From: an uncultured Desulfobulbus sp.
Lineage (GTDB): Bacteria; Desulfobacterota; Desulfobulbia; Desulfobulbales; Desulfobulbaceae
Direction of reading: 5' to 3'
Length of the DNA stretch: 64,000 bases
Assembly (NCBI RefSeq): GCF_963664075.1
Contig: NZ_OY760916.1
Coordinates: forward strand, 496,001 to 560,000
In this document: piece by piece, positions 1-64,000 of the stretch
Layout of the letters: the number at the start of each line of letters is the position of its first letter
Position numbering within the stretch: the first letter of the stretch is position 1
The notes under the pieces: model-generated
The model's input: the letters and a program-made list of their open reading frames with translations, nothing else
Databases searched by the model: none
What the model was told of the DNA's origin: nothing
Translations under genes and position numbers: made by a program

Positions 1-972
1 GAAGCCAATGTCAGTAACGGCTTTTCTCTGGCGATGCCGGTTCATTCCGTGCCCGTGGCGCTCAATTTCATGAACGCGAGTAAGGCTATTGGGTCAATCA
101 CCATCACGGATGCTTACACCTATTCAGCCGATCCACAACAATTGTACAAAGCTCTCGAGGATTGGGCTGATGCCGATGAGGTGAGGATGATGTTGCGGGA
201 AGCATACAGACAGGTGGATCACGTAGTCTACCTTCGAGTTGTTACCCGGGTGTATCTAACCGGAGTTGTGGCTATCTCCCTTACTAATGCCAGTCGAAAT
301 GCCGGAAATGTCAAAGCTGGCGCAGAGGTAGGTGTGCCGTTGATCGCGGAGAACGGGACACTCAACAACGATGAGTATAGTAAATTGATACAGGAATTGG
401 ACAAGCAGGCAAATATTGCTTTCCCTGTGAACCAAGCGGGGAAATTGAATGCAGGTGGAGGAGTTAAGTTCTCCTTTGCCTCTCGCCGTGCCGTGTCAAT
501 GAGCCAAGCATTCGATAGGCCTCTAGCTATAGGTTTTCTTGGGTTCGATGTGCCCGTCGATAAATACGGCAACATCGGATCTCCTCTTCCCTCTTTTCAA
601 AACATTAAAGGCGATGTCGTTGATTCAGGGGAACAAACAATGAACAACCTGAAACCGTTGGAAAGTGAGGCGAATATTCGACTTTTCTCGCTTGATGGAG
701 TGTTCTCCCGGGGGAGTGGATCGCATAAGGCAGCCTGTGTCATTGCCAAAGTCTCAGAAGAAATCGATGCAAACATTTTTGCTGATCCGATCAAGATGGC
801 AAAAAAGGCCTTGGGGAAGAAAAATTCTGATTCGGAAGTCGTGAAAAGAGCTTTGGAGGATTTTGATAGTACACTTCGCTGGTATCTAGCAAAAGGGGCG
901 GGAGCCGGAAAGAGATACGAACGCTTTATCACGCTTTTCGACAAGGCCTTCAATCAATGCATTAAGGAGTAA
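1..972 (+). CDS. Unknown protein, 5'-truncated by the window edge
   Basis: I do not recognise this protein. The reading frame is open from base 1. The first in-window ATG (base 34) has no Shine-Dalgarno (SD) site in front of it, so the true start is probably outside the window. At least 312 residues are present. No signal peptide or long hydrophobic helix is visible in the part seen. The middle is rich in beta-type sequence with many Val, Ala and Gly residues, and the C-terminal third is charged and Lys-rich. The next gene starts 3 nt after the stop behind its own SD, so the two are almost certainly cotranscribed. Codon use looks genuine, and the competing minus-strand frames are shadows. Confidence 0.7.
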   Translation, partial: EANVSNGFSLAMPVHSVPVALNFMNASKAIGSITITDAYTYSADPQQLYKALEDWADADEVRMMLREAYRQVDHVVYLRVVTRVYLTGVVAISLTNASRNAGNVKAGAEVGVPLIAENGTLNNDEYSKLIQELDKQANIAFPVNQAGKLNAGGGVKFSFASRRAVSMSQAFDRPLAIGFLGFDVPVDKYGNIGSPLPSFQNIKGDVVDSGEQTMNNLKPLESEANIRLFSLDGVFSRGSGSHKAACVIAKVSEEIDANIFADPIKMAKKALGKKNSDSEVVKRALEDFDSTLRWYLAKGAGAGKRYERFITLFDKAFNQCIKE

Positions 973-975
973 GGC

Positions 976-1293
976 ATGAAATGTATACCTCAAGATGAAG
1001 ACCGCATCGTGAGTGGCCTGACCGAACAGGAATTATGTTCAGGCATTAGACAAGCCTGCGCCCGAGGTAAAGGTGTCTTTGTCTTTCAATCGAAGCGGCA
1101 GACGTGGGCGCGGGAACTGACTCCCAACCGTGAATGGATAGCTGAAAATAACGACCAACCCGTCGGCGAGATGAGCGAACAGCAATTGTGTTCAAGTATT
1201 CGACTCGCCTGTGCGCGAGGCCAAGGCGTGCTGGTTTTTCAATGCCACGGTCAAACGTGGGCACGTGAGCTCGTATGTAATACGGTTGTTTAA
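976..1293 (+). CDS. Small unknown protein made of two tandem repeats
   Basis: This 105-residue protein consists of two copies of a segment of about 36 residues (about 14-49 and 65-100; period 51). Between the copies 24 of 36 aligned positions are identical by hand count. Each copy carries a conserved Leu-Cys-Ser near its start, the string ACARG in the middle and the string QTWAREL at its end. The start ATG follows AAGGAGTAAGGC, a good SD, and lies 3 nt after the previous stop. There is no signal peptide. I cannot assign a family. The repeat resembles a small ligand- or protein-binding module. Its position between an unknown protein and an amidase would suit an accessory or immunity-type partner, but that is speculation. 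Confidence 0.72.
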   Translation: MKCIPQDEDRIVSGLTEQELCSGIRQACARGKGVFVFQSKRQTWARELTPNREWIAENNDQPVGEMSEQQLCSSIRLACARGQGVLVFQCHGQTWARELVCNTVV

Positions 1294-1440
1294 TGGTGAT
1301 GCAGATTCTTTTAAACCGTTTACCAGCTTGTATACATTCGGGCAACCGCGGGCTTTATCGCGAAAAAACTGCGCAAATTTTAAATATGGAATGTAAGGCA
1401 CGCTACTTCAGGTTCCACAATAACCAACTGGAGGATATTC

Positions 1441-2274
1441 ATGATGAAAATCAAAGCACATCGATTGTACCGAGGTGATGGTACCCGCGTTTCGTATGTC
1501 AGGAGTCCCAATCAAAGCAGTGGGGGCATTGCTCCCAGATTTTTAGTGATGCATTACACTGCAGGGGCAAGTGCTTCCAGCTCAGTGAGCTGGTTAACCA
1601 ATCGAGATGCCCAGGCCTCTGCGCACCTGGTGATAGGTCGGGATGGTTCAATTACCCAATTAGTTGATTTTAATCGTAAAGCCTGGCATGCCGGCATCAG
1701 TCAATGGCGAGGGATTCGAGGGCTCAATGGTCATTCAATAGGTATCGAACTCGATAATCCCGGAATTCTCCGAGGAGTGCCTGGTAATTGGCGAACGTCA
1801 TGGGGGCGATCCGTTCCTGAGACAGAAGTGTTTGTGAGCACCGCTGGTCCTGGTAGCGAGGTCGTTGGGTGGCACACCTATACCGAAATACAGTTGGAGA
1901 GAGCACGAGAGGTCTCGTTGGCACTGGTACGGCATTATGATTTAGAGGAACTGGTCGGGCATGAAGATATAGCCCCAGGGAGGAAAAAGGACCCAGGGCC
2001 CGCCTTTCCGATGGCTGCTTTTCAAAGCATGATTATCGGACGTGCCAGTGATGAGGCGGAAGAGGTGTTTACAACAACAGCAGCTCTCAATATCCGTAAA
2101 GGACCCGGGACTGAATTCAGCAAGTTTGAGGAAGTCTCACCATTACCCCAGGGAACGAGACTTGCTGTGCTTGAATCACGGGGCGTGTGGAAAAAAGTGG
2201 ATGTGCTTGATGTTGTTAATGGTGAAATGGATATCGTTGGCTGGGTTCATGGACGGTATATAGAAAGATGCTGA
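1441..2274 (+). CDS. N-acetylmuramoyl-L-alanine amidase with C-terminal SH3-like domain
   Basis: The N-terminal half matches the Amidase_2/PGRP fold, which cleaves the amide bond between MurNAc and L-Ala of peptidoglycan. The expected zinc ligands are visible: His38 (in VMHYTAG), His174 (in GHEDIAPG) and Asp184 (in KKDPGP). The IGIELDN strand is at about 100-106. Residues 205-277 look like a bacterial SH3 domain (an LNIRKGPG-type motif followed by GWV), a common cell-wall-binding module. There is no N-terminal signal peptide, so it would be cytoplasmic, phage-lysin-like, or exported by another route. GGAGG lies about 6-10 nt before the tandem ATGATG start. A 147-nt gap separates it from the preceding gene. 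Confidence 0.88.
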   Translation: MMKIKAHRLYRGDGTRVSYVRSPNQSSGGIAPRFLVMHYTAGASASSSVSWLTNRDAQASAHLVIGRDGSITQLVDFNRKAWHAGISQWRGIRGLNGHSIGIELDNPGILRGVPGNWRTSWGRSVPETEVFVSTAGPGSEVVGWHTYTEIQLERAREVSLALVRHYDLEELVGHEDIAPGRKKDPGPAFPMAAFQSMIIGRASDEAEEVFTTTAALNIRKGPGTEFSKFEEVSPLPQGTRLAVLESRGVWKKVDVLDVVNGEMDIVGWVHGRYIERC

Positions 2275-2359
2275 GATGTGGCGGTAGTTCCCCTAGAGTA
2301 TGGATCACAAATATCCACGCTGCAGAGCCTTGTTAAACTGCAGAGAAGGGATAAAGAAA

Positions 2360-2479
2360 ATGAATATTAAGTTAAAATCTTTAATGGAAATGGCAGCGAG
2401 TCTTGTTCTTTGCGGAGGCGGAAGCAACCATGCAATGGCAGAAGAGCGATGGAGGCAAAGGGAAAACTGTTCAAGATGA
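2360..2479 (+). CDS. Possible small secreted peptide or decayed gene start
   Basis: A 39-codon frame starts with ATG behind AGAAGGG (about 5-9 nt spacing). It encodes Lys residues, a hydrophobic stretch and an Ala-Met-Ala-Glu-Glu cleavage-like site, that is, a plausible signal peptide, and then stops quickly. Another frame continues openly downstream to a stop near 2519 with acidic, plausible protein sequence (ending in VDSWSGQ). This could be a gene broken by a +1 shift, or a very small secreted peptide. No family is recognised. The rest of the 2275-2608 gap shows no other gene. Confidence 0.25.
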   Translation: MNIKLKSLMEMAASLVLCGGGSNHAMAEERWRQRENCSR

Positions 2480-2543
2480 AGATTTGTATCTTGATGTAGA
2501 TTCATGGTCCGGTCAATAGCATGGTATAGATTTTTCTAGTTAT

Positions 2544-2573
2544 TTGATTTTAAAAAAATACTTTTTCTAAATT
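2544..2573 (+). promoter_or_regulatory. Possible sigma70 promoter of the SUMF1-like gene
   Basis: TTGATT (2544-2549) and TAAATT (2568-2573) are separated by 18 nt in a very AT-rich stretch ending 36 nt before the ATG of the next gene. The hexamers match the consensus in 4 of 6 and 5 of 6 positions. In AT-rich DNA such matches can arise by chance, so this is tentative. Confidence 0.33.
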
Positions 2574-2608
2574 TATGACTGATTTGAACCTTTCACAAGG
2601 AGGGGGGA

Positions 2609-3580
2609 ATGAAGCAAGCAAAGGTCTGCCTGTTGTTTTGTATCACCTTGTTCAGTTGTATTTTGGCTGTGCAGGCTGAGACTGTAGATTCATTGAATGT
2701 TGTTGGCATGGAACCGCCAGTGAAGCAGGAGCACCAAGCCGGGCACATTTGGATTGAACCATGGACAGGGATGGAGTTTGTCTGGGTTCCTGGTAGCTGT
2801 TTTCAGATGGGGACGCCGAAGGGGGGATCGTTTACTCCTGTGGATAAACAGCAAGCCTCGCTGCTCGGCGACAATTTCTTGGTTTCCATACTCAAGGTAG
2901 CTTCTGTCTTTATCCCGGTGGGCTGTTCTTCAATGCAATCGAGTATGCCTGCAGATTTTGACCAGTACACCTTGGATGAACGACCTGTGCATACGGTTTG
3001 TTTGCAGGGCTTTTGGATGGGAAAGTATGAAGTGACCCAGGGGCAATGGAGTGCAGTGATGGGGATGAACCCCTCGTATTTTAAGTCAGGGGCTGACTAT
3101 CCTGTTGAACAGGTTTCCTGGGATCAAACAAATCAATTCATTGCAAAGCTTAATGGAAAAGCAGGGGGTGGTTTCGCATTACCCACTGAAGCCCAGTGGG
3201 AGTTCGCCGCGAGAAGCGGCGGAAAAATTCAGAGATATTCGGGTGCTGATCAAGCGGATGGGGTTGCCTGGTATTTTGCAAACAGTGGGAACAAAACCCA
3301 TGCTGTCGGGACTAAGCGACCCAATGGGTTGGGGATCTATGATATGAGCGGCAATCTTCGAGAGTGGTGCAGGGATATGTATGCCAAAGACGCCTACAGC
3401 AAACACAGCCTCCATGAACCTTTGTATATAAGCCAGGATGAAAAGGAGCAATTCAGCCGGGCCATCCGCGGCGGTAGTTATTACCTTAATGCCTGCGATG
3501 TTCGGTGTGCCAGTCGAACTTGGAGTTGGAAAGAACATAGCGAGGTAGACGTGGGATTTAGGCTTATCAAGAAAGATTAA
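2609..3580 (+). CDS. Secreted SUMF1/FGE-sulfatase-domain protein
   Basis: The N-terminus (about residues 1-23, ending VQA) is a typical signal peptide. The rest has the formylglycine-generating-enzyme fold: FVWVPG at 58-62, GFWMGKYEVTQGQW at 134-147, LPTEAQWEFAAR at 191-202, GLGIYDMSGNLREW at 240-253, RGGSYY at 287-292 and a terminal DVGFRL. The catalytic cysteine pair of true FGE is not in register: the region has only CDVRCASR (Cys296, Cys300), so sulfatase activation is doubtful. Such non-catalytic members are often binding or scaffold proteins. An unusual segment of about 50 residues (71-122) is inserted between the first strand and the DERPVHTV motif. The SD AAGGAGGGGG immediately precedes the start. 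Confidence 0.85.
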   Translation: MKQAKVCLLFCITLFSCILAVQAETVDSLNVVGMEPPVKQEHQAGHIWIEPWTGMEFVWVPGSCFQMGTPKGGSFTPVDKQQASLLGDNFLVSILKVASVFIPVGCSSMQSSMPADFDQYTLDERPVHTVCLQGFWMGKYEVTQGQWSAVMGMNPSYFKSGADYPVEQVSWDQTNQFIAKLNGKAGGGFALPTEAQWEFAARSGGKIQRYSGADQADGVAWYFANSGNKTHAVGTKRPNGLGIYDMSGNLREWCRDMYAKDAYSKHSLHEPLYISQDEKEQFSRAIRGGSYYLNACDVRCASRTWSWKEHSEVDVGFRLIKKD

Positions 3581-3621
3581 AATTTCATATTCTCCCATTA
3601 ATCTATTTTGAGAAATTCATC

Positions 3622-4494
3622 ATGGAACTACCCGAAATCCTGACCTCCCTGGAAATCTATGACAAAAAGTACCCGCGTGAAGCCATCGATGCTGCCCTGG
3701 CAAGACGCGATGAAATCCTGCCCCATCTTCTTGCACTCTTGGAGAAGGTTCTTGAAAGTCCACACGATTACGCCGATCCCGAGCGTGAGTATTGGGGCCA
3801 CATCTATGCAGTGATGTTGTTGGGGCATTGGGGGGAAAAGATAGCGCATGATGTGATAGCTGATCTGTTCTCTCTACCCGATGATCTCCCCAATGCGCTT
3901 TTTGGGGAAATTGTTACCGACAATCTTGCTATGATACTGTTTCGGACCTGCGGCGGCGATACGGAAAGAATGAAAAAGTTGGCCGTTAAGAAACAGGCCG
4001 ATGATGATTGTCGGGGTGCAGCTTTACAGGCGTTATCGTATGCATACAGTGCAGGGTATTTGGAACGTGATGAAATTCTCAAATTTTATGGTACGCTTTT
4101 TACCGGAGAAGAGGCTTTCCCCGGTTCCCCTTTTCATAATGTTCTAGCAGGCTGTGTCTGTGCTATTTACCCCGAAGAGTTGATGGAGCAGGTGGAAAAA
4201 GCTTATGAGCAGGGGCTAATCCACCCCCAATACATCAGGCCCCATGATTTTGATGCGGTGGTGGAGAAAGGTAAAGAAAAATGCCTGGAGCGGCTGAAAG
4301 AAAAAATTCAGCGGAGACAGATGGATTCTGTCCATGAAGAGATGTCTTGGTGGGCCTGCTTTGAGCAACCAGGGGAAGTCGTTTTTTCGGGAAGAACGGC
4401 AAAAACCATCTCGGCAAAGAGTAGAAAAAACAAAAAGTCCAAGAGCAGGCAGGCTAAGGCCTCGAAGAAAGCGAATCGGAAGAAGAAAAAGTGA
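3622..4494 (+). CDS. DUF1186-family protein with Lys-rich tail
   Basis: The alpha-helical body (residues 1-240) resembles the DUF1186 family: an N-terminal LTSLEIYDKKYPREAI segment, then Trp/Gly-rich helices (YWGHIYAVMLLGHWGE) and a HEAT-like arrangement. The function of this family is unknown. The last 35 or so residues are extremely basic (runs of Lys with Ser, Ala and Arg), suggesting nucleic-acid or ribosome association. Some family members carry a SEC-C zinc motif in this place, and none is visible here. The SD is weak (GAG about 9 nt before ATG). It lies 41 nt after the SUMF1-like gene and 49 nt before the NADAR gene, so it may share their transcript. Confidence 0.75.
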   Translation: MELPEILTSLEIYDKKYPREAIDAALARRDEILPHLLALLEKVLESPHDYADPEREYWGHIYAVMLLGHWGEKIAHDVIADLFSLPDDLPNALFGEIVTDNLAMILFRTCGGDTERMKKLAVKKQADDDCRGAALQALSYAYSAGYLERDEILKFYGTLFTGEEAFPGSPFHNVLAGCVCAIYPEELMEQVEKAYEQGLIHPQYIRPHDFDAVVEKGKEKCLERLKEKIQRRQMDSVHEEMSWWACFEQPGEVVFSGRTAKTISAKSRKNKKSKSRQAKASKKANRKKKK

Positions 4495-4543
4495 ACCGGG
4501 GGCTTTTTGGATTCAGGGGCAAATACAATAGTGGTACAGTATC

Positions 4544-5039
4544 GTGCGAGAAACAGAACAGTTTTATTTCTTTTGGAAACACCAATTTGGTCAATGGACG
4601 CTTCGGGAGATGGTCGATCCAGAGGGAGTACGCTATAACTGCTGTGAACAGTATATGATGTACAAGAAGGCGCAGCTCTTTGCTGATCGAAAAGGTGCTC
4701 AGGCGATTTTGGCAGCAACTGACCCCGCTCAGCAAAAGCAGCTGGGCCGGGAGGTCGAAGGTTTTGATTCCAGTCTCTGGAATACCCATAAATTTGGCAT
4801 TGTCTGGTACGCTAACTATCTTAAGTTCAGCCAGCACGATGATCTTCGCTTCCGCCTGTTGGCAACCGGCGATAAAATTCTTGCCGAAGCTTCCCCCCCA
4901 TGATTTGGTCTGGGGGGGTGGATTTGCTGCGGAAGATGATGCTATCCTTACTCCTGCTAACTGGAGAGGGCAAAATCTTTTAGGCCAGGTCTTAATGTCA
5001 GTGCGCTCTGCGCTGACTTCCTCTTTCAAGAGCTTCTGA
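4544..5039 (+). pseudogene. NADAR (YbiA-like) gene split by a frameshift in a C7 tract
   Basis: The first frame (GTG at 4544) encodes 119 residues typical of the NADAR/DUF1768 family (YbiA), related to N-glycosidases acting on riboflavin intermediates and ADP-ribosyl or NAD-linked adducts. Visible landmarks are CCEQYMMYKKA, FGIVWYANYLKFSQH and ATGDKILAEASP. It stops at 4903. The missing C-terminal end continues in another frame: HDLVWGGG and then RGQNLLGQVLMSVR up to the stop at 5037-5039. Removing one C from the seven at 4893-4899 joins the two parts into EASPHDLVWG, which fits the family consensus. This is either a real inactivating or phase-variable slip, or a sequencing error. The GTG start lacks a strong SD. 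Confidence 0.78.
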
Positions 5040-5468
5040 AAAATTCTTTCCCCATTGTTTCTGAGCAGCTATCCTTGCTGATGTGTAATTTTCCCGGATC
5101 TTGACCTGGGGGCGAAAAAATTGAGCTTTGGGCTCAGTCAGGACGAATTTTTCTCATTTTTTCATGATGGGGAATAACCACTGCCGCTCGAATATATTGT
5201 CGATCGCAGGATCGTGTTGAGAAAGCAATATAACGTAAATGGTCTTTTGAAGGCATACAGCAATGCTTTTGGCCTGTATCTAAAAGAAAAGAAGCAATAT
5301 GACAATGATGAGTGTGCCTCTATTGGCGCTATATTCTGCCCCGTGCGCTCTTGAGTTTTCTGCACCTGGAAAAAACCTGCTTCAGGCGCTACCAAACCAT
5401 GGTTGTTGAGCTCGAGCAAAGGTTTATGGCGCATGATTGCACCAAGATGCTGAAAGGGGGAAAGCCGG
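5040..5468. other. Intergenic stretch without a supported gene
   Basis: No convincing coding region is seen. A 46-codon frame (5214-5354, GTG/TTG start) has plausible amino-acid content but no usable SD and no recognisable family. An AT-rich inverted repeat lies at about 5115-5155 (GAAAAAATT against AATTTTTC, with GAGC/GCTC inside) and could be a weak terminator for the NADAR gene. Confidence 0.4.
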
Positions 5469-5741
5469 GTGACGTCTGAGGATAACCGTGAACTCGATAT
5501 TAATCTTGGTCATCGCCATATAATCGTTCAGCGGCGGTATGAGGCGTTGGGAGCCTGCAATGATCTGCTCATTGCAGTCTGGTTTTTACTGGGCAGCTTT
5601 TTCTTTCTCAATGACCAGTTGGTCAAAGGGGGAACCTGGCTCTTCATTGTGGGCAGCGCGCAACTGTTGATCAAACCGTTGATTAAGTTGACGAGTCTTA
5701 TCCATGTTGGCAGAATTCTGCGAGCTAAACCCGAGAGCTGA
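5469..5741 (+). CDS. YrhK-like small membrane protein
   Basis: This 90-residue protein has the YrhK-type layout: a charged N-terminus, the motif RRYEALGACNDLLIAVWF at about 23-40, and two hydrophobic helices (about 34-50 and 59-75) separated by a short polar loop with FLNDQ. The family is found as single genes or fused domains in bacterial membrane proteins, and its function is unknown. The GTG start lies about 9 nt after AAAGGGGG, which decides the start. It has no close operon partner: the next gene begins about 116 nt downstream. Confidence 0.72.
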   Translation: MTSEDNRELDINLGHRHIIVQRRYEALGACNDLLIAVWFLLGSFFFLNDQLVKGGTWLFIVGSAQLLIKPLIKLTSLIHVGRILRAKPES

Positions 5742-5857
5742 AGATGTTTTTTGCATACGAGGGATAAATTCAGCTGCCCAGAGACATCTTAGAGATGCAA
5801 AAGTTCTCTGAAGCGGTATAGTCAGGTAGAGAGGCTCTTAGTGTTTATCTCGTTTTA

Positions 5858-6568
5858 TTGCCGTCCTTCTTTCTTTGCTCACTGGCTTTCGCTATGTCTT
5901 TTTTGCAAACGCCCGCCTTGTACTTCTCGAAACGTTCCCTTTTTCTCTGGGCAGAGTTTGCTGCGCTCTATTTTATTATCCCCCTGTTTTACGCCTTTCA
6001 TCGGCAAGCGTCCCCCTTGTTTTTTCTGGTGGTGCTCGGTGTTGCCGGTGTCCTCTTTCTCTATAAAAACAAGAGCTTTCGCAATTATTTTTTCCTGAAT
6101 AAAAGCGGGTGGCTGCGCGATTTGCCCCGGGTGCTCCGCGTGTTTTTGTTTGCGGGGCTTCTCCTGTTGCTCTTCACAATCTTGGTCTATCCCCAGTCGC
6201 TGTTTAACTGTCCCCGCAATCATTTTTCCCTCTGGGTCTCCTTAATGGTGATCTACCCGCTCTTTGCGGTGTATCCGCAGGAGTTAATTTATCGCGCTTT
6301 TCTCTTTCACCGCTATGGTGAGGTGGTCCGAAGAAAGCGTTCCCTTATTCACCTCTCTGCCTTTGCCTTTGGCTTCGGTCATATCATCTATTTTCACCCC
6401 CTCTCCATCCTGCTGAGTTTTCTGGGGGGCTATCTTTTTTCCTGGACCTATTTTAAGACACGTTCTCTTCTGGCAGTGAGCTTTGAGCATGCGCTCTACG
6501 GCTGTCTGCTCTATACCATCGGTCTTGGTCAGTTCTTTTATACAGGTTTTGATACGCTGGTGAGCTAG
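5858..6568 (+). CDS. CPBP-family intramembrane metalloprotease (Abi-like)
   Basis: A very hydrophobic protein with about seven membrane helices. The CPBP (CAAX protease and bacteriocin-processing) motifs are present. Motif 1 reads PQELIYR (Gln141, Glu142, Arg146 from the TTG start) instead of EExxxR. Motif 2 is FGFGH (His175) and motif 3 is SFEHALYG (His211). Family members cleave prenylated peptides or act in bacteriocin immunity, processing or anti-sigma release. The Gln-for-Glu change at motif 1 recalls a subgroup with PQE, so activity is uncertain. The start is unclear: TTG at 5858 or ATG at 5894, neither with a good SD. A GTG behind AGAGAGG at 5841 is in another frame. Confidence 0.78.
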   Translation: MPSFFLCSLAFAMSFLQTPALYFSKRSLFLWAEFAALYFIIPLFYAFHRQASPLFFLVVLGVAGVLFLYKNKSFRNYFFLNKSGWLRDLPRVLRVFLFAGLLLLLFTILVYPQSLFNCPRNHFSLWVSLMVIYPLFAVYPQELIYRAFLFHRYGEVVRRKRSLIHLSAFAFGFGHIIYFHPLSILLSFLGGYLFSWTYFKTRSLLAVSFEHALYGCLLYTIGLGQFFYTGFDTLVS

Positions 6569-6589
6569 CCCTGCGGAAAATGTGAACCG

Positions 6590-6667
6590 GTGTCCATCCA
6601 GAAACGGTCTTTTCGGAGTCGGGGCTTACCTGAACTTGAACAAAAATCCTCGTTTCTGGACGGACAC
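6590..6667. repeat. Inverted repeat, 17-bp arms
   Basis: The arm at 6590-6606 (starting GTGTCCATCC) is the reverse complement of the arm at 6651-6667 (starting CGTTTCTGG) with a single mismatch. The arms are separated by 44 nt. It lies between the CPBP gene and the LUD gene. No U-tract follows, so it is not an ordinary intrinsic terminator. It could be an RNA hairpin, a protein-binding site or the relic of a small mobile element. No second copy was noticed in the window. Confidence 0.6.
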
Positions 6668-6729
6668 GAACTGGCTTGCCTGTAAAATAATTCAGGGAAG
6701 AAAACATCCCCCAGACGAGAGGACACCCT

Positions 6730-7386
6730 ATGCAGGCGTCTATGGATACATTTTGGAAAATGCGACTGGAACAGTGCCGGGATGCGCTGGCAAAAAATAA
6801 TTTTACCCCCTTTGTTGCCCACAATACAGAATCTGCTCTGGAGATAATCCTGCGGGAGATTTTGCCCAAGCTCGATGTGACGTCGGTCTCCTGGGGCGAC
6901 TCCATGTCCATGCGGTCAACAGGGATTTTGGAAGAGATTGAAAGGCGCAAAGAGTATCATCTGCTCAAGACTTTCGAACCAGGAGTAGCCAGAGAAGAGA
7001 TTATTGAGCGTCGCAGGCAGGCTCTGCTGGTGGATCTATTTTTCACCGGTACCAACGCAGTGACAGAAGATGGAAAACTGGTGAATCTTGATATGGTGGG
7101 CAATCGGGTAGCGGCATTGACCTTTGGCCCCAAACATGTGGTTGTGGTCGTTGGGCGCAATAAGATTGTCCCTGATGTTCCCACTGCCATGGAGCGGATT
7201 AAAAGCTATGCCGCGCCTGTCAACGCCATTCGTCATCCAGGATTCAAAACACCTTGTATCCAAACTTCCAGGTGTATGGATTGCAGGAGTCCGGATCGAA
7301 TCTGTAACACCTGGACAATCACCGAAAAATCGTTTCCCAAGGGACGGATCAAGGTGGTTTTAGTCAACCAGGATCTTGGTTTGTAA
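6730..7386 (+). CDS. LUD-domain protein (LutC/YkgG-like, DUF162)
   Basis: A 218-residue cytoplasmic protein with the LUD fold: helical N-terminus, SVSWGDSMSMRSTGI at about 52-66, DLFFTGTNAVTEDG at about 102-115, and LVNLDMVGNRVAALTFGP followed by a hydrophobic VVVVVGRNKIV strand. LUD proteins occur in lactate oxidation (LutABC) and as stand-alone oxidoreductase partners. No lutA or lutB is nearby, so the role is open. The C-terminal part contains a compact cysteine cluster (PCIQTSRCMDC, then a further Cys) that could bind metal. The start ATG is behind GAGAGG, and a second in-frame ATG lies five codons later. Confidence 0.85.
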   Translation: MQASMDTFWKMRLEQCRDALAKNNFTPFVAHNTESALEIILREILPKLDVTSVSWGDSMSMRSTGILEEIERRKEYHLLKTFEPGVAREEIIERRRQALLVDLFFTGTNAVTEDGKLVNLDMVGNRVAALTFGPKHVVVVVGRNKIVPDVPTAMERIKSYAAPVNAIRHPGFKTPCIQTSRCMDCRSPDRICNTWTITEKSFPKGRIKVVLVNQDLGL

Positions 7387-7559
7387 GCGAGGGGATTTGG
7401 TGACGCCTGATAAGCGTTGCACAAAGATCTGATGAACTGATCATGCTTTCTAAAGGATGATGTCTTGTGGATGCATGAGAAAGAGTTAGGAGGAAAACGC
7501 TGGGCAGCAGAAGATGGGGGTTTGAGTTCTTTGACATCATTTGATATTTGGAGGAACAC

Positions 7560-10010
7560 ATGGCTCAAAAAAAGCAGCATGGATCCACGGAGGAGCAGAA
7601 AAACGCCTATTTTTCAGGGAGCAGCAAAGATATCGATTATTTTGGTGCGACCGGAATTATCGATGAAGAATTTAAAGATATTCTGCGGAGGCGAAAGCAG
7701 GAGAAGTATGAGTTACCAGATGTACACCGGGTCGAAGACCTCTGTGGACTAGCCCTTTCGGGCGGTGGAATCCGTTCGGCGAGTTTTTCTCTTGGGGTTA
7801 TGCAGGCCCTTGCTTATAATCGCTGGCTCAAGGAATTTGATTATCTCTCCTCGGTTTCAGGGGGGGGCTATATCGGCTGCGGCCTGAGCTGGACAATCAA
7901 TCAGGACCCTACAAACTTTGGCCTGAGTGCAGATACCTTTCCCTATGCCTCCTTCCCTATGAGCGGTGAACCTCGCTCAATCACCGAACGGCAATCCCTG
8001 GAAGCGGCGGTCGATCAGCGAAACGAAACGAATCGTTGGTCAGGGAGGTTGCTCCATTTCCTGCGACAAAATGCCAATTACCTGATTCCTGGTTGTGGCC
8101 TCAATTTTTGTACCTTGATCTGGGTTGCCCTGCGAGGAGTGAGTATGGGGCTTTTTGTCTATGGAGGTCTGCTGGCATTGTTCTTTTTGTTGGCATCAAA
8201 GCTTCATCTTTTAGACCAGATAAACGTGCTGAATCAACTTCCCTACATCATGCGGGCAAATAGTTTTGTTGTTATCGCAGAAGTAGGTCTTGCGCTCTGT
8301 TTACTGACCATCCCTTTGTATTCTCTCTTTCCGTATATTTTGTATAAAAGGCAGGTTTTGTCCCGGGGGCAACACAAGAGCTCTTACCTGTTTCGGCGGT
8401 ATTACGAACGGGCTTCCGGCTGGGTGCTTCCCTGTTTTTTGGGCCTTTTGTTGCTGGGCTTGATTCCCTCCATCCACGGCTATCTGGTACAGCAAGGACA
8501 GACGTCTGCTGAGGAGATCACCCTCTCAGCTACGCTTGCCTTATCCCGTGAAGGGGATGCATCCAAGGCCGTTTCATTTGAGGCAAAGGCTTCAGGGCTA
8601 AAACAAACCAGAACGCCGGAGGCAGGACAGAAGCTCTGGCATGAGCTGTCCAGGGAAATGCGGGCCCTGTTCACCGGTATTCTTGCAGCTCTTATCGGCC
8701 TGAGTGCTGGAGTTGCCATCTTAATGAAGGGTATTCGCTCGGCCAGCGTTAAAATCCCTCTGCAACCGCTTGTTATAGTTGGTGTCAGTGCCTTGCTGTT
8801 TGCTATTTTATTGGTGGCGTATACGGTTGCCCGTGCTGTTCTAACCGTTGCCAGTGATGCCAGTCTGTTCTGGTTTATGGGGGGCGGTGGGATTCTGGTT
8901 TTTGTAATAGCGCTGGGGGCAAATATAAATCTCGTTTCCATTCATCGGTATTATCGTGATCGACTTATGGAGACTTTTATGCCTAATGTGGCTGAGGTAA
9001 TCCAGGGGCATTACGATGAGCGTGTTCATAGCGTTGGTGCCGATACAATGGGGCTTAAAGATTTACGTCATGGGATGTATCACATAATTAACACCAATGT
9101 GATTCTCGCCCATGCCAAGAAACCCAAGTACAAGAGTCGGGGAGGGGATAATTTCATTTTGAGCGCCCGTTACTGCGGCAGTAATGCCACCGGTTGGCAG
9201 TCAACGGATAATTTCATGCAAGGAGGCATGACTCTGGCCACTGCCATGGCTATCTCCGGCGCGGCCATCAATCCCAGTGCTGGTTGCGGTGGGGAAGGGG
9301 TGACGCGGCTGACAGCGCTATCGATTCTTATGGGACTGTTAAATTTTCGACTGGGCTATTGGGTGCCCAATCCCCGATATCACAACCATTCTTGGCGAGG
9401 AAAACTGCGTAACCCCAATTTTATTTATCCAGGGCTTTATGAGGTGGTGCTGCGTAGCTGGCTTAATGAGGATCGTTCGTATATTCAGCTTTCCGACGGG
9501 GGACATTTTGAAAATCTTGGCCTGTATGAGTTGATTCGCCGCAGGCTCCGGGTAATTGTGCTCTGCGATGCCGGGGCTGATGCCAAGTACTCATTTTCCG
9601 ATCTTGCCAATGCCATGCAAAAAATTCGAACTGACTTCGGGGCCATGATCATGATTGAAAACGAAGATCTTGCCCCTCTTATTCCCCAGGAAAATCCTGA
9701 GAAAGGTGAAGTTGCCTGTGCCCAGCAGGGGCATCTGATTGCGACTATAAAATATGCCGATAATAGCACCGGTACTTTGATCTATCTTACAACCACGTTT
9801 TTTAATGGCCTGAGCGCCGATCTTTATGGGTACAAAAAGGCTCATCCCAGTTTTCCTGATGAGTCCACAAGTGACCAGTTCTTCGATGAAAAGCAGTTTG
9901 AGGCCTACCGAGAGCTTGGTTTTCAAACTGCCTGGAAAATGATGAACTGTGTCGAGCAGGATGCCCGTCTTTACAAACAGGTCTGGCCTGCAGGCGTTGC
10001 TGGGGCATAA
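7560..10010 (+). CDS. Large membrane-associated patatin-like phospholipase
   Basis: 816 residues. The patatin (PNPLA) catalytic elements are visible: the oxyanion glycine loop SGGGIR at about 67-72, the nucleophile elbow SSVSGGGYIG with Ser100, and the catalytic Asp646 in SDGGHFENLG. The catalytic halves are separated by a long insertion carrying about six hydrophobic segments between roughly residues 165 and 465, so the enzyme is anchored in the inner membrane. The family hydrolyses acyl esters of phospholipids. GGAGG lies 5 nt before the ATG at 7560. The upstream TTG at 7548 overlaps the SD and was rejected. A strong hairpin follows the stop. Confidence 0.87.
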   Translation: MAQKKQHGSTEEQKNAYFSGSSKDIDYFGATGIIDEEFKDILRRRKQEKYELPDVHRVEDLCGLALSGGGIRSASFSLGVMQALAYNRWLKEFDYLSSVSGGGYIGCGLSWTINQDPTNFGLSADTFPYASFPMSGEPRSITERQSLEAAVDQRNETNRWSGRLLHFLRQNANYLIPGCGLNFCTLIWVALRGVSMGLFVYGGLLALFFLLASKLHLLDQINVLNQLPYIMRANSFVVIAEVGLALCLLTIPLYSLFPYILYKRQVLSRGQHKSSYLFRRYYERASGWVLPCFLGLLLLGLIPSIHGYLVQQGQTSAEEITLSATLALSREGDASKAVSFEAKASGLKQTRTPEAGQKLWHELSREMRALFTGILAALIGLSAGVAILMKGIRSASVKIPLQPLVIVGVSALLFAILLVAYTVARAVLTVASDASLFWFMGGGGILVFVIALGANINLVSIHRYYRDRLMETFMPNVAEVIQGHYDERVHSVGADTMGLKDLRHGMYHIINTNVILAHAKKPKYKSRGGDNFILSARYCGSNATGWQSTDNFMQGGMTLATAMAISGAAINPSAGCGGEGVTRLTALSILMGLLNFRLGYWVPNPRYHNHSWRGKLRNPNFIYPGLYEVVLRSWLNEDRSYIQLSDGGHFENLGLYELIRRRLRVIVLCDAGADAKYSFSDLANAMQKIRTDFGAMIMIENEDLAPLIPQENPEKGEVACAQQGHLIATIKYADNSTGTLIYLTTTFFNGLSADLYGYKKAHPSFPDESTSDQFFDEKQFEAYRELGFQTAWKMMNCVEQDARLYKQVWPAGVAGA

Positions 10011-10037
10011 TCCGTCCTTGCCCTTCAAGTGAATACC

Positions 10038-10072
10038 ATGGCAGGGGAAGGAGGCATGCCTTCCCCTGCCAT
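10038..10072 (+). terminator. Intrinsic terminator after the patatin gene
   Basis: Perfect 14-bp inverted repeat (10038-10051 with 10059-10072) around a 7-nt loop, GC-rich and followed by ATCAATTTTC. It begins 28 nt after the patatin stop codon. The T-tract is short but the stem is very strong. Confidence 0.75.
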
Positions 10073-10341
10073 CAATTTTCCGAGAGACGATAAAAATAGC
10101 TCTTTATGAAAAGATGCCGGAATCAGATGAAAATTGTATCTATTCTTGCTATGTTTGACTTGTCGTACATTGTTGGGAGCTCCTTTTTGGAGATCAGTCT
10201 TTCGAGCTGATCTGAAGGATGCATTGAGCGTGAATCCGTGTGCATACATCGGTTTAGTGTGCCGGGATGGATGGAGTGTTATTTGAGTATTGTTTGTTTT
10301 TTTGTTGGCCGTTTTTGTGAAGAAAATATGAGTTATTATGG
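10073..10341. other. Intergenic region before the GNAT gene
   Basis: No gene is seen. It holds a small palindrome (AGATCAG 10191-10197 with CTGATCT 10207-10213) and a T-rich stretch near 10285-10320. No confident promoter was found. Confidence 0.4.
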
Positions 10342-10830
10342 GTGAATGCCGTGATTTTTCATCGGCCCCTCCAGGCCTCAGATCTCTCTTTGATCTGTAC
10401 TTTTGTCCAGAGTGCTGAAGAGCTATTTTATTTTTTCCCGACGGCCACGTATCCTTTGAGTGTTGGGCAGTTGTCTACAAGCATAACAGAACGCGTAGCC
10501 CCCACAGTGGTTGAAAACGGAGGTCAGGTTGTTGCTTTTGCCGATCTGTATCGTGTGAAACACAGCGACTATTGCAACATCGGTAACGTTATCGTCGCTC
10601 CAGAAGCCAGGGGACGCGGCATGGCACGTTATCTGATAGCACAGATGATAAAAATTGCCCGGAGAAAGCAGGGGGCTAAAGAGGTGCGTATCTCCTGTTT
10701 TAATCACAATACAGCCGGGTTGTTGTTGTATACCGGGCTTGGATTTCACCCCTATGGCTTGGAAGAACGGCTAGACTGGCGAGGGGAGCGGGTAGTGCTG
10801 GTGCATCTGCGCAAGTCGTTTGTGTCGTGA
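10342..10830 (+). CDS. GNAT-family N-acetyltransferase
   Basis: A 162-residue protein with the GNAT fold. The acetyl-CoA-binding motif A reads VIVAPEARGRGMARYLI (about 93-109, with the R-G-R-G-M-A pyrophosphate loop), and motif B has SCFNHNTAGLLLYTGLGF near 129-146. The substrate cannot be told from sequence; small molecules, protein N-termini and aminoglycosides are all known for this superfamily. The start is GTG. An ATG 4 nt earlier is in another frame. The gene stands alone, with gaps of 331 nt before and 110 nt after it. Confidence 0.86.
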   Translation: MNAVIFHRPLQASDLSLICTFVQSAEELFYFFPTATYPLSVGQLSTSITERVAPTVVENGGQVVAFADLYRVKHSDYCNIGNVIVAPEARGRGMARYLIAQMIKIARRKQGAKEVRISCFNHNTAGLLLYTGLGFHPYGLEERLDWRGERVVLVHLRKSFVS

Positions 10831-10940
10831 TGGAACCAGGGGAACGATCTTATTCGAGCCCAGCTTATGCAAGATCTCCTCAAGTATGAGTATGGTGCTT
10901 TCCCGTTATAGGAATAAAAATATAAATTGGAGGTAGCTTT

Positions 10941-11693
10941 ATGGAAACAGCAATTCAAACAAGGATTAGTAATCTACTTACCCCGGTTGCCCAGGGAGTT
11001 GGGGTGAGAGATGTTCGCATAGGCCTGGGGTACACCTGTGTAGAACTGGATAATGGACAGGCTGGGCTTTCCTGGACTGCAAAATCACATGTGGGGAGTT
11101 GCAGTCATCTACCGACGGCCGGTACTCTGGCTGGACAACCGGCAGAGGCTTTGCTGGGGCTGTTGGGAGGGCTTGGGCAGTCGCTTGCCAAATCGGTCGG
11201 GCTAGCCACGGCCAACGCCCTGGCCGCAGGACTTGAAAGGCCTGAGTCTACCGCTATTGAGATCCTTGAGCTCATAGACGTGCAGCCAGCGGAGCATGTG
11301 GCCATGGTTGGCTTTTTCGGTCCTGTGGTACCACGGTTGAAAAAGATTGGTTGCAGGTTGGATATTGTGGAACTTGATGCCAATAAGGGTGGAACCTTGA
11401 CACCAGAAGAAGGGAGAGCCTCTTTAGCCGCCTGTGATGTGGCGATTATTACCGCAACGTCTTTGATCACTGGCACCATGGATGTATTACTTGCCGGATT
11501 AGGCAATCCGCGGGCAGCTGTGTTGCTGGGGCCATCAACCTTTATGCGACCGGAGGTGTATGTCGGTACCAAGCTGACCCATCTTGCGGGATCTTGGGTT
11601 AGAGATTCCCGGCCGGTGGCCCAGATCGTTTCTGAAGGCGGTGGAACTAAAATTTTAAAGAAGCATCTCGAGTTTGCTACAATTCCCCTCTAG
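10941..11693 (+). CDS. DUF4213/DUF364 protein (putative heavy-metal chelation domain)
   Basis: 250 residues. The N-terminal part (about 1-90) fits DUF4213 and the C-terminal part (about 110-245) the Rossmann-like DUF364: hydrophobic strand VAMVGFFGPVV, an acidic IVELD strand end, then CDVAIITATSLITGTMD and LLGPSTFMRPEV. These proteins are linked by context in other genomes to metal or cofactor metabolism, often in anaerobes and methanogens, but no activity is proven. The SD TTGGAGG stands 7 nt before ATG. The gene is monocistronic and ends in a clear terminator. Confidence 0.83.
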   Translation: METAIQTRISNLLTPVAQGVGVRDVRIGLGYTCVELDNGQAGLSWTAKSHVGSCSHLPTAGTLAGQPAEALLGLLGGLGQSLAKSVGLATANALAAGLERPESTAIEILELIDVQPAEHVAMVGFFGPVVPRLKKIGCRLDIVELDANKGGTLTPEEGRASLAACDVAIITATSLITGTMDVLLAGLGNPRAAVLLGPSTFMRPEVYVGTKLTHLAGSWVRDSRPVAQIVSEGGGTKILKKHLEFATIPL

Positions 11694-11697
11694 AATC

Positions 11698-11741
11698 ACA
11701 GGTGCTGCATTGATTTCTGCAGGACACAATGCGGCACCTGT
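11698..11741 (+). terminator. Intrinsic terminator after the DUF364 gene
   Basis: A 15-bp stem (11698-11712 with 11727-11741, one G-T pair) around a 14-nt loop, followed by a T-rich run up to about 11762. It starts 4 nt after the stop codon and separates this gene from the convergent dioxygenase gene. Confidence 0.85.
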
Positions 11742-11773
11742 AAGGTCCTTTCTTTTTAATTTGTCAGCAGTTT

Positions 11774-12592
11774 TCAGGCAGTCCCTTCCCAGAGTATGCT
11801 GCAGGTCTGCTTTCCAATAACCTGATCATCAAAGACGATCTTACCTCGCTCTTGAGTTATTCCGCAACAGACATGGAGTGGGAGCAGGTGTTCCTCCCGG
11901 GGGTGACAGTAGCGGGCCAGGGGGGCATCTTCCCAGTTGATCAACCGGTCTTCGCGTTCCGCGTTCTGCAGTCCTGGAGATGTGCAGGTCTCGATAAGCC
12001 ATTCATTAAAGGCCTCCGCCTTGCGATCGTGACCATCGGGATCGGTTTCAAAAAAAGCGCGCATATTATGAAAGGAAAACCCAGAACCAAGGATCAGAAT
12101 CGGTTCGCTGTACAAGGGTGCAAGGGCTTTACCAAGATCGAGATGTGCCTGGGGGGAGAGCCCCTGCAGTAAAGAGAGCTGGATGCAGGGAATGTCCGCC
12201 TGGGGATAGATCAGCTTGAGAGGGATAAACACACCATGGTCAAAGCCTCGCTTGTGTTCGAGAACTGGGGAGAATCCAGCATCTGCCAGCAGGCCAGAAA
12301 TTTTTTGTGCGAGCTCAGGTTGCCCCGGGGCGGGATAGGTTATTGAATAACTTTCTTCGGGGAATCCGTAATAATCATAAACAAGTTCCGGCTTATCTGA
12401 CGCTGTCAGGGTCGGTTGTGCAGCCTCCCAGTGGGCGCTGATTACAATAATCGCCTTGGGTCTTCGGAGTTTATTTGTAAGTGAGCTGAGAAATTGTACC
12501 AGGTGTTGGTGTGTGGGCTCGCCCAAAAGTGGTAGCGGTCCCCCACCATGTGGTATATACAGGACCTGGGCCTGGAGGGGTGTTGTCTCCAT
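11774..12592 (-). CDS. DODA-type extradiol ring-cleavage dioxygenase (LigB fold)
   Basis: 272 residues of the class III extradiol dioxygenase / 4,5-DOPA dioxygenase type (YgiD-like). The metal-ligand histidines are visible: His15 in IPHGGGPLP, His54 in SAHWE, His119 in FDHGVFIPL, and a late HPREEHLLPL. Family members cleave catecholic rings or act on related aromatic substrates using zinc or ferrous iron; the substrate here is unknown. The ATG at 12592 has GGAGG 5 nt upstream, which decides the start. The longer frame from TTG at 12658 adds 22 residues without family similarity and has no SD. It is the only minus-strand gene in the first 24 kb. Confidence 0.9.
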   Translation of the reverse strand: METTPLQAQVLYIPHGGGPLPLLGEPTHQHLVQFLSSLTNKLRRPKAIIVISAHWEAAQPTLTASDKPELVYDYYGFPEESYSITYPAPGQPELAQKISGLLADAGFSPVLEHKRGFDHGVFIPLKLIYPQADIPCIQLSLLQGLSPQAHLDLGKALAPLYSEPILILGSGFSFHNMRAFFETDPDGHDRKAEAFNEWLIETCTSPGLQNAEREDRLINWEDAPLARYCHPREEHLLPLHVCCGITQERGKIVFDDQVIGKQTCSILWEGTA

Positions 12593-12739
12593 GGAGGCCT
12601 CCAAAAAAGCGGGGTAGTAAATTTTTCCAGATGTATTGAAAAGGTAAGACTCTGTCAAAGCTTTGGCAAGCGGAGAGCCTCGCAGGGGGAATGGAAATTT
12701 GGTGCAAATGACACCTGATCATTACCTGGGGGAGCAGTG

Positions 12740-12768
12740 TTGACTTCGAGACTGTAACCCTCTATAGT
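12740..12768 (+). promoter_or_regulatory. Sigma70-type promoter of the binding protein-diguanylate cyclase pair
   Basis: TTGACT (12740-12745) and TATAGT (12763-12768) with exactly 17 nt between them. Each hexamer differs from consensus at one position. Transcription would start near 12775, upstream of both candidate starts of the solute-binding protein gene. This is the best-looking sigma70 promoter found in the window. Confidence 0.62.
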
Positions 12769-12807
12769 GGGAGGTACTTCATTGAAATGTCCATGTTTTC
12801 TTAGCAA

Positions 12808-13683
12808 ATGCACAAATGTGTTTCGGCTTTGACTCTGCCGTGCGCTTCCAAAATAAGCTGGGAACAGCCTATGCACCTACTGCCTTGTATGTTGAGAGTT
12901 TTGCTGATTGTTGCAGTCAGTATCTGCTGCGATATTCGCGTGGGCGTTACCCAGGACAGATTAGGGACGATTGAGACAAAGGGGATACTGCGTGTTTGCA
13001 TTTGGCCTGGTTACTATGGCATCAGTTTTCGTAACCCTAAAACCAATCAACTCTCTGGCGTCGATATTGATATGGCCCGTGAATTGGCCCATGATCTAGG
13101 GCCTCATATCCAGGTACATTTTGAGGACAGCTCCTTTGCCAGGCTTTCAGATGATCTCCTCTCCAATCGATGCGATATCGCCATGTTTGCAATTGGGATC
13201 ACCGAAAAACGAAAAAAAACGTTGTCTTTTACCCGGCCACATCTACAAAGTGACATTTACGCAATCACCACTCGCAGCAATCGCCGTGTTCAAAACTGGC
13301 AGGATATTGATCAGCCTGGGGTGGTGGTGGCGGTGGTCAAAGGGACGTTGCACGAACCTCTAATGCGTAAGAAGCTCAAACACGCCACGCTCGAAGTGTT
13401 GGATACACCGTTTGCCCGTGAGCAAGAAGTCGAATCTGGCCGGGCCGATGTGTTCATGACCGACTATCCTTACAGCCGCCGTATGCTCGCTCATTCCGAT
13501 TGGGCTCGTTTGGTCGCCCCTCCAAAAAACTACCATATCACCCCCTATGCCTATGCATTGGCTCCAGGGGATGAGCCCTGGATGCAACGGGTGGAGCAGT
13601 TTGTTGCCCAAAGTAAAGCCGACGGCCGACTACTGGCTATTTGCAAGCGGCATCATCTTGCCGCCATGGCGCGTCTTGATTAA
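12808..13683 (+). CDS. Orphan periplasmic amino-acid-type binding protein (SBP_bac_3)
   Basis: The mature part (from about residue 53) has the family-3 solute-binding fold: GILRVCIWPGYYGISFR, then GVDIDMARELAHDLG, CDIAMFAIGITEKRKKTLSFTRP and a final GDEPWMQRVEQFV. The hydrophobic signal sequence spans about residues 27-48, so the ATG at 12871 (residue 22) may be the true start, giving a normal-length signal peptide; neither start has a strong SD. No ABC permease or ATPase gene is nearby. Instead a membrane diguanylate cyclase begins 15 nt after the stop, which suggests that this protein senses a ligand for the cyclase rather than for transport. Confidence 0.85.
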   Translation: MHKCVSALTLPCASKISWEQPMHLLPCMLRVLLIVAVSICCDIRVGVTQDRLGTIETKGILRVCIWPGYYGISFRNPKTNQLSGVDIDMARELAHDLGPHIQVHFEDSSFARLSDDLLSNRCDIAMFAIGITEKRKKTLSFTRPHLQSDIYAITTRSNRRVQNWQDIDQPGVVVAVVKGTLHEPLMRKKLKHATLEVLDTPFAREQEVESGRADVFMTDYPYSRRMLAHSDWARLVAPPKNYHITPYAYALAPGDEPWMQRVEQFVAQSKADGRLLAICKRHHLAAMARLD

Positions 13684-13698
13684 GCTGATGGGAATCCA

Positions 13699-15606
13699 GT
13701 GATTGTACCGCGTGCTTTAAGGCACCATCTCGTTTTTCTGGTTCTGGCAACTTTGGGGGTGGTGCTCGTCTTGTTCAGTACGGCCTTTGTCCTTGATCAC
13801 CACCGACGGTCCACCATTCAAGAAGGGTTTTTACAAAGTGCGTATCATGCGCGAAACTTTGAAGAGCAGCTGACTCGTGCATTGGAGAGCACCCTAGGCC
13901 TGGCAGATTTTATTGCTGCCGTCTCCCTGGAGGTTCCCGATGAGCAAACCAATGTCCTGTTGACTCGCCTGCTGCGCCAAAGTCCTTTCCTCCGTTCTCT
14001 TTCCACAGTCGATCATCAGGGATATATTACTGCCAGCTCAACACCCAAAGCAGTTGGGCGTCAGCTGGAGCTTGCCGAATTTTTTCCCCAGGTTGCAGAT
14101 ATACGGGAGACGCTCCTGCGCATTGGCCAGCCTTGGCTGGGACGCGATGTCGATCGAGGTGTCCCTGTTATCCATGGTCAGAGGGTGTCTTTACGTTCCC
14201 TTGGTTTTATTCCGATACTTGTGGGGGGCCAGTACAGCACAACGCAAATATTTTTATTGGCCGCTGTCAATCCAGATTATTTTATCAATTATTACACCCA
14301 GTGGCTTCCCCCTGCCATAGGTCTGGTCGAGATTTTACGCTACGATCAGCAGCCTCTGTTCACCAGTGGATCAGTACTTACCTCTCACCCGGATTCAGAG
14401 CTAGACTTTGCCCTGCGTTTAAGGAATGCAGAGATTGGTCAATACCCCAGTCGCATTGAGCAGTGGGGGACCACGCTCACCGCCTACCGTGCATCACGCA
14501 GGTTTCCCCTTGTCGTCAAGATTCATCTTTCTCAGGAGCAGGTACTGAGTAAATGGCGTCAGGAGAGTTTACGTACCGTCATTCTTGTGGGCATGACCCT
14601 GGTCGTTTTGCTCTACCTCGGCGCAACCTTTTATCGGCGACAACAGAGGTTGGTCGCTCAGCGTGCAAACCAGAGACGCCGTGAGTACGAGCAGTTGGCG
14701 GCAACAGTCTTTGAGACCGTACTTGAGGCGGTCATGGTGACCGATAATGAACAGAAAATTATCACCGTTAATCCAGCTTTTACCCGTATTACCGGCTATA
14801 GCAAAAAAGAGGCCATCGGTTCTGATTTGAGGTTACTTGCTTCAGGATATCAGCAAGAAGATTTTTTGGATAAAATCGATAATTTGCTAACAGGGCAGGG
14901 ACGTTGGGAAGGTGAGGTCCGTAGCCGTCGTAAAAATGGTGAAATTTTTGTGGCCTGGTTTTCTATTACTCAGGTGCTGGGCGATCAGGACCAGGTGCTT
15001 TATCTGGTCAGTGGCTTTTCTGATATTACCGAATACTGCGCCGAAGCCGAGCGTATCTCCCATCTGGCACATCATGATCTGCTCACCGGTCTGCCCAATC
15101 GAGCCCTGCTGATGGATCGATTGCGTCAGGCTGTGAGGCAGGCCCATCGCGATCGGACTCTCCTGGCTTTACTTTTTTTTGATCTGGATAGATTCAAACC
15201 CGTCAATGACAATATGGGCCACTTGGTGGGGGATTTATTACTTAAGGCACTCTCAACGCGATTGCAGGACATTCTACGGGTTTCAGATACCCTGGCCCGG
15301 TTGGGTGGTGATGAGTTTGTCTTGGTGCTGCCTAATATCAAATCCAGCGAAGATGCCTGTAAAGTTGCAGAAAAGATTCGCCAATCATTAGCGTTGCCAT
15401 TTCACCTTGAAGGCCACCAAATAGAAATTTCAGTTTCCATTGGGGTTGCGTTTTTTCCCGATCACAGCGTCGATGAATTAGGATTAATGCGCTGTGGTGA
15501 TTTGGCCATGTATCAGGCCAAGGCTGCCGGTGGCGATCAGTATGCCGTATACCAAAGGCAGGAGTCCTCAACTCCCCGTTCGAGTGGAGAGAGGCTTGGG
15601 GCGTGA
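13699..15606 (+). CDS. Membrane PAS-GGDEF diguanylate cyclase
   Basis: 635 residues: TM1 about 12-34, a periplasmic Cache-like region to about 285, TM2 about 290-312, a PAS domain about 335-455 (VNPAFTRITGYSKKEAIG) and a GGDEF domain to about 620. The active loop GGDEF is at 536-540. An RxxD inhibitory site (RVSD, 527-530) stands exactly five residues before it, so an active, product-inhibited cyclase making c-di-GMP from two GTP is expected. There is no EAL domain. GTG is the start. It follows a solute-binding protein by 15 nt; a Vibrio-type NspS-MbaA arrangement is the closest known parallel. Confidence 0.92.
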   Translation: MIVPRALRHHLVFLVLATLGVVLVLFSTAFVLDHHRRSTIQEGFLQSAYHARNFEEQLTRALESTLGLADFIAAVSLEVPDEQTNVLLTRLLRQSPFLRSLSTVDHQGYITASSTPKAVGRQLELAEFFPQVADIRETLLRIGQPWLGRDVDRGVPVIHGQRVSLRSLGFIPILVGGQYSTTQIFLLAAVNPDYFINYYTQWLPPAIGLVEILRYDQQPLFTSGSVLTSHPDSELDFALRLRNAEIGQYPSRIEQWGTTLTAYRASRRFPLVVKIHLSQEQVLSKWRQESLRTVILVGMTLVVLLYLGATFYRRQQRLVAQRANQRRREYEQLAATVFETVLEAVMVTDNEQKIITVNPAFTRITGYSKKEAIGSDLRLLASGYQQEDFLDKIDNLLTGQGRWEGEVRSRRKNGEIFVAWFSITQVLGDQDQVLYLVSGFSDITEYCAEAERISHLAHHDLLTGLPNRALLMDRLRQAVRQAHRDRTLLALLFFDLDRFKPVNDNMGHLVGDLLLKALSTRLQDILRVSDTLARLGGDEFVLVLPNIKSSEDACKVAEKIRQSLALPFHLEGHQIEISVSIGVAFFPDHSVDELGLMRCGDLAMYQAKAAGGDQYAVYQRQESSTPRSSGERLGA

Positions 15607-15761
15607 TTCTCCTGGATTTGCCAAAACCGTAATCTTGGTTTATTCTCCTGCTGACGCACTGATGAATGCTCACGGATTCAGGGAAGAGTGAGTACAAAAA
15701 GGGGACGGAGGTTTTGACTTTTGGGTATCTCTTCTCCTCTATGATTTAAAAATGAGGTTGC

Positions 15762-16571
15762 ATGCATTTTTTTCACCGATGGTTTCTTGTTCTGGGATTG
15801 TTGTTTGTGTTCTTGTCTGCCCTGCCGGTTCAGGCTTCTCAGCCAAATCCTCTTGGTGTGCAACAGGCACAGTATCCTGAAGATGAAATCGTTCGTCGCC
15901 GAGAACTCATCAACAGCCGGATCAAGAAGACTGAGCGTGTAGCTCGAGCCAAATCCGGCAGCGTGGGGACCTCACTCGTTCCCATCCCCACGGCGGTTGC
16001 TCTCAGTGGACGCCTGACGATTCATGGAGGGAACACGTCAACTTTTTATGGCAAGGTTCGTCGTCAAATCGACTACACTATTTCAGAACGTTTTTTGGGA
16101 AATCTGATCGTCACCCGCTATTACGATCGCAATAAAAAGCGGTACACTAATCGGGAAGACTACGCCCTGGATACCATCTCCATGGAGATTGATGCCTCTG
16201 ATTTCAGCGGCAAAGTCTGCAGTAAATACGCGGGATCACCCCCGAGCTGTACCAATTGGTTGAAACTTGATCTCTGGCAGATCGCCGATGGCGAAGAATA
16301 TCCGGGCCGAAACAGTAGTGTTGTGACTGCCAGCAGTGATAAAAATAATGTAACCCTGCGAATGAATGGGCCAGATATTCTCTTTGTGCCCTCCCAGGGC
16401 AAACAGTGGTTGAAGTCAGGGTGCGGTGATATGGTGCAGAAACAGTTTACTCGAAAAGAGTTTGCTCAAATGCTGAAAAAAAAGAAGATCACCGTCAAGA
16501 AGGTGCTTGGCAAAACCCTTCCCGGCTGTGATCCTGACTCAAAGGTTTCGTTGCAAATCAACCTCAAATAA
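15762..16571 (+). CDS. Secreted protein of unknown function
   Basis: A clear signal peptide (about 1-25, ending VQA) is followed by a polar, basic stretch (25-65) and a globular domain with four cysteines in pairs (CSKYAGSPPSC at about 150-160, later CGDM and GCDPDS), suggesting disulphides in the periplasm. The C-terminal Lys-rich segment precedes the last Cys. I do not recognise the family. GAGG precedes the ATG by about 4 nt. The next gene, also encoding a secreted protein, starts 20 nt downstream, so the two are probably cotranscribed. Confidence 0.75.
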   Translation: MHFFHRWFLVLGLLFVFLSALPVQASQPNPLGVQQAQYPEDEIVRRRELINSRIKKTERVARAKSGSVGTSLVPIPTAVALSGRLTIHGGNTSTFYGKVRRQIDYTISERFLGNLIVTRYYDRNKKRYTNREDYALDTISMEIDASDFSGKVCSKYAGSPPSCTNWLKLDLWQIADGEEYPGRNSSVVTASSDKNNVTLRMNGPDILFVPSQGKQWLKSGCGDMVQKQFTRKEFAQMLKKKKITVKKVLGKTLPGCDPDSKVSLQINLK

Positions 16572-16591
16572 TACCTTTTGCAGGAGGCGTG

Positions 16592-17218
16592 ATGGGCCGC
16601 TATTTTCAGTTTGGGAGGTGGTCCCTTGTCTGGTGCTGCCTGTTCTGGTGCCACCCGCAGCTTTGCCTGGCTGCCTCTCCCTCCTATAGTTGCAGTAAGG
16701 TCAAAACAGGGACGGTCGAGGCGCTTATCTGTAGCGAAGAATCCCTGGCTGTACTCGATCGTCAATTGGCTGGGGTCTATGTGCAGTCAATAGCCCAGCT
16801 GGGAGAAGAGCGCTCGATGGATTTGCGCATCGAGCAGCGCGGGTGGATTCGTTCTCGTGATGCCTGTAGCAAAGATGAGGCAACAGAGGATTGCGTGCGT
16901 AGACACTACCGTCAGCGCATTGCCGAGTTACAGGCGACTTATCGGTTGGTTCCCATGACAGGGCCGGTACGTTTTTTCTGTGAGGGCCAGGCGCAAGCGA
17001 CTCTCTATGTTACCTATCACGCGACCGACCCTGTAACCATCATCGTTGATTATGACAACAAGTCCACCTTAATGTACCAGGAGCCAAGTGCGAGTGGGGC
17101 TCGTTATGTGCGAGGCAACCAAAGTTTCTGGGAACTTGAAGACACCGCACTGGTGAGCTGGGGATTTGATATGCCAGAGAGCCAGTGTCAAACGGGGAAG
17201 CCACCAGCTGCCCGCTAA
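16592..17218 (+). CDS. LprI-MliC fusion: predicted lysozyme inhibitor
   Basis: After a signal peptide (about 1-27) comes an LprI-like domain (about 33-110): SYSCSKVKTGTVEALIC, a Leu-Asp-rich LDRQL helix, QRGWIRSRDAC and the final YRQRIAEL. A C-terminal MliC domain follows (about 120-190): FFCEGQ, TIIVDYDN, ALVSWGF. Both families inhibit c-type lysozyme in the envelope. MliC uses a Ser/Lys-containing loop, which is degenerate here. AGGAGG lies 4 nt before the ATG at 16592, so the GTG three bases earlier is not preferred. It pairs with the secreted protein upstream and may protect peptidoglycan against host or predator lysozyme. Confidence 0.82.
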   Translation: MGRYFQFGRWSLVWCCLFWCHPQLCLAASPSYSCSKVKTGTVEALICSEESLAVLDRQLAGVYVQSIAQLGEERSMDLRIEQRGWIRSRDACSKDEATEDCVRRHYRQRIAELQATYRLVPMTGPVRFFCEGQAQATLYVTYHATDPVTIIVDYDNKSTLMYQEPSASGARYVRGNQSFWELEDTALVSWGFDMPESQCQTGKPPAAR

Positions 17219-17290
17219 GAGCTGCCTGTGGGGATGGGGCGGGAATTGCATAATTCGTCATCAGTTACGATTAAGACCAAGGAGGTCGCC

Positions 17291-18262
17291 ATGCTCTTTA
17301 TTACCAACCGTTTTCCGAAAGGCTCTATTCAGACTCGGGTCGGGCGCAAATTTGATTTTGACCTGCGTAATAACGCCCCGAGTAATTCCATCTTTTTTTG
17401 CAGGCGATCTCCGGATGGAAGCATCAGTGAAGTAGGGGGGCTCAACTTCATGACCGAGTTGAAAGATTCCCCCTACCGTCAGTTGCTGCTCTACATTCAT
17501 GGCTATTCCAACATGCCTGAGGATGTCTTTGCAGCCGCCGGTGAATTTCAGGAACTGTGCAACAAAACCAAAGAACAGGAAGTTCTGGTGTTGCCCGTGA
17601 TCTGGCCCTGTGATGGTGATTTTGGTATTGTCCAGGACTACTGGGACGATCAAAAATCAGCGGATGCCAGTGCCCCTGCCTTTTCCCGAGCCCTGTGTCG
17701 TTTTATCGAGTGGCGTGAATCCAAACTCAACCATCCGGACTCTGCTCCCTGCCTCAAACGGATCAATATGCTGGCCCATTCCATGGGCAACCGGGTTCTC
17801 CGGGAAACCCTGGTCCACTGGAACAGATACGATCTCCAAAGCGGGGTGCCCCTGCTCTTTCGCAATACCTTTCTTGTCGCTGCCGATATCGAAAATGAGT
17901 CCATTCATCGGGGCCAGAAGGGGCAGCTGATCTGCGACGCTTCTCGCAATGTGGTGGTCTACTTTGCCTCAGACGACCTGGCCCTGCGCTCGAGCAAAGC
18001 GGCCAATTTAAAAAACAAAATCGCTTCACGCCGCCTGGGGCATTCCGGGCCGGAGGATATGCGCCAAACCCCGCAGAATGTGTATATCGTCGACTGCGAC
18101 GATGTGAACAATAGCTACGATCTCAAGGGGCATTCTTATTTTCGCAGTGGTCGTACTCCGGGGCAGCCGGGGATAGTTTTTCAGCATATCTTTGAATGCA
18201 TGCATAAGGGCAGGGTCTTTCCTGATGATCCCGCACAGCGAACCACCATTTTGCGCGACTGA
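17291..18262 (+). CDS. DUF900-type alpha/beta hydrolase
   Basis: 323 residues. The oxyanion region LLLYIHGYSN (about 65-74) and the nucleophile elbow LAHSMGNRVLRETL (about 157-170, Ser in AHSMG where most family members have GHSMG) identify an alpha/beta hydrolase of the DUF900 family, found next to envelope genes in many bacteria. A likely catalytic His is in LKGHSYF near 275. The substrate is unknown. AAGGAGG stands about 6 nt before the ATG at 17291, which rejects the longer frame from 17228. A 9-bp hairpin follows the stop. Confidence 0.83.
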   Translation: MLFITNRFPKGSIQTRVGRKFDFDLRNNAPSNSIFFCRRSPDGSISEVGGLNFMTELKDSPYRQLLLYIHGYSNMPEDVFAAAGEFQELCNKTKEQEVLVLPVIWPCDGDFGIVQDYWDDQKSADASAPAFSRALCRFIEWRESKLNHPDSAPCLKRINMLAHSMGNRVLRETLVHWNRYDLQSGVPLLFRNTFLVAADIENESIHRGQKGQLICDASRNVVVYFASDDLALRSSKAANLKNKIASRRLGHSGPEDMRQTPQNVYIVDCDDVNNSYDLKGHSYFRSGRTPGQPGIVFQHIFECMHKGRVFPDDPAQRTTILRD

Positions 18263-18288
18263 TTCAGCAGGACTGCGCTGTTTTTGTT

Positions 18289-18313
18289 GGGCCGTCTGCT
18301 TGCGAGACGGCCC
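18289..18313 (+). terminator. Hairpin after the hydrolase gene, before mrpA
   Basis: Perfect 9-bp GC-rich stem (GGGCCGTCT 18289-18297 with AGACGGCCC 18305-18313) and a 7-nt loop, followed by CCTCTTTG. The T-tract is weak. It lies 26 nt after the stop of the hydrolase gene and 50 nt before the mrpA start, so it either ends the upstream transcript or sits in the mrp leader. Confidence 0.6.
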
Positions 18314-18362
18314 CTCTTTGCTGCCTCAAACACAGGGTTCACTGCTGCCGGAGGAAGAATTC

Positions 18363-21170
18363 GTGCTGCTTCTTTTTGTCGTGTTCCTGCCCTTATTGGG
18401 AGCGCTGCTCCCGGCGCTGCCGCTGCCCGGGATACGCCGCATTGCGCCGGCGCTGTTGGCTGCCCTCGTGACCGGGGCGAGCCTGCTGGCTTCGATCGTT
18501 CCCATCCTCAATGCCTTTCACGGCAGGCCTACGGTCTTTTTTCATTCCTGGCTGCCCCAGGTCGGGCTTGATCTGGCCTTTTGTCTGGATGGCCTGGGAG
18601 TGCTCTTTGTCCTGCTGGTGCTGGGGATCGGCCTGCTGGTTATCCTCTATGCCCACTACTATCTTGCAGCTCAGCCTGCGCTTGGTCGTTTTTACAGCCT
18701 GTTTCTCCTCTTCATGGGGGCCATGCTTGGCCTGGTCCTCTCCGATAACCTCTTGCAACTCGTTGTCTTCTGGGAGCTCACCTCGCTCTCCTCTTTTTTT
18801 CTCATCGGTTTTTCTCATAAGAAAACAGAGGCCAGAAGCGGTGCTGCCCTGGCCCTGAGCATCACCGGCGCCGGTGGCCTGGCCCTGTTAGCCGGGTGCC
18901 TCCTCTTGGGAAAGATCGCGGGGACCTATCGTCTCTCCGAGCTGCTTCAGGCAGGAATGCTTATCCGCAATCACGAACTCTACCTGCCGACCCTGGTGTT
19001 GATCGTCCTGGGGGCCTGCAGCAAGTCGGCCCAGTTTCCTTTTCATTTCTGGCTGCCCCGGGCCATGGCCGCCCCCACACCGGTCAGCGCCTACCTTCAC
19101 TCCGCCACCATGGTCAAGGCCGGTGTCTTTCTCCTGGCCCGCCTTTTTCCCGTGCTCTCGGGAACCGATCCCTGGTTTTTTCTTGTCGGAGGCATAGGCC
19201 TGGCGACCTTATTGTATGGAGCATACCACGCCCTGTTTCAGCACGATCTTAAAGGGTTGCTCGCCTATTCAACCATCAGCCACCTCGGGTTGATTGTCCT
19301 GCTTCTGGGGATCGATACCTCCATGGCGGCGGTGGCAGCAGTTTTTCATATTATCAATCACGCCACCTTTAAGGCCTCGCTCTTCATGGCCGCCGGGATT
19401 ATCGATCACGAGACCGGTACGCGCGATATGCGAAAACTGGCTGGTCTCTGGCGTTACATGCCCCAAACCGCGACCCTGGCCATGGTGGCGGCTGCGGCCA
19501 TGGCAGGTGTGCCTCTGCTCAACGGTTTTCTTTCCAAGGAGATGTTCTTTGCCCAGACCCTGCATCTGGACATGCTCGGTCCCCTGGGGGGGATAGAGCC
19601 CCTGGCCGCGACCCTGGCCGGGATCTTTGCCGTGGCCTACAGCGCCCGTTTTATTCATGATGTGTTCTTTAACGGTGAGCCAGAAAATCTGCCCCATTTC
19701 CCGCCCCACGAACCTCCGAAATTTATGCGGTTGCCGGTCCTGATTCTGGTGGTCCAGTGTCTGTTGGTGGGTATCTTTCCAGGACTCATCGTCGCCCCCT
19801 TTCTCACCTTGGCAGCGGGATCGGTCCTGGGCGCAGAGGTCCCCTCATTCAGTCTGGCTATCTGGCATGGATTCAATGGTCCACTTGTGATGAGTCTGGT
19901 CGCGCTTGTGGGGGGGCTTGGACTCTATGGACTGCGTCACAGGCTCTTTAATTTTGAAGAGCCCCGTTGGCCTGCTGTGGACCCGCTGCTTGTGGCCCGT
20001 AGGCTGGTGGCCCATTTGCAGCAAACAGCCGCCCGGCTCAACGCAGTTCTGGTCAGTGGCTCACTGCAAGGTCTCATATCGCTGCTGCTTTTTGCAGCCC
20101 TCTTGGCGCTGTGCTGGCCGCTGCTCACCACCTCTGCCGATTTGACGGGACCTCTGACACTGACTCCGGTCGATGGACTTAGCCTGATCGGCGCGCTGCT
20201 GATGATGGGCGCGGCTATCGTGAGTGTACTTTGGCACCGACGTCGCTTTTCCGTGTTGATTGCGCTGAGTGTTGTCGGGGTGATGATGGTTTTGAGCTTT
20301 GTTCGTTTCTTCGCTCCCGACCTGGCTCTGACCCAGCTGGCCGTGGAACTGGTGACCATTCTGCTTTTGATCCTGGCCCTCTATTTTTTGCCTCGCAACG
20401 AACAGGCGTCGTGGCGACCGCTGCGACGGGGGAGGGACCTCTGTCTTGCCCTGGGGCTTGGCACCGGCGTTGGCCTGCTGAGTTGGGGGCTGTTGACCCG
20501 AGATTTCAGCTCCATCTCCAGCTATTTTCTGGCAAACAGCCTGCCTGGGGGGGGAGGACATAATGTGGTCAATGTCATCCTGGTTGATTTTCGCGGCTTT
20601 GACACCCTGGGAGAGATCACGGTGCTGGCGGTGGCAGCACTTGGTATCCATGGACTGCTGGATAATCTCTGCCTGGAATCGGGCACCGTCGAGGGCGTTC
20701 CCTGCCGCTGGAGCGATGAACGCCAGTTTCTGGTGCTCTCCCTCATCACCCGGTTGTTGCTCCCCATGGCTTTGCTGGTGGCAATCCACCTCTTCCTTCG
20801 TGGGCATAACGCGCCCGGCGGTGGCTTCATTGCCGGGCTGGTGACCGCGGTAGCCCTGATCCTGCAATCCATGGCAAGCGGCATCGCCTGGACCCGGCAG
20901 CAGTGGAACCAACGCTACCAACCGCTGATCGCCTGGGGTGTGTTGATCGCGACAGCCACCGGACTTGGCTCCTGGTTCTTTGATCATCCCTTTCTCAGCT
21001 CGGCCTTTGGCCACTTTCATCTTCCCCTGGTGGGGGATTTTGAGCTGGCCACGGCCATGTTCTTTGACCTGGGCGTCTATCTCTGCGTAGTTGGTGTGGT
21101 CCTGTTGATTCTGGCCACCTTAGGCAGATTGAACCAACGGTGCGCTGAGTCGCGCCGAGGAGGTGCATGA
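18363..21170 (+). CDS. mrpA: Mrp antiporter subunit A with fused MrpB domain
   Basis: 935 residues and many membrane helices. The NuoL-like core has the conserved proton-path Glu138 (FWELTSLSSFF) and Lys221 (CSKSAQFPFHFWLPRAM), with the His region AYLHSATMVKAG; these match the Glu140/Lys223 pair known from Bacillus MrpA. After about residue 760 follow the MrpA C-terminal and MrpB-type parts (VLSLITRLLLPMAL, GHNAPGGGFIAGLV), so A and B are one polypeptide, as in PhaA-type systems. It forms the large subunit of the cation/proton antiporter in the inner membrane. GTG at 18363 has GGAGG 8 nt before it; the longer frame starting inside the upstream gene was rejected. Confidence 0.95.
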   Translation: MLLLFVVFLPLLGALLPALPLPGIRRIAPALLAALVTGASLLASIVPILNAFHGRPTVFFHSWLPQVGLDLAFCLDGLGVLFVLLVLGIGLLVILYAHYYLAAQPALGRFYSLFLLFMGAMLGLVLSDNLLQLVVFWELTSLSSFFLIGFSHKKTEARSGAALALSITGAGGLALLAGCLLLGKIAGTYRLSELLQAGMLIRNHELYLPTLVLIVLGACSKSAQFPFHFWLPRAMAAPTPVSAYLHSATMVKAGVFLLARLFPVLSGTDPWFFLVGGIGLATLLYGAYHALFQHDLKGLLAYSTISHLGLIVLLLGIDTSMAAVAAVFHIINHATFKASLFMAAGIIDHETGTRDMRKLAGLWRYMPQTATLAMVAAAAMAGVPLLNGFLSKEMFFAQTLHLDMLGPLGGIEPLAATLAGIFAVAYSARFIHDVFFNGEPENLPHFPPHEPPKFMRLPVLILVVQCLLVGIFPGLIVAPFLTLAAGSVLGAEVPSFSLAIWHGFNGPLVMSLVALVGGLGLYGLRHRLFNFEEPRWPAVDPLLVARRLVAHLQQTAARLNAVLVSGSLQGLISLLLFAALLALCWPLLTTSADLTGPLTLTPVDGLSLIGALLMMGAAIVSVLWHRRRFSVLIALSVVGVMMVLSFVRFFAPDLALTQLAVELVTILLLILALYFLPRNEQASWRPLRRGRDLCLALGLGTGVGLLSWGLLTRDFSSISSYFLANSLPGGGGHNVVNVILVDFRGFDTLGEITVLAVAALGIHGLLDNLCLESGTVEGVPCRWSDERQFLVLSLITRLLLPMALLVAIHLFLRGHNAPGGGFIAGLVTAVALILQSMASGIAWTRQQWNQRYQPLIAWGVLIATATGLGSWFFDHPFLSSAFGHFHLPLVGDFELATAMFFDLGVYLCVVGVVLLILATLGRLNQRCAESRRGGA

Positions 21171-21505
21171 TGGAGTTGCTTGCGGCCCTCTGCGTGGGCG
21201 TCCTTGTCAGCTGCGGCATCTATCTGCTGCTGCGGGGCAGGACCTTTTCGGTGGTCCTGGGGCTTTCCCTGCTCTCCTACGCGGTCAACCTCTTTTTGTT
21301 TTTTTCAGGGCGGCTGCGCGGAGAAGCTCCTCCCTTGATCGAGAGCGGCGTCCCCCAGAGGTTGCTTGCCGATCCCTTGCCCCAGGCCCTGGTGTTAACG
21401 GCCATCGTCATCGGTTTTGGCATGACCGCCTTTGTCCTTATTCTCGCCCTGCGGGCACGCGGTGAGTTTGGCAACGATCACGTAGACGGAAAGGAGGAAG
21501 CATGA
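21167..21505 (+). CDS. mrpC: Mrp antiporter subunit C (NuoK-like)
   Basis: 112 residues with three membrane helices in the NuoK arrangement: LLAALCVGVLVSCGIYLLL, then VVLGLSLLSYAVNLFLF and a last helix ALVLTAIVIGFGMTAFVLI. The motif DPLPQALVLTAIVI is typical of MrpC. It overlaps mrpA by ATGA (4 nt), with GGAGG just upstream in the mrpA end, and overlaps mrpD in the same way. This indicates translational coupling and fixed stoichiometry in the complex. Confidence 0.95.
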   Translation: MMELLAALCVGVLVSCGIYLLLRGRTFSVVLGLSLLSYAVNLFLFFSGRLRGEAPPLIESGVPQRLLADPLPQALVLTAIVIGFGMTAFVLILALRARGEFGNDHVDGKEEA

Positions 21506-23004
21506 ATCACTGGCTGATGGGCCCGCTGCTCCTGCCGCTTGTCGCAGCGATGGTCAATCTCATGCTCTCCCACAAAAGGATTCAACCACAGCGTCTGGTC
21601 AGCCTGACTGCGCTTGGCGGAGTGCTTATCATCACCTGCGGGCTGTTGTTCAGCGTTGTCGAGGGGACAGAAGTGTACCGCTTAGGCGACTGGTCGGCCC
21701 CCTTTGGGATTGTCTTGGTGCTGGATCGTCTGGGAGCGCTGTTCCTGGTGACCACAGCCCTGCTGGCCTTCCTGAGTCTTCTCCAGGCGGTGCGTGGTGA
21801 TGATCGGATCGGCCCCTTTTTTCATGTGTTCTACCCCTTGCAGCTTTTAGGGATAAACGGCGCCTTTCTCACCGGCGATCTCTTTAATCTTTTTGTCTTT
21901 TTTGAGATCATGCTCATCGCTTCCTACTGTCTTGCCCTTCACGGTGGCGGTGGCCAGAGGGTGCGAGCCGGGCTCCATTATGTGGTGTTGAACCTTATCG
22001 GTTCCGCCCTCTTTTTGTTGGCGCTGGGCACACTGTACGCTGTGCTGGGCACCTTGAACATAGCGGATATGGCGGTGAAGGTCGGTCAGCTTGGGGGGGA
22101 GGATACCTTTCTCGTTCAGGCCGGTTGTCTGCTCTTGGTGGTGGTTTTTGGCCTCAAGGCCGCGATTGTGCCCGTCCACGGGTGGCTGGCACCGCTCTAT
22201 GGTGCGGTGATTCCTCCTGTGGCCGCCCTCTTTGCCGTGATGACCAAGGTGGGGATCTATGCCATCTTGCGTATGGTAACCCTGATTTTTCCAGCCCAGG
22301 GTCCGGTGGGCGCAGTCCTTGCCGAGCTGTTACCACTCCTGGCGCTCGCGACCCTTGTGGGGGGCGTGCTGGCACTGTTTGCAGCAGATGAACTGCCCAG
22401 CCTTGTCAGTGGTCTGGTGATTCTCTCTATCGGCACCCTCCTTGTGGGTATCGGCACGCTGAACCCACAGGGGCTCAGTGGTGCCCTCTATTATCTGGTC
22501 CATACCACCCTGGTCAGCGGAGGGCTGTACCTGCTCTCTGCCTACCTTGTTCCTGCCCCGGGGAATGGGGGGCAGGGCCAGAGGAGACAGGGAACTCCTG
22601 CCGAGAAAAATATCCTGGGGGGACTTTTTGTATTGGGGGCTGTTGCCAGCGCCGGGTTACCGCCGCTTTCGGGGTTCCTGGGAAAACTGATGCTGCTGCA
22701 GGCAGTGGATCCGGTAGCTGGCTGGTGGTTGTGGGCGATGGTCCTGGTCGGTGGCCTGGCCGCCCTGGTGAGCCTTTCCCGCATGGGAATCCGCCTGTTC
22801 TGGGGGCGTGGCCCAGCCCTGGCAGGGACCGCCTTGCTCAGCAGGGACCGTCTGTTGCCTGCGGCACTTTTGCTGGCAGCAAGTCTGGTCATGACACTCG
22901 TCGCTCCGCAGATCTCTGCCTACACCAGAGCCACCGCTCAGGAAGTACTTGCTCCCGAGCGCTATATTCAGGCGGTGCTGAGAGGCGAAGGAGAAAACCT
23001 ATGA
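21502..23004 (+). CDS. mrpD: Mrp antiporter subunit D (NuoN/NuoM-like)
   Basis: 500 residues, about 14 membrane helices. The proton-translocation Glu135 (FFEIMLIASYCL) and Lys219 (GLKAAIVPVHGWL) are present, followed by the conserved Lys in AVMTKVGIYAILR; these correspond to Glu137 and Lys219 of Bacillus MrpD. ATG overlaps the mrpC stop (ATGA) and is preceded by AAGGAGGAAGC, a strong SD. With MrpA it carries out the ion exchange that expels Na+ or Li+, or maintains pH. Confidence 0.95.
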   Translation: MNHWLMGPLLLPLVAAMVNLMLSHKRIQPQRLVSLTALGGVLIITCGLLFSVVEGTEVYRLGDWSAPFGIVLVLDRLGALFLVTTALLAFLSLLQAVRGDDRIGPFFHVFYPLQLLGINGAFLTGDLFNLFVFFEIMLIASYCLALHGGGGQRVRAGLHYVVLNLIGSALFLLALGTLYAVLGTLNIADMAVKVGQLGGEDTFLVQAGCLLLVVVFGLKAAIVPVHGWLAPLYGAVIPPVAALFAVMTKVGIYAILRMVTLIFPAQGPVGAVLAELLPLLALATLVGGVLALFAADELPSLVSGLVILSIGTLLVGIGTLNPQGLSGALYYLVHTTLVSGGLYLLSAYLVPAPGNGGQGQRRQGTPAEKNILGGLFVLGAVASAGLPPLSGFLGKLMLLQAVDPVAGWWLWAMVLVGGLAALVSLSRMGIRLFWGRGPALAGTALLSRDRLLPAALLLAASLVMTLVAPQISAYTRATAQEVLAPERYIQAVLRGEGENL

Positions 23005-23489
23005 AAAAGTTTTTCCCTCAACCCCTGATGAGTCTCTGCCTCTTGGTTCTCTGGTTGCTGCTTGCCGAGTCAGTGGCTCCAGGGCATCTGTTGTTGGGTG
23101 GGTTGTTTGCATTTCTGCTGCCCCTGTTTACCTGTCGTTTCTGGCCCAACCCGCCCCGGATGCGCCGCCCCCTTCTGCTGGTGCCTTACCTGCTGGTTTT
23201 GCTCTGGGACATAATCTGGGCTAATCTGATCGTGGCCCGCCTCATCCTGGGACCGGCGGATCGACTGCGGCCAGCCTTCATTCGTCTCCCCCTGGAGCTG
23301 GAGCAGGAGATGGCCATTGTCATGCTGGCCCATACCATCTCCCTGACTCCAGGAACCGTCTCCATAGACCTGAGCGTGGACAGAAGGTCGCTGCTGATTC
23401 ATGCGCTGGACGTTGAGGATGAGGCCGAGTTGATCCGTACCATCAAAAAACGCTACGAACAACCGCTCAAGGAGATCTTTGCATGCTGA
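23001..23489 (+). CDS. mrpE: Mrp antiporter subunit E
   Basis: 162 residues. Hydrophobic N-terminal helices (about 8-45, 55-80) precede a soluble domain with MAIVMLAHTISLTPGTVSID, the hallmark of MrpE, and a DVEDEAELIRTIKKRYE end. The ATG overlaps the mrpD stop by 4 nt and has GGCGAAGGAG before it. The gene ends 7 nt inside mrpF. The family's exact role is structural or assembly support for the antiporter. Confidence 0.94.
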   Translation: MKKFFPQPLMSLCLLVLWLLLAESVAPGHLLLGGLFAFLLPLFTCRFWPNPPRMRRPLLLVPYLLVLLWDIIWANLIVARLILGPADRLRPAFIRLPLELEQEMAIVMLAHTISLTPGTVSIDLSVDRRSLLIHALDVEDEAELIRTIKKRYEQPLKEIFAC

Positions 23490-23752
23490 GCGTTGCCCTG
23501 TACTTTGCCTTTACCTGTATCGGTTGTGGACTAGTCTGTAATTTCTGGCGTCTGGTTCGTGGCCCCGGACATACCGACCGAATTCTGGCCCTGGACACCA
23601 TGTACGTGAATACTACGGCGCTCCTGATTCTTCTGGGCGTGTATCTGGATCGCAACAGCTATTTTGAAGCGGCACTGCTCATTGCCCTTATGGGCTTTGT
23701 CGGCACGGTGGCACTTTCAAAATATCTGCTGCGCGGCGATATCATCGAGTAA
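23483..23752 (+). CDS. mrpF: Mrp antiporter subunit F
   Basis: 89 residues and three membrane helices. The motif RLVRGPGHTDRILALDTMYVN (split across about 24-44) is diagnostic of MrpF, followed by a last helix EAALLIALMGFVGTVALSKYL. It overlaps mrpE by 7 nt, and mrpG begins 9 nt after its stop behind TAAGGAGG. Confidence 0.94.
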   Translation: MLSVALYFAFTCIGCGLVCNFWRLVRGPGHTDRILALDTMYVNTTALLILLGVYLDRNSYFEAALLIALMGFVGTVALSKYLLRGDIIE

Positions 23753-23761
23753 GGAGGGGCT

Positions 23762-24148
23762 ATGGTCCTGGATTTCTTTATCGCATTTTTTCTTATCCTG
23801 GGTGGTGGCTTTATTCTCATTGGTTCTATCGGCCTTGTCCGCTTGAATGATCTCTTTATGCGGTTGCACGGTCCAACCAAGGCAACCACCTTGGGGATTG
23901 GTGGTATTCTCATTGGTTCCATGCTTCACTTCGGGGGCAGGGGAGAGGGCTTGAGTCTGCATGAACTTTTAATCAGCCTTTTTATCTTCACCACAGCCCC
24001 CATCAGCGCCTATCTGGTGGGGAGGGCAGGGCTCCATCTGCAAAGAGCCGCTGGTCAGTCAGCGGCTCAACCGCCTCTGCGGGGGGACGAGCAGACAGAC
24101 ACCGGACAAGAAGACACGAGAGTGGCAGGAGATCCCAGGGAAAAATGA
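23762..24148 (+). CDS. mrpG: Mrp antiporter subunit G
   Basis: 128 residues. Three membrane helices and the MrpG signature GSIGLVRLNDLFMRLHGPTK near 20-39, then TTLGIGGILIG and LFIFTTAPISAYLVGRAG. After about residue 92 a hydrophilic tail of some 35 residues, rich in Gln, Asp and Glu, extends beyond the usual family end. The last 4 nt overlap the next gene. Confidence 0.93.
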   Translation: MVLDFFIAFFLILGGGFILIGSIGLVRLNDLFMRLHGPTKATTLGIGGILIGSMLHFGGRGEGLSLHELLISLFIFTTAPISAYLVGRAGLHLQRAAGQSAAQPPLRGDEQTDTGQEDTRVAGDPREK

Positions 24149-24591
24149 TTGAGACAATTAAGAAAATTGAGCGCATGCTGATCATGTCCCTGGTGGTGAT
24201 GATGGCCTTCGTGCTGCTCTTGGCCACTGTTGAGCTGGGATGGATCATACTTAAAGACGTCTTTACTCCCCCTGTTTTGTTGCTGGAAATTGATGAACTA
24301 CTGGAGATATTCGGACTGTTTTTGTTGGTGCTCATCGGCATTGAGCTGTTGGAGACCATCGTCAAAACCTTTCTCCAGCAGTCGTCCAATCATGCGAAAA
24401 TTGTCATTATGGTGGCGATTATTGCGGTCTCGCGCAAGGTTATTATCCTCAACATTGAAACGACCTCTGGGCTCACCCTACTGGGACTGGCAGCGATCAT
24501 TATTGCCCTCTGTGTGGGCTTCTTTCTGGTGGGGGAGAAGAGAGGGAAAACAAACAGCTCAACCCTGGCAGGCAACAAGATCGAAGAGTAA
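24145..24591 (+). CDS. PsiE-family membrane protein at the end of the mrp operon
   Basis: 148 residues with four hydrophobic helices and the PsiE-type motifs ELGWIILKDVF, LLEIDELLEIFGLFLLVLIGIELLE (split, about 47-71) and AIIAVSRKVIILN. PsiE is named for phosphate-starvation induction in E. coli, and its biochemical function is unknown. The ATG overlaps the mrpG stop (ATGA), so the gene is translated as part of the antiporter operon. It may assist the antiporter or report on ion or phosphate stress. No terminator is seen in the 38 nt before the convergent chemoreceptor gene. Confidence 0.85.
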   Translation: MIETIKKIERMLIMSLVVMMAFVLLLATVELGWIILKDVFTPPVLLLEIDELLEIFGLFLLVLIGIELLETIVKTFLQQSSNHAKIVIMVAIIAVSRKVIILNIETTSGLTLLGLAAIIIALCVGFFLVGEKRGKTNSSTLAGNKIEE

Positions 24592-24629
24592 TAAAGCCGT
24601 GCCGTAGCGACTCCCCCGGTGTCTCTTTT

Positions 24630-26462
24630 TTAGCCACTCACCGCGTCCAGACTGCGAACACTGTGACTGAGTAACGTTTCAAGTTGGGCGGCGATCTCCT
24701 GGGCGCAGCCCGTTGTCTCCACGGCATGCTGCAGTACCTCGGCGGCGGCAGCACTGACTTCGGCGATGCGGGTTGAGACCTCCTGGGTGTTGTCTCCCGC
24801 AGAGCCGGTCAGGGCAACGATGGCGGTGCTCAGTTGGCGCTGTCGAGCGATGGCCTGGTCAATGGTCGCGGTCACCTGATCCAATGCATCGACCTTGTTG
24901 CCGATGGCGTCAAAGGAGCTCAGAAAAAAATCACAGGTACGGTTGATGGCCTCTATCTTTGCGAGAACATCTTTGGTGGCCAGGGCTGTGTCCTCAGAGA
25001 GTTTTTTGACCTCGCCCGCGACCACCGTAAATCCTCGACCGTACTCCCCGGCCTTGACCGCCTCGATGGTGGCATTGATTGCCAGAATTTTCGTCTGATC
25101 GGTGATGCCATGAACGGTCCCGACAATGGTATCGATTTCCGCCACCGATTCCTGCAGAGCCCGCAGATGGGCACGCGCCTGTTCTATCTCCCCGACGATG
25201 GTCTCCACTGCTCCGGTCTGGACCCCAAGTCCTTCACCGATCTCTCCCACAGCCGTACTGATCTGCAGGGAGGAGTCGTTGACCTCGCTGGTCAATCGGG
25301 CGGTATCATCGGCAAGATCAGCCACATTGGCAGAAGCCTCTTGGGTCCGACTCGAGAGTTCCTGCATGGTGTGCGCCGTCTGGGCCATATCCGTTGACTG
25401 GCTGCCCAAGCCCTCAATGGTTTGGGTCATGGTGCTGACCAGTTTCTTGATTCGTTCCTGATCTTCTGCCTTGCGTTGCTCAACCTGGTGGAGATGCAGC
25501 AGGGAAGAGCGAAAACGATCCATGGCCCTGCAGAGCGTTCCGATCTGGTCACTGCGTGTTTTCCAGGGGATTTCCGGAAAGGAGCCGCTACTGAGGGCTT
25601 CCACGATCTGTGAGAGCCGTTTCAGGGGCCGTTCGACAATGATACGGGTGAGCAGGAACAGGGCAACAATATTGATCAGGACAGCTGCCAACCCCGCATA
25701 GAGGCTTTGGTACTGCTGTTGTTCCATGGCCCGGTGCATATTCTTTTCCTGGCGATTGATCTGATCAACAAAACCGAGAATACGGGTTCGGCTCTGTTCC
25801 GCTTCCAGACTCTTGTCTGCCACCAGGGCTCCCAGCTCGGCCACCTTCCTCTGATAAAACGGGACTCCACTGTTTTCCACGCTGACATCGGTGATGATTT
25901 GTTTGAGCCGTTCTCTGTCGGTATCAAGGTCACTGGTTTGCAGGGTGAAAACCAGGACCGATTTGGTGAAACTTCCTTCCTCATCGAAAATTCCATGGGA
26001 GAGTTGCAGTGTGTCCTTAAGATCACTCACCACAAATTTGCCCTTGGAAAGATCACGTTTCTGGGTCCGTTTATAGCGGGAGCGGTATTGCTCTCTTCCC
26101 ACCAGCTTCTCCTTCTTTTCAACGGTAAACTCCTGTTCCACCCGATCCCAGATAGCCTGGGTTGGATTGCTGACAAAGAGCCTGGGCAGGGTAATGAACT
26201 GTTTTTGCAGCGCGACAATGGAGGTGCGCAGGTTGCTGTCGACAGAATCACGAATGGCAAGCACCTCGCTCATCATGGATTCGACCCGGAGCGTTGCCCC
26301 GTGGTTGAGATAGAGCAGTGCGGCAATGCAGCAGTTGGATGCCAGAGCTACCCCCAAAATGAGTTTCAGGCCCACGGTCAACCAACCTGTTCGGGGTGCA
26401 GCAACGGAGTCTGTTTTTGTTGTGGTGCGGACGAAAAATCGGGGCAAGGTGAGGATCTGCAT
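24630..26462 (-). CDS. Methyl-accepting chemotaxis-type protein with divergent hairpin tip
   Basis: 610 residues: TM1 about 27-50, a periplasmic or helical sensor region to about 250, TM2 about 255-276, HAMP to about 330, then the MCP signalling coiled coil. The tip reads ITDQTKILAINATIEAVKAG followed by EYGRGFTVVAGEVKKLSE, differing from the usual [18 protein letters not shown] at several places (Lys for Asn, Ile for Leu), so CheA/CheW coupling may be altered. No C-terminal CheR-tether pentapeptide is seen. It lies 6 nt after the EAL-CBS-GGDEF gene, so it is cotranscribed with a c-di-GMP enzyme. Confidence 0.88.
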   Translation of the reverse strand: MQILTLPRFFVRTTTKTDSVAAPRTGWLTVGLKLILGVALASNCCIAALLYLNHGATLRVESMMSEVLAIRDSVDSNLRTSIVALQKQFITLPRLFVSNPTQAIWDRVEQEFTVEKKEKLVGREQYRSRYKRTQKRDLSKGKFVVSDLKDTLQLSHGIFDEEGSFTKSVLVFTLQTSDLDTDRERLKQIITDVSVENSGVPFYQRKVAELGALVADKSLEAEQSRTRILGFVDQINRQEKNMHRAMEQQQYQSLYAGLAAVLINIVALFLLTRIIVERPLKRLSQIVEALSSGSFPEIPWKTRSDQIGTLCRAMDRFRSSLLHLHQVEQRKAEDQERIKKLVSTMTQTIEGLGSQSTDMAQTAHTMQELSSRTQEASANVADLADDTARLTSEVNDSSLQISTAVGEIGEGLGVQTGAVETIVGEIEQARAHLRALQESVAEIDTIVGTVHGITDQTKILAINATIEAVKAGEYGRGFTVVAGEVKKLSEDTALATKDVLAKIEAINRTCDFFLSSFDAIGNKVDALDQVTATIDQAIARQRQLSTAIVALTGSAGDNTQEVSTRIAEVSAAAAEVLQHAVETTGCAQEIAAQLETLLSHSVRSLDAVSG

Positions 26463-26468
26463 GGTGAA

Positions 26469-28244
26469 TTAGAGCGCTTGTGAAGGCGTGTTGGCAGTGT
26501 GCATCTCGGAGGATGTTTGCGGTTGCAGGTGATGGATATAGAGACTGGAACCCTCTATGTCCTTGGCGTGATGCTTGGCGATGGAGGCTTCCTCCGAGAG
26601 ATCGATGGGGCAGTGTGATTCGGATGGTGTAACCAGGACGGCACCCACAGAGAGGGTCATCTGGCCGTATTGTCGCTGGTTGCCCTCCCGGTCACTGGTG
26701 GTGATGACACAGCCGATATGGCCGTTGTAGAGGCCACCGATACTCTCGTCAAATTGGCGGAGTATCCGTTCCACCGTTTCCTGCCAATTGTGGGAGCGAA
26801 AAATGGCGACAAAGTCGTCTCCGCCGATGTGGCCGATGAAGTCAATCTGATCGTTGATGTTGGCAACCAGCAACTCCGAGAGAAAACGAATGACCTGGTC
26901 CCCCCGGGCAAAACCAAAGAAATCATTGAAGGGTTTAAAGTTATCCAGGTCAAAGTAGCAGACGGTAAAGGGAGCACGCTGACGAAAGAGTTTTTGCAAC
27001 TGTTCCTGAATGGGTACGTTGCCCGGCAACATGGTCAGCGGATTGGCGTGGCGGGCACGGTTGACCTGAACCTTGGTAATCTCATGGAGCATATCGATCA
27101 ACCTGCCTTTGCCCGCTAGACAGCAACCGTCCAGGATGATGAACTCTTCGGTATGGATATCAAGCGCTGTGGTGAGGCGATAGCTCGCCTCTTCCAGGGG
27201 CAACCGTTTGTCAAACTGCATCACGTTTCGGTTGATAAAACGAAGAATGGGCTGTTTACCGTAGAGTTCCTTACCATAGAGACTGGCGTAGAGGTTCATG
27301 AACTCGCGGCGAACGACCAGGCCCAGCACCTCGGTCTCGTGAACCACGACCACGGATTCGAGATCTGGTGTCGAGGTGAAGAGATCGCCAACCTCCAGCA
27401 CCTTGGCTCCGGCCGGGACAGCGACCGCAGGTTTGATCAGCATTTCCACAGCCAGAGAGTCATCTTCCTCATAGCTGCGCATCTCCTTGCGAAAGAGCTT
27501 GGAGGCGATGGTGATCGGCGGAACTGCGCTTGGGCGACAGAAATAATAGCCCTGGAGCATCTCCACCCCGATTTTACGCAGGGTCGCATATTCGCGTTCT
27601 GTCTCAACACCTTCGGTGATCACCCTGCAGCCCAGGGCTGTGGCCGTTTTGAGGATGGTGGTGACGAACTGTTGCTTGGTGCGGTCCTGGTCAACCCCCT
27701 GAATAAAATGACGGTCAATCTTGACGATATCCGGGCGCAATTCAGACCAGAGCTTCAGTCCGGAATAGCCAGCACCCAGGTCATCAAGCGCAACCCGAAA
27801 CCCCATCTCCCGGTAATGAAACATGGCCTGCTGCATGAGATTGACATCTTCCACCGGGTGGGTTTCGGTCAACTCAATAATCAGCTGACTGGGTGTCAGT
27901 CCGGCATGCTCGATAAACTCCAGGGTCAAGCCTTCCTGAAAATGCTCATGCACCAGACTGTAGGGATCGACATTGATAAAGAGGCGTCCAGGAAGACCGA
28001 GTTGGGCAAAACGGTTGATCACCGCCCGCCTGCACAGCAGATCAAGCTCGGCGAGTCGTCCGGCACGGGTGGCGGCTTCAAAAAGCCGGGTGGGAGAGTA
28101 GAGAACCGTATTGACCGGGCCGCGAATCAAGCCTTCGTAGCCATAAATCTGGCGGGTCTGGAGGTGAACGATAGGCTGAAAATGTATCTGAATATTTTGT
28201 TGCTCGATAACCGCGTGCAACAATGTTTCTGTGCGAGGTTCCAT
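26469..28244 (-). CDS. EAL-CBS-GGDEF protein, probable c-di-GMP phosphodiesterase
   Basis: 591 residues, no membrane helix. The EAL domain (about 10-250) has all expected catalytic residues: YEGLIRG, NVDP, ELTE, DDLGAGYSGL, VKIDR, EGVET and QGYYF. A CBS pair (about 270-395), which usually binds adenine nucleotides, follows. The GGDEF domain (about 415-570) reads GGDDF at 474-478, and its opening motif is NPLTMLPGN, so it is probably inactive and regulatory. It should degrade c-di-GMP to pGpG under control of the CBS and GGDDF parts. GGAG stands about 5 nt before the ATG. It heads a two-gene unit with the chemoreceptor. Confidence 0.9.
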   Translation of the reverse strand: MEPRTETLLHAVIEQQNIQIHFQPIVHLQTRQIYGYEGLIRGPVNTVLYSPTRLFEAATRAGRLAELDLLCRRAVINRFAQLGLPGRLFINVDPYSLVHEHFQEGLTLEFIEHAGLTPSQLIIELTETHPVEDVNLMQQAMFHYREMGFRVALDDLGAGYSGLKLWSELRPDIVKIDRHFIQGVDQDRTKQQFVTTILKTATALGCRVITEGVETEREYATLRKIGVEMLQGYYFCRPSAVPPITIASKLFRKEMRSYEEDDSLAVEMLIKPAVAVPAGAKVLEVGDLFTSTPDLESVVVVHETEVLGLVVRREFMNLYASLYGKELYGKQPILRFINRNVMQFDKRLPLEEASYRLTTALDIHTEEFIILDGCCLAGKGRLIDMLHEITKVQVNRARHANPLTMLPGNVPIQEQLQKLFRQRAPFTVCYFDLDNFKPFNDFFGFARGDQVIRFLSELLVANINDQIDFIGHIGGDDFVAIFRSHNWQETVERILRQFDESIGGLYNGHIGCVITTSDREGNQRQYGQMTLSVGAVLVTPSESHCPIDLSEEASIAKHHAKDIEGSSLYIHHLQPQTSSEMHTANTPSQAL

Positions 28245-28443
28245 ATGCTCCGTCGGCCCAAAAATGAATGGTGGGTTCGCCTGAAGGGCTTGGCAAAGTT
28301 ATCATTGAGAAACATTCGATGACAATTTTGCCTTATATCGGAGCAATTTTAGAATTGTGTTACTATTGGGTATGATGATCGTTTGATGCGAGGTGTGAAT
28401 CAAAAGATAAAAGCGTAAATACAAGCCGTTTTGCAAGAGTAAC

Positions 28444-31400
28444 TTATTGAACTAGCTGTTGTATTAAGGTTAAGGCATCTGTGTAATCATATTCCTCGAT
28501 CAGATGTTGGAGTCGTACAATGTGGTTGCCATAGGCAGCGGCTAAGAGTTCGTGCTGTTCTTCAAAAAGTTCGTTGGCTGCCGAATCCTCTATCGCAAGG
28601 AGCGTTTCCAGTTGCTGGAGGATTTCCCTAACCTTGTCCCCATCGATTGTAGGGGAAAGGGGCGTTGCGAGAGTGGTAGGCGCTATGCCTTGTACCTGCT
28701 GAGAGAACAGTTCCAGTGCCTGCTGGAGATTTAAAAGGCAGGCGCTTACCTGGTTTAAATCAGGCTGCCCTTGGGCCTGCTGTTCAATCGCAGCTGCCAA
28801 CTGATTCAGCTCCCTGGCACCCAAGGTACCTGCTGCTCCCTTGAGGGCATGGGCCAATTCGCGGACCATGGGCCAGTCCTGAAGCTGAATATGGTTTTCC
28901 AGGATGGTCCCATCCTGGCCGTGCCGTTCCACAAACTGGAGCAGCAGGCGGAGGTAGCTTTGCTCATCTCCAAGAAGCAGTCGCAATCCTGCCTTGGTAT
29001 CCAGTTGGGAAACAGTTGCAAGTTGCGTGATGAGGGGCTGCTCTGTGTTTGCGTCAGGCGCTTCTTTCTTTTGAGGAAGGAGCCTCTGCACCGATTGCCC
29101 TTGATCCGGTGGCAGCCATAGGTGCAGGAGGTGCTGTAGTTTTTCCAGCTCAATGGGTTTAGCGATATGGTCATTCATTCCAGCCTGGAGACAACGATTA
29201 CGGTCTTCACTGAAGGCGTTGGCCGTCATGGCAAGAATTGGTAAGTCTTGTTTTCCGGGTAAACGCCGAATTGCCTTTGTTGCAGTCAGGCCATCCATGA
29301 TGGGCATCTGAATGTCCATGAACACCAGATCAAAGTCTTCGTGCTGAACGTAGGCAACCGCATCTGCGCCATTGTCGACCACGCGCACCTGCAGCTGGAG
29401 TGACTCCAGCAGCATCTGTGCCACCTCCTGGTTGACGAAGTTGTCTTCAACTAGGAGAATTTTCGCGTCTTTTTTGATCCCGGTTGCCCCCGGTTTCTCC
29501 TGGAGAAGCGGTTGCTTCTGCTCTTGTTGCGGCATGACCTCCATGAGTATATCCACCAGATTCGAGGCGGTTATGGGTTTTGCCAACACCCGGCAAATCC
29601 CCACCTCTTGAATGGCCTGCAGTGAGGGAACCTCCCCAAAAGCGCTCATCAAAAGGAGTACGGGGGGCGAGCTCAATTCAAGTTCTGTGATTTGCTTGGC
29701 CAAGGCGATGCCGTCTGTTGTTCCCAGGTGCCAGTCTAGTAGGACCAGGGCAAAGGGACGTCCTCCACTATCAGCCTCAGCAATTCGAATAAGCCCACTG
29801 GGGGCGTCTGCCACTGCCTGCACCTGCATGCCGATCTCTTCCAACATGGCCTCAAGAATTTCCCGATCCTCCGGCGCATCGTCAACGACCAGAATCGGTG
29901 TGTTTTCAAGCACTACGCTCCCCTTGGCCTCATGGGGTTGTTTGTTGGAAGGTGCAAAGGGCAGCTCAAACCAGAAGGTTGTTCCCTGTTTAAGCTCACT
30001 GCTCACGCCGAGATGGCCTCCCATGAGTTCCACCAGCTGACGACTGATGGCCAGGCCCAGCCCAGTACCACCAAACTGCCGGGTGGTGGAGCTGTCTGCC
30101 TGTTCAAAGGCATTGAAGATACGCTTGAGCTGATTGGCGTCCATGCCAATGCCGGTATCCTTCACCTCAAAACGAAGGGTGATCCGGGTGGGGCTGCTCT
30201 CCAGGAGAGAGGCGTTCATACTGACCCCACCGGTCTCTGTGAATTTAACCGCATTCCCCGCAAGATTCAGGAGAATCTGCCCCAGTCGGGAGCCGTCTCC
30301 AAGAACCATGGGAGGAATCTGGTTGAGCTTGGTATTAAAGGTGATGTTTTTGATCTCTGCCTTGTCTAAGAGAATGCCCCGCACCTGCTCCATCACATGG
30401 GCCGGTGAAAAATCAAGCACTTCAAGGGCCATCTTGTTGGCTTCTATTTTGGAAAGATCCAGGATATCGTTGATGATATGCAGCAGATGGCGTGAGGCCT
30501 CTGCCAGTTTATCCAGCTGGTGCACCTGTTGTTTGGATAAGGGATCGCGCTTGATCAGATGGGCAAAGCCGATAATCGCGTTCATAGGGGTGCGAATTTC
30601 ATGACTCATGTTGGCCAGAAATTCCGATTTGGCCCGTGTCGCGGCCTCAGCTTCCTCTTTGGCCTGCCGTAAGGCTTCTGCCGCTTTTCGTTCTTCGGTG
30701 ATATCGTCGATCATGCCGACCAGACCTCTGGAAATATCGGTCGGGTCCCAGGCCCGTGCATTCATGCGGGCCCAGAAAAGCGTGCCGTCTTGGCGGCGGA
30801 GCTGCCGTTCGGAGTGATGCTTGCCTGCGGTGAGCAAATCCTGGGCTATCTGTTGTCCTATCTCTGTAAATTCTGCTTCGGTGCGGTACCAGGAGCGGGT
30901 TGTCGTGCCCACCATGCATCCTGGAGAATAACCAAAAATTTCTTCAAGTTTCTGGTTGCAGCGAAGTATTATTCGATCCCGAATAAAGACAATCCCCGAG
31001 GCTGCTGCGTTAAATATAGCCTCCTGTTCATCGGCAGCCGTACGAAGATTTGTCTCAAGTTGTTTGCGGGCGGTGATATCGGTGTGCAGGCCTATGGCCC
31101 GGGTCGGGGTACCTGCCTCATCACGAGAGACTACCTTGCTGCGGCTGAGAATCCAGAGGGTTGACCCATCCTTGGCCACAACCCGGTTCTCGAGTTCAAG
31201 AGTCCCTTTGCCGAGCAGTTCCTCGGTAATGGCCCGATCCACCATGTCCAAGTCATCAGGGTGAACCAGGTTTCTGCCACTTGCAATATTATCAGAGGGC
31301 AGCTCTCCAGGCTCATAACCCAGCATTTGATAGTAGGCTGGATTGCAATACATGGAGTTGGTGGTGATATCCCAATCCCAGAGCCCGTCTTTTGCCGCAT

Positions 31401-33450
31401 CCAAGGCCAAGGAGTAGCGCTCTTCACTGAGACGCAACTTCTCATTGACCGTATCCAGCTCAACGGTACGCTCCTGGACCAACTCTTCGAGATGTGACAG
31501 AATGTTGCTTTTTTCCTGGTTGGCGGCCTTGGCCTCGGCCAGTGCTTTTTCCAGGGCTACCTTCTGTGTTTTTACAGAGGTTATATCCCGTACAATACCT
31601 ACCGTGTGCCACTGATCATTGAGCTGGACTGAGGAAAGAGAAAGGGAAATGGAAATTTCTCGGCCATCTTTGCGTAGAGCCGAGAGTTCCACGGTTTTAC
31701 CGATGACCTGACCTGTGCCATTTTTGAGAAAATGATCAATATTGCGTTGGTAGTCCTGATGAAACCGCTCAGGAGCCAGCAACTGGTGCAGATTTTTGCC
31801 CATGACATCACTGGTTGTAAAGCCCAGCATCTTCTCGGCCGCAGGGTTCCAGTAGGAGAGGTTGCCCTGTTGATCCATCATGAGGATGGCATCCAATGCG
31901 GAATCCGTGATGGCTTTGAGCCGTTTCTGGCTCTCCTCCAACTGTCGCTGTCGATTTTTTATCTCGGTAATATCCTGCCAGACCGCAGAGCTGAGTTCTC
32001 TTCCCTGTAATGATATTGAGCGCAGGGTCAAGAGAACATCTCGAGTCGAACCATCTTTATGCAGATGTTTGGTTTCAAAAGAAACGGTTTCCCCCTGCCG
32101 GGTTCGTTCCCGAAAGGCTTCGATTTCCTCTTGGGAATGCTCGTTTTGAATATCTTGAACCGTGAGCTGGGCAAATTCAGAGGCGGTGTAGCCCAGGTTG
32201 GTATGGGCAACCCGGTTAAAATCAACAAAGCGGTTACTTTGGAGGTCAATCAGGAGAATGGAATCCGTGGTTTGGGCGAACATGGAAGTGATAAGCTCAT
32301 CTTTAACGCTTATGGACTCCTGAATGTAGCGTCGCTCAGCCACCTCCGCCAAACGGTGGACAATAGAGTTTGCCAGTTCCCGCTCTTCACTGATAAACGG
32401 AGCTGTCTCCTGGGGGGCAGGTCCTGCCAGACAGTGAACTTCCAGCTGGAGCAGATCCCCTTGATCGGTGGTCGATTCGACCAAGAGCATGTGCTCCGTT
32501 TCTTTGAAAACGGGCGTGGTATATATCTGGTTTTGATAGGTTATTTTTGCCGAGGTCAGTTCGGGATATTCCCATCCCTGGGGGATCAACGCTACAACCT
32601 GCTGCAATTGAGCGGAAAATGCTGTGTGCGTGCCTTCGGTCAACGAATAAATCTGATAGAGACATTGCTGCTCCTTGACCCGGTTTTGCAGGGAGCGTTG
32701 TTCCTGGCGGCGCTCAGTGATATCACGGCCAATCCCAAGAACTCCAATAACATCCCCCTTCTCATCATGCAGCGGTGTCTTAATGGCTTCAAACAGCCCT
32801 TTTGGGCTGCCATCGGCAAATTTAAGCCACTCCTCATTGCTTCGGGGCCCTCCTGTTGCAATGGCTTTTTTATCGTTGAGGCGAAAGAGATCAGCCAGCT
32901 CCTTGTCGACAAAATCATAGTCGGTTTTGCCGATGATTTCGCTTTGACTTGCGCCAAAAAAACGCTCAAAAACCGGGTTGCAGACCAGGTAACGTCCTTC
33001 GAGATCTTTGACCCAGAGAAGATCAGGGATTGCCTGGAAGAGGGCATGGAGTTTGGTCCGTTCGTGTTGCAGGTGATTGGTGGTCTCCTGCAGAGCGGTG
33101 ATATCGTTGATGGCAGCAAGTAGACAAGGCCTGTTTTTATAGGTAATGGGGCTGCAGGAGAGCAGGGCATGAAAAACACAGCCTTTGGCATTGATATATT
33201 CCAGGGGATAATCAAGGACGATGCCGTCTCGTTTCAGTAAACGAAGAATAGCCGGCCTGTCATTGGGGTTAGTGTAGAGTCTGAGGGACGGCGTTCCCAA
33301 AAGTTCTGCGCGATCATGCGCATAGAGTGCTTCTGTCCGGGCGTTCACAAAATAAAACACCCCATCCTCAGCCCCTGTAATGAAGAGGGGAAAGGGCACC
33401 TGCTCAAGAAGCTGGTCAAGAGCTGCGCTCTCAGTACTGGTGTTCTCCAT
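28444..33450 (-). CDS. Very large multi-PAS hybrid histidine kinase (two REC, Hpt)
   Basis: 1668 residues and no membrane helix. In order: PAS (1-120), PAS (130-255), a GAF-like domain (265-375), PAS (385-500), PAS (510-640), coiled coil, PAS (690-815), PAS (820-935), then HisKA with His950 in [11 protein letters not shown], HATPase ([16 protein letters not shown]), REC1 with Asp1239 (LLDWHLG), REC2 with Asp1379 ([11 protein letters not shown]), and Hpt with His1534 ([11 protein letters not shown]). It can run a complete internal His-Asp-His relay in the cytoplasm. The start is 3 nt after the HD-GYP gene stop without its own SD, so translation is probably coupled. Confidence 0.94.
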
Positions 33451-33453
33451 GGA

Positions 33454-34584
33454 TTACGTCTCAGTTGGGGGATCAGCGAGCTGCTGCTTGATGTGAATAA
33501 AGGTGGACAGTTCATCCTGAAACGCATCGGCAACCGCGGGATCAAAATGTTTTCCCCGCTGCTCAGTAATAAGCTGGGTTGCCTCTTCAACACTCCAGGC
33601 TCGCTTGTAGACTCGGGGGGTGGTCAGAGCATCAAAGACATCGGCCAGGGCCATCAGCCGAGCGGAGAGGGGGATCTGTTCTCCCGCCAGGCCAAATGGG
33701 TAGCCGCTGCCGTCCCATTTCTCGTGGTGGAAGAGGGCTATTTCCTTGGCAACCTCGAGAAAGAGCAGGGATTCAGGCTTGGGCCCTGTCGAAGAGGAAC
33801 TGTACTGGGGCAGGGTGGCTGCTATGGCTCGCTCAATGGCGTTGCCCCCGACCTGCGAGTGACTCTGCATGCAGGTCCACTCTTCCGAGGAGAGTTTGCC
33901 TGGTTTGAGGAGCACATCATCGGGGATACCGATTTTACCAATATCATGCAGGGGAGCTGCTTTGACAATGCGTTGCAGCATGGCTTCTGTCAGTTGGGGT
34001 GCGTATTTTGGGATGGCCTGGAGATGTCGGGCCAGGGTCTCCACATACGATTGGGTGCGGGCGATATGGTTCCCCAAGTCTGAGTCGCGTGTCTCTGCCA
34101 GTTGCGCCATGGCAGCTAGGCTTACATCCTGAATCATGAGGTTGTCGCGCATGCGCCTTTGCACCTCAGACTCCAGCCAGGCGTTCTGGCTTTTGAGGCG
34201 GTCTCTGGCCTGTTTGACTTCCACATGGACCTGCACCCGAGACAAGACCACGGTTGGCTTAATCGGTTTGGTGATATAGTCGACCGCTCCCTGCTGGAGG
34301 CCATGTTCTTCATCCAGGGTGTCGTCTAGGGCTGTAACAAAGATGACGGGAATATCGGCGGTTTTTGGCTGCTGGCGGAGCTTATCCAGTACGGCAAAGC
34401 CATCCATGCCCGGCATCATCACATCAAGAAGAATTAAGTCCGGACGGGGGGCACGAGCCGCTGCCTCAAGGGCCTGAGGACCTGATTTACAGACTCGCAC
34501 CGTATAGAGGGGGCGCAGCAGCGTGGAAAGGACGGTCAGGTTAGCGGGTTCATCATCAACGATGAGAATGATCGGCGCGGTCAT
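33454..34584 (-). CDS. REC-HD-GYP response regulator (c-di-GMP phosphodiesterase)
   Basis: 376 residues. The receiver (1-120) has the acidic pair VDDE and Asp54 in LLDVMMPGMDG, then Thr and Lys in VTAL and TKPIKP. A coiled linker leads to an HD-GYP domain with LHDIGKIGIP (near 215) and HHEKWDGSGYP (near 285), the metal-binding and signature motifs, plus DVFDALTTPRVYK. The family hydrolyses c-di-GMP to GMP. It is cotranscribed with the 1668-residue hybrid kinase 3 nt downstream, whose Hpt is the obvious candidate phosphodonor. Confidence 0.94.
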   Translation of the reverse strand: MTAPIILIVDDEPANLTVLSTLLRPLYTVRVCKSGPQALEAAARAPRPDLILLDVMMPGMDGFAVLDKLRQQPKTADIPVIFVTALDDTLDEEHGLQQGAVDYITKPIKPTVVLSRVQVHVEVKQARDRLKSQNAWLESEVQRRMRDNLMIQDVSLAAMAQLAETRDSDLGNHIARTQSYVETLARHLQAIPKYAPQLTEAMLQRIVKAAPLHDIGKIGIPDDVLLKPGKLSSEEWTCMQSHSQVGGNAIERAIAATLPQYSSSSTGPKPESLLFLEVAKEIALFHHEKWDGSGYPFGLAGEQIPLSARLMALADVFDALTTPRVYKRAWSVEEATQLITEQRGKHFDPAVADAFQDELSTFIHIKQQLADPPTET

Positions 34585-34624
34585 AAACTAGCTTCCCTTG
34601 GTTGAGTGCAGGCAGACAAGTGAT

Positions 34625-34661
34625 AAAAAAAAATGGTTACGCCTTTGGTGCTAGGCAAGGC
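34625..34661 (-). terminator. Possible terminator after the GGDEF-EAL gene
   Basis: Read on the minus strand, GCCTT and AAGGC (34657-34661 with 34641-34645) form a short stem overlapping the stop codon region, followed after 7 nt by nine T residues (34625-34633). The stem is only 5 bp, so termination may be partial. It would separate this gene from the HD-GYP gene. Confidence 0.38.
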
Positions 34662-36789
34662 TAAAGCTGCCGCTACGCAACCCCTGTTCAAATTGTTCTT
34701 TACAGATGGGGCGGCTGAACAGGTACCCCTGCAGTTCATCGCAGTCTATGGAGTTCAGCACATTCAGTTGTTCCTGGGTTTCCACCCCTTCGGCAATGAC
34801 CTTGAGGTTAAAACTTTTTGCGATCCCCACGATGGAGTTGAGCAGAGAGACAGAGTTATCCAGAGCGGAGATATTCTGGACAAAGGATTTATCAATTTTC
34901 AGTGTGGTTAAGGGAAAAATTTGGAGATGGCTCAGGGCTGAATAGCCGGTACCAAAATCATCAATGGCAATGGCGATCCCCATCTCTTTGAATTGCTGCA
35001 GGGAATCGACAGCCTCCTGGGTATTTTCCATCATGACCCGCTCGGTCAGTTCCAGCTCAAGGTATTCCGGTGCCAGTCCGGTGTCAGCGAGCACTTCCAT
35101 GATGCGGTTGGCCAGTTTTTTAAAGTTGACGTTCTGCCCGGAGATATTGATCGCCATACGACATCCCTCAAACAGACCGGCTTTGACCCAGGTGCTCGCC
35201 TGGGTGCAGGCCTGAACAATGACCCAATCGTTGATCGCGTGAATCAAACCGCTCTCTTCGGCAAAGGGGAGGAACTTGAAGGGGGGAATCAGTCCCTGCT
35301 CTGGATCCTGCCAGCGAATCAACGCTTCTACCCCGGTCATTTTTTGGTTTTGGTTGCAAAATTGAGGTTGATAGTAGAGCTCAAATTCTTTGTTTTCCAG
35401 GGCTCGTCGCAGGCTGTTGGCTAACTGGAAACGGGCATTGGCAGCATCGTTCATTTGACGCTGAAAAAATTTGTAGTTGTTGCGCCCCTGTTCCTTGGCC
35501 TCATACATGGCCGTGTCCGCATTTTTTAAAAGAATATCCAGGTTATCGCTGTCATCGGGATAGACGCTGATGCCCACACTGGCCGAAAGTGCAATACTCT
35601 GATCGTTCCACAGAATCGGCTGCTCAATGTTTTGGGTAATCCGCTCGGCAAGGGTAGCAATATGATCCAGCGAACTGAAGTTGGCAGAAAGAACCGTGAA
35701 CTCATCGCCACCAAGGCGGGAAATCATGGAACTTTCCAGGTCTGATTGCGTACGGGAGATAACATCGGATTGGCGCAAAACCGTTTTGAGCCGCTCCGCC
35801 ACCGTGATCAAAACCTTATCGCCAACGGGATGCCCCAGGGTATCGTTGATGCGTTTAAAGTGATCCAGGTCAATAAAAAGGACGGCTATTTTTTTGCCAC
35901 TGCGTGCTGCCTGAGGCTGAATGGTGGTCCAGTGTTCACGAAACAGCGTGCGATTGGCCAGGCCCGTGAGGTTATCATAAAAGGCCAGGTAGCGAATTTG
36001 ATCCTCGGCCTGTTTCAGCTCAGTTATATCCTGAACAACTCCTACGATCATGGCAGGGGATCCTTTGCGATCAAGGACAATTTCCCCCTGATTGAAAATG
36101 ATGCGTTCCTGGCCATTGGGGAGAATTATGCGATAATTCAGCGAAAAAGATTTTCCTGCACCCTGAGCTTCAGCAATCAGTTGTTTGACCTGATGTTGTT
36201 CGGAGGGGGCTATTCGTTGAAACAGGGAGGTATACTCGTTAACGTCCTGGATGCCGAACTGTTCCGGATTTTGGGCAGATATATGAAATTTACCGCTATC
36301 CAGGTGCAGCTCCCAGTGGCCAAGGCGTGCAATCTCTTGTGCTTTAAACACCCGTTGTTGGCTGAGCTTGAGGTCATGGAGAATGGATCCCGAGCGCAGC
36401 CAGTAACGAACGCGGTAACCAAGCACCAGCATGTTAAGTGGCTTGCTGACAAAATCTGTTGCTCCGGCATCAAAGGCACTGGTGATGGTTTCCGAATCCT
36501 CCAGACCTGTCACCATCACAATGGGCGTATGTTCGCCCCCTGCGGTTTTACGAAGCTGGCGACAGGTCTCAAACCCGTCGATATCCGGCATGATGATATC
36601 TAAAAAAATAAGAGCAGGTGGCTGCTCGGCAAACAGCTCCAACGCGGCTTCGCCACTGTCCGCCTCCACGACCTCATACCCTGCATTTTCCAGGGTAAAA
36701 CGAAGCTGGAGACGAGCTGAGAAATCATCGTCAACCACCATGATCAGTGGTCGTTGTTCATCGGGGATAATCGTGTGTTGCTGAGTCAT
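34651..36789 (-). CDS. REC-PAS-GGDEF-EAL response regulator, bifunctional c-di-GMP enzyme
   Basis: 712 residues. REC (about 14-135) with Asp64 in FLDIIMPDIDG; PAS (about 150-270); GGDEF domain with an intact RLGGDEF; EAL domain with ALIRW, NISGQ, ELTERV, DDFGTGYSAL, TLKIDKSFV, EGVET and QGYLFSRP, all catalytic positions present. The usual RxxD inhibitory site (RQSD) is displaced from GGDEF by about 12 extra residues. Both synthesis and breakdown of c-di-GMP are possible, with phosphorylation deciding. It starts 15 nt after the hybrid kinase gene 36805-39888, a likely cognate sensor. Confidence 0.94.
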   Translation of the reverse strand: MTQQHTIIPDEQRPLIMVVDDDFSARLQLRFTLENAGYEVVEADSGEAALELFAEQPPALIFLDIIMPDIDGFETCRQLRKTAGGEHTPIVMVTGLEDSETITSAFDAGATDFVSKPLNMLVLGYRVRYWLRSGSILHDLKLSQQRVFKAQEIARLGHWELHLDSGKFHISAQNPEQFGIQDVNEYTSLFQRIAPSEQHQVKQLIAEAQGAGKSFSLNYRIILPNGQERIIFNQGEIVLDRKGSPAMIVGVVQDITELKQAEDQIRYLAFYDNLTGLANRTLFREHWTTIQPQAARSGKKIAVLFIDLDHFKRINDTLGHPVGDKVLITVAERLKTVLRQSDVISRTQSDLESSMISRLGGDEFTVLSANFSSLDHIATLAERITQNIEQPILWNDQSIALSASVGISVYPDDSDNLDILLKNADTAMYEAKEQGRNNYKFFQRQMNDAANARFQLANSLRRALENKEFELYYQPQFCNQNQKMTGVEALIRWQDPEQGLIPPFKFLPFAEESGLIHAINDWVIVQACTQASTWVKAGLFEGCRMAINISGQNVNFKKLANRIMEVLADTGLAPEYLELELTERVMMENTQEAVDSLQQFKEMGIAIAIDDFGTGYSALSHLQIFPLTTLKIDKSFVQNISALDNSVSLLNSIVGIAKSFNLKVIAEGVETQEQLNVLNSIDCDELQGYLFSRPICKEQFEQGLRSGSFSLA

Positions 36790-36804
36790 CGGTACCTGAC
36801 AATA

Positions 36805-39800
36805 TTATGCAAGAACTCCAGCAAGTCCCTGCCTGAGCTTTGAGAGAAGGTCTGGAACCGGTTTGTTTTGCTGGGCTACTAAGTGAATTTCCTGGGCCAG
36901 TTCCGCCCAATGGGTGAGCCCACATTGGAGCAGGGTTCCTTTGAGAGTATGCACAGCCTGTGCAAGCGAGGCGAACTCACCAGCCTTTTGTGCTTCGAGG
37001 GCTGTATCAAGTTGGAGGCTTACGCTTTGACGGGCTGCCGTAATGATTTTTTCGATTTGCTGTGTGGTGAGCATGGTTGCCTGCTGGAGGTAGCCCTCAA
37101 TATGTGCAACTGTGGCGGGGGCCCCAGGGAGCGATGTACAAGGTAGCGGGGGGGGGGGCACGACCGTTGCCTGGAGAGGCTGGGACTGGTCACTTTGGGT
37201 AAGGGTTCGCAGTACCTGATTGAGGCGATTGATATCAAAGGGTTTACTGACATAGGCATCCATTCCGCTTGCAAGGCAGATCTCATCATCCCCCCCCATG
37301 GCGTGTGCGGTCATTGCAACCACCGGTAGATGAACTCCGCTGAGTTTTTTGCGTAAGAGCTGTTCTACATTGTGGGGGAGATTGATTTCCAGCGGCTTCC
37401 CTGCCTCCAGGGAGCGTATGATCGTTGTCGTTGCCAGGCCATCAAGCGTTGGCATCTGTACATCCATTAACACCAAATCAAAATGGCCAAAGGCCAGGTT
37501 GATCAAGGCCTCGATGCCATTGGTCGCAGTGGTGATGGCATGGTCCTGTTCAAGCATCATTCCGGCGACTTCACGATTGACCTCGTTGTCGTCCACCACC
37601 AGAATACGCAGGCGTGGCAAGGTGGACTGTTCGAGCGTTTCCTCCTGTTCTGGTACGGGATCCGGTGCAAAACTGGGTTCAAGAGGGATTAGGCATTGAA
37701 AGGTACTGCCCGCATCCAGGGTGCTTTGGGCATGGAGTGTACCGCCCATGAGGGCCGCAAGCTGGGTAGAGATCGCTAACCCCAGCCCGGCACCCCCATG
37801 TTGGCGGGCATAGGAGGTGTCAATCTGTTCAAAGCGATTAAAGATGCCACTGAGTCTATCCTCGGGAATACCAATTCCAGTGTCTTTGACCAAGAGGGAA
37901 AGTTGAGCCTCGTTTCCCGATCCGAGCTGGGTTACCTGCAGGCGAACTGAGCCTGAGGCTGTGAATTTAATGGCGTTGCCCAGAAGGTTGACCAAAATTT
38001 GACGAATACGGTAGGCATCTCCCCGAATCCATGACGGCAGGTGCTTGTCATAATCAAGGTAGAATGCTAGGCCTGTGGCGTCAGCCTGCACTCCCATGGT
38101 TTCCCAGACAGAGTCAACGAGCCGCCGAAGATCAAAAGGTGCAGGATGGAGTTCCAGTTGGCCAGCTTCCATTTGGGAGACATCAAGAATATCACCTAAG
38201 AGCGCGAGGAGGTCCTGGGCCGCATCTTTAACCGTTGCCAGACAGTACTGTCTTTTTTCTGGCTCATGGGTCTCTAAGGCCAGGTTGGTCATGCCAAGAA
38301 TGGCATTCATGGGAGTGCGGATTTCATGACCCATGTTGGCCAAAAATTGTGATTTGGCAATATTGGCGGTTTCAGCCTCTTCTTTGGCTTGGATCAGGTC
38401 CAGTTCTGCCTGTTTGCGTAGGGTGTTATCCCGGCCAACCCCTGCATACTCGCGAAGGTTGCCTTCCTGATCAAAGATTTTTCGATCGGTCCAGTGCAGC
38501 CATCTTGTTTCCTGGCCAGGGAGCTCGATGCAGTATTCATAACTGCCCACTGGATTTTCTTTGGTCAGGGAAGCCAGCAGCTGGAGTTTGGTTACACGGT
38601 TTTCAGCAGACATATGGGGCTTGAAATCTTGTCCGATCAGCTGCTCTCTGGTTTTTCCAAAAAAACGACAAAAAGCCTGGTTGACAAAGGTCACCGTCCC
38701 GTTTGGCAGATAGCGGCAAACCAGTTCGGTTTGATCCTCGACGATAGCTCGGTATCGACTTTCGCTTACCTCAAGGGCCTGCGCGTGTTCGACGGCTTCC
38801 TGTTCCCTTTGCTTAAGTCGATTGGCCATCTGGTTACAGGCTGCTGCCAGCTGATCGAGCTCCAGCGGGCCTCTGCAAGCAATTGGGGAATCCAGGTCAC
38901 CCTGGCTGATTCGTTTGACCCCCTGCTGAAGAGCATGGAGGGGATCAAGGAATTGTCGTTTGAGCAGGGTACGTACAACCAGCGTGCCGATAATACAGGT
39001 GAGCAGGGCAACCGTCAGCATGATAATCAAAGCCTGTTTACTGGCATGGTAGGCATGATCTAAAGGGAGTTCGATTACGGCAAACCAGGGGGTGTCAGGG
39101 ATGGCCATGAAGGTGGCAAAGATCTCTTCCCCTTGCTGATTGCGAAATTGGCCTTGCCTGATTGGATTCGCTGGTTGCCAGGGCAGATTGTGTTGGGCGT
39201 AAACTAATTTTTTTGCGAACCGATTTGGAGGAGAATTATTGAGGTTATGGACAAGAATATCCCCCGAATCGTTGATGATAAAGGCCGCGCCACATTGCTT
39301 GAGGTTTAATAGAGAAATTATATGTTGGAGGGGGGAGCATTTGAGGAGGCAGGCCAGGACTCCCCCACCATCTATGGGGATGGAGAGCACCAGGTTGTTC
39401 ATTGAGCTGTTTGTATCGTTGAGGGTGCCGATAAACGAGTTGCCTGAACGGGCATCAAGAAACCAGTCGATCTGGGAGTAGGAATCGAAATGGTCGAGAA
39501 CACCTTGGCCGCCGGCAGAACTCGCCAGAACCTGGCCTGCATGGTTGAGCTGCACCAGCTCAAGTAAGATGGGATGTCGGGTTCTGAGCGTATTGAATTC
39601 GTCGAGCCGTTTAGTAAATTCATCCAGACCAAAGATGTTTATCACATCCAGCAGACTTCGTTGCTGGACGATAAAATCGCTAGTGGCCTGAACCACACGT
39701 AGGATTGCATTGTGTTGTCGTCTCTGCCATCCCTCTTGCTCGGTGGATCGAGTCAGGAAAAAAAGTCCGGAGATACCAGCGGTCAACAGAAGAACAAGGG

Positions 39801-39888
39801 CAATCGCAAACACAAGCAGGAGCTGGCGGCGCAGGCTTTGCGGAAAAATGCCTTTGGAGGCGGAAGATGTTTGCTGGTGTACCTGCAT
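36805..39888 (-). CDS. dCache-HAMP-PAS hybrid histidine kinase with REC and Hpt
   Basis: 1027 residues: TM1 about 22-48, a periplasmic Cache-type sensor to about 280, TM2 about 285-308, HAMP, PAS (378-500), HisKA with His521 ([10 protein letters not shown], Gly replacing the usual Ser), HATPase ([16 protein letters not shown]), REC with Asp809 (LMDVQMPTLDG), and Hpt with His980 ([11 protein letters not shown]). The receiver carries a 21-residue insertion before the AMTA strand, shared with two other kinases of the cluster. The REC-Hpt linker contains four prolines encoded by an 11-C tract. The gene has its own promoter and is followed at 15 nt by the GGDEF-EAL regulator. Confidence 0.94.
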   Translation of the reverse strand: MQVHQQTSSASKGIFPQSLRRQLLLVFAIALVLLLTAGISGLFFLTRSTEQEGWQRRQHNAILRVVQATSDFIVQQRSLLDVINIFGLDEFTKRLDEFNTLRTRHPILLELVQLNHAGQVLASSAGGQGVLDHFDSYSQIDWFLDARSGNSFIGTLNDTNSSMNNLVLSIPIDGGGVLACLLKCSPLQHIISLLNLKQCGAAFIINDSGDILVHNLNNSPPNRFAKKLVYAQHNLPWQPANPIRQGQFRNQQGEEIFATFMAIPDTPWFAVIELPLDHAYHASKQALIIMLTVALLTCIIGTLVVRTLLKRQFLDPLHALQQGVKRISQGDLDSPIACRGPLELDQLAAACNQMANRLKQREQEAVEHAQALEVSESRYRAIVEDQTELVCRYLPNGTVTFVNQAFCRFFGKTREQLIGQDFKPHMSAENRVTKLQLLASLTKENPVGSYEYCIELPGQETRWLHWTDRKIFDQEGNLREYAGVGRDNTLRKQAELDLIQAKEEAETANIAKSQFLANMGHEIRTPMNAILGMTNLALETHEPEKRQYCLATVKDAAQDLLALLGDILDVSQMEAGQLELHPAPFDLRRLVDSVWETMGVQADATGLAFYLDYDKHLPSWIRGDAYRIRQILVNLLGNAIKFTASGSVRLQVTQLGSGNEAQLSLLVKDTGIGIPEDRLSGIFNRFEQIDTSYARQHGGAGLGLAISTQLAALMGGTLHAQSTLDAGSTFQCLIPLEPSFAPDPVPEQEETLEQSTLPRLRILVVDDNEVNREVAGMMLEQDHAITTATNGIEALINLAFGHFDLVLMDVQMPTLDGLATTTIIRSLEAGKPLEINLPHNVEQLLRKKLSGVHLPVVAMTAHAMGGDDEICLASGMDAYVSKPFDINRLNQVLRTLTQSDQSQPLQATVVPPPPLPCTSLPGAPATVAHIEGYLQQATMLTTQQIEKIITAARQSVSLQLDTALEAQKAGEFASLAQAVHTLKGTLLQCGLTHWAELAQEIHLVAQQNKPVPDLLSKLRQGLAGVLA
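37148..37158. repeat. Homopolymer of 11 G (11 C in the coding strand)
   Basis: The longest mononucleotide G/C run noticed in the window. It lies in the kinase gene 36805-39888 between the REC and Hpt domains and encodes the Pro run of VVPPPPL. A one-base slip would shift the frame and remove the Hpt domain, so it is a candidate phase-variation site. Confidence 0.85.
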
Positions 39889-39944
39889 TTTTTCCAGAGA
39901 ATGAATCCTGGTTGATTGTTGACCCCATTGAAATATTTTTACTG

Positions 39945-39973
39945 ATTATAGCCGTAAGAGAAAGAAAAGTGAA
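39945..39973 (-). promoter_or_regulatory. Sigma70-type promoter of the 1027-residue hybrid kinase gene
   Basis: On the minus strand TTCACT (39973-39968) and a perfect TATAAT (39950-39945) are 17 nt apart. The expected start is near 39938, about 50 nt before the gene's ATG. An inverted repeat overlaps the -35/-10 spacer. Confidence 0.5.
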
Positions 39974-39986
39974 AATACTCTCTTAC
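39954..39986. repeat. Inverted repeat straddling the -35 element (possible operator)
   Basis: Perfect 8-bp arms: GTAAGAGA (39954-39961) and TCTCTTAC (39979-39986), with 17 nt between them. One arm lies in the promoter spacer and the other upstream of the -35 box, a geometry typical of repressor or activator sites. It could also be an RNA hairpin behind the gene at 40007-42985, but no U-tract follows. Confidence 0.5.
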
Positions 39987-40006
39987 AAATTATAAGACCA
40001 GGTGAA

Positions 40007-42985
40007 TCATTTTGGTGAGGAAGGTTTTTTATCAAGCAGGTCTCGAATAACCCGTGCCAATTGGTTGACCGTAACTGGTTTGAGGAGCAGGTCTTCTACC
40101 CCATATGTAGAAAAATCTTCTTTGCTCATTCCTTCATTGTGACCCGTGCAGATGATAATGGGAGGGGCTGCGTTTTGTGATTGAAGTTGCTTGGCCAGTT
40201 CCAATCCGGTGAGATTGGGCATGGCCATATCTGAGACAACGAGGTCTACCGAACTTGCGTTTTCCTGGAGATAAGTCAACGCCTCCTGACTGTCGGTAAA
40301 GCCTGTGACCTGATATCCCAAACCTCGCAATATTTCTGTGCCGATATCGACAAGAAAACCCTCATCATCGATATAGACAACGTGCTCATGCCCAATGGGA
40401 ATGGTTTGCTGTTCAACGGTTGGCTGCATTTCTTTTTCCTGAATTGCGGGAAGGTAGAGAGTGAAGGTGGTTCCGAGCCCTATCTGCGAGTCGACCGTGA
40501 TTAAACCATACATGGCCTTGACAATACCATGCACCATGGAGAGCCCCAGTCCAGTTCCTTCCCCTTTTTGTTTTGTGGTAAAAAAAGGATCAAAGATACG
40601 TTCCAGAATCTGCTCATCAATGCCTTTCCCTGTGTCGCTTAGAGTAATCTGTGCATACTCGCCTGAGGTTAATTCGGGGTGGCGACTGGTAAAATCGCTA
40701 TCGAGGTGAACGGTTTTCAGGGAGATGGTCAGAGTGCCTCCATTTTCTTTCATGGCATGACCAGCGTTGGTGCACAGGTTCATAAAAACCTGGTGCATCT
40801 GAATTGGGTCGGCCTGAACCACGGGGTGACCGCTGATTTCAGAGGTTATGCTGATGGTTGCGGGAAGACTCACTCGGATGAGTTGGAGCACATCATCCAG
40901 CGTTCGGGTAAGACTGACGGGTTGACGTGTGCTCTCGCTTTGTCGACTGAAGGTGAGCATCTTCTCAATAAGGCTGCGGGCACGTTCTCCAGCGGTCAGT
41001 ATATTTTTGAGATTGTGGTAACTTTTTTCATGTTCGTCAGGGGGGAGGTCTCGAAGGATTATTTCGGTGTATCCAATGATACCTGCGAGAATATTGTTGA
41101 AATCATGGGCAATGCCACCGGCCATGGTTCCGATAGCCTCGAGTTTTTGTGTCTGGCGGATTTTTTTTTCCAGCAGCACCCGTTTGGTATCGTCGAAAAT
41201 ATAGCCACGAATAAACTGCAACTGGTGCTGCTCGTCGAATTCACCGATGAGGTTGCAGATGATGTAGACCTCCTGACCGTTTTTGTGCTGCATGACCCCT
41301 TCATACCTCTCAAGCGTCTCTTTTTCCATCACCCGTTGCAGCAGAATCTGCCGTTTATTGGGATCACTGTAAAAGGTGGTCATGGGCAGCCCGATGATAG
41401 AGTCGGGAGTGTCGTAGCCCAGCATCTGGGCAAAAGCCGGATTGCAGTCGATGAGAAAGCCTTCTTTGGAAGAAATAAAGTTTCCAGTGAGGTCCTGTTC
41501 AAAGAAGCGTCGATATTTTGCTTCACTTGCAAGGAGCTCCGCCTGCATGGTTTTGATATTGGTGATGTCAATAAAACTCTCGACCAGGAGCGTCTGTTCT
41601 CCCCGCTCGATACGATTAACGCTTTTGAGCACAGGGAGCGTGGAACCGTCGGCAAGCAGGATAACCCGTTCACTTAAATTGACCTGTTCACCCTCGTCCA
41701 GTACGGGGCAGCAATAGAGCTCCTTGGGACAGATAAAGCGGTGACAGCTCTGGCCAATAATCTCTTGAACCGAACGTCCGGCCATTTCCGCACCGGCACG
41801 GTTGATGGAGAGGATCTGCCGAGTCTTAGTGTCCACCAGCATGATGCCGCAGTTGATCGAGTTGATGATATCAGCAAGATGCTCTTCGTTTTTAGCCTGA
41901 ATGGCCTGCAGGGTTTGCAGGGAAGCGAGCATGTCGTTGATCCCTTCAGCCAGCGATCCTATTTCATCGGCAGCGGTTACCGTGACGCGTAGGGAACTCT
42001 CTCCCGCCTCGGCAATATGAGCAACTTCCCTGTTCAGCCGGGTCAGGCGATGGAGGATTATACGGTTTAAGAGCACGACAAGTGCCAGAATACAGATGCC
42101 CCCCAGGGCAACCAGAAAGCGGGAGTGGTTTTTCCAGATGGCCATCCCCTGTTGAAAGAGGGCACGTCGCAGGCTCAGCGAGAGAATCACCACCGGCTTG
42201 TTGTTGAAATCGTTAAGGCGTACCAGAGCGCGCAGGTGCTCCTCGTCTTTTATCTGAAAGGCCACCGGCAGGGGTGTTGGAGAAAGTGAAAACTGGTAGC
42301 GAGTCCCCTGGTCAAAGAGTTTCTCGTAATCGCTGGTCTTTTGCAGGGCCTGAAGGTCGAGTCGGGTGTGTGAGGCGATCTGCTCAAGGGTTACTTTGTC
42401 AAGATACCGGCCAAAAACAAGCGTTCCCCGAACGGGGCCTTCATAGGTGGAGGTGACAATCGGAGCTGAGGCGATAATTGCTGGCAGAGAAGCGGTGCGA
42501 AGCAGACCGGATTTCATCTCTTGAGTGGATGAAAATTGAAACAGATTGTGCAAAGCGCCAAGCGAGTGGATCACACTTACGTCGGGTGCGGTCACCTGAG
42601 CCCGGCTGAGATCATAAAAACGGCTGTAAACCAGATCATTGCTGGTGTTAAAAAAGAGGACAAAATGAATGCCCAGGGGATGGAATTTTTTCTCGGTCAA
42701 GTGAATATTGATATAGTCTTTGTTGAGGTCCTGAACAAAGGCGTGGGTTTCATCCCAGGAGGCCCAGTCGCTCACCAGGATCTCCAGTTTTTTTTGGACA
42801 TTGCCAAACTGGTTGATAGCCCGTTCCAGATTGAGCCGGGCTTCTGTCAATTCAAGGGTCTTAAATCTGTTGTTCACCAGCGAATAGGAAAAGGTGAGAA
42901 AACTCACCGTTAGCACGACCAGGAGCGTACAGACGATAAGCAGCGTTTTACTGAGAATACCGAGATGGAGGGGTGTTTTCGACAC
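40007..42985 (-). CDS. CHASE4-HAMP-PAS-PAS histidine kinase with terminal REC
   Basis: 992 residues: TM1 about 10-33, a periplasmic CHASE4-type sensor (LVSDWASWDETHAFV near 69-83), TM2 about 287-307, HAMP, PAS1 (370-485), PAS2 (490-605), HisKA with His627 (GGIAHDFNNIL), HATPase (DTGKGI, GTGLGLSMVHG), and REC with Asp919 (VVSDMAMPNLTG). PAS1 contains a cysteine-rich segment (SCHRFICPKELYCCPVLD) that may bind a metal, cluster or cofactor. There is no Hpt, unlike its neighbours. GTG is the start, with AGGAG about 7 nt before it. Confidence 0.93.
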   Translation of the reverse strand: MSKTPLHLGILSKTLLIVCTLLVVLTVSFLTFSYSLVNNRFKTLELTEARLNLERAINQFGNVQKKLEILVSDWASWDETHAFVQDLNKDYINIHLTEKKFHPLGIHFVLFFNTSNDLVYSRFYDLSRAQVTAPDVSVIHSLGALHNLFQFSSTQEMKSGLLRTASLPAIIASAPIVTSTYEGPVRGTLVFGRYLDKVTLEQIASHTRLDLQALQKTSDYEKLFDQGTRYQFSLSPTPLPVAFQIKDEEHLRALVRLNDFNNKPVVILSLSLRRALFQQGMAIWKNHSRFLVALGGICILALVVLLNRIILHRLTRLNREVAHIAEAGESSLRVTVTAADEIGSLAEGINDMLASLQTLQAIQAKNEEHLADIINSINCGIMLVDTKTRQILSINRAGAEMAGRSVQEIIGQSCHRFICPKELYCCPVLDEGEQVNLSERVILLADGSTLPVLKSVNRIERGEQTLLVESFIDITNIKTMQAELLASEAKYRRFFEQDLTGNFISSKEGFLIDCNPAFAQMLGYDTPDSIIGLPMTTFYSDPNKRQILLQRVMEKETLERYEGVMQHKNGQEVYIICNLIGEFDEQHQLQFIRGYIFDDTKRVLLEKKIRQTQKLEAIGTMAGGIAHDFNNILAGIIGYTEIILRDLPPDEHEKSYHNLKNILTAGERARSLIEKMLTFSRQSESTRQPVSLTRTLDDVLQLIRVSLPATISITSEISGHPVVQADPIQMHQVFMNLCTNAGHAMKENGGTLTISLKTVHLDSDFTSRHPELTSGEYAQITLSDTGKGIDEQILERIFDPFFTTKQKGEGTGLGLSMVHGIVKAMYGLITVDSQIGLGTTFTLYLPAIQEKEMQPTVEQQTIPIGHEHVVYIDDEGFLVDIGTEILRGLGYQVTGFTDSQEALTYLQENASSVDLVVSDMAMPNLTGLELAKQLQSQNAAPPIIICTGHNEGMSKEDFSTYGVEDLLLKPVTVNQLARVIRDLLDKKPSSPK

Positions 42986-43144
42986 GTGGAAGCTCCTGAT
43001 TACACTGAATAATGCTCAATCTGGACCAGTTTAACGATAAGGATACCATACAGTGTAACGAAATACCTGGAAGGCGAACAGGAAAGATCTCGGTTTTTTT
43101 TATTTTTATACCGTATTAACCCTATTGCGGGACAGACGCAACGA

Positions 43145-43175
43145 AGGTCCGGAGCCCACCTTGGGGCCCGGACCT
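43145..43175 (-). terminator. Strong hairpin downstream of the dCache chemoreceptor gene
   Basis: AGGTCCGG (43145-43152) pairs with CCGGACCT (43168-43175), and an inner GCCC/GGGC continues the stem around a 6-nt loop. It lies 46 nt past the stop of the chemoreceptor gene. No U-tract follows on the minus strand, so it may be a 3'-end stabiliser or a weak terminator. Confidence 0.45.
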
Positions 43176-43221
43176 CGTACACAGTCAGAAAGGAGAAACA
43201 AGACCCGAACGAGCCGGGAGC

Positions 43222-45327
43222 TTATGCCCGAACGGGATGTCCAAGGGGAACCCCGGCCTTCTTTTTCGCGGATTTCAGCTCTGCGTGGGGTGAAGCCAAT
43301 TGGGCTGCTTGGCCGTCGTCGGTCTTGAACTGCCCGACCAGGCTGTTGAGCTGCTCAGCGAGAACTGAGAGACCATGCGAGCTTTCACTGACCTGGCTGC
43401 TGTTAGTAAACATTTCACTGGCGATAGTGCTGACAGCGACGATATCCTGGGCGATATCTGAGGCGACAACCGAACTCTGGTTGACGTTTTCGTTGACCTC
43501 TCCGATCCCCTGAGCCATCTGGGTGACGTTGGTCGCGATTTCCTGGGTTGCAGCACTCTGCTCTTCCACGGCGGTGGCAATGGAACTGACCACGGTGTTG
43601 ACATCATTGATCACTTCATTGATATCTGAGATCTGTTGCACGGTAATGGCTGTGGTCCCCTGGATAGCGCCGACTTTGTCTTTGATGTCGTAGGTTGCAG
43701 CGGCAGTCTGTTTGGCCAGTTCTTTGATTTCGTTGGCAACAACGGCAAAACCCCGTCCGGCCTCACCGGCCCGGGCCGCTTCAATCGTGGCGTTTAAGGC
43801 CAGCAGGTTGACCTGCTCGGAAATTTCCGTGATGGTCTCAATAACCTTACCGATTGATTTGGCTGATTCACCCAGCTCATTAATATTGCCCGTGGCCTCG
43901 TTGGCCCGTTGAGCCGCATTACTGGAAATGGCGCGTGCTTTTTCCGCATGCTGGGCAATCTCGCCGATGGTCGCAGACATCTCCTCAGAGGCGGTGGCCA
44001 CGATATTGGTGTTGGTGGTCGACTGTTCCATGGCGGCTGCCACATTGTTCATGTTGGCGCTCATCTCTTCGGCAGCGGTGGCAACGGTGTTGGATTTATC
44101 CGAGGCCATTTGCGCTCCCTGATTCATCTGCTCCGAAATCTGGGAAAGCTGGGTCGAAGAGGCTGAGACCGTGTGGATACCGGCGGTCACATCACGGATA
44201 ATGTGCTGCAGCTTTTCAATAAAAAGGTTGAACCAGGTGGCCAGCTCGCCAACCTCGTCCTTGGTCAGGACGGCGAGGCGCATGGTCAGATCTCCCTCTC
44301 CCTGGGCAATGTCTTTGAGTCCTGAGACTGCGGCATTAATGGGCTGGACGATCTTACGAATGGAGCTGAGTAAAAGGATGGCGACAATGCCCAGAGAACA
44401 GCCCATGACGATCAGGGTGACGTTACGCAGGTGGTGCGAGGTTGCCAGAAATTCATCGCTGTTCTGGGTAAAGGCAATGGACCAGTTGTTCATGCCCACC
44501 GGAGCGAATCCTGCTATTTTGTGGATACCGGTGGAGGTGTATTCTTCGACGCCAACCTTGCCAGAGAGCATCTGTTTCATGATTATTTGCATCTCAGGCT
44601 CCTGTGCCAGGTTCTTGCTCAGGAGATATTCCGTTTTTGGATGGGCGAGAATAATGCCCTCATGATTGACCATGTAGGCATAGCCGGTTTGCCCCGAACG
44701 TCGACTAGGGATCAGGTCAATAAAGTATTGCGCTTTTAAGACCAGGCCAATGGTGCCGATAAATTGCCCCTTGGTGCTGAAAATGGGAGCAGATACGGGC
44801 ACGATGAGTTTGGAGGTCGCCTGAGAGCGGATCATTTCCCCGAGGCTGGCTTTGCCGGATTGTTTGACCCGAATAAAATTATCGTTTTGGGCAACCGACA
44901 CTCGGGCGTATTCTTCTCCGTTTTCTAAAATTCCGGTGAGAATGTTCCCCTGTGCATCGGCAACATAGAGCCCCTGATAGTTTTTATCGATATTGATACC
45001 GTGGAACTCATATTTCAAGCCCTCGTAGAGGTCACTAATTATTGGGTCGCGTTGCAGATTCACCCCCCCGGCCAGTTGCTCCATGGAGTGGATAACATCA
45101 CGGTTGTAGGCTAGCGAAGTGGACAGTTCTAGATCTGTCTTGAGGAGATTGGCAACCAGGCTCGCCAAATCGCTGGCCATGGTTTGTGCTTTTTCCTTGG
45201 AGATGTCCATTAGCGCTGTGGACGATTTGGATACGGCAAAAAAACCGACGATGGAAAGTGGCAACAGGACCGAGATAAGGCCCGTGGCTAAGAGTTTGAA
45301 CTGGATGGAACTGGCACGTAGTTTCAT
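43222..45327 (-). CDS. dCache methyl-accepting chemotaxis protein
   Basis: 701 residues: TM1 about 10-32, a dCache-type periplasmic sensor (about 40-290, with [19 protein letters not shown] near 216-234), TM2 about 305-325, HAMP, and a canonical MCP signalling domain with tip [20 protein letters not shown] followed by [16 protein letters not shown]. It should couple to CheA/CheW at the inner membrane. The C-terminal tail is basic, with no CheR pentapeptide. GAGGAGG stands about 8 nt before the ATG. A sigma54-type promoter lies about 67 nt upstream, next to the sigma54-dependent regulator gene. Confidence 0.94.
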
Positions 45328-45393
45328 GTTCTTCCTCCTCAGGTGGGGTGGTTTACGCTTTGCGCGAAACCGATCTGTATTTACCTTATTAGT

Positions 45394-45409
45394 AGCGATT
45401 CCCGTGCCA
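45394..45409 (-). promoter_or_regulatory. Sigma54 (-24/-12) promoter for the chemoreceptor gene
   Basis: Read on the minus strand the site is TGGCACGGGAATCGCT, against the consensus TGGCACG-N4-TTGCW: one mismatch, with the invariant GG and GC and the exact 10-nt spacing between them. It lies in the gap between the NtrC-type regulator gene and the chemoreceptor gene. Transcription would begin near 45383, leaving a leader of about 56 nt. Confidence 0.75.
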
Positions 45410-45450
45410 TTATGGATTATGTTGTAAATATATGTAAAGCCGGTGTGTTA

Positions 45451-45494
45451 GGGAGATGTCCCCTGGAAGTGGCTGCCCGAAATGACAGAGTGTC
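45451..45494. promoter_or_regulatory. Possible enhancer-binding sites upstream of the sigma54 promoter
   Basis: Two short imperfect dyads, GGGAgatgTCCC (45451-45462) and GACAgagTGTC (45484-45494), lie about 70-110 nt upstream of the predicted start, with centres about three helical turns apart. This fits the usual place of activator sites for NtrC-type proteins, but the sequences are short. Confidence 0.25.
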
Positions 45495-45531
45495 CGAAAA
45501 AAAAGGATGAAAGAGGAGGGAAATAGTCCGA

Positions 45532-46968
45532 TTATTCCGGACTGGAATCCGGTGCGTTGGTCAGACCGTGGATTTTGAGCAGATCATACAGCCGTGAACG
45601 GCTCAACTCAGAAATAGAGCAGGCTGTGGTAATATCACCTTCACTTGCGTGCAGCAGCATGTGCAGATAATGGCGTTCAATATCCAGCGTGAGTTGTTTG
45701 CGGTATTCCTTAAAAGGGAGCAGAGTATCCGGGAAACTCAGAGCAGGGGTGCCTAGCTGTTGTTCCTCTGCATCTTCAGCGTTTTTACTATCGACACGAG
45801 AGCGAATACGGGAGAGCCGAATTTCCGGAGGCAGATGGATGGGATAGAGGACTGGGTCGGCGGGGTCTGCGAGAATAGCTTTTTCCAGGGTATTTTCAAG
45901 TTCACGGATATTTCCCGGCCAAGAGTAGGCTGATAAAACTTCAAGGGTCTCCGGGACCACTCCTTTGATGGGTAATCTGTTGCGGCGGCAAAGGGTGAAA
46001 ACAAAGCTCATAACCAGTTTTTCCACATCCTTTTCCCGTTCTCGCAGGGGGGGCAGATGAATGTTAAAGGTATTGAGACGAAAAAAAAGATCTGAGCGAA
46101 AGGTGCCGTCCTCGACCATCTTGCTGAGATCTCGATTGGTCGCTGCAACCAGGCGAAAGTTGCTTTTTTGTTCTCTGTCTTTGCCCACAGGTCGAAAGAC
46201 CCGCTCCTGAAGAACGCGGAGAAAACTTTTTTGCGTTTCCAGGGGGAGCTCCCCAGCCTCATCCAGAAAGAGGGTGCCGCCGTCGGCTTGCTCAATGAGC
46301 CCCTTACTTTCGCTATTGGCGCCGGTAAATGCCCCCTTGGCATGACCAAAGAGGATACTTTCTACCAAATCTTTAGGGAGACTTGCACAGTCGACGACGA
46401 CAAAGGGTTGGGTGGCCCGTCCGCTATTGGTATGGATGGCACGGGCAAAGAGTTCTTTTTCAGTCCCTGTTTCACCGGTAATCAGCACTCCGGTTTCGGT
46501 ACAGGCGCAGTAGGCAACCTGATCCAGACAAGCGGAGATAGCCTTGCTTTTGCCGACGATCTCATCACGTTTGAGGCTGATTTGTTTGGAACGATTTGAT
46601 TTTTTTTCGTGGTATTCCAAGGCCCGGCGAATATGAAGCACCACTTCCTGACGGGAGAGGGGTTTTTGCAGGTAGTCCCAGGCACCGTTTTTTATGGCAA
46701 GTTCAGCACCGTTGGCATCGCCCATTCCGGTGATGATAATAACCTCGGGTGAGCTGGAGATGGACTGTATATAGGGGAGGGCATCCAGGCCATTACCGTC
46801 GGGAAGACTGACATCCAAAAAGATCAGATCAACCGGTTGCTCAGCAAGAAGAGCTTTTCCCTGTCTGATATTTTGTGCGGTTATGGTGCTATGACCAAGT
46901 GTGCGACAATACTCCTCAAGCAATACGCAAAAGGCAGTATCATTATCAATGATGGCAATTTTTCCCAT
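45532..46968 (-). CDS. NtrC-family sigma54-dependent response regulator
   Basis: 478 residues: receiver (1-120) with Asp52 (FLDVSLPDGNG), AAA+ domain (about 138-370) with GAFTGA at 212-217 (sigma54 contact), a Walker B region GGTLFLDEAGELP, the WPGNIRELENT motif, and a Fis-type helix-turn-helix at the C-terminus (LSRSRLYDLLKIHGL). The Walker A loop reads GETGTEKE: Glu170 replaces the usual Gly, which may reduce ATP use. It begins 15 nt after the 1161-residue hybrid kinase gene, its probable partner. A sigma54 promoter follows the gene, so the chemoreceptor gene is a likely target. Confidence 0.94.
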   Translation of the reverse strand: MGKIAIIDNDTAFCVLLEEYCRTLGHSTITAQNIRQGKALLAEQPVDLIFLDVSLPDGNGLDALPYIQSISSSPEVIIITGMGDANGAELAIKNGAWDYLQKPLSRQEVVLHIRRALEYHEKKSNRSKQISLKRDEIVGKSKAISACLDQVAYCACTETGVLITGETGTEKELFARAIHTNSGRATQPFVVVDCASLPKDLVESILFGHAKGAFTGANSESKGLIEQADGGTLFLDEAGELPLETQKSFLRVLQERVFRPVGKDREQKSNFRLVAATNRDLSKMVEDGTFRSDLFFRLNTFNIHLPPLREREKDVEKLVMSFVFTLCRRNRLPIKGVVPETLEVLSAYSWPGNIRELENTLEKAILADPADPVLYPIHLPPEIRLSRIRSRVDSKNAEDAEEQQLGTPALSFPDTLLPFKEYRKQLTLDIERHYLHMLLHASEGDITTACSISELSRSRLYDLLKIHGLTNAPDSSPE

Positions 46969-46983
46969 AGTCGTTGTGCATGG

Positions 46984-49900
46984 TTAGGGCTGATTTGAGG
47001 AAATCAGGGGGTGTAACTCCAGTTCCAGTTCGCTGATTAAGGTTGCATAGTCGAGCTCCGCCTGGTCAAGAATGCCGGTGTGGATAACCTGGGATTTTTG
47101 GGCCCAATGTTCAAGCCCGCATTGGAGTAGGGTACCTTTAAGGGTATGGGCGGCGCGTCCTAACTCTTCCCATTCTTTCTGCTGATGAGCCCTGGCAACC
47201 TTGACCAGACAGTCTTCTATGGAACGTACGGCAGCCTTCATAATCTTTTCGACCTGCTCGGGTTGGAGCATGGTGGTTTTTTGCAGATGCTCATAAATAG
47301 CCGCCTGCTGTGGCAGAACCGGGTGGGGAGAAGTTTCTTCAATGGGAGCGGGCTCTTGAGACTGTACCTCTTGGACTGGGTACCCGGTCAAGACCTCGAG
47401 CAGGACTGTATGCAGCTGATCAGGCTGAAAGGGTTTGGTGAGGTACTGATCCATCCCCACATGCAGGCAACGTTTGCGGTCCTCGTCCATGGCGTGAGCT
47501 GTCATGGCAATGATCGGCAGGTGATGACCAAACATTTTACGCCTCAGGGCTTTTTCCAGGCTCTGGGGCAGATGTACTTGTAACGGAGCTTCTGTTTCCA
47601 GGGCGCGGATGGCTTCGGTAGCAGCCATCCCATCCAGCAGAGGCATCTGTACATCCATGAGGACGACATCGATATCCTTCTCTGCCAGGAGTACAAGTGC
47701 TTCCATCCCGTTATTTGCGGTACTTACTTTGTGTTCCTGGGCCAGACTCATGCTGGCTACATCCCGGTTGACAGCGTTGTCATCGACGACCAGAATACGT
47801 AGCCCCTGCAGCAATTGTTCTCTGTTATTTTCAGGTATGTCATTCTCGCTTGTAACCTGCTCGTTTGAGGGCGGTAGTGAAATTTCGATATGAAAGGTAC
47901 TTCCCTGGTTTTCTCGGCTCTCAGCCCAGATGCGACCTTCCATCAGACTGACCAGTTCCGTACAGATAGCAAGCCCCAGCCCAGCGCCACCAAATTGACG
48001 TGCATACGATGAATCAGCCTGCTCAAAACTTTTAAAGATCCGGCCGATTTTTTCTTGGGCAATACCTATTCCTGTATCTGTCACCGCAAAATGGAGTCCG
48101 ATATGATTGTCGGAAGATGTATCGTTCTCCATTTGTTGGACGCTCAGGGTAATGGTGCCACTGGGGGTGAATTTGATGGCGTTGCCTGTCAGATTCAGCA
48201 GAATCTGACGCAGGCGCATATCATCGCCAAGCAATGTTTCAGGGAGCTGTGGGTCGATCTTGACCTGTAGTTTCAGCCCTTTTTCCATGGCGGGCATATT
48301 TAAGGTAGTGACAATACTGCCCATGAGACGCCGAAGCGAGAAAGGCTGAGGGGAGAGTTGCAGTTGTCCCGCCTCAATTTTAGAAAAATCGAGGATGTCG
48401 TTGAGCAGGCCAAGGAGACTTTGTGCCGATTGATGAACCGTTTTGAGAAAACGGAGTCGTTTTTTTTCGTTATCGACCTGCATAGCCAGGCTACTCATCC
48501 CAATGATAGCGTTCATCGGAGTTCGGATTTCATGGCTCATGTTGGCCAGGAAGAGGCTTTTGGCTTTGTCTGATTGCTCGGCGCGTTGTTTAGCCTCCTC
48601 AAGGGCGAGCATTGACTGGTTGAGTTGATCGGCCATGTCGTTGAGTGCTTGGCTTAGCTCACCAAGTTCGTCTCGGCTCTCAACTTGGAGTCGGGTGGCA
48701 AGTTGACCGGATTGAATTTTGCGAATGCCTTTAATAATAGTGGTGATTTTTCGGGTTAGGGTTGCCGCCATCCACACAGCGATCAATATGACCACTACGA
48801 TCATAATGCCGGTTGATACGCTCAGGTTCGATATAGTGGCTCGCAGGCGCTGCTCAATGTTTGTAAGTGTGGCCTGCCGCTTGTTTTCCAGGTTGCTCTC
48901 ATACTGGTGTGCAATCTCATCTATGGCGGCAGCGGTTTCATTGGCCGCACTGTGAAATTCATCCACATTGGCTCCGATGGTGACAAAACCAAAGCCCCGT
49001 GGAGTGTTGTAGCGACCGGTATGGTAGGGGATGGCGGCAGCAGTGGTCAGTTTCCATAGCTTAGACCAGAAAATAAGAAAGGAGCCCGAGCCCCCGTATT
49101 GCGTCAGGCTGTACCAGCCGCTGCATTGTGGTGCAAAATTGAGGTAACGACAGTCGAGTCCAAGCATTCCAGCCCGAGTCAGGGCGGAAATCGGTTTTTT
49201 GGCTAAACTCTGTTCTTGAAACAGGGGCGCATGCTGCTCAAACCAGGTGAAGGAGCCGTTGCTCTCTTGCCAGAGATCACTGAGATCGTTGCTGATCCAG
49301 GGCGCGGCTTGCTCACCTTTATTGGGGTCAAAACCAACAATAAAATAATCGCGGGGATGGGAAATATTACGCCCCAGGTCATCCCACATAAAGGCGTAGT
49401 TGCCTGATCCGGCATCGGAGATGTCTGAAAAGCGTTCAGTCGTGGGGATCGCATGATCGGTGAATTCCATGATATGGGTATGATCAAGGGCCATGGTGAC
49501 ATAACCGATTTTTCGGTTTCCCTTATACACGGGTGTCGCCCAGCGGATAATCCCTTGAAAACGTTTACCCACAGGATTTTCTTTACCTGCATATCCCGCC
49601 TCTTGGGGAGCATAAGGAATCCCTGCCTGAGCTGCCCGAGCAGGGGTGTAGGGGCCGATCAGGGGAGAAGGGAGATAGGGACCGATCACCCGAGAGACAT
49701 AAATCTCTCCCTGGTTAAGTTTTTTCAGGTCCTGAAAATAGGTCTCAGCCTTGCACCAGGTGTTTTCTTTTTTGCTGATGTCATGGAGTTCTTTCGGTAG
49801 CAGGTCGGTGGCTGATATTTTAATCTTTTCCTGACCCGTGAGATCGACAAAACTCATCTCGTGATAGAGGGGCTGCTCCTGCGCCAGTGGGGTGAGCTTG

Positions 49901-50469
49901 GGGATGGAGTAATGAAAATCCTTACGGTTATCCGGGGCTCCCGGTTCAACCTGGAGAGGTGTTATAGGCGTCGAGGCGATGGGCTCCCAATGTGATTTGT
50001 CGTCACTGAGCTGCCAGGGGGGGGGCTCTATGACCATGCGTTTGTGGAGTTCAAGAAAACGGCGGTAAGCCGCTGGAGTAACCGGTAGATCGGCAGCCAG
50101 GAGAATATCCCGATCTCTTGCAGTGAGAAAATCGGCAACGGCTGTGGCGATCTCTGTGGTCATGCGCTCGATACTTTCTCGTGCTTTCAGATCCAGTGCC
50201 GTAATGGAACTCTGGGTGGCAAGCTCACCGGTTTGACTGATTAACTCTTTGGTCTCGCTGACAATTGCATTGGAGCTTTTTTTGAAGGTATCGCCCAGCT
50301 CGCCGATCTGACGGGCGGCAAAGAGTGCCAGGGCGATAAGGGGGACGACCTTGATAACGATAAAAATCCCAACGAGTTTATCGCGGATTCCGATGCGTCG
50401 GAATTTTTGCAGTGATGATGAAGGCAGGGGAGGTTCCTGCATGTTGTGCTCAGTCTTTTCCGGAATCAT
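46984..50469 (-). CDS. Large-sensor hybrid histidine kinase with REC and Hpt
   Basis: 1161 residues: TM1 about 32-52, an exceptionally long periplasmic region (about 55-550) with a Cache-like core ([20 protein letters not shown]), TM2 about 553-573, HAMP, HisKA with His646 ([11 protein letters not shown]), HATPase ([16 protein letters not shown]), REC with Asp939 ([11 protein letters not shown]) and Hpt with His1108 ([11 protein letters not shown]). No PAS domain is present. The receiver has the 21-residue insertion shared with the kinases at 36805 and 50501. A 9-C tract lies in the sensor part (50017-50025). The sigma54 regulator gene follows at 15 nt. Confidence 0.94.
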
Positions 50470-50500
50470 TGGTTCTGTTGCTTATAAAAGTCAGCATTTT

Positions 50501-53500
50501 TTATGCAGATGGTGGTTTGAGCATTGTTTGCCCCTGGATCAGGGGAGCCAAGGCCTGGTGTAATTCGTCTAAAAGCTGCCCATAAGGCAGATTTCTGTTT
50601 TCTCGGGCTCCGTTGTAGATCGCCTGGGCCTTATCAGCCCAACTATTCAGACCGCATTGGAGCAGGGTCCCTTTGAGAGTGTGACAGGATCTTGCCAGGG
50701 TAGAAAAATCTCGCTGTCTGTGGGCCTGGGTGGCGCTTGCCAGGTGCTGGGCCATTGAGTTGCTGGCCGAGGCAATAATTCTTTTCAGCTGCGCCGGCTC
50801 AAGACGTGTTGTCTGGTGCAGATAGGTTTCGATGTCCTCAATGGTCGGCAGTGGCAGCTGCATTTGCTCGCCTGGGTTTGGACCTTGCTTCTGGTCCGTG
50901 ATCTGCGGAGTAAAAAGTTCATTGAGCACTTCTTGCAGATGGCCGGGTAAGACCGGTTTGGTCACATAGGCGTCCATGCCTGCCTGAAAACACATGTCGC
51001 GGTCACTGCCCATGGCATGTGCGGTCATGGCAACGATGGGCAAGTGATGGCCAAAGAGCTTTTGGGAAAGCATAGTGTCGAGTTTATGGGGGAGGGAATG
51101 TTTGGCCTTGTTTCCCTTTTCAAGACTTCGTATGAGTTTGGTGGTAGCCAGCCCGTCAAGCACCGGCATCTGGACATCCATGAGGACTGCATCAAAGTCC
51201 TCAGCGGCAATATGTTGCAGGGCTTCAAGTCCATCGCAGGCAGTTGTGACGGTGTGTCGCTGCTCCAGGGTGAGTCCGGCTACTTCGCGATTGACCTCGT
51301 TGTCATCGACAATCAGAAGCCGTAGGCCCAAGGTATCAGGACCATTTTTTTTAGTTTGCGTCTTGCCTTCCGCTTCTGCTTGCTCTTGACCGACTTCAAG
51401 GGTGAGAGTGAAATGAAAGGTAGAGCCTTGACCCTCGACACTTTCTGCCCATATCCGTCCCCCCATGAGGGTTACCAGCTGCTTACAGATCGAAAGTCCC
51501 AGGCCGGTACCGCCGAATTTACGTGCATAGGAGGTGTCGACCTGTTCAAAACTCTCGAAGATGAGACCGAGCTTTTCCTGGGCAATACCTATACCCGTAT
51601 CCTCGATCGCAAAATGCAGCGAGCACTGATTCTCGGCAGTAGGGGCGTCAACCCGTTCAAGGTGGAGGGTCACAAATCCCGTAGATGTAAATTTGATGGC
51701 ATTGCCCATCAGGTTGATCAAGATCTGACGCAGGCGCATGTCATCTCCAATGAGATGTGCAGGGATATCTCCTTTCTGGTCAATCCTGATTTCCAAGCCT
51801 TTCGTTTTTGCAGACACTTCCATGGTGGAGAGCAGGGCGGCTAGAAGACGATCCTTGGAAAAGGGGGCCATATTCAATTGCAACTGGCCGGCCTCCATCT
51901 TGGAGAAGTCAAGGATATCGTTGAGCAGGCCCAGCAGGCTTTCCGCCGATTGGCGCACAGTTTCCAGGAAACGCTGACGTTTTGCTTCTTCGCGGACCTG
52001 AGCTGCCATGTGGGTCATCCCCAGGATGGCGTTCATGGGGGTCCGAATTTCATGGCTCATATTGGCCAGGAATTGAGACTTGGCCTGATTTGCCGCCTCG
52101 GCGTTTTCTTTGGCTTGTCGCAGTGCTTTTTCAGCTGCTTTTAATTCAGTGATGATACGTCCCTCGGGCACCATAAGGATGACTTTGCCCTGTTCATCCA
52201 CGACCGGGGTAATGGTGAAATCGATAATTTCCTGGGTGCCGTCGGCCGCAACATGGGTTGTTTCAAAGCGGACGTGGTTCCCCTGGGAGGCGTGTTCGAG
52301 CTGCTCGCGCAGGTGTTGCTGATTTTCTGGATCGTGATTCCACCATGGGGTGAGCCAAATGGGACGCCCGAGGACATCGGCGGCGGCACTACCGATAAAA
52401 TCAAGCGCGGTTCGGTTGGCAGCGATTAAGGTGCCATCAGGCTCAAGCAATCCAATAAAGTTGAAACTATGGTTGAATATAGCTTGAAGTTTCTGTTCGC
52501 TTTTCTGGAGCGCTTCCTGTGCCTGACGCCGCTCGGTTATCTCATTGTTGGCCAAGTCAATCTGATTGTTCAAACGGATATGCAACGCCTGAATTTCTTT
52601 CACCATGGCTGAGTAACTTACACCTAACGCATCAAGTTCCTGGATGGCACTGAGGGCAAATTCGGTGTCATACCGACCCTTGGCAATCTGACCGGAGCGT
52701 TGGGCTATCTCTGCCACTGGCTCACTGATTGAGCGCGAAATACGCCGTGCATTGATGAGCAGGTAAAGAAAAAAGAGGATGTAAAAAAAGAGCATACAAC
52801 CAATAACGGTGTAGCCAATACGCTGGGACTGGTGCTCAAGTTCAGTAATAGGCTGGAGAATGCGTTCTTTATTGGCAAGCACCATGAGTTTCCAGCCTGT
52901 CAGCGGTTCAGTGGCTTGGGCAAGCACCATGGAGGCTTTCCCTATATGCAGATCGGCAACGGCCTTTTGCCTTGGCAAAAAGCGACTGATGGTTTCTGCA
53001 ACACCAGGGAGCTCTACTTTGAGCAGGTTGAATTCCGAGGGTTTATAGGTATCTTCGGCAACCTGCTCTTTATAGACGAACTCCCGCAACTCACTTAAAC
53101 CGAGCAGCTTTTCCACTGCCTGGGGCATGGCCATAATGGTACCTTGGCCGTCAACAAGAAAGGCTTCGGCACCCCAGGGGAGCTGGAGTTTGAGAATGTT
53201 ATCAAGGAAATTTTTTATGGTGATGTCAATCCCCGCTACGCCTTCAAGAAAGTCATGTCGGTAAATGGGGACAATGCAGGACATCATCCAGCCTTGACCA
53301 GCGGGGTCGAGGTAAGTCTCCGTCCAGACCGGACCTCTCTCAGGGTTATGTTTTTTATCGGCCAGGTAATAGAAGTTAAAGCTGGGGATATCCATGTTCG
53401 GTAGATACTGAGTATAGACATCCTCGATGAAAGGATAGTACCGGTTCATCGAATCATGGGTATTGAGATAGACCGCCACGATATTTTTGTTGGCCTGGTA

Positions 53501-53977
53501 GAGTTGTCGGTAGAGCGGATCAAGCACAGCGCTTCGAGCGGCTTTGTGTTTCTCTGCCGGGCCAATGGGCGTTCGTGCGGAATAATAGAGTGACCCTCCG
53601 CCGGTATTATTGGTCTGGTAATAGATGCCATTGTCGGCAAGGGCGAACTGCGGTCGTGGCTGAGAGGGAGGCGGGGAAAGATCGGGAGTGACAAAAAAAC
53701 GGCTGGTTTCATCCTGGAGGATCCGGGCCAGGGATTCAACACCGGCGAGTTGTTCCCCTAAAAGGCGTGATTGGTCATCGACAATTTCCTGGAGGTGAGC
53801 AACGCTTTCTGCCTCAAGGGTGGCAAGAGATTTTGTCTGGTTATGGTCGTTAATCCAGAAATAGAGGAGAACCAGGGCCAGTTCAATAACCAGGAGGGGG
53901 AGCAGTGCTGCTTTGCAGAATTCCCGAAATACAAAACTATCAAGTCTGGTCGGTGCGTGTGAGGCCATCCATATCAC
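50501..53977 (-). CDS. dCache-HAMP-PAS hybrid histidine kinase with REC and Hpt
   Basis: 1158 residues: TM1 about 23-43, a dCache periplasmic sensor (about 50-385, with [16 protein letters not shown]), TM2 about 388-409, HAMP, PAS (about 490-610), HisKA with His642 ([11 protein letters not shown]), HATPase ([16 protein letters not shown]), REC with Asp934 ([11 protein letters not shown]), and Hpt with His1099 ([11 protein letters not shown]). The receiver has the same 21-residue insertion as the other two trio members. GTG at 53977 is the longest start; the ATG at 53968 is an alternative, and neither has a clear SD. The next kinase gene begins 31 nt downstream. Confidence 0.93.
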
Positions 53978-54091
53978 AGTGAGCTGGGGGGGACGTGGGG
54001 GTAAGGCAATACAATGTTTGCATTTTTATTGTTACATAAAGCGTGCGCAATAACCAGGCAAACTTCTCTTGCAGAGGTTCAGGAGGTAAAA

Positions 54092-54109
54092 GTTCTTTGC
54101 ACAAAGAAC
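54092..54109. repeat. Short palindrome between two kinase genes
   Basis: GTTCTTTG and CAAAGAAC (8-bp perfect arms, 2-nt centre). On the minus strand it is followed by TTTTACC, so it could be a terminator for the kinase gene ending at 54124. It could equally be an operator for the gene starting at 53977. Confidence 0.45.
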
Positions 54110-54123
54110 CAGGTAAGTATGGC

Positions 54124-55863
54124 TTATAGCTCTACAGGAAGATAAACGCGAACCCGGGTTCCTTTTTGTGGCTGACTTTTAAGGGTTATACAGCCATTGT
54201 GGGCTCGAACGATACCAAGAACCAGGGGCAGGCCCATGCCCCGGCCGAGAAATTTATTCGAATAAAATGGGTCGAAGATGCGTTCCAGTTCCCTGGGTTC
54301 CATACCTGATCCTGTATCACTGACCTCGATGCAGGCGTAGTCCTGCTGGGTTGGTTTCCATTGCAAGGGTAGGCGGAAATGAGCGTAAATGCGTGTGGAA
54401 TCGACAGTGCTCAGGGTAATGCTTATTGTTCCAGGGGCCTCCATGGCCTCCCAGCTGTTCTCAACCAGATTGGTGATCAGTTCCCGCAGCTGTTCAGGAT
54501 TGGCATGAAGCATGGGGCCGGTGGTGGGGAATGACGGAATCAGTTGGACGTGCACAGGTTTTCGTGCCAGAAGTAAGGTAAGCAACAGGCGGACTTCTTC
54601 ACTGAGCTCGAGGAGGGTTTTTCCCTTATTGTTAATCCCCAGGTAGGTCAGCATGCGGTTGCTGAGTTCTGCTGCATTGTGCAGACTTTCCATGGCCGAA
54701 TAGAGATGGGGATGTTCCGGTGTATTGGTATGGCCTTCAAGGAACAGCTCGAGATTCCCCATAACGGCAAAGAGTTGATTGTTGAAATGATGTGCGATGG
54801 CTCCGGCCATGCGAGAGAGGCTTTCTTCTTTTTCGACCAGGTGAAGTCGTTGTTGCAGGAGGCGATTTTCCTGGTCCAACTTTTTTTGCTCAGTAATATT
54901 TTCATGCGCCACTACAATTCTGTACGTTTCTCCGGCCTTAAACCGGGTGACGCGTCCAATGAACCAGCGGTTTTCATTTTTTGAGTGGCAGGGGTATTCC
55001 TGCTGATACACATTTTTTTCCCCGCGGAGAACAGCGCGTATTCCCTGGGCAAAAGCGGCTGCATCCTTGGTTTCTTCGCCTTTGGCTTCAGCGCAGAGAG
55101 AAAAATAATTAACCCCCTTGCCCACCTGTTCAGTGACAACACCGTTTAAGCGGGCAAACTCCTGCCATGATCGATTGACGTAGAGTATCGTCCCCTGGTC
55201 GTCAAGAATGGCTATATGGGCGGTCAGGGCATTGATAGTGGAATGGGCTAGCTGTTCGGAGGCCAGCAGGGCCTGTTCCGCCTCTTTGCGCTCGGTGATA
55301 TCGGTGATGGTGAGAAACAACTCCGCATTTTGGTTGGAGGTGTTCTCGGAAAAAAGCTGATGAGGGCGGATGCTTATATTGACATGGCAAGGGTAGCCTC
55401 CGCAACGGCAGAGTTGCAGCTCGATCTGTTTGTCTTTTGGTTTTTTTAAAAGAGCTCGATAGCGGGCTAAAAAATGGGTGGCGGACTGTTGGGGAAGAAA
55501 ATCGGTAAAGGGCCGGTGTAACAGTTGCGAGCAGTCATGGCCTACCATTTCGCTGAAGGTGGCGTTGGCCTCAGATATGAGGCCGGAATGATCAAGTACC
55601 ACATAGCCTGCAGGTGCCTGATGAAATAGCCGCATGTAATGGCTTCGGCTCAATTCAAGATTGTTCTGGGATGCCCGCAATTCCTCGTTTTGTAACTCCA
55701 GTTCAAGCTGATGTACCTGTAATTCATGCAACAGGGTCTGAAAATCGGCAAGCTCAAGAAAGCTTCCCCCATCGGCAGCTTGACTCAAGATCTCCTCTGC
55801 ACGTTGACGAAGCGATTGAATGCGAGGGGGGGGCTGATGGCTCATCGGGCAAAAAACCTCCAT
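54124..55863 (-). CDS. PAS-PAS histidine kinase (companion of the CheB-CheR fusion)
   Basis: 579 residues, soluble. A helical N-terminus with LLHELQVHQLELELQNEELR (about 45-64), typical of kinases encoded next to CheB-CheR fusions, precedes two PAS domains (about 75-195, 205-325), a dimerisation helix with His358 (GAIAHHFNNQL) and an HATPase domain (VENSWEAM, DTGSGM, GRGMGLPLV). It has no receiver or Hpt of its own, so it must act on a separate regulator. An internal ATG at 55845 has GGAGG upstream and is a possible real start. An 8-C tract lies just after it. The gene lies 19 nt behind the CheB-CheR gene. Confidence 0.9.
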   Translation of the reverse strand: MEVFCPMSHQPPPRIQSLRQRAEEILSQAADGGSFLELADFQTLLHELQVHQLELELQNEELRASQNNLELSRSHYMRLFHQAPAGYVVLDHSGLISEANATFSEMVGHDCSQLLHRPFTDFLPQQSATHFLARYRALLKKPKDKQIELQLCRCGGYPCHVNISIRPHQLFSENTSNQNAELFLTITDITERKEAEQALLASEQLAHSTINALTAHIAILDDQGTILYVNRSWQEFARLNGVVTEQVGKGVNYFSLCAEAKGEETKDAAAFAQGIRAVLRGEKNVYQQEYPCHSKNENRWFIGRVTRFKAGETYRIVVAHENITEQKKLDQENRLLQQRLHLVEKEESLSRMAGAIAHHFNNQLFAVMGNLELFLEGHTNTPEHPHLYSAMESLHNAAELSNRMLTYLGINNKGKTLLELSEEVRLLLTLLLARKPVHVQLIPSFPTTGPMLHANPEQLRELITNLVENSWEAMEAPGTISITLSTVDSTRIYAHFRLPLQWKPTQQDYACIEVSDTGSGMEPRELERIFDPFYSNKFLGRGMGLPLVLGIVRAHNGCITLKSQPQKGTRVRVYLPVEL

Positions 55864-55882
55864 CTACAATTGTTTACGTGTT

Positions 55883-58800
55883 TCAGTTTGCGTTCGGTTT
55901 GTCGGGGCTGTCGCTTGGCGTTGCCGCGCGTTTTTCGTAGAGTGTGGTTATATCGTTTAAGGTGGTGAATACTTCGCTGACTGTGTGCTTCCCTTCAAGA
56001 ATAATTGGGGTGGTATTGACCAGTAACCATCGCCTTTTTTGAAAGGTTGATGATTGTATACCAACAACCCTGCCAGCGACCGGTTGGCCCGTCTCCAGGG
56101 TCTGAGTACAGGGCATGTGGGTATTGTCTATTTTTTGGCCGTTTTCGTCAATCATGTGCAGAGAACAAAAAGCATGTTGCAGCTGGTCATTCGAGGCGTG
56201 CTCCAGCCCCAAAAGATGGATCGCCGCCTGGTTGATATGCAGGAGCTTCCCTGCTCTATCCTGATGAATGATGCCCTGGGGCAGGGCGTTGATCAATTCA
56301 TCGCAGCGTTTCTCGCTTTCGGCCAGGTCATGGCTTGTTTGATACTGTTGGCCGATATCTTCTATGCAGATTGCCAGCCGATTATCGGGCAGAAGAAATC
56401 CTTGCAGAGTACAGCGGAGTTCTAGCCGTTTATCTGTATAGACGACATTTTTGAGTAAACACGAGGTGCCGAATTCAACGACTTTGAGTAACTGGGCAAT
56501 GATGCCCATTTGTTGAGCGGCAGGGAAGATGTCTTCCAGCAATCGGCCCTGAATCTCGGCCTTGGAAAGTCGCACCAGGTGTTCGGCCTCGGAGTTGCAA
56601 CTTTCCACACAGATCTTCTGGCTCTCATCGACCGTGCACATGAGTAAGCCAACGGGCATATGGGCTTTGATGATTTTGTTGGTTTGTTGACTTGTCTGCA
56701 GTTGATTGAGAGTGGCCCGGGTTTCTGTTATGTCGACAAGGGTAAGGACTACGCCCGAATAGACTCCTGGCCCGATGCTATATGGCAGAATACGGAGGAA
56801 ATACCATCGATTGTTTTCATCGCAAACCTCATGCTCAAAGGTCGTATAGCTCTCAAGTACATGGATCATTGCTGCTTCGAGGTCTATGTCGTTGAGTTTG
56901 TGAGAGATGTGCTTGATGGAGCGTCCAATGTCGCTGTCGATGATGTTGTAGATCTTTTGAATATCATCCGAGAATCGGCGAATCTCCAAGTTTTCATCTA
57001 AAAGAAGGATGCCGATCCCACAGCTGGTGAGCAGGTTGTCTACATCGTTGTTACGCTCTGTCAGTTCGATAATTTTGTTCTGGTGCTCGGCATTAACGGT
57101 GTAAAGCTCCTCATTGGTTGATTGCAGTTCTTCGTTAGTTGATTGTAGCTCCTCATTGCTTGCGAGGAGTTCTTCATTGGTTGCCTGTAATTCTTCATTG
57201 GATGTCTCGAGTTCTTCAATTGTGGCCTGCAGGTTTTCTCGAGCAAATTGCAGCTCCTGTTCAAGGTCTTCAATGCGTTGTTTGGCGACCTGATTAAGGT
57301 CGTAGGGGGCCTCCAGCAGGTCTGGAGCTGATGCTTGGGGGGCGATTGGCTCAAGGAAGACCGTGACCAGAGGGTCTTTGAGTTTGTTGTCGGGAAGGGG
57401 AGTAATTCGAATGGACAGAATTTTCTCTCCGGATTGGTTAGGGATGCGCAGGTTTTTGAAGCAGAGTTCCTTCCCTGTGCGCAGCACGTTTTGAATCCCG
57501 GTGGAGAGTGGAATGGCCAGTTCTTTAGGGGCTAGTGTATTGAGGTTGAAGTCCGTCGGAGCGGTGGGGAAATGCAGCACGCCCTCGGCATTGCCGAAGA
57601 TGTAGAGGACTTGCATCTGTTGATTGATGATAAGTGAGAGCGGCAGGTAGTGTTGGTTGGCCAGTTTGATAAACTGCTGGATAAGACGGTTGTTTTCAAA
57701 ATCGCTGTGCCGCTGCTTTTGCAGTTGTTGCCTGTGTCCGATTTCGGTTCGCTCCTCTCGGGGGCGAAGAAGGGCATCCTGCCCCGGGGGTAAGTTTTTT
57801 CCTAGCGAACGAAAAATTTTATTTTTTTGGTGCAGTATCTCAAAATATTCTGAAAGTTCGCCGGTGCTTTCACTGGAGCCGAGCAGAAGGATACCCTGTG
57901 GGGTCAAAGAAAAGTTAAAGAGCGTGAAAACCTTTCTTTGCAGGATAGGCTGCAGGTATATAAGTAAATTTCGGCAGGAGATGAGATCGATATTGGTAAA
58001 GGGGGGGTCCTTGATCAAATTGTGCTGGGCAAAGACGACCATCTCCCGCAGATGACGGACCACCTGCAGTTTTTCATTTTTGTGGTAGAAATACTTGTTG
58101 ATAAATCGTTGGGGAACGTCGCCGATGATGCTTTCGGGGTAAATCCCGCTGCTGGCCACGGCCAGGGCATCTCGGTCAATATCCGTAGCGAAAATTTTCA
58201 GATCTCTACTGAGCCCCAGCCGCTCCATGGCCTCTCTGGCGATCATTGCCAGGGTATAAGCCTCCTCCCCAGTGGAGCAGCCAGCCACCCAGATGCGGAT
58301 TTCCCGGTTACTGACTCGGGAAAATATCTCTGGGAGCCAGTGTTCTTCAAGTTGAGCCATGGGCTCTGGATCTCGAAAAAAACTAGTTACACCAATGAGT
58401 AAGTCCCGGTAGAGAGCGGTGACTTCAGCCGGGTAGTTGTTTAAATACTTGACGTATTCATTCAGTTCGCTGATCTGGTTAATGGACATGCGTCGTTCGA
58501 TACGACGGGTGATGGTCGATGGTTTGTAATAGGTGAAATCGACCTGGGAGGCCCCGCGCAGAATAGAAAAGAGCTTAGAGAGGCTGTCGCTTTCATGGAG
58601 TAAGAGGGCCGCACTTTTCTCGCCGCTCACATAGGGATGGGCCACATAGGCCAGGAGCTGGTCAGGCATTGCCTCCGGAGGAAGAATAAAGTCCGCCACA
58701 CCGGTGGCTGCCGCAGCCTTGGGCATACCATCGAATTTTGCGCTCTCCTCATCTTGCAGCATGACCATACCACCCATTTCCTTGATGGCACGCACCCCTC

Positions 58801-59245
58801 TGGTACCGTCGCTGCCGGTACCGGAGAGGATAATGGCAATGGCTTGCTCGCCCTGGTCTTCTGCCAGCGATCGGAGAAAAATATCAATGGGCAGGTTTAT
58901 CCCCTGGGTGCTGCGCTGGTCGTTGAGCTGGAGTTTGCCGTGGAAGATAGTCAGGTTTTTTCGTGGTGGGATCAGGTAAATATGGCCTGCCTTGACGTTT
59001 ATACCATCCTCTGCCCGGTGAACCTCCATCTTGGTTTTTTTGGTCAGCAACTCAACCATGAGGCTTTTGTAATCCGGTGAGAGATGCTGAATCACCACAA
59101 AGGCCAGGGTGTTCTCTGGCGGCATGTTCTTGAAAAAGGCTTCAATGGCCTCCAGCCCACCGGCTGAAGCTCCAATGCCGACGATATGACTGGGAGAAGA
59201 CGGGGGGCACGTGTTCATGAGGGGTTCCTGTGAAGATGGAGGCAT
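55883..59245 (-). CDS. CheB-CheR-PAS fusion protein
   Basis: 1120 residues. CheB methylesterase (about 18-205): GIGASAGG with Ser27, VIQHLSPD with His54, [10 protein letters not shown]. CheR methyltransferase (about 215-480): [22 protein letters not shown] for S-adenosylmethionine, [16 protein letters not shown]. After an intervening PAS-like part comes a long coiled coil of NEELQ-type heptads (about 655-730), then three PAS domains to the end. CheB has no receiver. Such fusions are thought to serve as methylation or signalling scaffolds for receptors and kinases. ATG at 59245 follows the previous stop by 1 nt; ATG at 59218 with AGGA before it is an alternative. Confidence 0.94.
57105..57219. 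repeat. Degenerate 21-bp tandem repeats encoding coiled-coil heptads
   Basis: About five imperfect 21-bp units inside the CheB-CheR-PAS gene. Each encodes a seven-residue unit of the [14 protein letters not shown] type. The units differ at third positions, showing selection on the heptads, though the repeats could still expand or contract by recombination. Confidence 0.7.
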
Positions 59246-59246
59246 A

Positions 59247-62200
59247 TCAGGACTGACCGGGGGAGAGCACTTGACGAATAAGCAGAGCCAGGTCTTTTTT
59301 TGTTAAGGGTTTGAGGGCAAATTCCCGAATGCCATGGGCCTTGGCCTCCTCTTCAGAGATCAGTGTGCTGTAGCCTGTGCAGAGGATAATAGGCATTTCC
59401 GGTTGGAGAGCAAGAATGCGTTGTGCGAGTTCGGTACCGGTCATGCCGGGCATGGTCTGATCGGTGATGATGAGATCAAATCGGTCTGGATCATCGCGAA
59501 AGGCGGCAAGCGCATCGGTGCCGTTGGTCCGAACAGACACCCGATAGCCCAAACGCTCCAGCATGTTCTGCACCATATCCACCAGTACCTCTTCATCATC
59601 AACAAAGAGGATATGTTCTGTGCCCCCCGGGATTGGAGTATCGGTGGCCCCGTTGCTTTTTTCCGATATTGCAGTCAGGGGGAGATAAATTTGAAAGGTC
59701 GTCCCTTCTCCCGGGGTGGAGTTGAGGTGAATAAATCCGTTGTATCCCGTGACAATGCCATGGACGATGGAGAGCCCCATGCCGGTTCCTTTCCCCAAAT
59801 CCTTGGTGGTGAAGAAGGGGTCAAAGATGCGGTCTCTGATGGAGGCTGGAATGCCGCAGCCGGTATCTCCGATCAGGAGCTCCACATAGGAGCCTGGCTT
59901 GGCCTGCAGGCTATTGGGCAAGTCTTTTGGGGTAAATGTGACGTTACGCAGACTGATGGCCAGGGTGCCACCATGTTCTTCCATTGCGTGAAAGGCGTTG
60001 GTGCAGGTGTTCATCAAGATTTGATGCAGCTGGGTCGGGTCCATGTGGATAGGCCCGGCCTTGGGGGATATTTTCTGTTTGATTTCTATGGTGCTTGGCA
60101 GCGAGGGCCGCAGTAGCTTGATGACTTCTTTGACAATGTTTGCCGGCATTAGATTGATCGGTTCGGTTTCGCTTTGGCGGCTGAACACGAGAATCTGCCT
60201 TACCAGGTCTTTGGCCCGATGACCAGCCCTCAGAACCTGGTCCAGGTCACGTGCCAGTGGGGTGCCTGACTGGGTCATCTCTTTGGCCATATCGGTGTAG
60301 CCGATGACCGCGGCGAGAATATTGTTGAAATCATGGGCAATGCCACCCGCCAGGGTGCCGATGGCTTCGAGCTTTTGCGATTGGAGAAGCTGGGTGCGGA
60401 GAGTTTTGGTTTTTTCCTCAGTATGTTTACGGGTGGTAATGTCCTGAAACATGGCCACGTAGTGATCAACAGCACCGTTTTCAGTGCAGACGCCACGGGC
60501 GATGACCTCGGTGTGGACGATTTTCCCTTCTTTGGTGAGAAATCGTTTTTCCGTATGAAAAATATCGGTTTCAGATAGTTCGATGCGGGCAAATCGGCTC
60601 TGATCCTTGGCAAGATCATCGGGATGGGTCAACTCGTCCCAGCTTTTCAGCGCGAGTTCTTCCTCGCTGTATCCCAGGATTTCACAGAGTCGGTTGTTGT
60701 AATGGAGAAAATGACGGTCTGTGGAGAGTTTGGCCATGCCAATGAGTCCAAGCTCGAAATAATTGCGCAGCCGCTGTTCGCTCTCCCGCAGGGCCTGTTC
60801 TGCTCGGCATTGCTTGGTGATATCGTCATACAGCCAGAGCCGGCCATACTGTCGGCCATCGATAATAATAGGGACAAAATCACGCTGGTAGGTGCGATTA
60901 CCCGTGATGGGGATAGCTTCATCGCGTATCGGTTCCCGGGAAGCCAGAATCGCTTTGATGCGAGCTAAAAATTCGGGTTTGTTCTCCGCAACCTTGATCA
61001 TCTTGTCCAGTAATTCCTCAGGGAGGCTGCCGATGGGTTGGTCTTCAGCTTCATTGAGTTCAAAAAGCTGGCAAAAAGCCGGGTTGACAAATTCTACCCT
61101 GCCAGCATCGCTGACCACCAGGATGCCGGGGTAGAGACTGGTGAGCATGATCTGAAAACGTGTGAGCGTTGTCTGCAGTTTTTTCTCTGCCATTTGCCGC
61201 TCAAGTTCTCCGGCAGCACGGGCAGCCGCCATGCGTAAAATATTTCCCGCCAGGGACAGGTTGGTCAAAGGCGTTTTGCCTACGGCGCTGATCAGGCCAA
61301 TGGGATGGCCGTTGTGATCGAAGAGGCTGATGCCAAGGTAGCTTTCTGCCGCGCATTCCCTGAGCAATGGAGCGTTGGGATACTGCTTGGCTACTGCCTC
61401 GGTATGAAAGCATATTTCTTTCTCGACCGTATCCATGCACGGGGTGTCTTCCAGGCTGTAGGTGAAATTTTCGACGAGTTTTCCCCCTCTCCAGGCCGCT
61501 ACAGTGGTGGCCTGGGCCGAGGTCGCTTCAAGTTGACTCACGCAGACGAAATACATCTCCAGATGTTTGGCCATGTAGGCAACCAGACCTGGGAAAAATG
61601 AGTCTTCATCGTATCCGGTTCGTGCCTGGGCGAGGAAATCCTGCAGGTTGGCCAGTTGTTTCTTTTCTGTGATGTCGGTGGCAAAACCATCTATGACAGC
61701 CTGGTGCTGATCCTGTGTCGGGGAGAGTGTGGCGCTGAGTGCGAGCCAGCCTTCTTTGCCATTTTGTTTTTCTATCTGCAGTTCATAGTTCTGAACAGTT
61801 TTCTGCAATTGCAGGGTCTCAATAAAGTCTCGGTAGCTTTTGGTGGCAGCTTTGAGGCCACTGTCAAGGGCAAGGGGCATGGGGGGCAGGGAGGCAGGAT
61901 CTTCAAAGCCGAGAAAGTGGAGCAGGGCCGGATTGGCCTCGATGAGCGTTCCTTCAAGGGTGCAGCGGAAAATTCCCATGGGAGAGTTAGCAAAAAGATG
62001 CCGGTACCTGGCCTCACTTTCTGCAAGGGCCTGACGACTGGTTAAAAGTTCACGATTGAGGGTGTGCCGCTGGAGGGCCATGGTAATAGCCGCTGCCAGC
62101 TCCCGTTCGGCCACCGGCTTGATCAGATAACCATAGGGGGCGGCATCTTTGGCCTGTTCCAGCAAAGATTCCTGGGAAAACCCGGTAAGAAAGAGAATTG

Positions 62201-62432
62201 GGATATCGCTGCAGCGGTTGATCTCTTTGGCTGCCTCAATCCCGTTTTGTTCGCCGGCCAGCTCAATGTCCATTAAAACCAGATCAGGGCTGTGCTCCTG
62301 GGCCAGGAGTATTGCTTCCTCTCCCGTGGCAACCGGGCCCAGAATGGTGTGCCCCAGTCGATCTAAGGTGGTTTGCAAATGGGCGGCAAGGATGCCGTCA
62401 TCTTCAACGATGAGCAGAGATGCTTTGATCAT
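59247..62432 (-). CDS. REC-PAS-GAF-PAS-PAS histidine kinase with terminal REC
   Basis: 1061 residues from the ATG at 62432; a TTG at 62456 would add 8. REC1 with Asp55 (VLMDIELAG), PAS (about 125-250), a GAF-like domain (260-420), two PAS domains (about 420-670), HisKA with His700 (GGIAHDFNNIL), HATPase (DTGCGI, GTGMGLSIVHG), and REC2 with Asp991 (IITDQTMPGMTG). Having receivers at both ends suggests input by phosphotransfer and output by a second receiver. The start overlaps the preceding kinase gene by 29 nt, and the CheB-CheR gene begins 1 nt after the stop, so all three are probably translationally coupled. Confidence 0.92.
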   Translation of the reverse strand: MIKASLLIVEDDGILAAHLQTTLDRLGHTILGPVATGEEAILLAQEHSPDLVLMDIELAGEQNGIEAAKEINRCSDIPILFLTGFSQESLLEQAKDAAPYGYLIKPVAERELAAAITMALQRHTLNRELLTSRQALAESEARYRHLFANSPMGIFRCTLEGTLIEANPALLHFLGFEDPASLPPMPLALDSGLKAATKSYRDFIETLQLQKTVQNYELQIEKQNGKEGWLALSATLSPTQDQHQAVIDGFATDITEKKQLANLQDFLAQARTGYDEDSFFPGLVAYMAKHLEMYFVCVSQLEATSAQATTVAAWRGGKLVENFTYSLEDTPCMDTVEKEICFHTEAVAKQYPNAPLLRECAAESYLGISLFDHNGHPIGLISAVGKTPLTNLSLAGNILRMAAARAAGELERQMAEKKLQTTLTRFQIMLTSLYPGILVVSDAGRVEFVNPAFCQLFELNEAEDQPIGSLPEELLDKMIKVAENKPEFLARIKAILASREPIRDEAIPITGNRTYQRDFVPIIIDGRQYGRLWLYDDITKQCRAEQALRESEQRLRNYFELGLIGMAKLSTDRHFLHYNNRLCEILGYSEEELALKSWDELTHPDDLAKDQSRFARIELSETDIFHTEKRFLTKEGKIVHTEVIARGVCTENGAVDHYVAMFQDITTRKHTEEKTKTLRTQLLQSQKLEAIGTLAGGIAHDFNNILAAVIGYTDMAKEMTQSGTPLARDLDQVLRAGHRAKDLVRQILVFSRQSETEPINLMPANIVKEVIKLLRPSLPSTIEIKQKISPKAGPIHMDPTQLHQILMNTCTNAFHAMEEHGGTLAISLRNVTFTPKDLPNSLQAKPGSYVELLIGDTGCGIPASIRDRIFDPFFTTKDLGKGTGMGLSIVHGIVTGYNGFIHLNSTPGEGTTFQIYLPLTAISEKSNGATDTPIPGGTEHILFVDDEEVLVDMVQNMLERLGYRVSVRTNGTDALAAFRDDPDRFDLIITDQTMPGMTGTELAQRILALQPEMPIILCTGYSTLISEEEAKAHGIREFALKPLTKKDLALLIRQVLSPGQS

Positions 62433-64000
62433 GGGAGTATCGTTTTCCGGGAGCAAAGGTAAGGGTCAAGGTTGTCCCCTGGGAGGCTTCAATATCGATG
62501 CGTCCACCGAGTTGGTGTTCGCCAAGCATGCGCACCAGCAGCATTCCCAGACTTTGGCTGGATTTCTGGTCAATGTCATCCGGAAGTCCGATGCCGTTGT
62601 CGCTCACTTGAAGACTGTAGACACCTTTATAGTGGCGCATGCATATGGTTACCCGGCACTCCTTCGGGGCGTTGTTGCCTGAGGGCGGTCGGGGAAAGGC
62701 ATATTTGATGGCGTTGGTGAGCAGTTCGTTGACGATCAGGCCACAGGGGATAGCGATATCCAGAGAGCTTTCTACGTTCGGGGCGATGACCTGGAAGTTG
62801 ATGTGGTCAGCAGGCAAGGCGCTGCGAAGATGATAGAGGAGAGCTTCCAGGTACTGCTGCATGCTGATACTCGCCAGGGTGTCAGCCTGGTAGAGGTGCT
62901 CGTGGGCCAGAGCCATGGAGCGGATGCGGGCGACCAGTTCGATGAGGATCTGGCGGGTGTTTGTTTCAAGGGGGAGCTGAGCCTGCATCTCTAGAAGGCC
63001 GATTACCGAGGCCAGATTGTTTTTCACCCGGTGGTGCACCTCTTTGATGAGGACCTCCTTTTCCTGGAGCGCAGCTGCAAGGTTTTCCTCGATTTTCTTG
63101 CGCTCCCCCAGATCCACATCCACACAGAACAGCTCGGGATCCCCCTGGATGGGATGGATCAGCGCATGGCTGGAAAATACCTCCACGGCTGAACCGTCCT
63201 TATGCTGCAAGGTGAGTTCTGCAGGAGGGATGGGATCGCCTGTCTTTGACATCTGGGCGACTGCCTTTTGAACATCCCGTTGCATCTCTTGGGGAATAAT
63301 CAGCTCGAGCAGTTTTTTCCCAAGCGCTTCTTTCTGGCTGTACCCATACAGTTTTTCCGAGGCAGGATTCCAGAATCGAACCGTGCCGTCTGGTCCGTAC
63401 CCCTGAATGGAGACCAGGGGGATGTTGTTGATGAGTTGTCTGAACCGAGATTCGCTTTGCTGCAGTCGCAGCTCTTCTCGTTTTCGCAAAAAAACATCCC
63501 AGGCCAGGTCGCCAAGAATGGAGAGCTGGGTGACATCTTCATCGGTATACGCGGTATCGTTGTTGCCAACCCCGATAATGGCAACAATTTTTTGATGGCG
63601 AAAGATGGGGACTATCAGGTCACGAGTGAGAGGGACATGCCCTGGAGGGAGTCCTTTTTTGTGGGCAACAGCACGGTAGTCGTTGTGAATGACAGCTCTA
63701 TGTGTCTGGACACAGTCGACCCAGATACCGGCATCTTGCATATTGTAATGATATTGGTCACCAAGGGCATTGCAGGGGCCATGCAGGGTTCGATCGGACC
63801 AGGTCTGGAGGCTGACTGTTTGCTGATCCTGATCAAAGAGGTGGAAAAAACTCACGCGACTGGCGGTGAGATCTTCTGCTTCGTGCAGCAGACGGCGCAG
63901 GAGTGTGTCCAGAGAGAGGCTGGGGGCCGCCTCACTCAGTCGAAGTCGAGCCTGAAGCATCTGCTCGATTTTCTGGTGTCGAAAACGTTCAGCTTCCAGT
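62404..64000 (-). CDS. GAF-PAS-HisKA_2 histidine kinase, 5'-truncated
   Basis: The reading frame stays open to the window edge (an ERFRHQKIEQM linker before the first in-window Met), so the N-terminus, probably a PAS or sensor region, is missing. Visible parts from that Met: a GAF domain (about 20-165, with a VPIFRHQKIVAIIGVGN strand), PAS (about 175-290, GYGPDGTVRFWNPASEKLYG), a HisKA_2 dimerisation domain with KEVHHRVKNNL (near 315-325), and an HWE/HisKA_2-type ATPase with NELLTNAIKYAF and DNGIGLP. It is soluble and has no receiver. Its 3' end overlaps the next gene, whose N-terminal receiver is the natural phosphoacceptor. Confidence 0.93.
   Translation of the reverse strand, partial: LEAERFRHQKIEQMLQARLRLSEAAPSLSLDTLLRRLLHEAEDLTASRVSFFHLFDQDQQTVSLQTWSDRTLHGPCNALGDQYHYNMQDAGIWVDCVQTHRAVIHNDYRAVAHKKGLPPGHVPLTRDLIVPIFRHQKIVAIIGVGNNDTAYTDEDVTQLSILGDLAWDVFLRKREELRLQQSESRFRQLINNIPLVSIQGYGPDGTVRFWNPASEKLYGYSQKEALGKKLLELIIPQEMQRDVQKAVAQMSKTGDPIPPAELTLQHKDGSAVEVFSSHALIHPIQGDPELFCVDVDLGERKKIEENLAAALQEKEVLIKEVHHRVKNNLASVIGLLEMQAQLPLETNTRQILIELVARIRSMALAHEHLYQADTLASISMQQYLEALLYHLRSALPADHINFQVIAPNVESSLDIAIPCGLIVNELLTNAIKYAFPRPPSGNNAPKECRVTICMRHYKGVYSLQVSDNGIGLPDDIDQKSSQSLGMLLVRMLGEHQLGGRIDIEASQGTTLTLTFAPGKRYSHDQSISAHR

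Follow-up and report, generated by a model that had tools for sequence, protein, structure and literature searches.

Tripartite (unorthodox) kinases of the BarA/GacS type carry HisKA, HATPase, receiver (REC) and Hpt domains in that order, and three kinases of an uncultured Desulfobulbus sp. have the same order. A second point of reference is YfiBNR, which includes YfiR and a CHASE8 protein; YfiN is a CHASE8 protein with diguanylate cyclase architecture. Receivers of fungal Ssk1 and hybrid kinases resemble those described here in having an insertion in the alpha3-beta4 loop: the accessible part of PMC8510515 gives at least 10 extra residues in alpha2-beta3 and/or alpha3-beta4 for 31% of the fungal hybrid-kinase receivers studied, and reports that the inserts of Ssk1 are rich in Pro and Ser, lack ordered structure and vary in length (38 +/- 16). 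Plant receivers, like fungal ones, also have alpha3-beta4 insertions. In Bacteroides hybrid two-component systems, according to the available portion of PMC11253607, the alpha3-beta4 loop has a conserved His and Pro and makes a contact between domains, probed by mutation, through which phosphorylation is tuned.

Three tripartite kinases with an inserted receiver

The window, the whole 64,000-nt stretch analysed (GCF_963664075.1, NZ_OY760916.1, 496,001–560,000, forward strand), supplies all positions given below. By their Pfam domains K1, K2 and K3 are tripartite hybrid kinases, with HisKA, HATPase, REC and Hpt in each chain, and all three lie on the minus strand. K1 (36805..39888, 1027 aa) and K3 (50501..53977, 1158 aa) have the order HAMP, PAS, HisKA, HATPase, inserted REC, Hpt; their N-terminal sensors are weakly dCache-like, with a Pfam dCache_1 score below the curated cut-off in K1 and barely below it in K3. 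K2 (46984..50469, 1161 aa) has a large periplasmic sensor followed by HAMP, HisKA, HATPase, inserted REC and Hpt. Recent tandem duplication was excluded as the origin of the three kinases, each of which pairs with its own orthologue in genome G147 at 67–72%.

The receivers span residues 762–893 in K1 (Pfam Response_reg, 37210..37605, minus strand), 892 to ~1028 in K2 (start from Pfam, end from AlphaFold; 47386..47796, minus strand) and 888 to ~1024 in K3 (50906..51316, minus strand), with Response_reg scores of 71.7, 83.4 and 74 bits against a cut-off of 30.2. Across an alignment of nine receivers the phospho-Asp, switch Thr and K-P columns are invariant. We recounted the Asp-to-Thr distance and obtained the values of the original prediction: 51 in K1 (D809–T860), K2 (D939–T990) and K3 (D934–T985); for the 1668-residue kinase the second receiver gives 30. 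The insert stretches, all on the minus strand, cover residues 829–852 of K1 (37333..37404, bounded by IRSLE and HLP), 959–982 of K2 (47524..47595, with the predicted helix at 969–979) and 954–977 of K3 (51047..51118). Differing insertion sites were excluded by alignment, which puts an invariant IR..E before and HLP after the insert in all three; the single layout proposed earlier, with IR..E before, LP inside and KxxGxHLP at the end, is thus borne out. The insertions had also been called identical, which is correct for length and place and incorrect for sequence, where 9–10 of 25 positions agree (36–40%). Likewise, in 67 distinct spacing-51 segments (62 rows after 80% redundancy reduction), mean identity is 26% within the insert and 68% in the flanking receiver columns; length is therefore kept and sequence is not.

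The Hpt domains follow at residues 959–1023 of K1 (36820..37014), 1081–1151 of K2 (47017..47229) and 1073–1144 of K3 (50546..50761), again on the minus strand. As predicted, all three bear the motif [11 protein letters not shown], and the three kinases are identical over 11 residues starting at the Hpt histidine. The genome has five Hpt domains of this motif type. Among 23 congeneric genomes, all 20 KGTLLQCG sites found lie at most 700 bp from an inserted receiver, which shows that inserted receiver and KGTLLQCG Hpt type are coupled within the genus.

A receiver subfamily centred on one order

Inserted receivers occur in seven proteins of this genome; the four beyond K1–K3 rule out an insertion peculiar to the three kinases, and the comparison with 157 Response_reg matches (split matches counted twice) rules out one common to most receivers. 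Receivers detected by motif at 110 loci of the genome have spacing 51 in seven cases, 52 in one and 65 in one; the motif overlooked L004 and L031, both of spacing 51, as well as L035, of spacing 50. Within the genus, 16 of 23 genomes have the insertion; further cases are spread over the order and, less often, the phylum, in both of which receivers with other spacings (e.g., 42–46, 53–55, 60) also occur. Relatives for the length count were found with a model built on rows of spacing 50–51, and the 40 fetched regions were a hand-picked part of the profile matches. Within the fetched receivers, a subset of all matches, spacing 51 was found in 62 of the 73 best-scoring at 160 bits or more and in 37 of 39 at 200 bits or more. 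These data show a receiver subfamily centred on one order, which we infer to be Desulfobulbales. Our literature search on Desulfobulbus kinases, on YfiR with a hybrid kinase and TonB, and on alpha3-beta4 insertions returned nothing on this family.

We assembled 48 inserted kinases, requiring spacing 50–52, a HisKA motif in the same open frame and a new protein end, rules that left out L201 and L032, among others. Pfam finds an Hpt domain in 37 of the 48 and none in the remaining 11, and two of the seven inserted kinases of this genome end with the receiver; the helix therefore needs no Hpt.

Sensors vary on a shared output module

The sensor regions of K1, K2 and K3 each match themselves and kinases of other genomes, never one another (E <= 1e-4), in agreement with the claim that their periplasmic sensors differ. 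Pfam assigns CHASE8 to ten of the 48 kinases, dCache_1 to nine and dCache_3 to four, plus others. On a kinase-core tree whose bootstrap had not settled, a single clade for the cores of the ten CHASE8 kinases was rejected (p-AU 0.0015, L221 excluded); an earlier test, giving p 0.0003, had an eleventh row, L221, which was included once the tree had shown it to be the sister of a CHASE8 row. A single clade was not rejected for the K1-type and K2-type sensor groups (p-AU 0.33 and 0.41), so sensor exchange rests on CHASE8. With the varied sensors and the 20 of 20 KGTLLQCG sites beside inserted receivers, this result upholds the view of an exchangeable output module. A YfiR homologue lies immediately upstream of the ten CHASE8 family members, an arrangement like that of YfiBNR.

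The insert is predicted to form a short helix away from the active site

An AlphaFold model of REC-Hpt (pLDDT 93.8, pTM 0.89) contains a helix at 85–95 between alpha3 (63–75) and beta4 (102–106), in a block of pLDDT ~98. The same helix recurs in a kinase-core model, whose domain arrangement is unreliable (pTM 0.52). The insert is thus predicted to be an ordered short helix in the alpha3-beta4 connection. Sequence is variable along most of this helix, and conservation is confined to model positions 87 (L/I/V), 91 (L), 94 (R/K) and 95 (L), a face for which permutation gives p 0.006 with entropy and 0.04 with hydrophobicity; L91, L95, G97 and H99 are kept in 57, 52, 48 and 53 of 62 rows, respectively.

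In the receiver fold, both ends of the domain's chain lie at the pole opposite the active site. In the model the insert bridges alpha3 and the N terminus of beta4, the far end of that strand from the switch Thr. Known REC-Hpt interfaces, as given in the accessible parts of PMC11224324 and PMC7467158, involve alpha1 and the beta1-alpha1, beta3-alpha3 and beta4-alpha4 loops, with beta5-alpha5 in one case. The original prediction had set the insert next to the beta-4 switch Thr, which is true in sequence only; with the helix modelled at the opposite end of beta4 and off the known receiver-Hpt interfaces, the structural argument drawn from that placement fails.

Candidate downstream regulators

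Three response regulators of the cluster, all on the minus strand, are candidate outputs. A REC-PAS-GGDEF-EAL protein with GGDEF and EALIR motifs (34651..36789) lies 15 bp after K1, and an NtrC-type regulator (REC, sigma-54 activator; 45532..46968), the candidate partner of K2/K3, lies 15 bp after K2; K1 thus adjoins the GGDEF-EAL regulator, and K2/K3 the NtrC type. The third is of REC-HD-GYP type (Pfam HD_5, 33454..34584), with orthologues (>=77%) in three genomes, every one a KGTLLQCG genome. Of the 11 genomes with the GGDEF-EAL regulator (>=57% identity), 7 have it linked to an inserted kinase; the linked kinases bear K1-type sensors in G000, G147 and G009, whereas CHASE8 is the sensor in G110 and in G008, which has a one-kinase arrangement. 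The regulator occurs in 6 of 8 KGTLLQCG genomes and in none of the 15 others (Fisher p 0.0003, for genomes that are not independent), and was not found in G010 and G002, which have KGTLLQCG kinases and assemblies in hundreds of contigs. Insert presence by itself did not track this regulator significantly (6/16 versus 0/7, p 0.12). The NtrC type tracks the Hpt almost as well, its orthologues (>=71%) being found in 6 of 8 KGTLLQCG genomes versus 1 of 15 others (p 0.0017, again for non-independent genomes). The proposal of one downstream regulator shared by K1–K3 stays a hypothesis.

Discussion

What might the extra helix do? On balance we lean slightly towards tripartite relay kinases in which the helix braces the receiver and sets the internal relay, with a probable c-di-GMP regulator as output. 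Signals from differing sensors would lead to phosphorylation of the HisKA histidine, and the phosphoryl group would pass to the receiver Asp and on to the common Hpt type, an order suggested by the domain families. Its final destination would be a response regulator encoded separately in the cluster, with synthesis or breakdown of c-di-GMP as the most likely function. The helix would be held at the receiver pole opposite the active site by its one face of conserved Leu and Arg/Lys residues. Its most likely role would be to brace the receiver against linkers, the Hpt or the kinase to which it belongs, and so to set how the internal relay is arranged and how strongly it works, while not touching the phosphotransfer site. 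A partner site is an equally good reading of the conserved face. If the helix were a specificity element docking a separate protein common to inserted kinases (a regulator, a scaffold or another kinase), the kept length and single conserved face would follow, and fungal Ssk1 is hypothesised, in the part of PMC8510515 available, to bind its target through an alpha3-beta4 insert; however, the other helix positions differ strongly among members and the helix also occurs where the receiver has no Hpt and where the neighbours differ, and we consider docking unlikely. A structural decoration, fixed by descent and limited in role to domain stability, is rather doubtful too: the helix marks a lineage, its sequence is poorly conserved (26% mean identity) and other spacings occur among receivers of the same order and phylum, but length is far better kept than sequence, as are the Leu, Gly and His residues noted above.

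The output invites a further choice. That the cassette serves several regulators, K1 acting on the GGDEF-EAL protein and K2/K3 on the NtrC type, each its neighbour, is a serious possibility that falls somewhat short of even. The 15-bp gaps, the same neighbours in G147 and the distribution of NtrC-type orthologues speak for it. Against it, the 11 identical Hpt residues leave little room for different partners, and in G009, whose only inserted kinases are one K1-like and one CHASE8, the NtrC type is on the contig of the K1-like kinase, 12–14 kb off. At the other extreme, the helix and the [11 protein letters not shown] Hpt may form an insulating cassette, the helix locking receiver and Hpt together, through which up to five kinases with unrelated sensors would feed one REC-PAS-GGDEF-EAL regulator free of cross-talk with the cell's numerous other receivers; we regard this as improbable, and if true it would make an ordered receiver insert a pathway insulator. 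Relays have to be kept separate in bacteria whose receiver domains number well over a hundred, and a subfamily with a predicted back-face helix of conserved length, coupled within the genus to one Hpt type and combined with many sensors, offers a natural test system for insulation by a structure remote from the phosphotransfer surface, with REC-PAS-GGDEF-EAL as a concrete c-di-GMP regulator testable as common output.

How do these kinases compare with known systems? Structural comparison of the inserted receiver places GacS D1 near the top, closely followed by many plain receivers; unlike BarA/GacS, K1–K3 have a predicted ordered alpha3-beta4 helix and the shared Hpt motif. A disordered, variable-length insert of the fungal type does not fit the predicted helix (pLDDT ~98) and the kept length. 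The best sequence match among solved structures is the receiver of Arabidopsis AHK5 (4EUK), for which one alignment spans the insert; the insert sequences are unlike, and the Hpt partner of AHK5, AHP1, is a separate protein. In the Bacteroides systems the output is a fused DNA-binding domain, and the accessible text of PMC11253607 does not mention an extra helix; K1–K3, in contrast, have no DNA-binding domain after the receiver among Pfam matches at E <= 1e-3. Unlike YfiN, the CHASE8 partner in this family is a relay kinase. Among signalling proteins of this familiar kind, the inserted receiver is a new variation of modest degree, a trait of a kinase family of related bacteria whose genes often lie next to those for c-di-GMP.

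An insertion of fixed place and length

The hybrid kinases K1 (36805..39888), K2 (46984..50469) and K3 (50501..53977), all on the minus strand, have the positions and architecture originally predicted, and the spacing from the phosphoacceptor Asp of the receiver to its switch Thr is 51 residues in each; the 1668-residue kinase has 30 in its second receiver. The 21 extra residues enter at a single site, after the invariant IR..E of alpha3 and before the HLP preceding beta4. They had been called identical, which is true of their length and place; in sequence, they agree at 9–10 of 25 positions. The inserted receiver is a genuine variant spread across the lineage, and its role can be put to the test.

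Occurrence and length across genomes

Searching the window's genome (a single contig of 4.78 Mb) with a profile of the three REC-Hpt cassettes, the output parts of these kinases, turned up seven proteins scoring at least 191 bits, everything else scoring 64 bits or less. All seven have spacing 51; an Hpt domain is present in five, and in the other two the receiver is the last domain. In the genus, 16 of 23 genomes gave one or more matches at E ≤ 1e-36 (one, G057, with spacing 52), and 150 of 242 genomes of the order matched at E ≤ 1e-30 when up to 16 candidates were scored per genome, a count that takes in receivers of spacing 42–44. A phylum sample gave matches at E ≤ 1e-36 in 27 of 395 genomes, nine of them from the window's order; among the 18 others, the best match had spacing 51 in five and 53–55 in four, the remainder showing other spacings or none that was read. 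Fifty genomes from which named loci come were selected as holders of relatives, and nine of them matched at E ≤ 1e-34: those of loci L031, L032 and L035 (Desulfobulbaceae or Desulfobulbus), a Desulforhopalus (spacing 51), a Magnetococcales bacterium (spacing 50), and two Desulfobacterales, a Desulfonema and a Rhodocyclaceae with spacings of 36–52 and unlike insert sequences. Locus L228, in a Magnetococcales genome outside the order, carries a similar insert at spacing 50, perhaps by transfer.

We compared spacing with score in 108 distinct fetched receivers. Spacing 51 was found in 37/39 at 200 bits or more, 14/16 at 180–200, 11/18 at 160–180, 4/11 at 140–160, 2/16 at 120–140 and 0/8 below. 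Since the scoring model derives from rows of spacing 50–51, a high score favours these lengths. Within the spacing-51 set, mean identity is 26% in the insert versus 68% in the flanking receiver columns.

One output cassette, varied sensors

KGTLLQCG, from the Hpt motif of K1–K3, was searched as a back-translated pattern in 23 genomes of the genus: 20 sites lie in eight of them, and the reversed control gave none. Every one of the 20 sites has an inserted receiver 245–687 bp away. The converse coupling fails: Pfam detects no Hpt in 11 of the 48 inserted kinases, and in others the motif is a related one such as KGSLLQCG. The sensors of the 48 are varied (Pfam), and a single clade of the kinase core for the ten CHASE8 kinases was rejected (p-AU 0.0015). 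With varied sensors, CHASE8 kinases that are not one clade, and the coupling of motif to insert, the idea of an exchangeable module stands. Genome G147 has a cluster of similar layout in which K1, K2 and K3 are each matched by a separate orthologue; the three are therefore old paralogues.

In all ten CHASE8 loci (L185, L189, L194, L196, L200, L204, L205, L207, L209, L211), genes for a TonB-dependent receptor and YfiR (DUF4154) lie directly upstream of the kinase; by gene content, these loci are putative YfiR systems with a relay kinase as partner. At L221, ~1.7 kb separates the receptor and YfiR genes from the kinase frame that follows them. In the window's own genome, TonB-receptor pieces occupy separate open frames beside an intact copy (L185:2019-3814), perhaps a decayed copy; at this place, G147 has a long open frame (L200:19-3183).

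Linkage to regulators

A REC-PAS-GGDEF-EAL regulator (34651..36789, minus strand) lies 15 bp after K1, an NtrC-type regulator (45532..46968, minus) follows K3-K2, and the cluster also holds a REC-HD-GYP-type regulator (33454..34584, minus). With four candidates scored per genome, orthologues of the GGDEF-EAL regulator (57–83% identity; next best match 45%) were found in 10 further genomes among the 242 of the order, and in the genus there is one copy per genome. Of the 11 genomes, the window's own included, seven place it beside an inserted kinase or one gene away (G000, G147, G009, G008, G110, G125, G228). The inserted receivers found in G042 and G216 sit on contigs other than the regulator's, a contig edge truncating that of G216; in G005 and G181 the regulator itself lies near the end of its contig. 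Where the sensor of the linked kinase was assigned (five of seven), it is K1-type in G000, G147 and G009 and CHASE8 in G008 and G110. Within the genus, the GGDEF-EAL regulator occurs in 6/8 KGTLLQCG genomes versus 0/15 others, and the NtrC-type in 6/8 versus 1/15; given this near-equal co-occurrence, no single regulator is singled out. Neighbours and co-occurrence thus point to a c-di-GMP output.

Receivers of spacing 60 (L122, L168, L270, L271, L273) belong to another family of the order; a REC-GGDEF-EAL regulator, 43–45% identical, adjoins such receivers in G013 and lies ~5 kb off in G027 and G071. At 24630-63960, the window carries an extended series of signalling genes on the minus strand (kinases, MCP, GGDEF-EAL, HD-GYP and NtrC-type regulators), including a 1120-residue protein (55883-59245) that looks CheB-CheR-like by eye.

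Predicted structure of the insert

The connection from alpha3 to beta4 lies, in receiver folds, at the pole opposite the Asp and Thr. AlphaFold modelled the K2 REC-Hpt (mean pLDDT 93.8, pTM 0.89) with the insert as a helix at 85-95, between alpha3 (63-75) and beta4 (102-106), at pLDDT about 98. The same helix appeared in a 542-residue core model whose domain arrangement is not reliable. Its conservation is one-sided: positions 87 (L/I/V), 91 (L), 94 (R/K) and 95 (L) are kept and the rest vary. For Ssk1, the alpha3-beta4 loop is likewise treated as facing away from the active site (PMC8510515), and REC-Hpt interfaces, as described in two papers, involve alpha1 and the beta-alpha loops (PMC11224324, PMC7467158). 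The structural rationale of the original prediction, that the insert lies next to the beta-4 switch Thr, therefore holds in sequence and fails in the fold.

Comparison with known systems

Taken singly, the parts are familiar: the kinase is a tripartite hybrid and the receiver fold an ordinary one. Insertions in the same alpha3-beta4 loop are known from fungi (PMC8510515), and PMC10779265 notes a longer loop in StHK4, a cytokinin receptor of potato; in one alignment, the AHK5 receiver runs without a break across the K1–K3 type of insert. In Bacteroides hybrid systems, according to PMC11253607, this loop is an inter-domain contact, and a substitution there speeds phosphorylation. The open-licence papers searched gave no description of a subfamily such as this one. 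As far as we searched, the novelty lies in a subfamily from bacteria whose insert keeps its length and is predicted to be helical, and which in the genus is tied to a single Hpt type.
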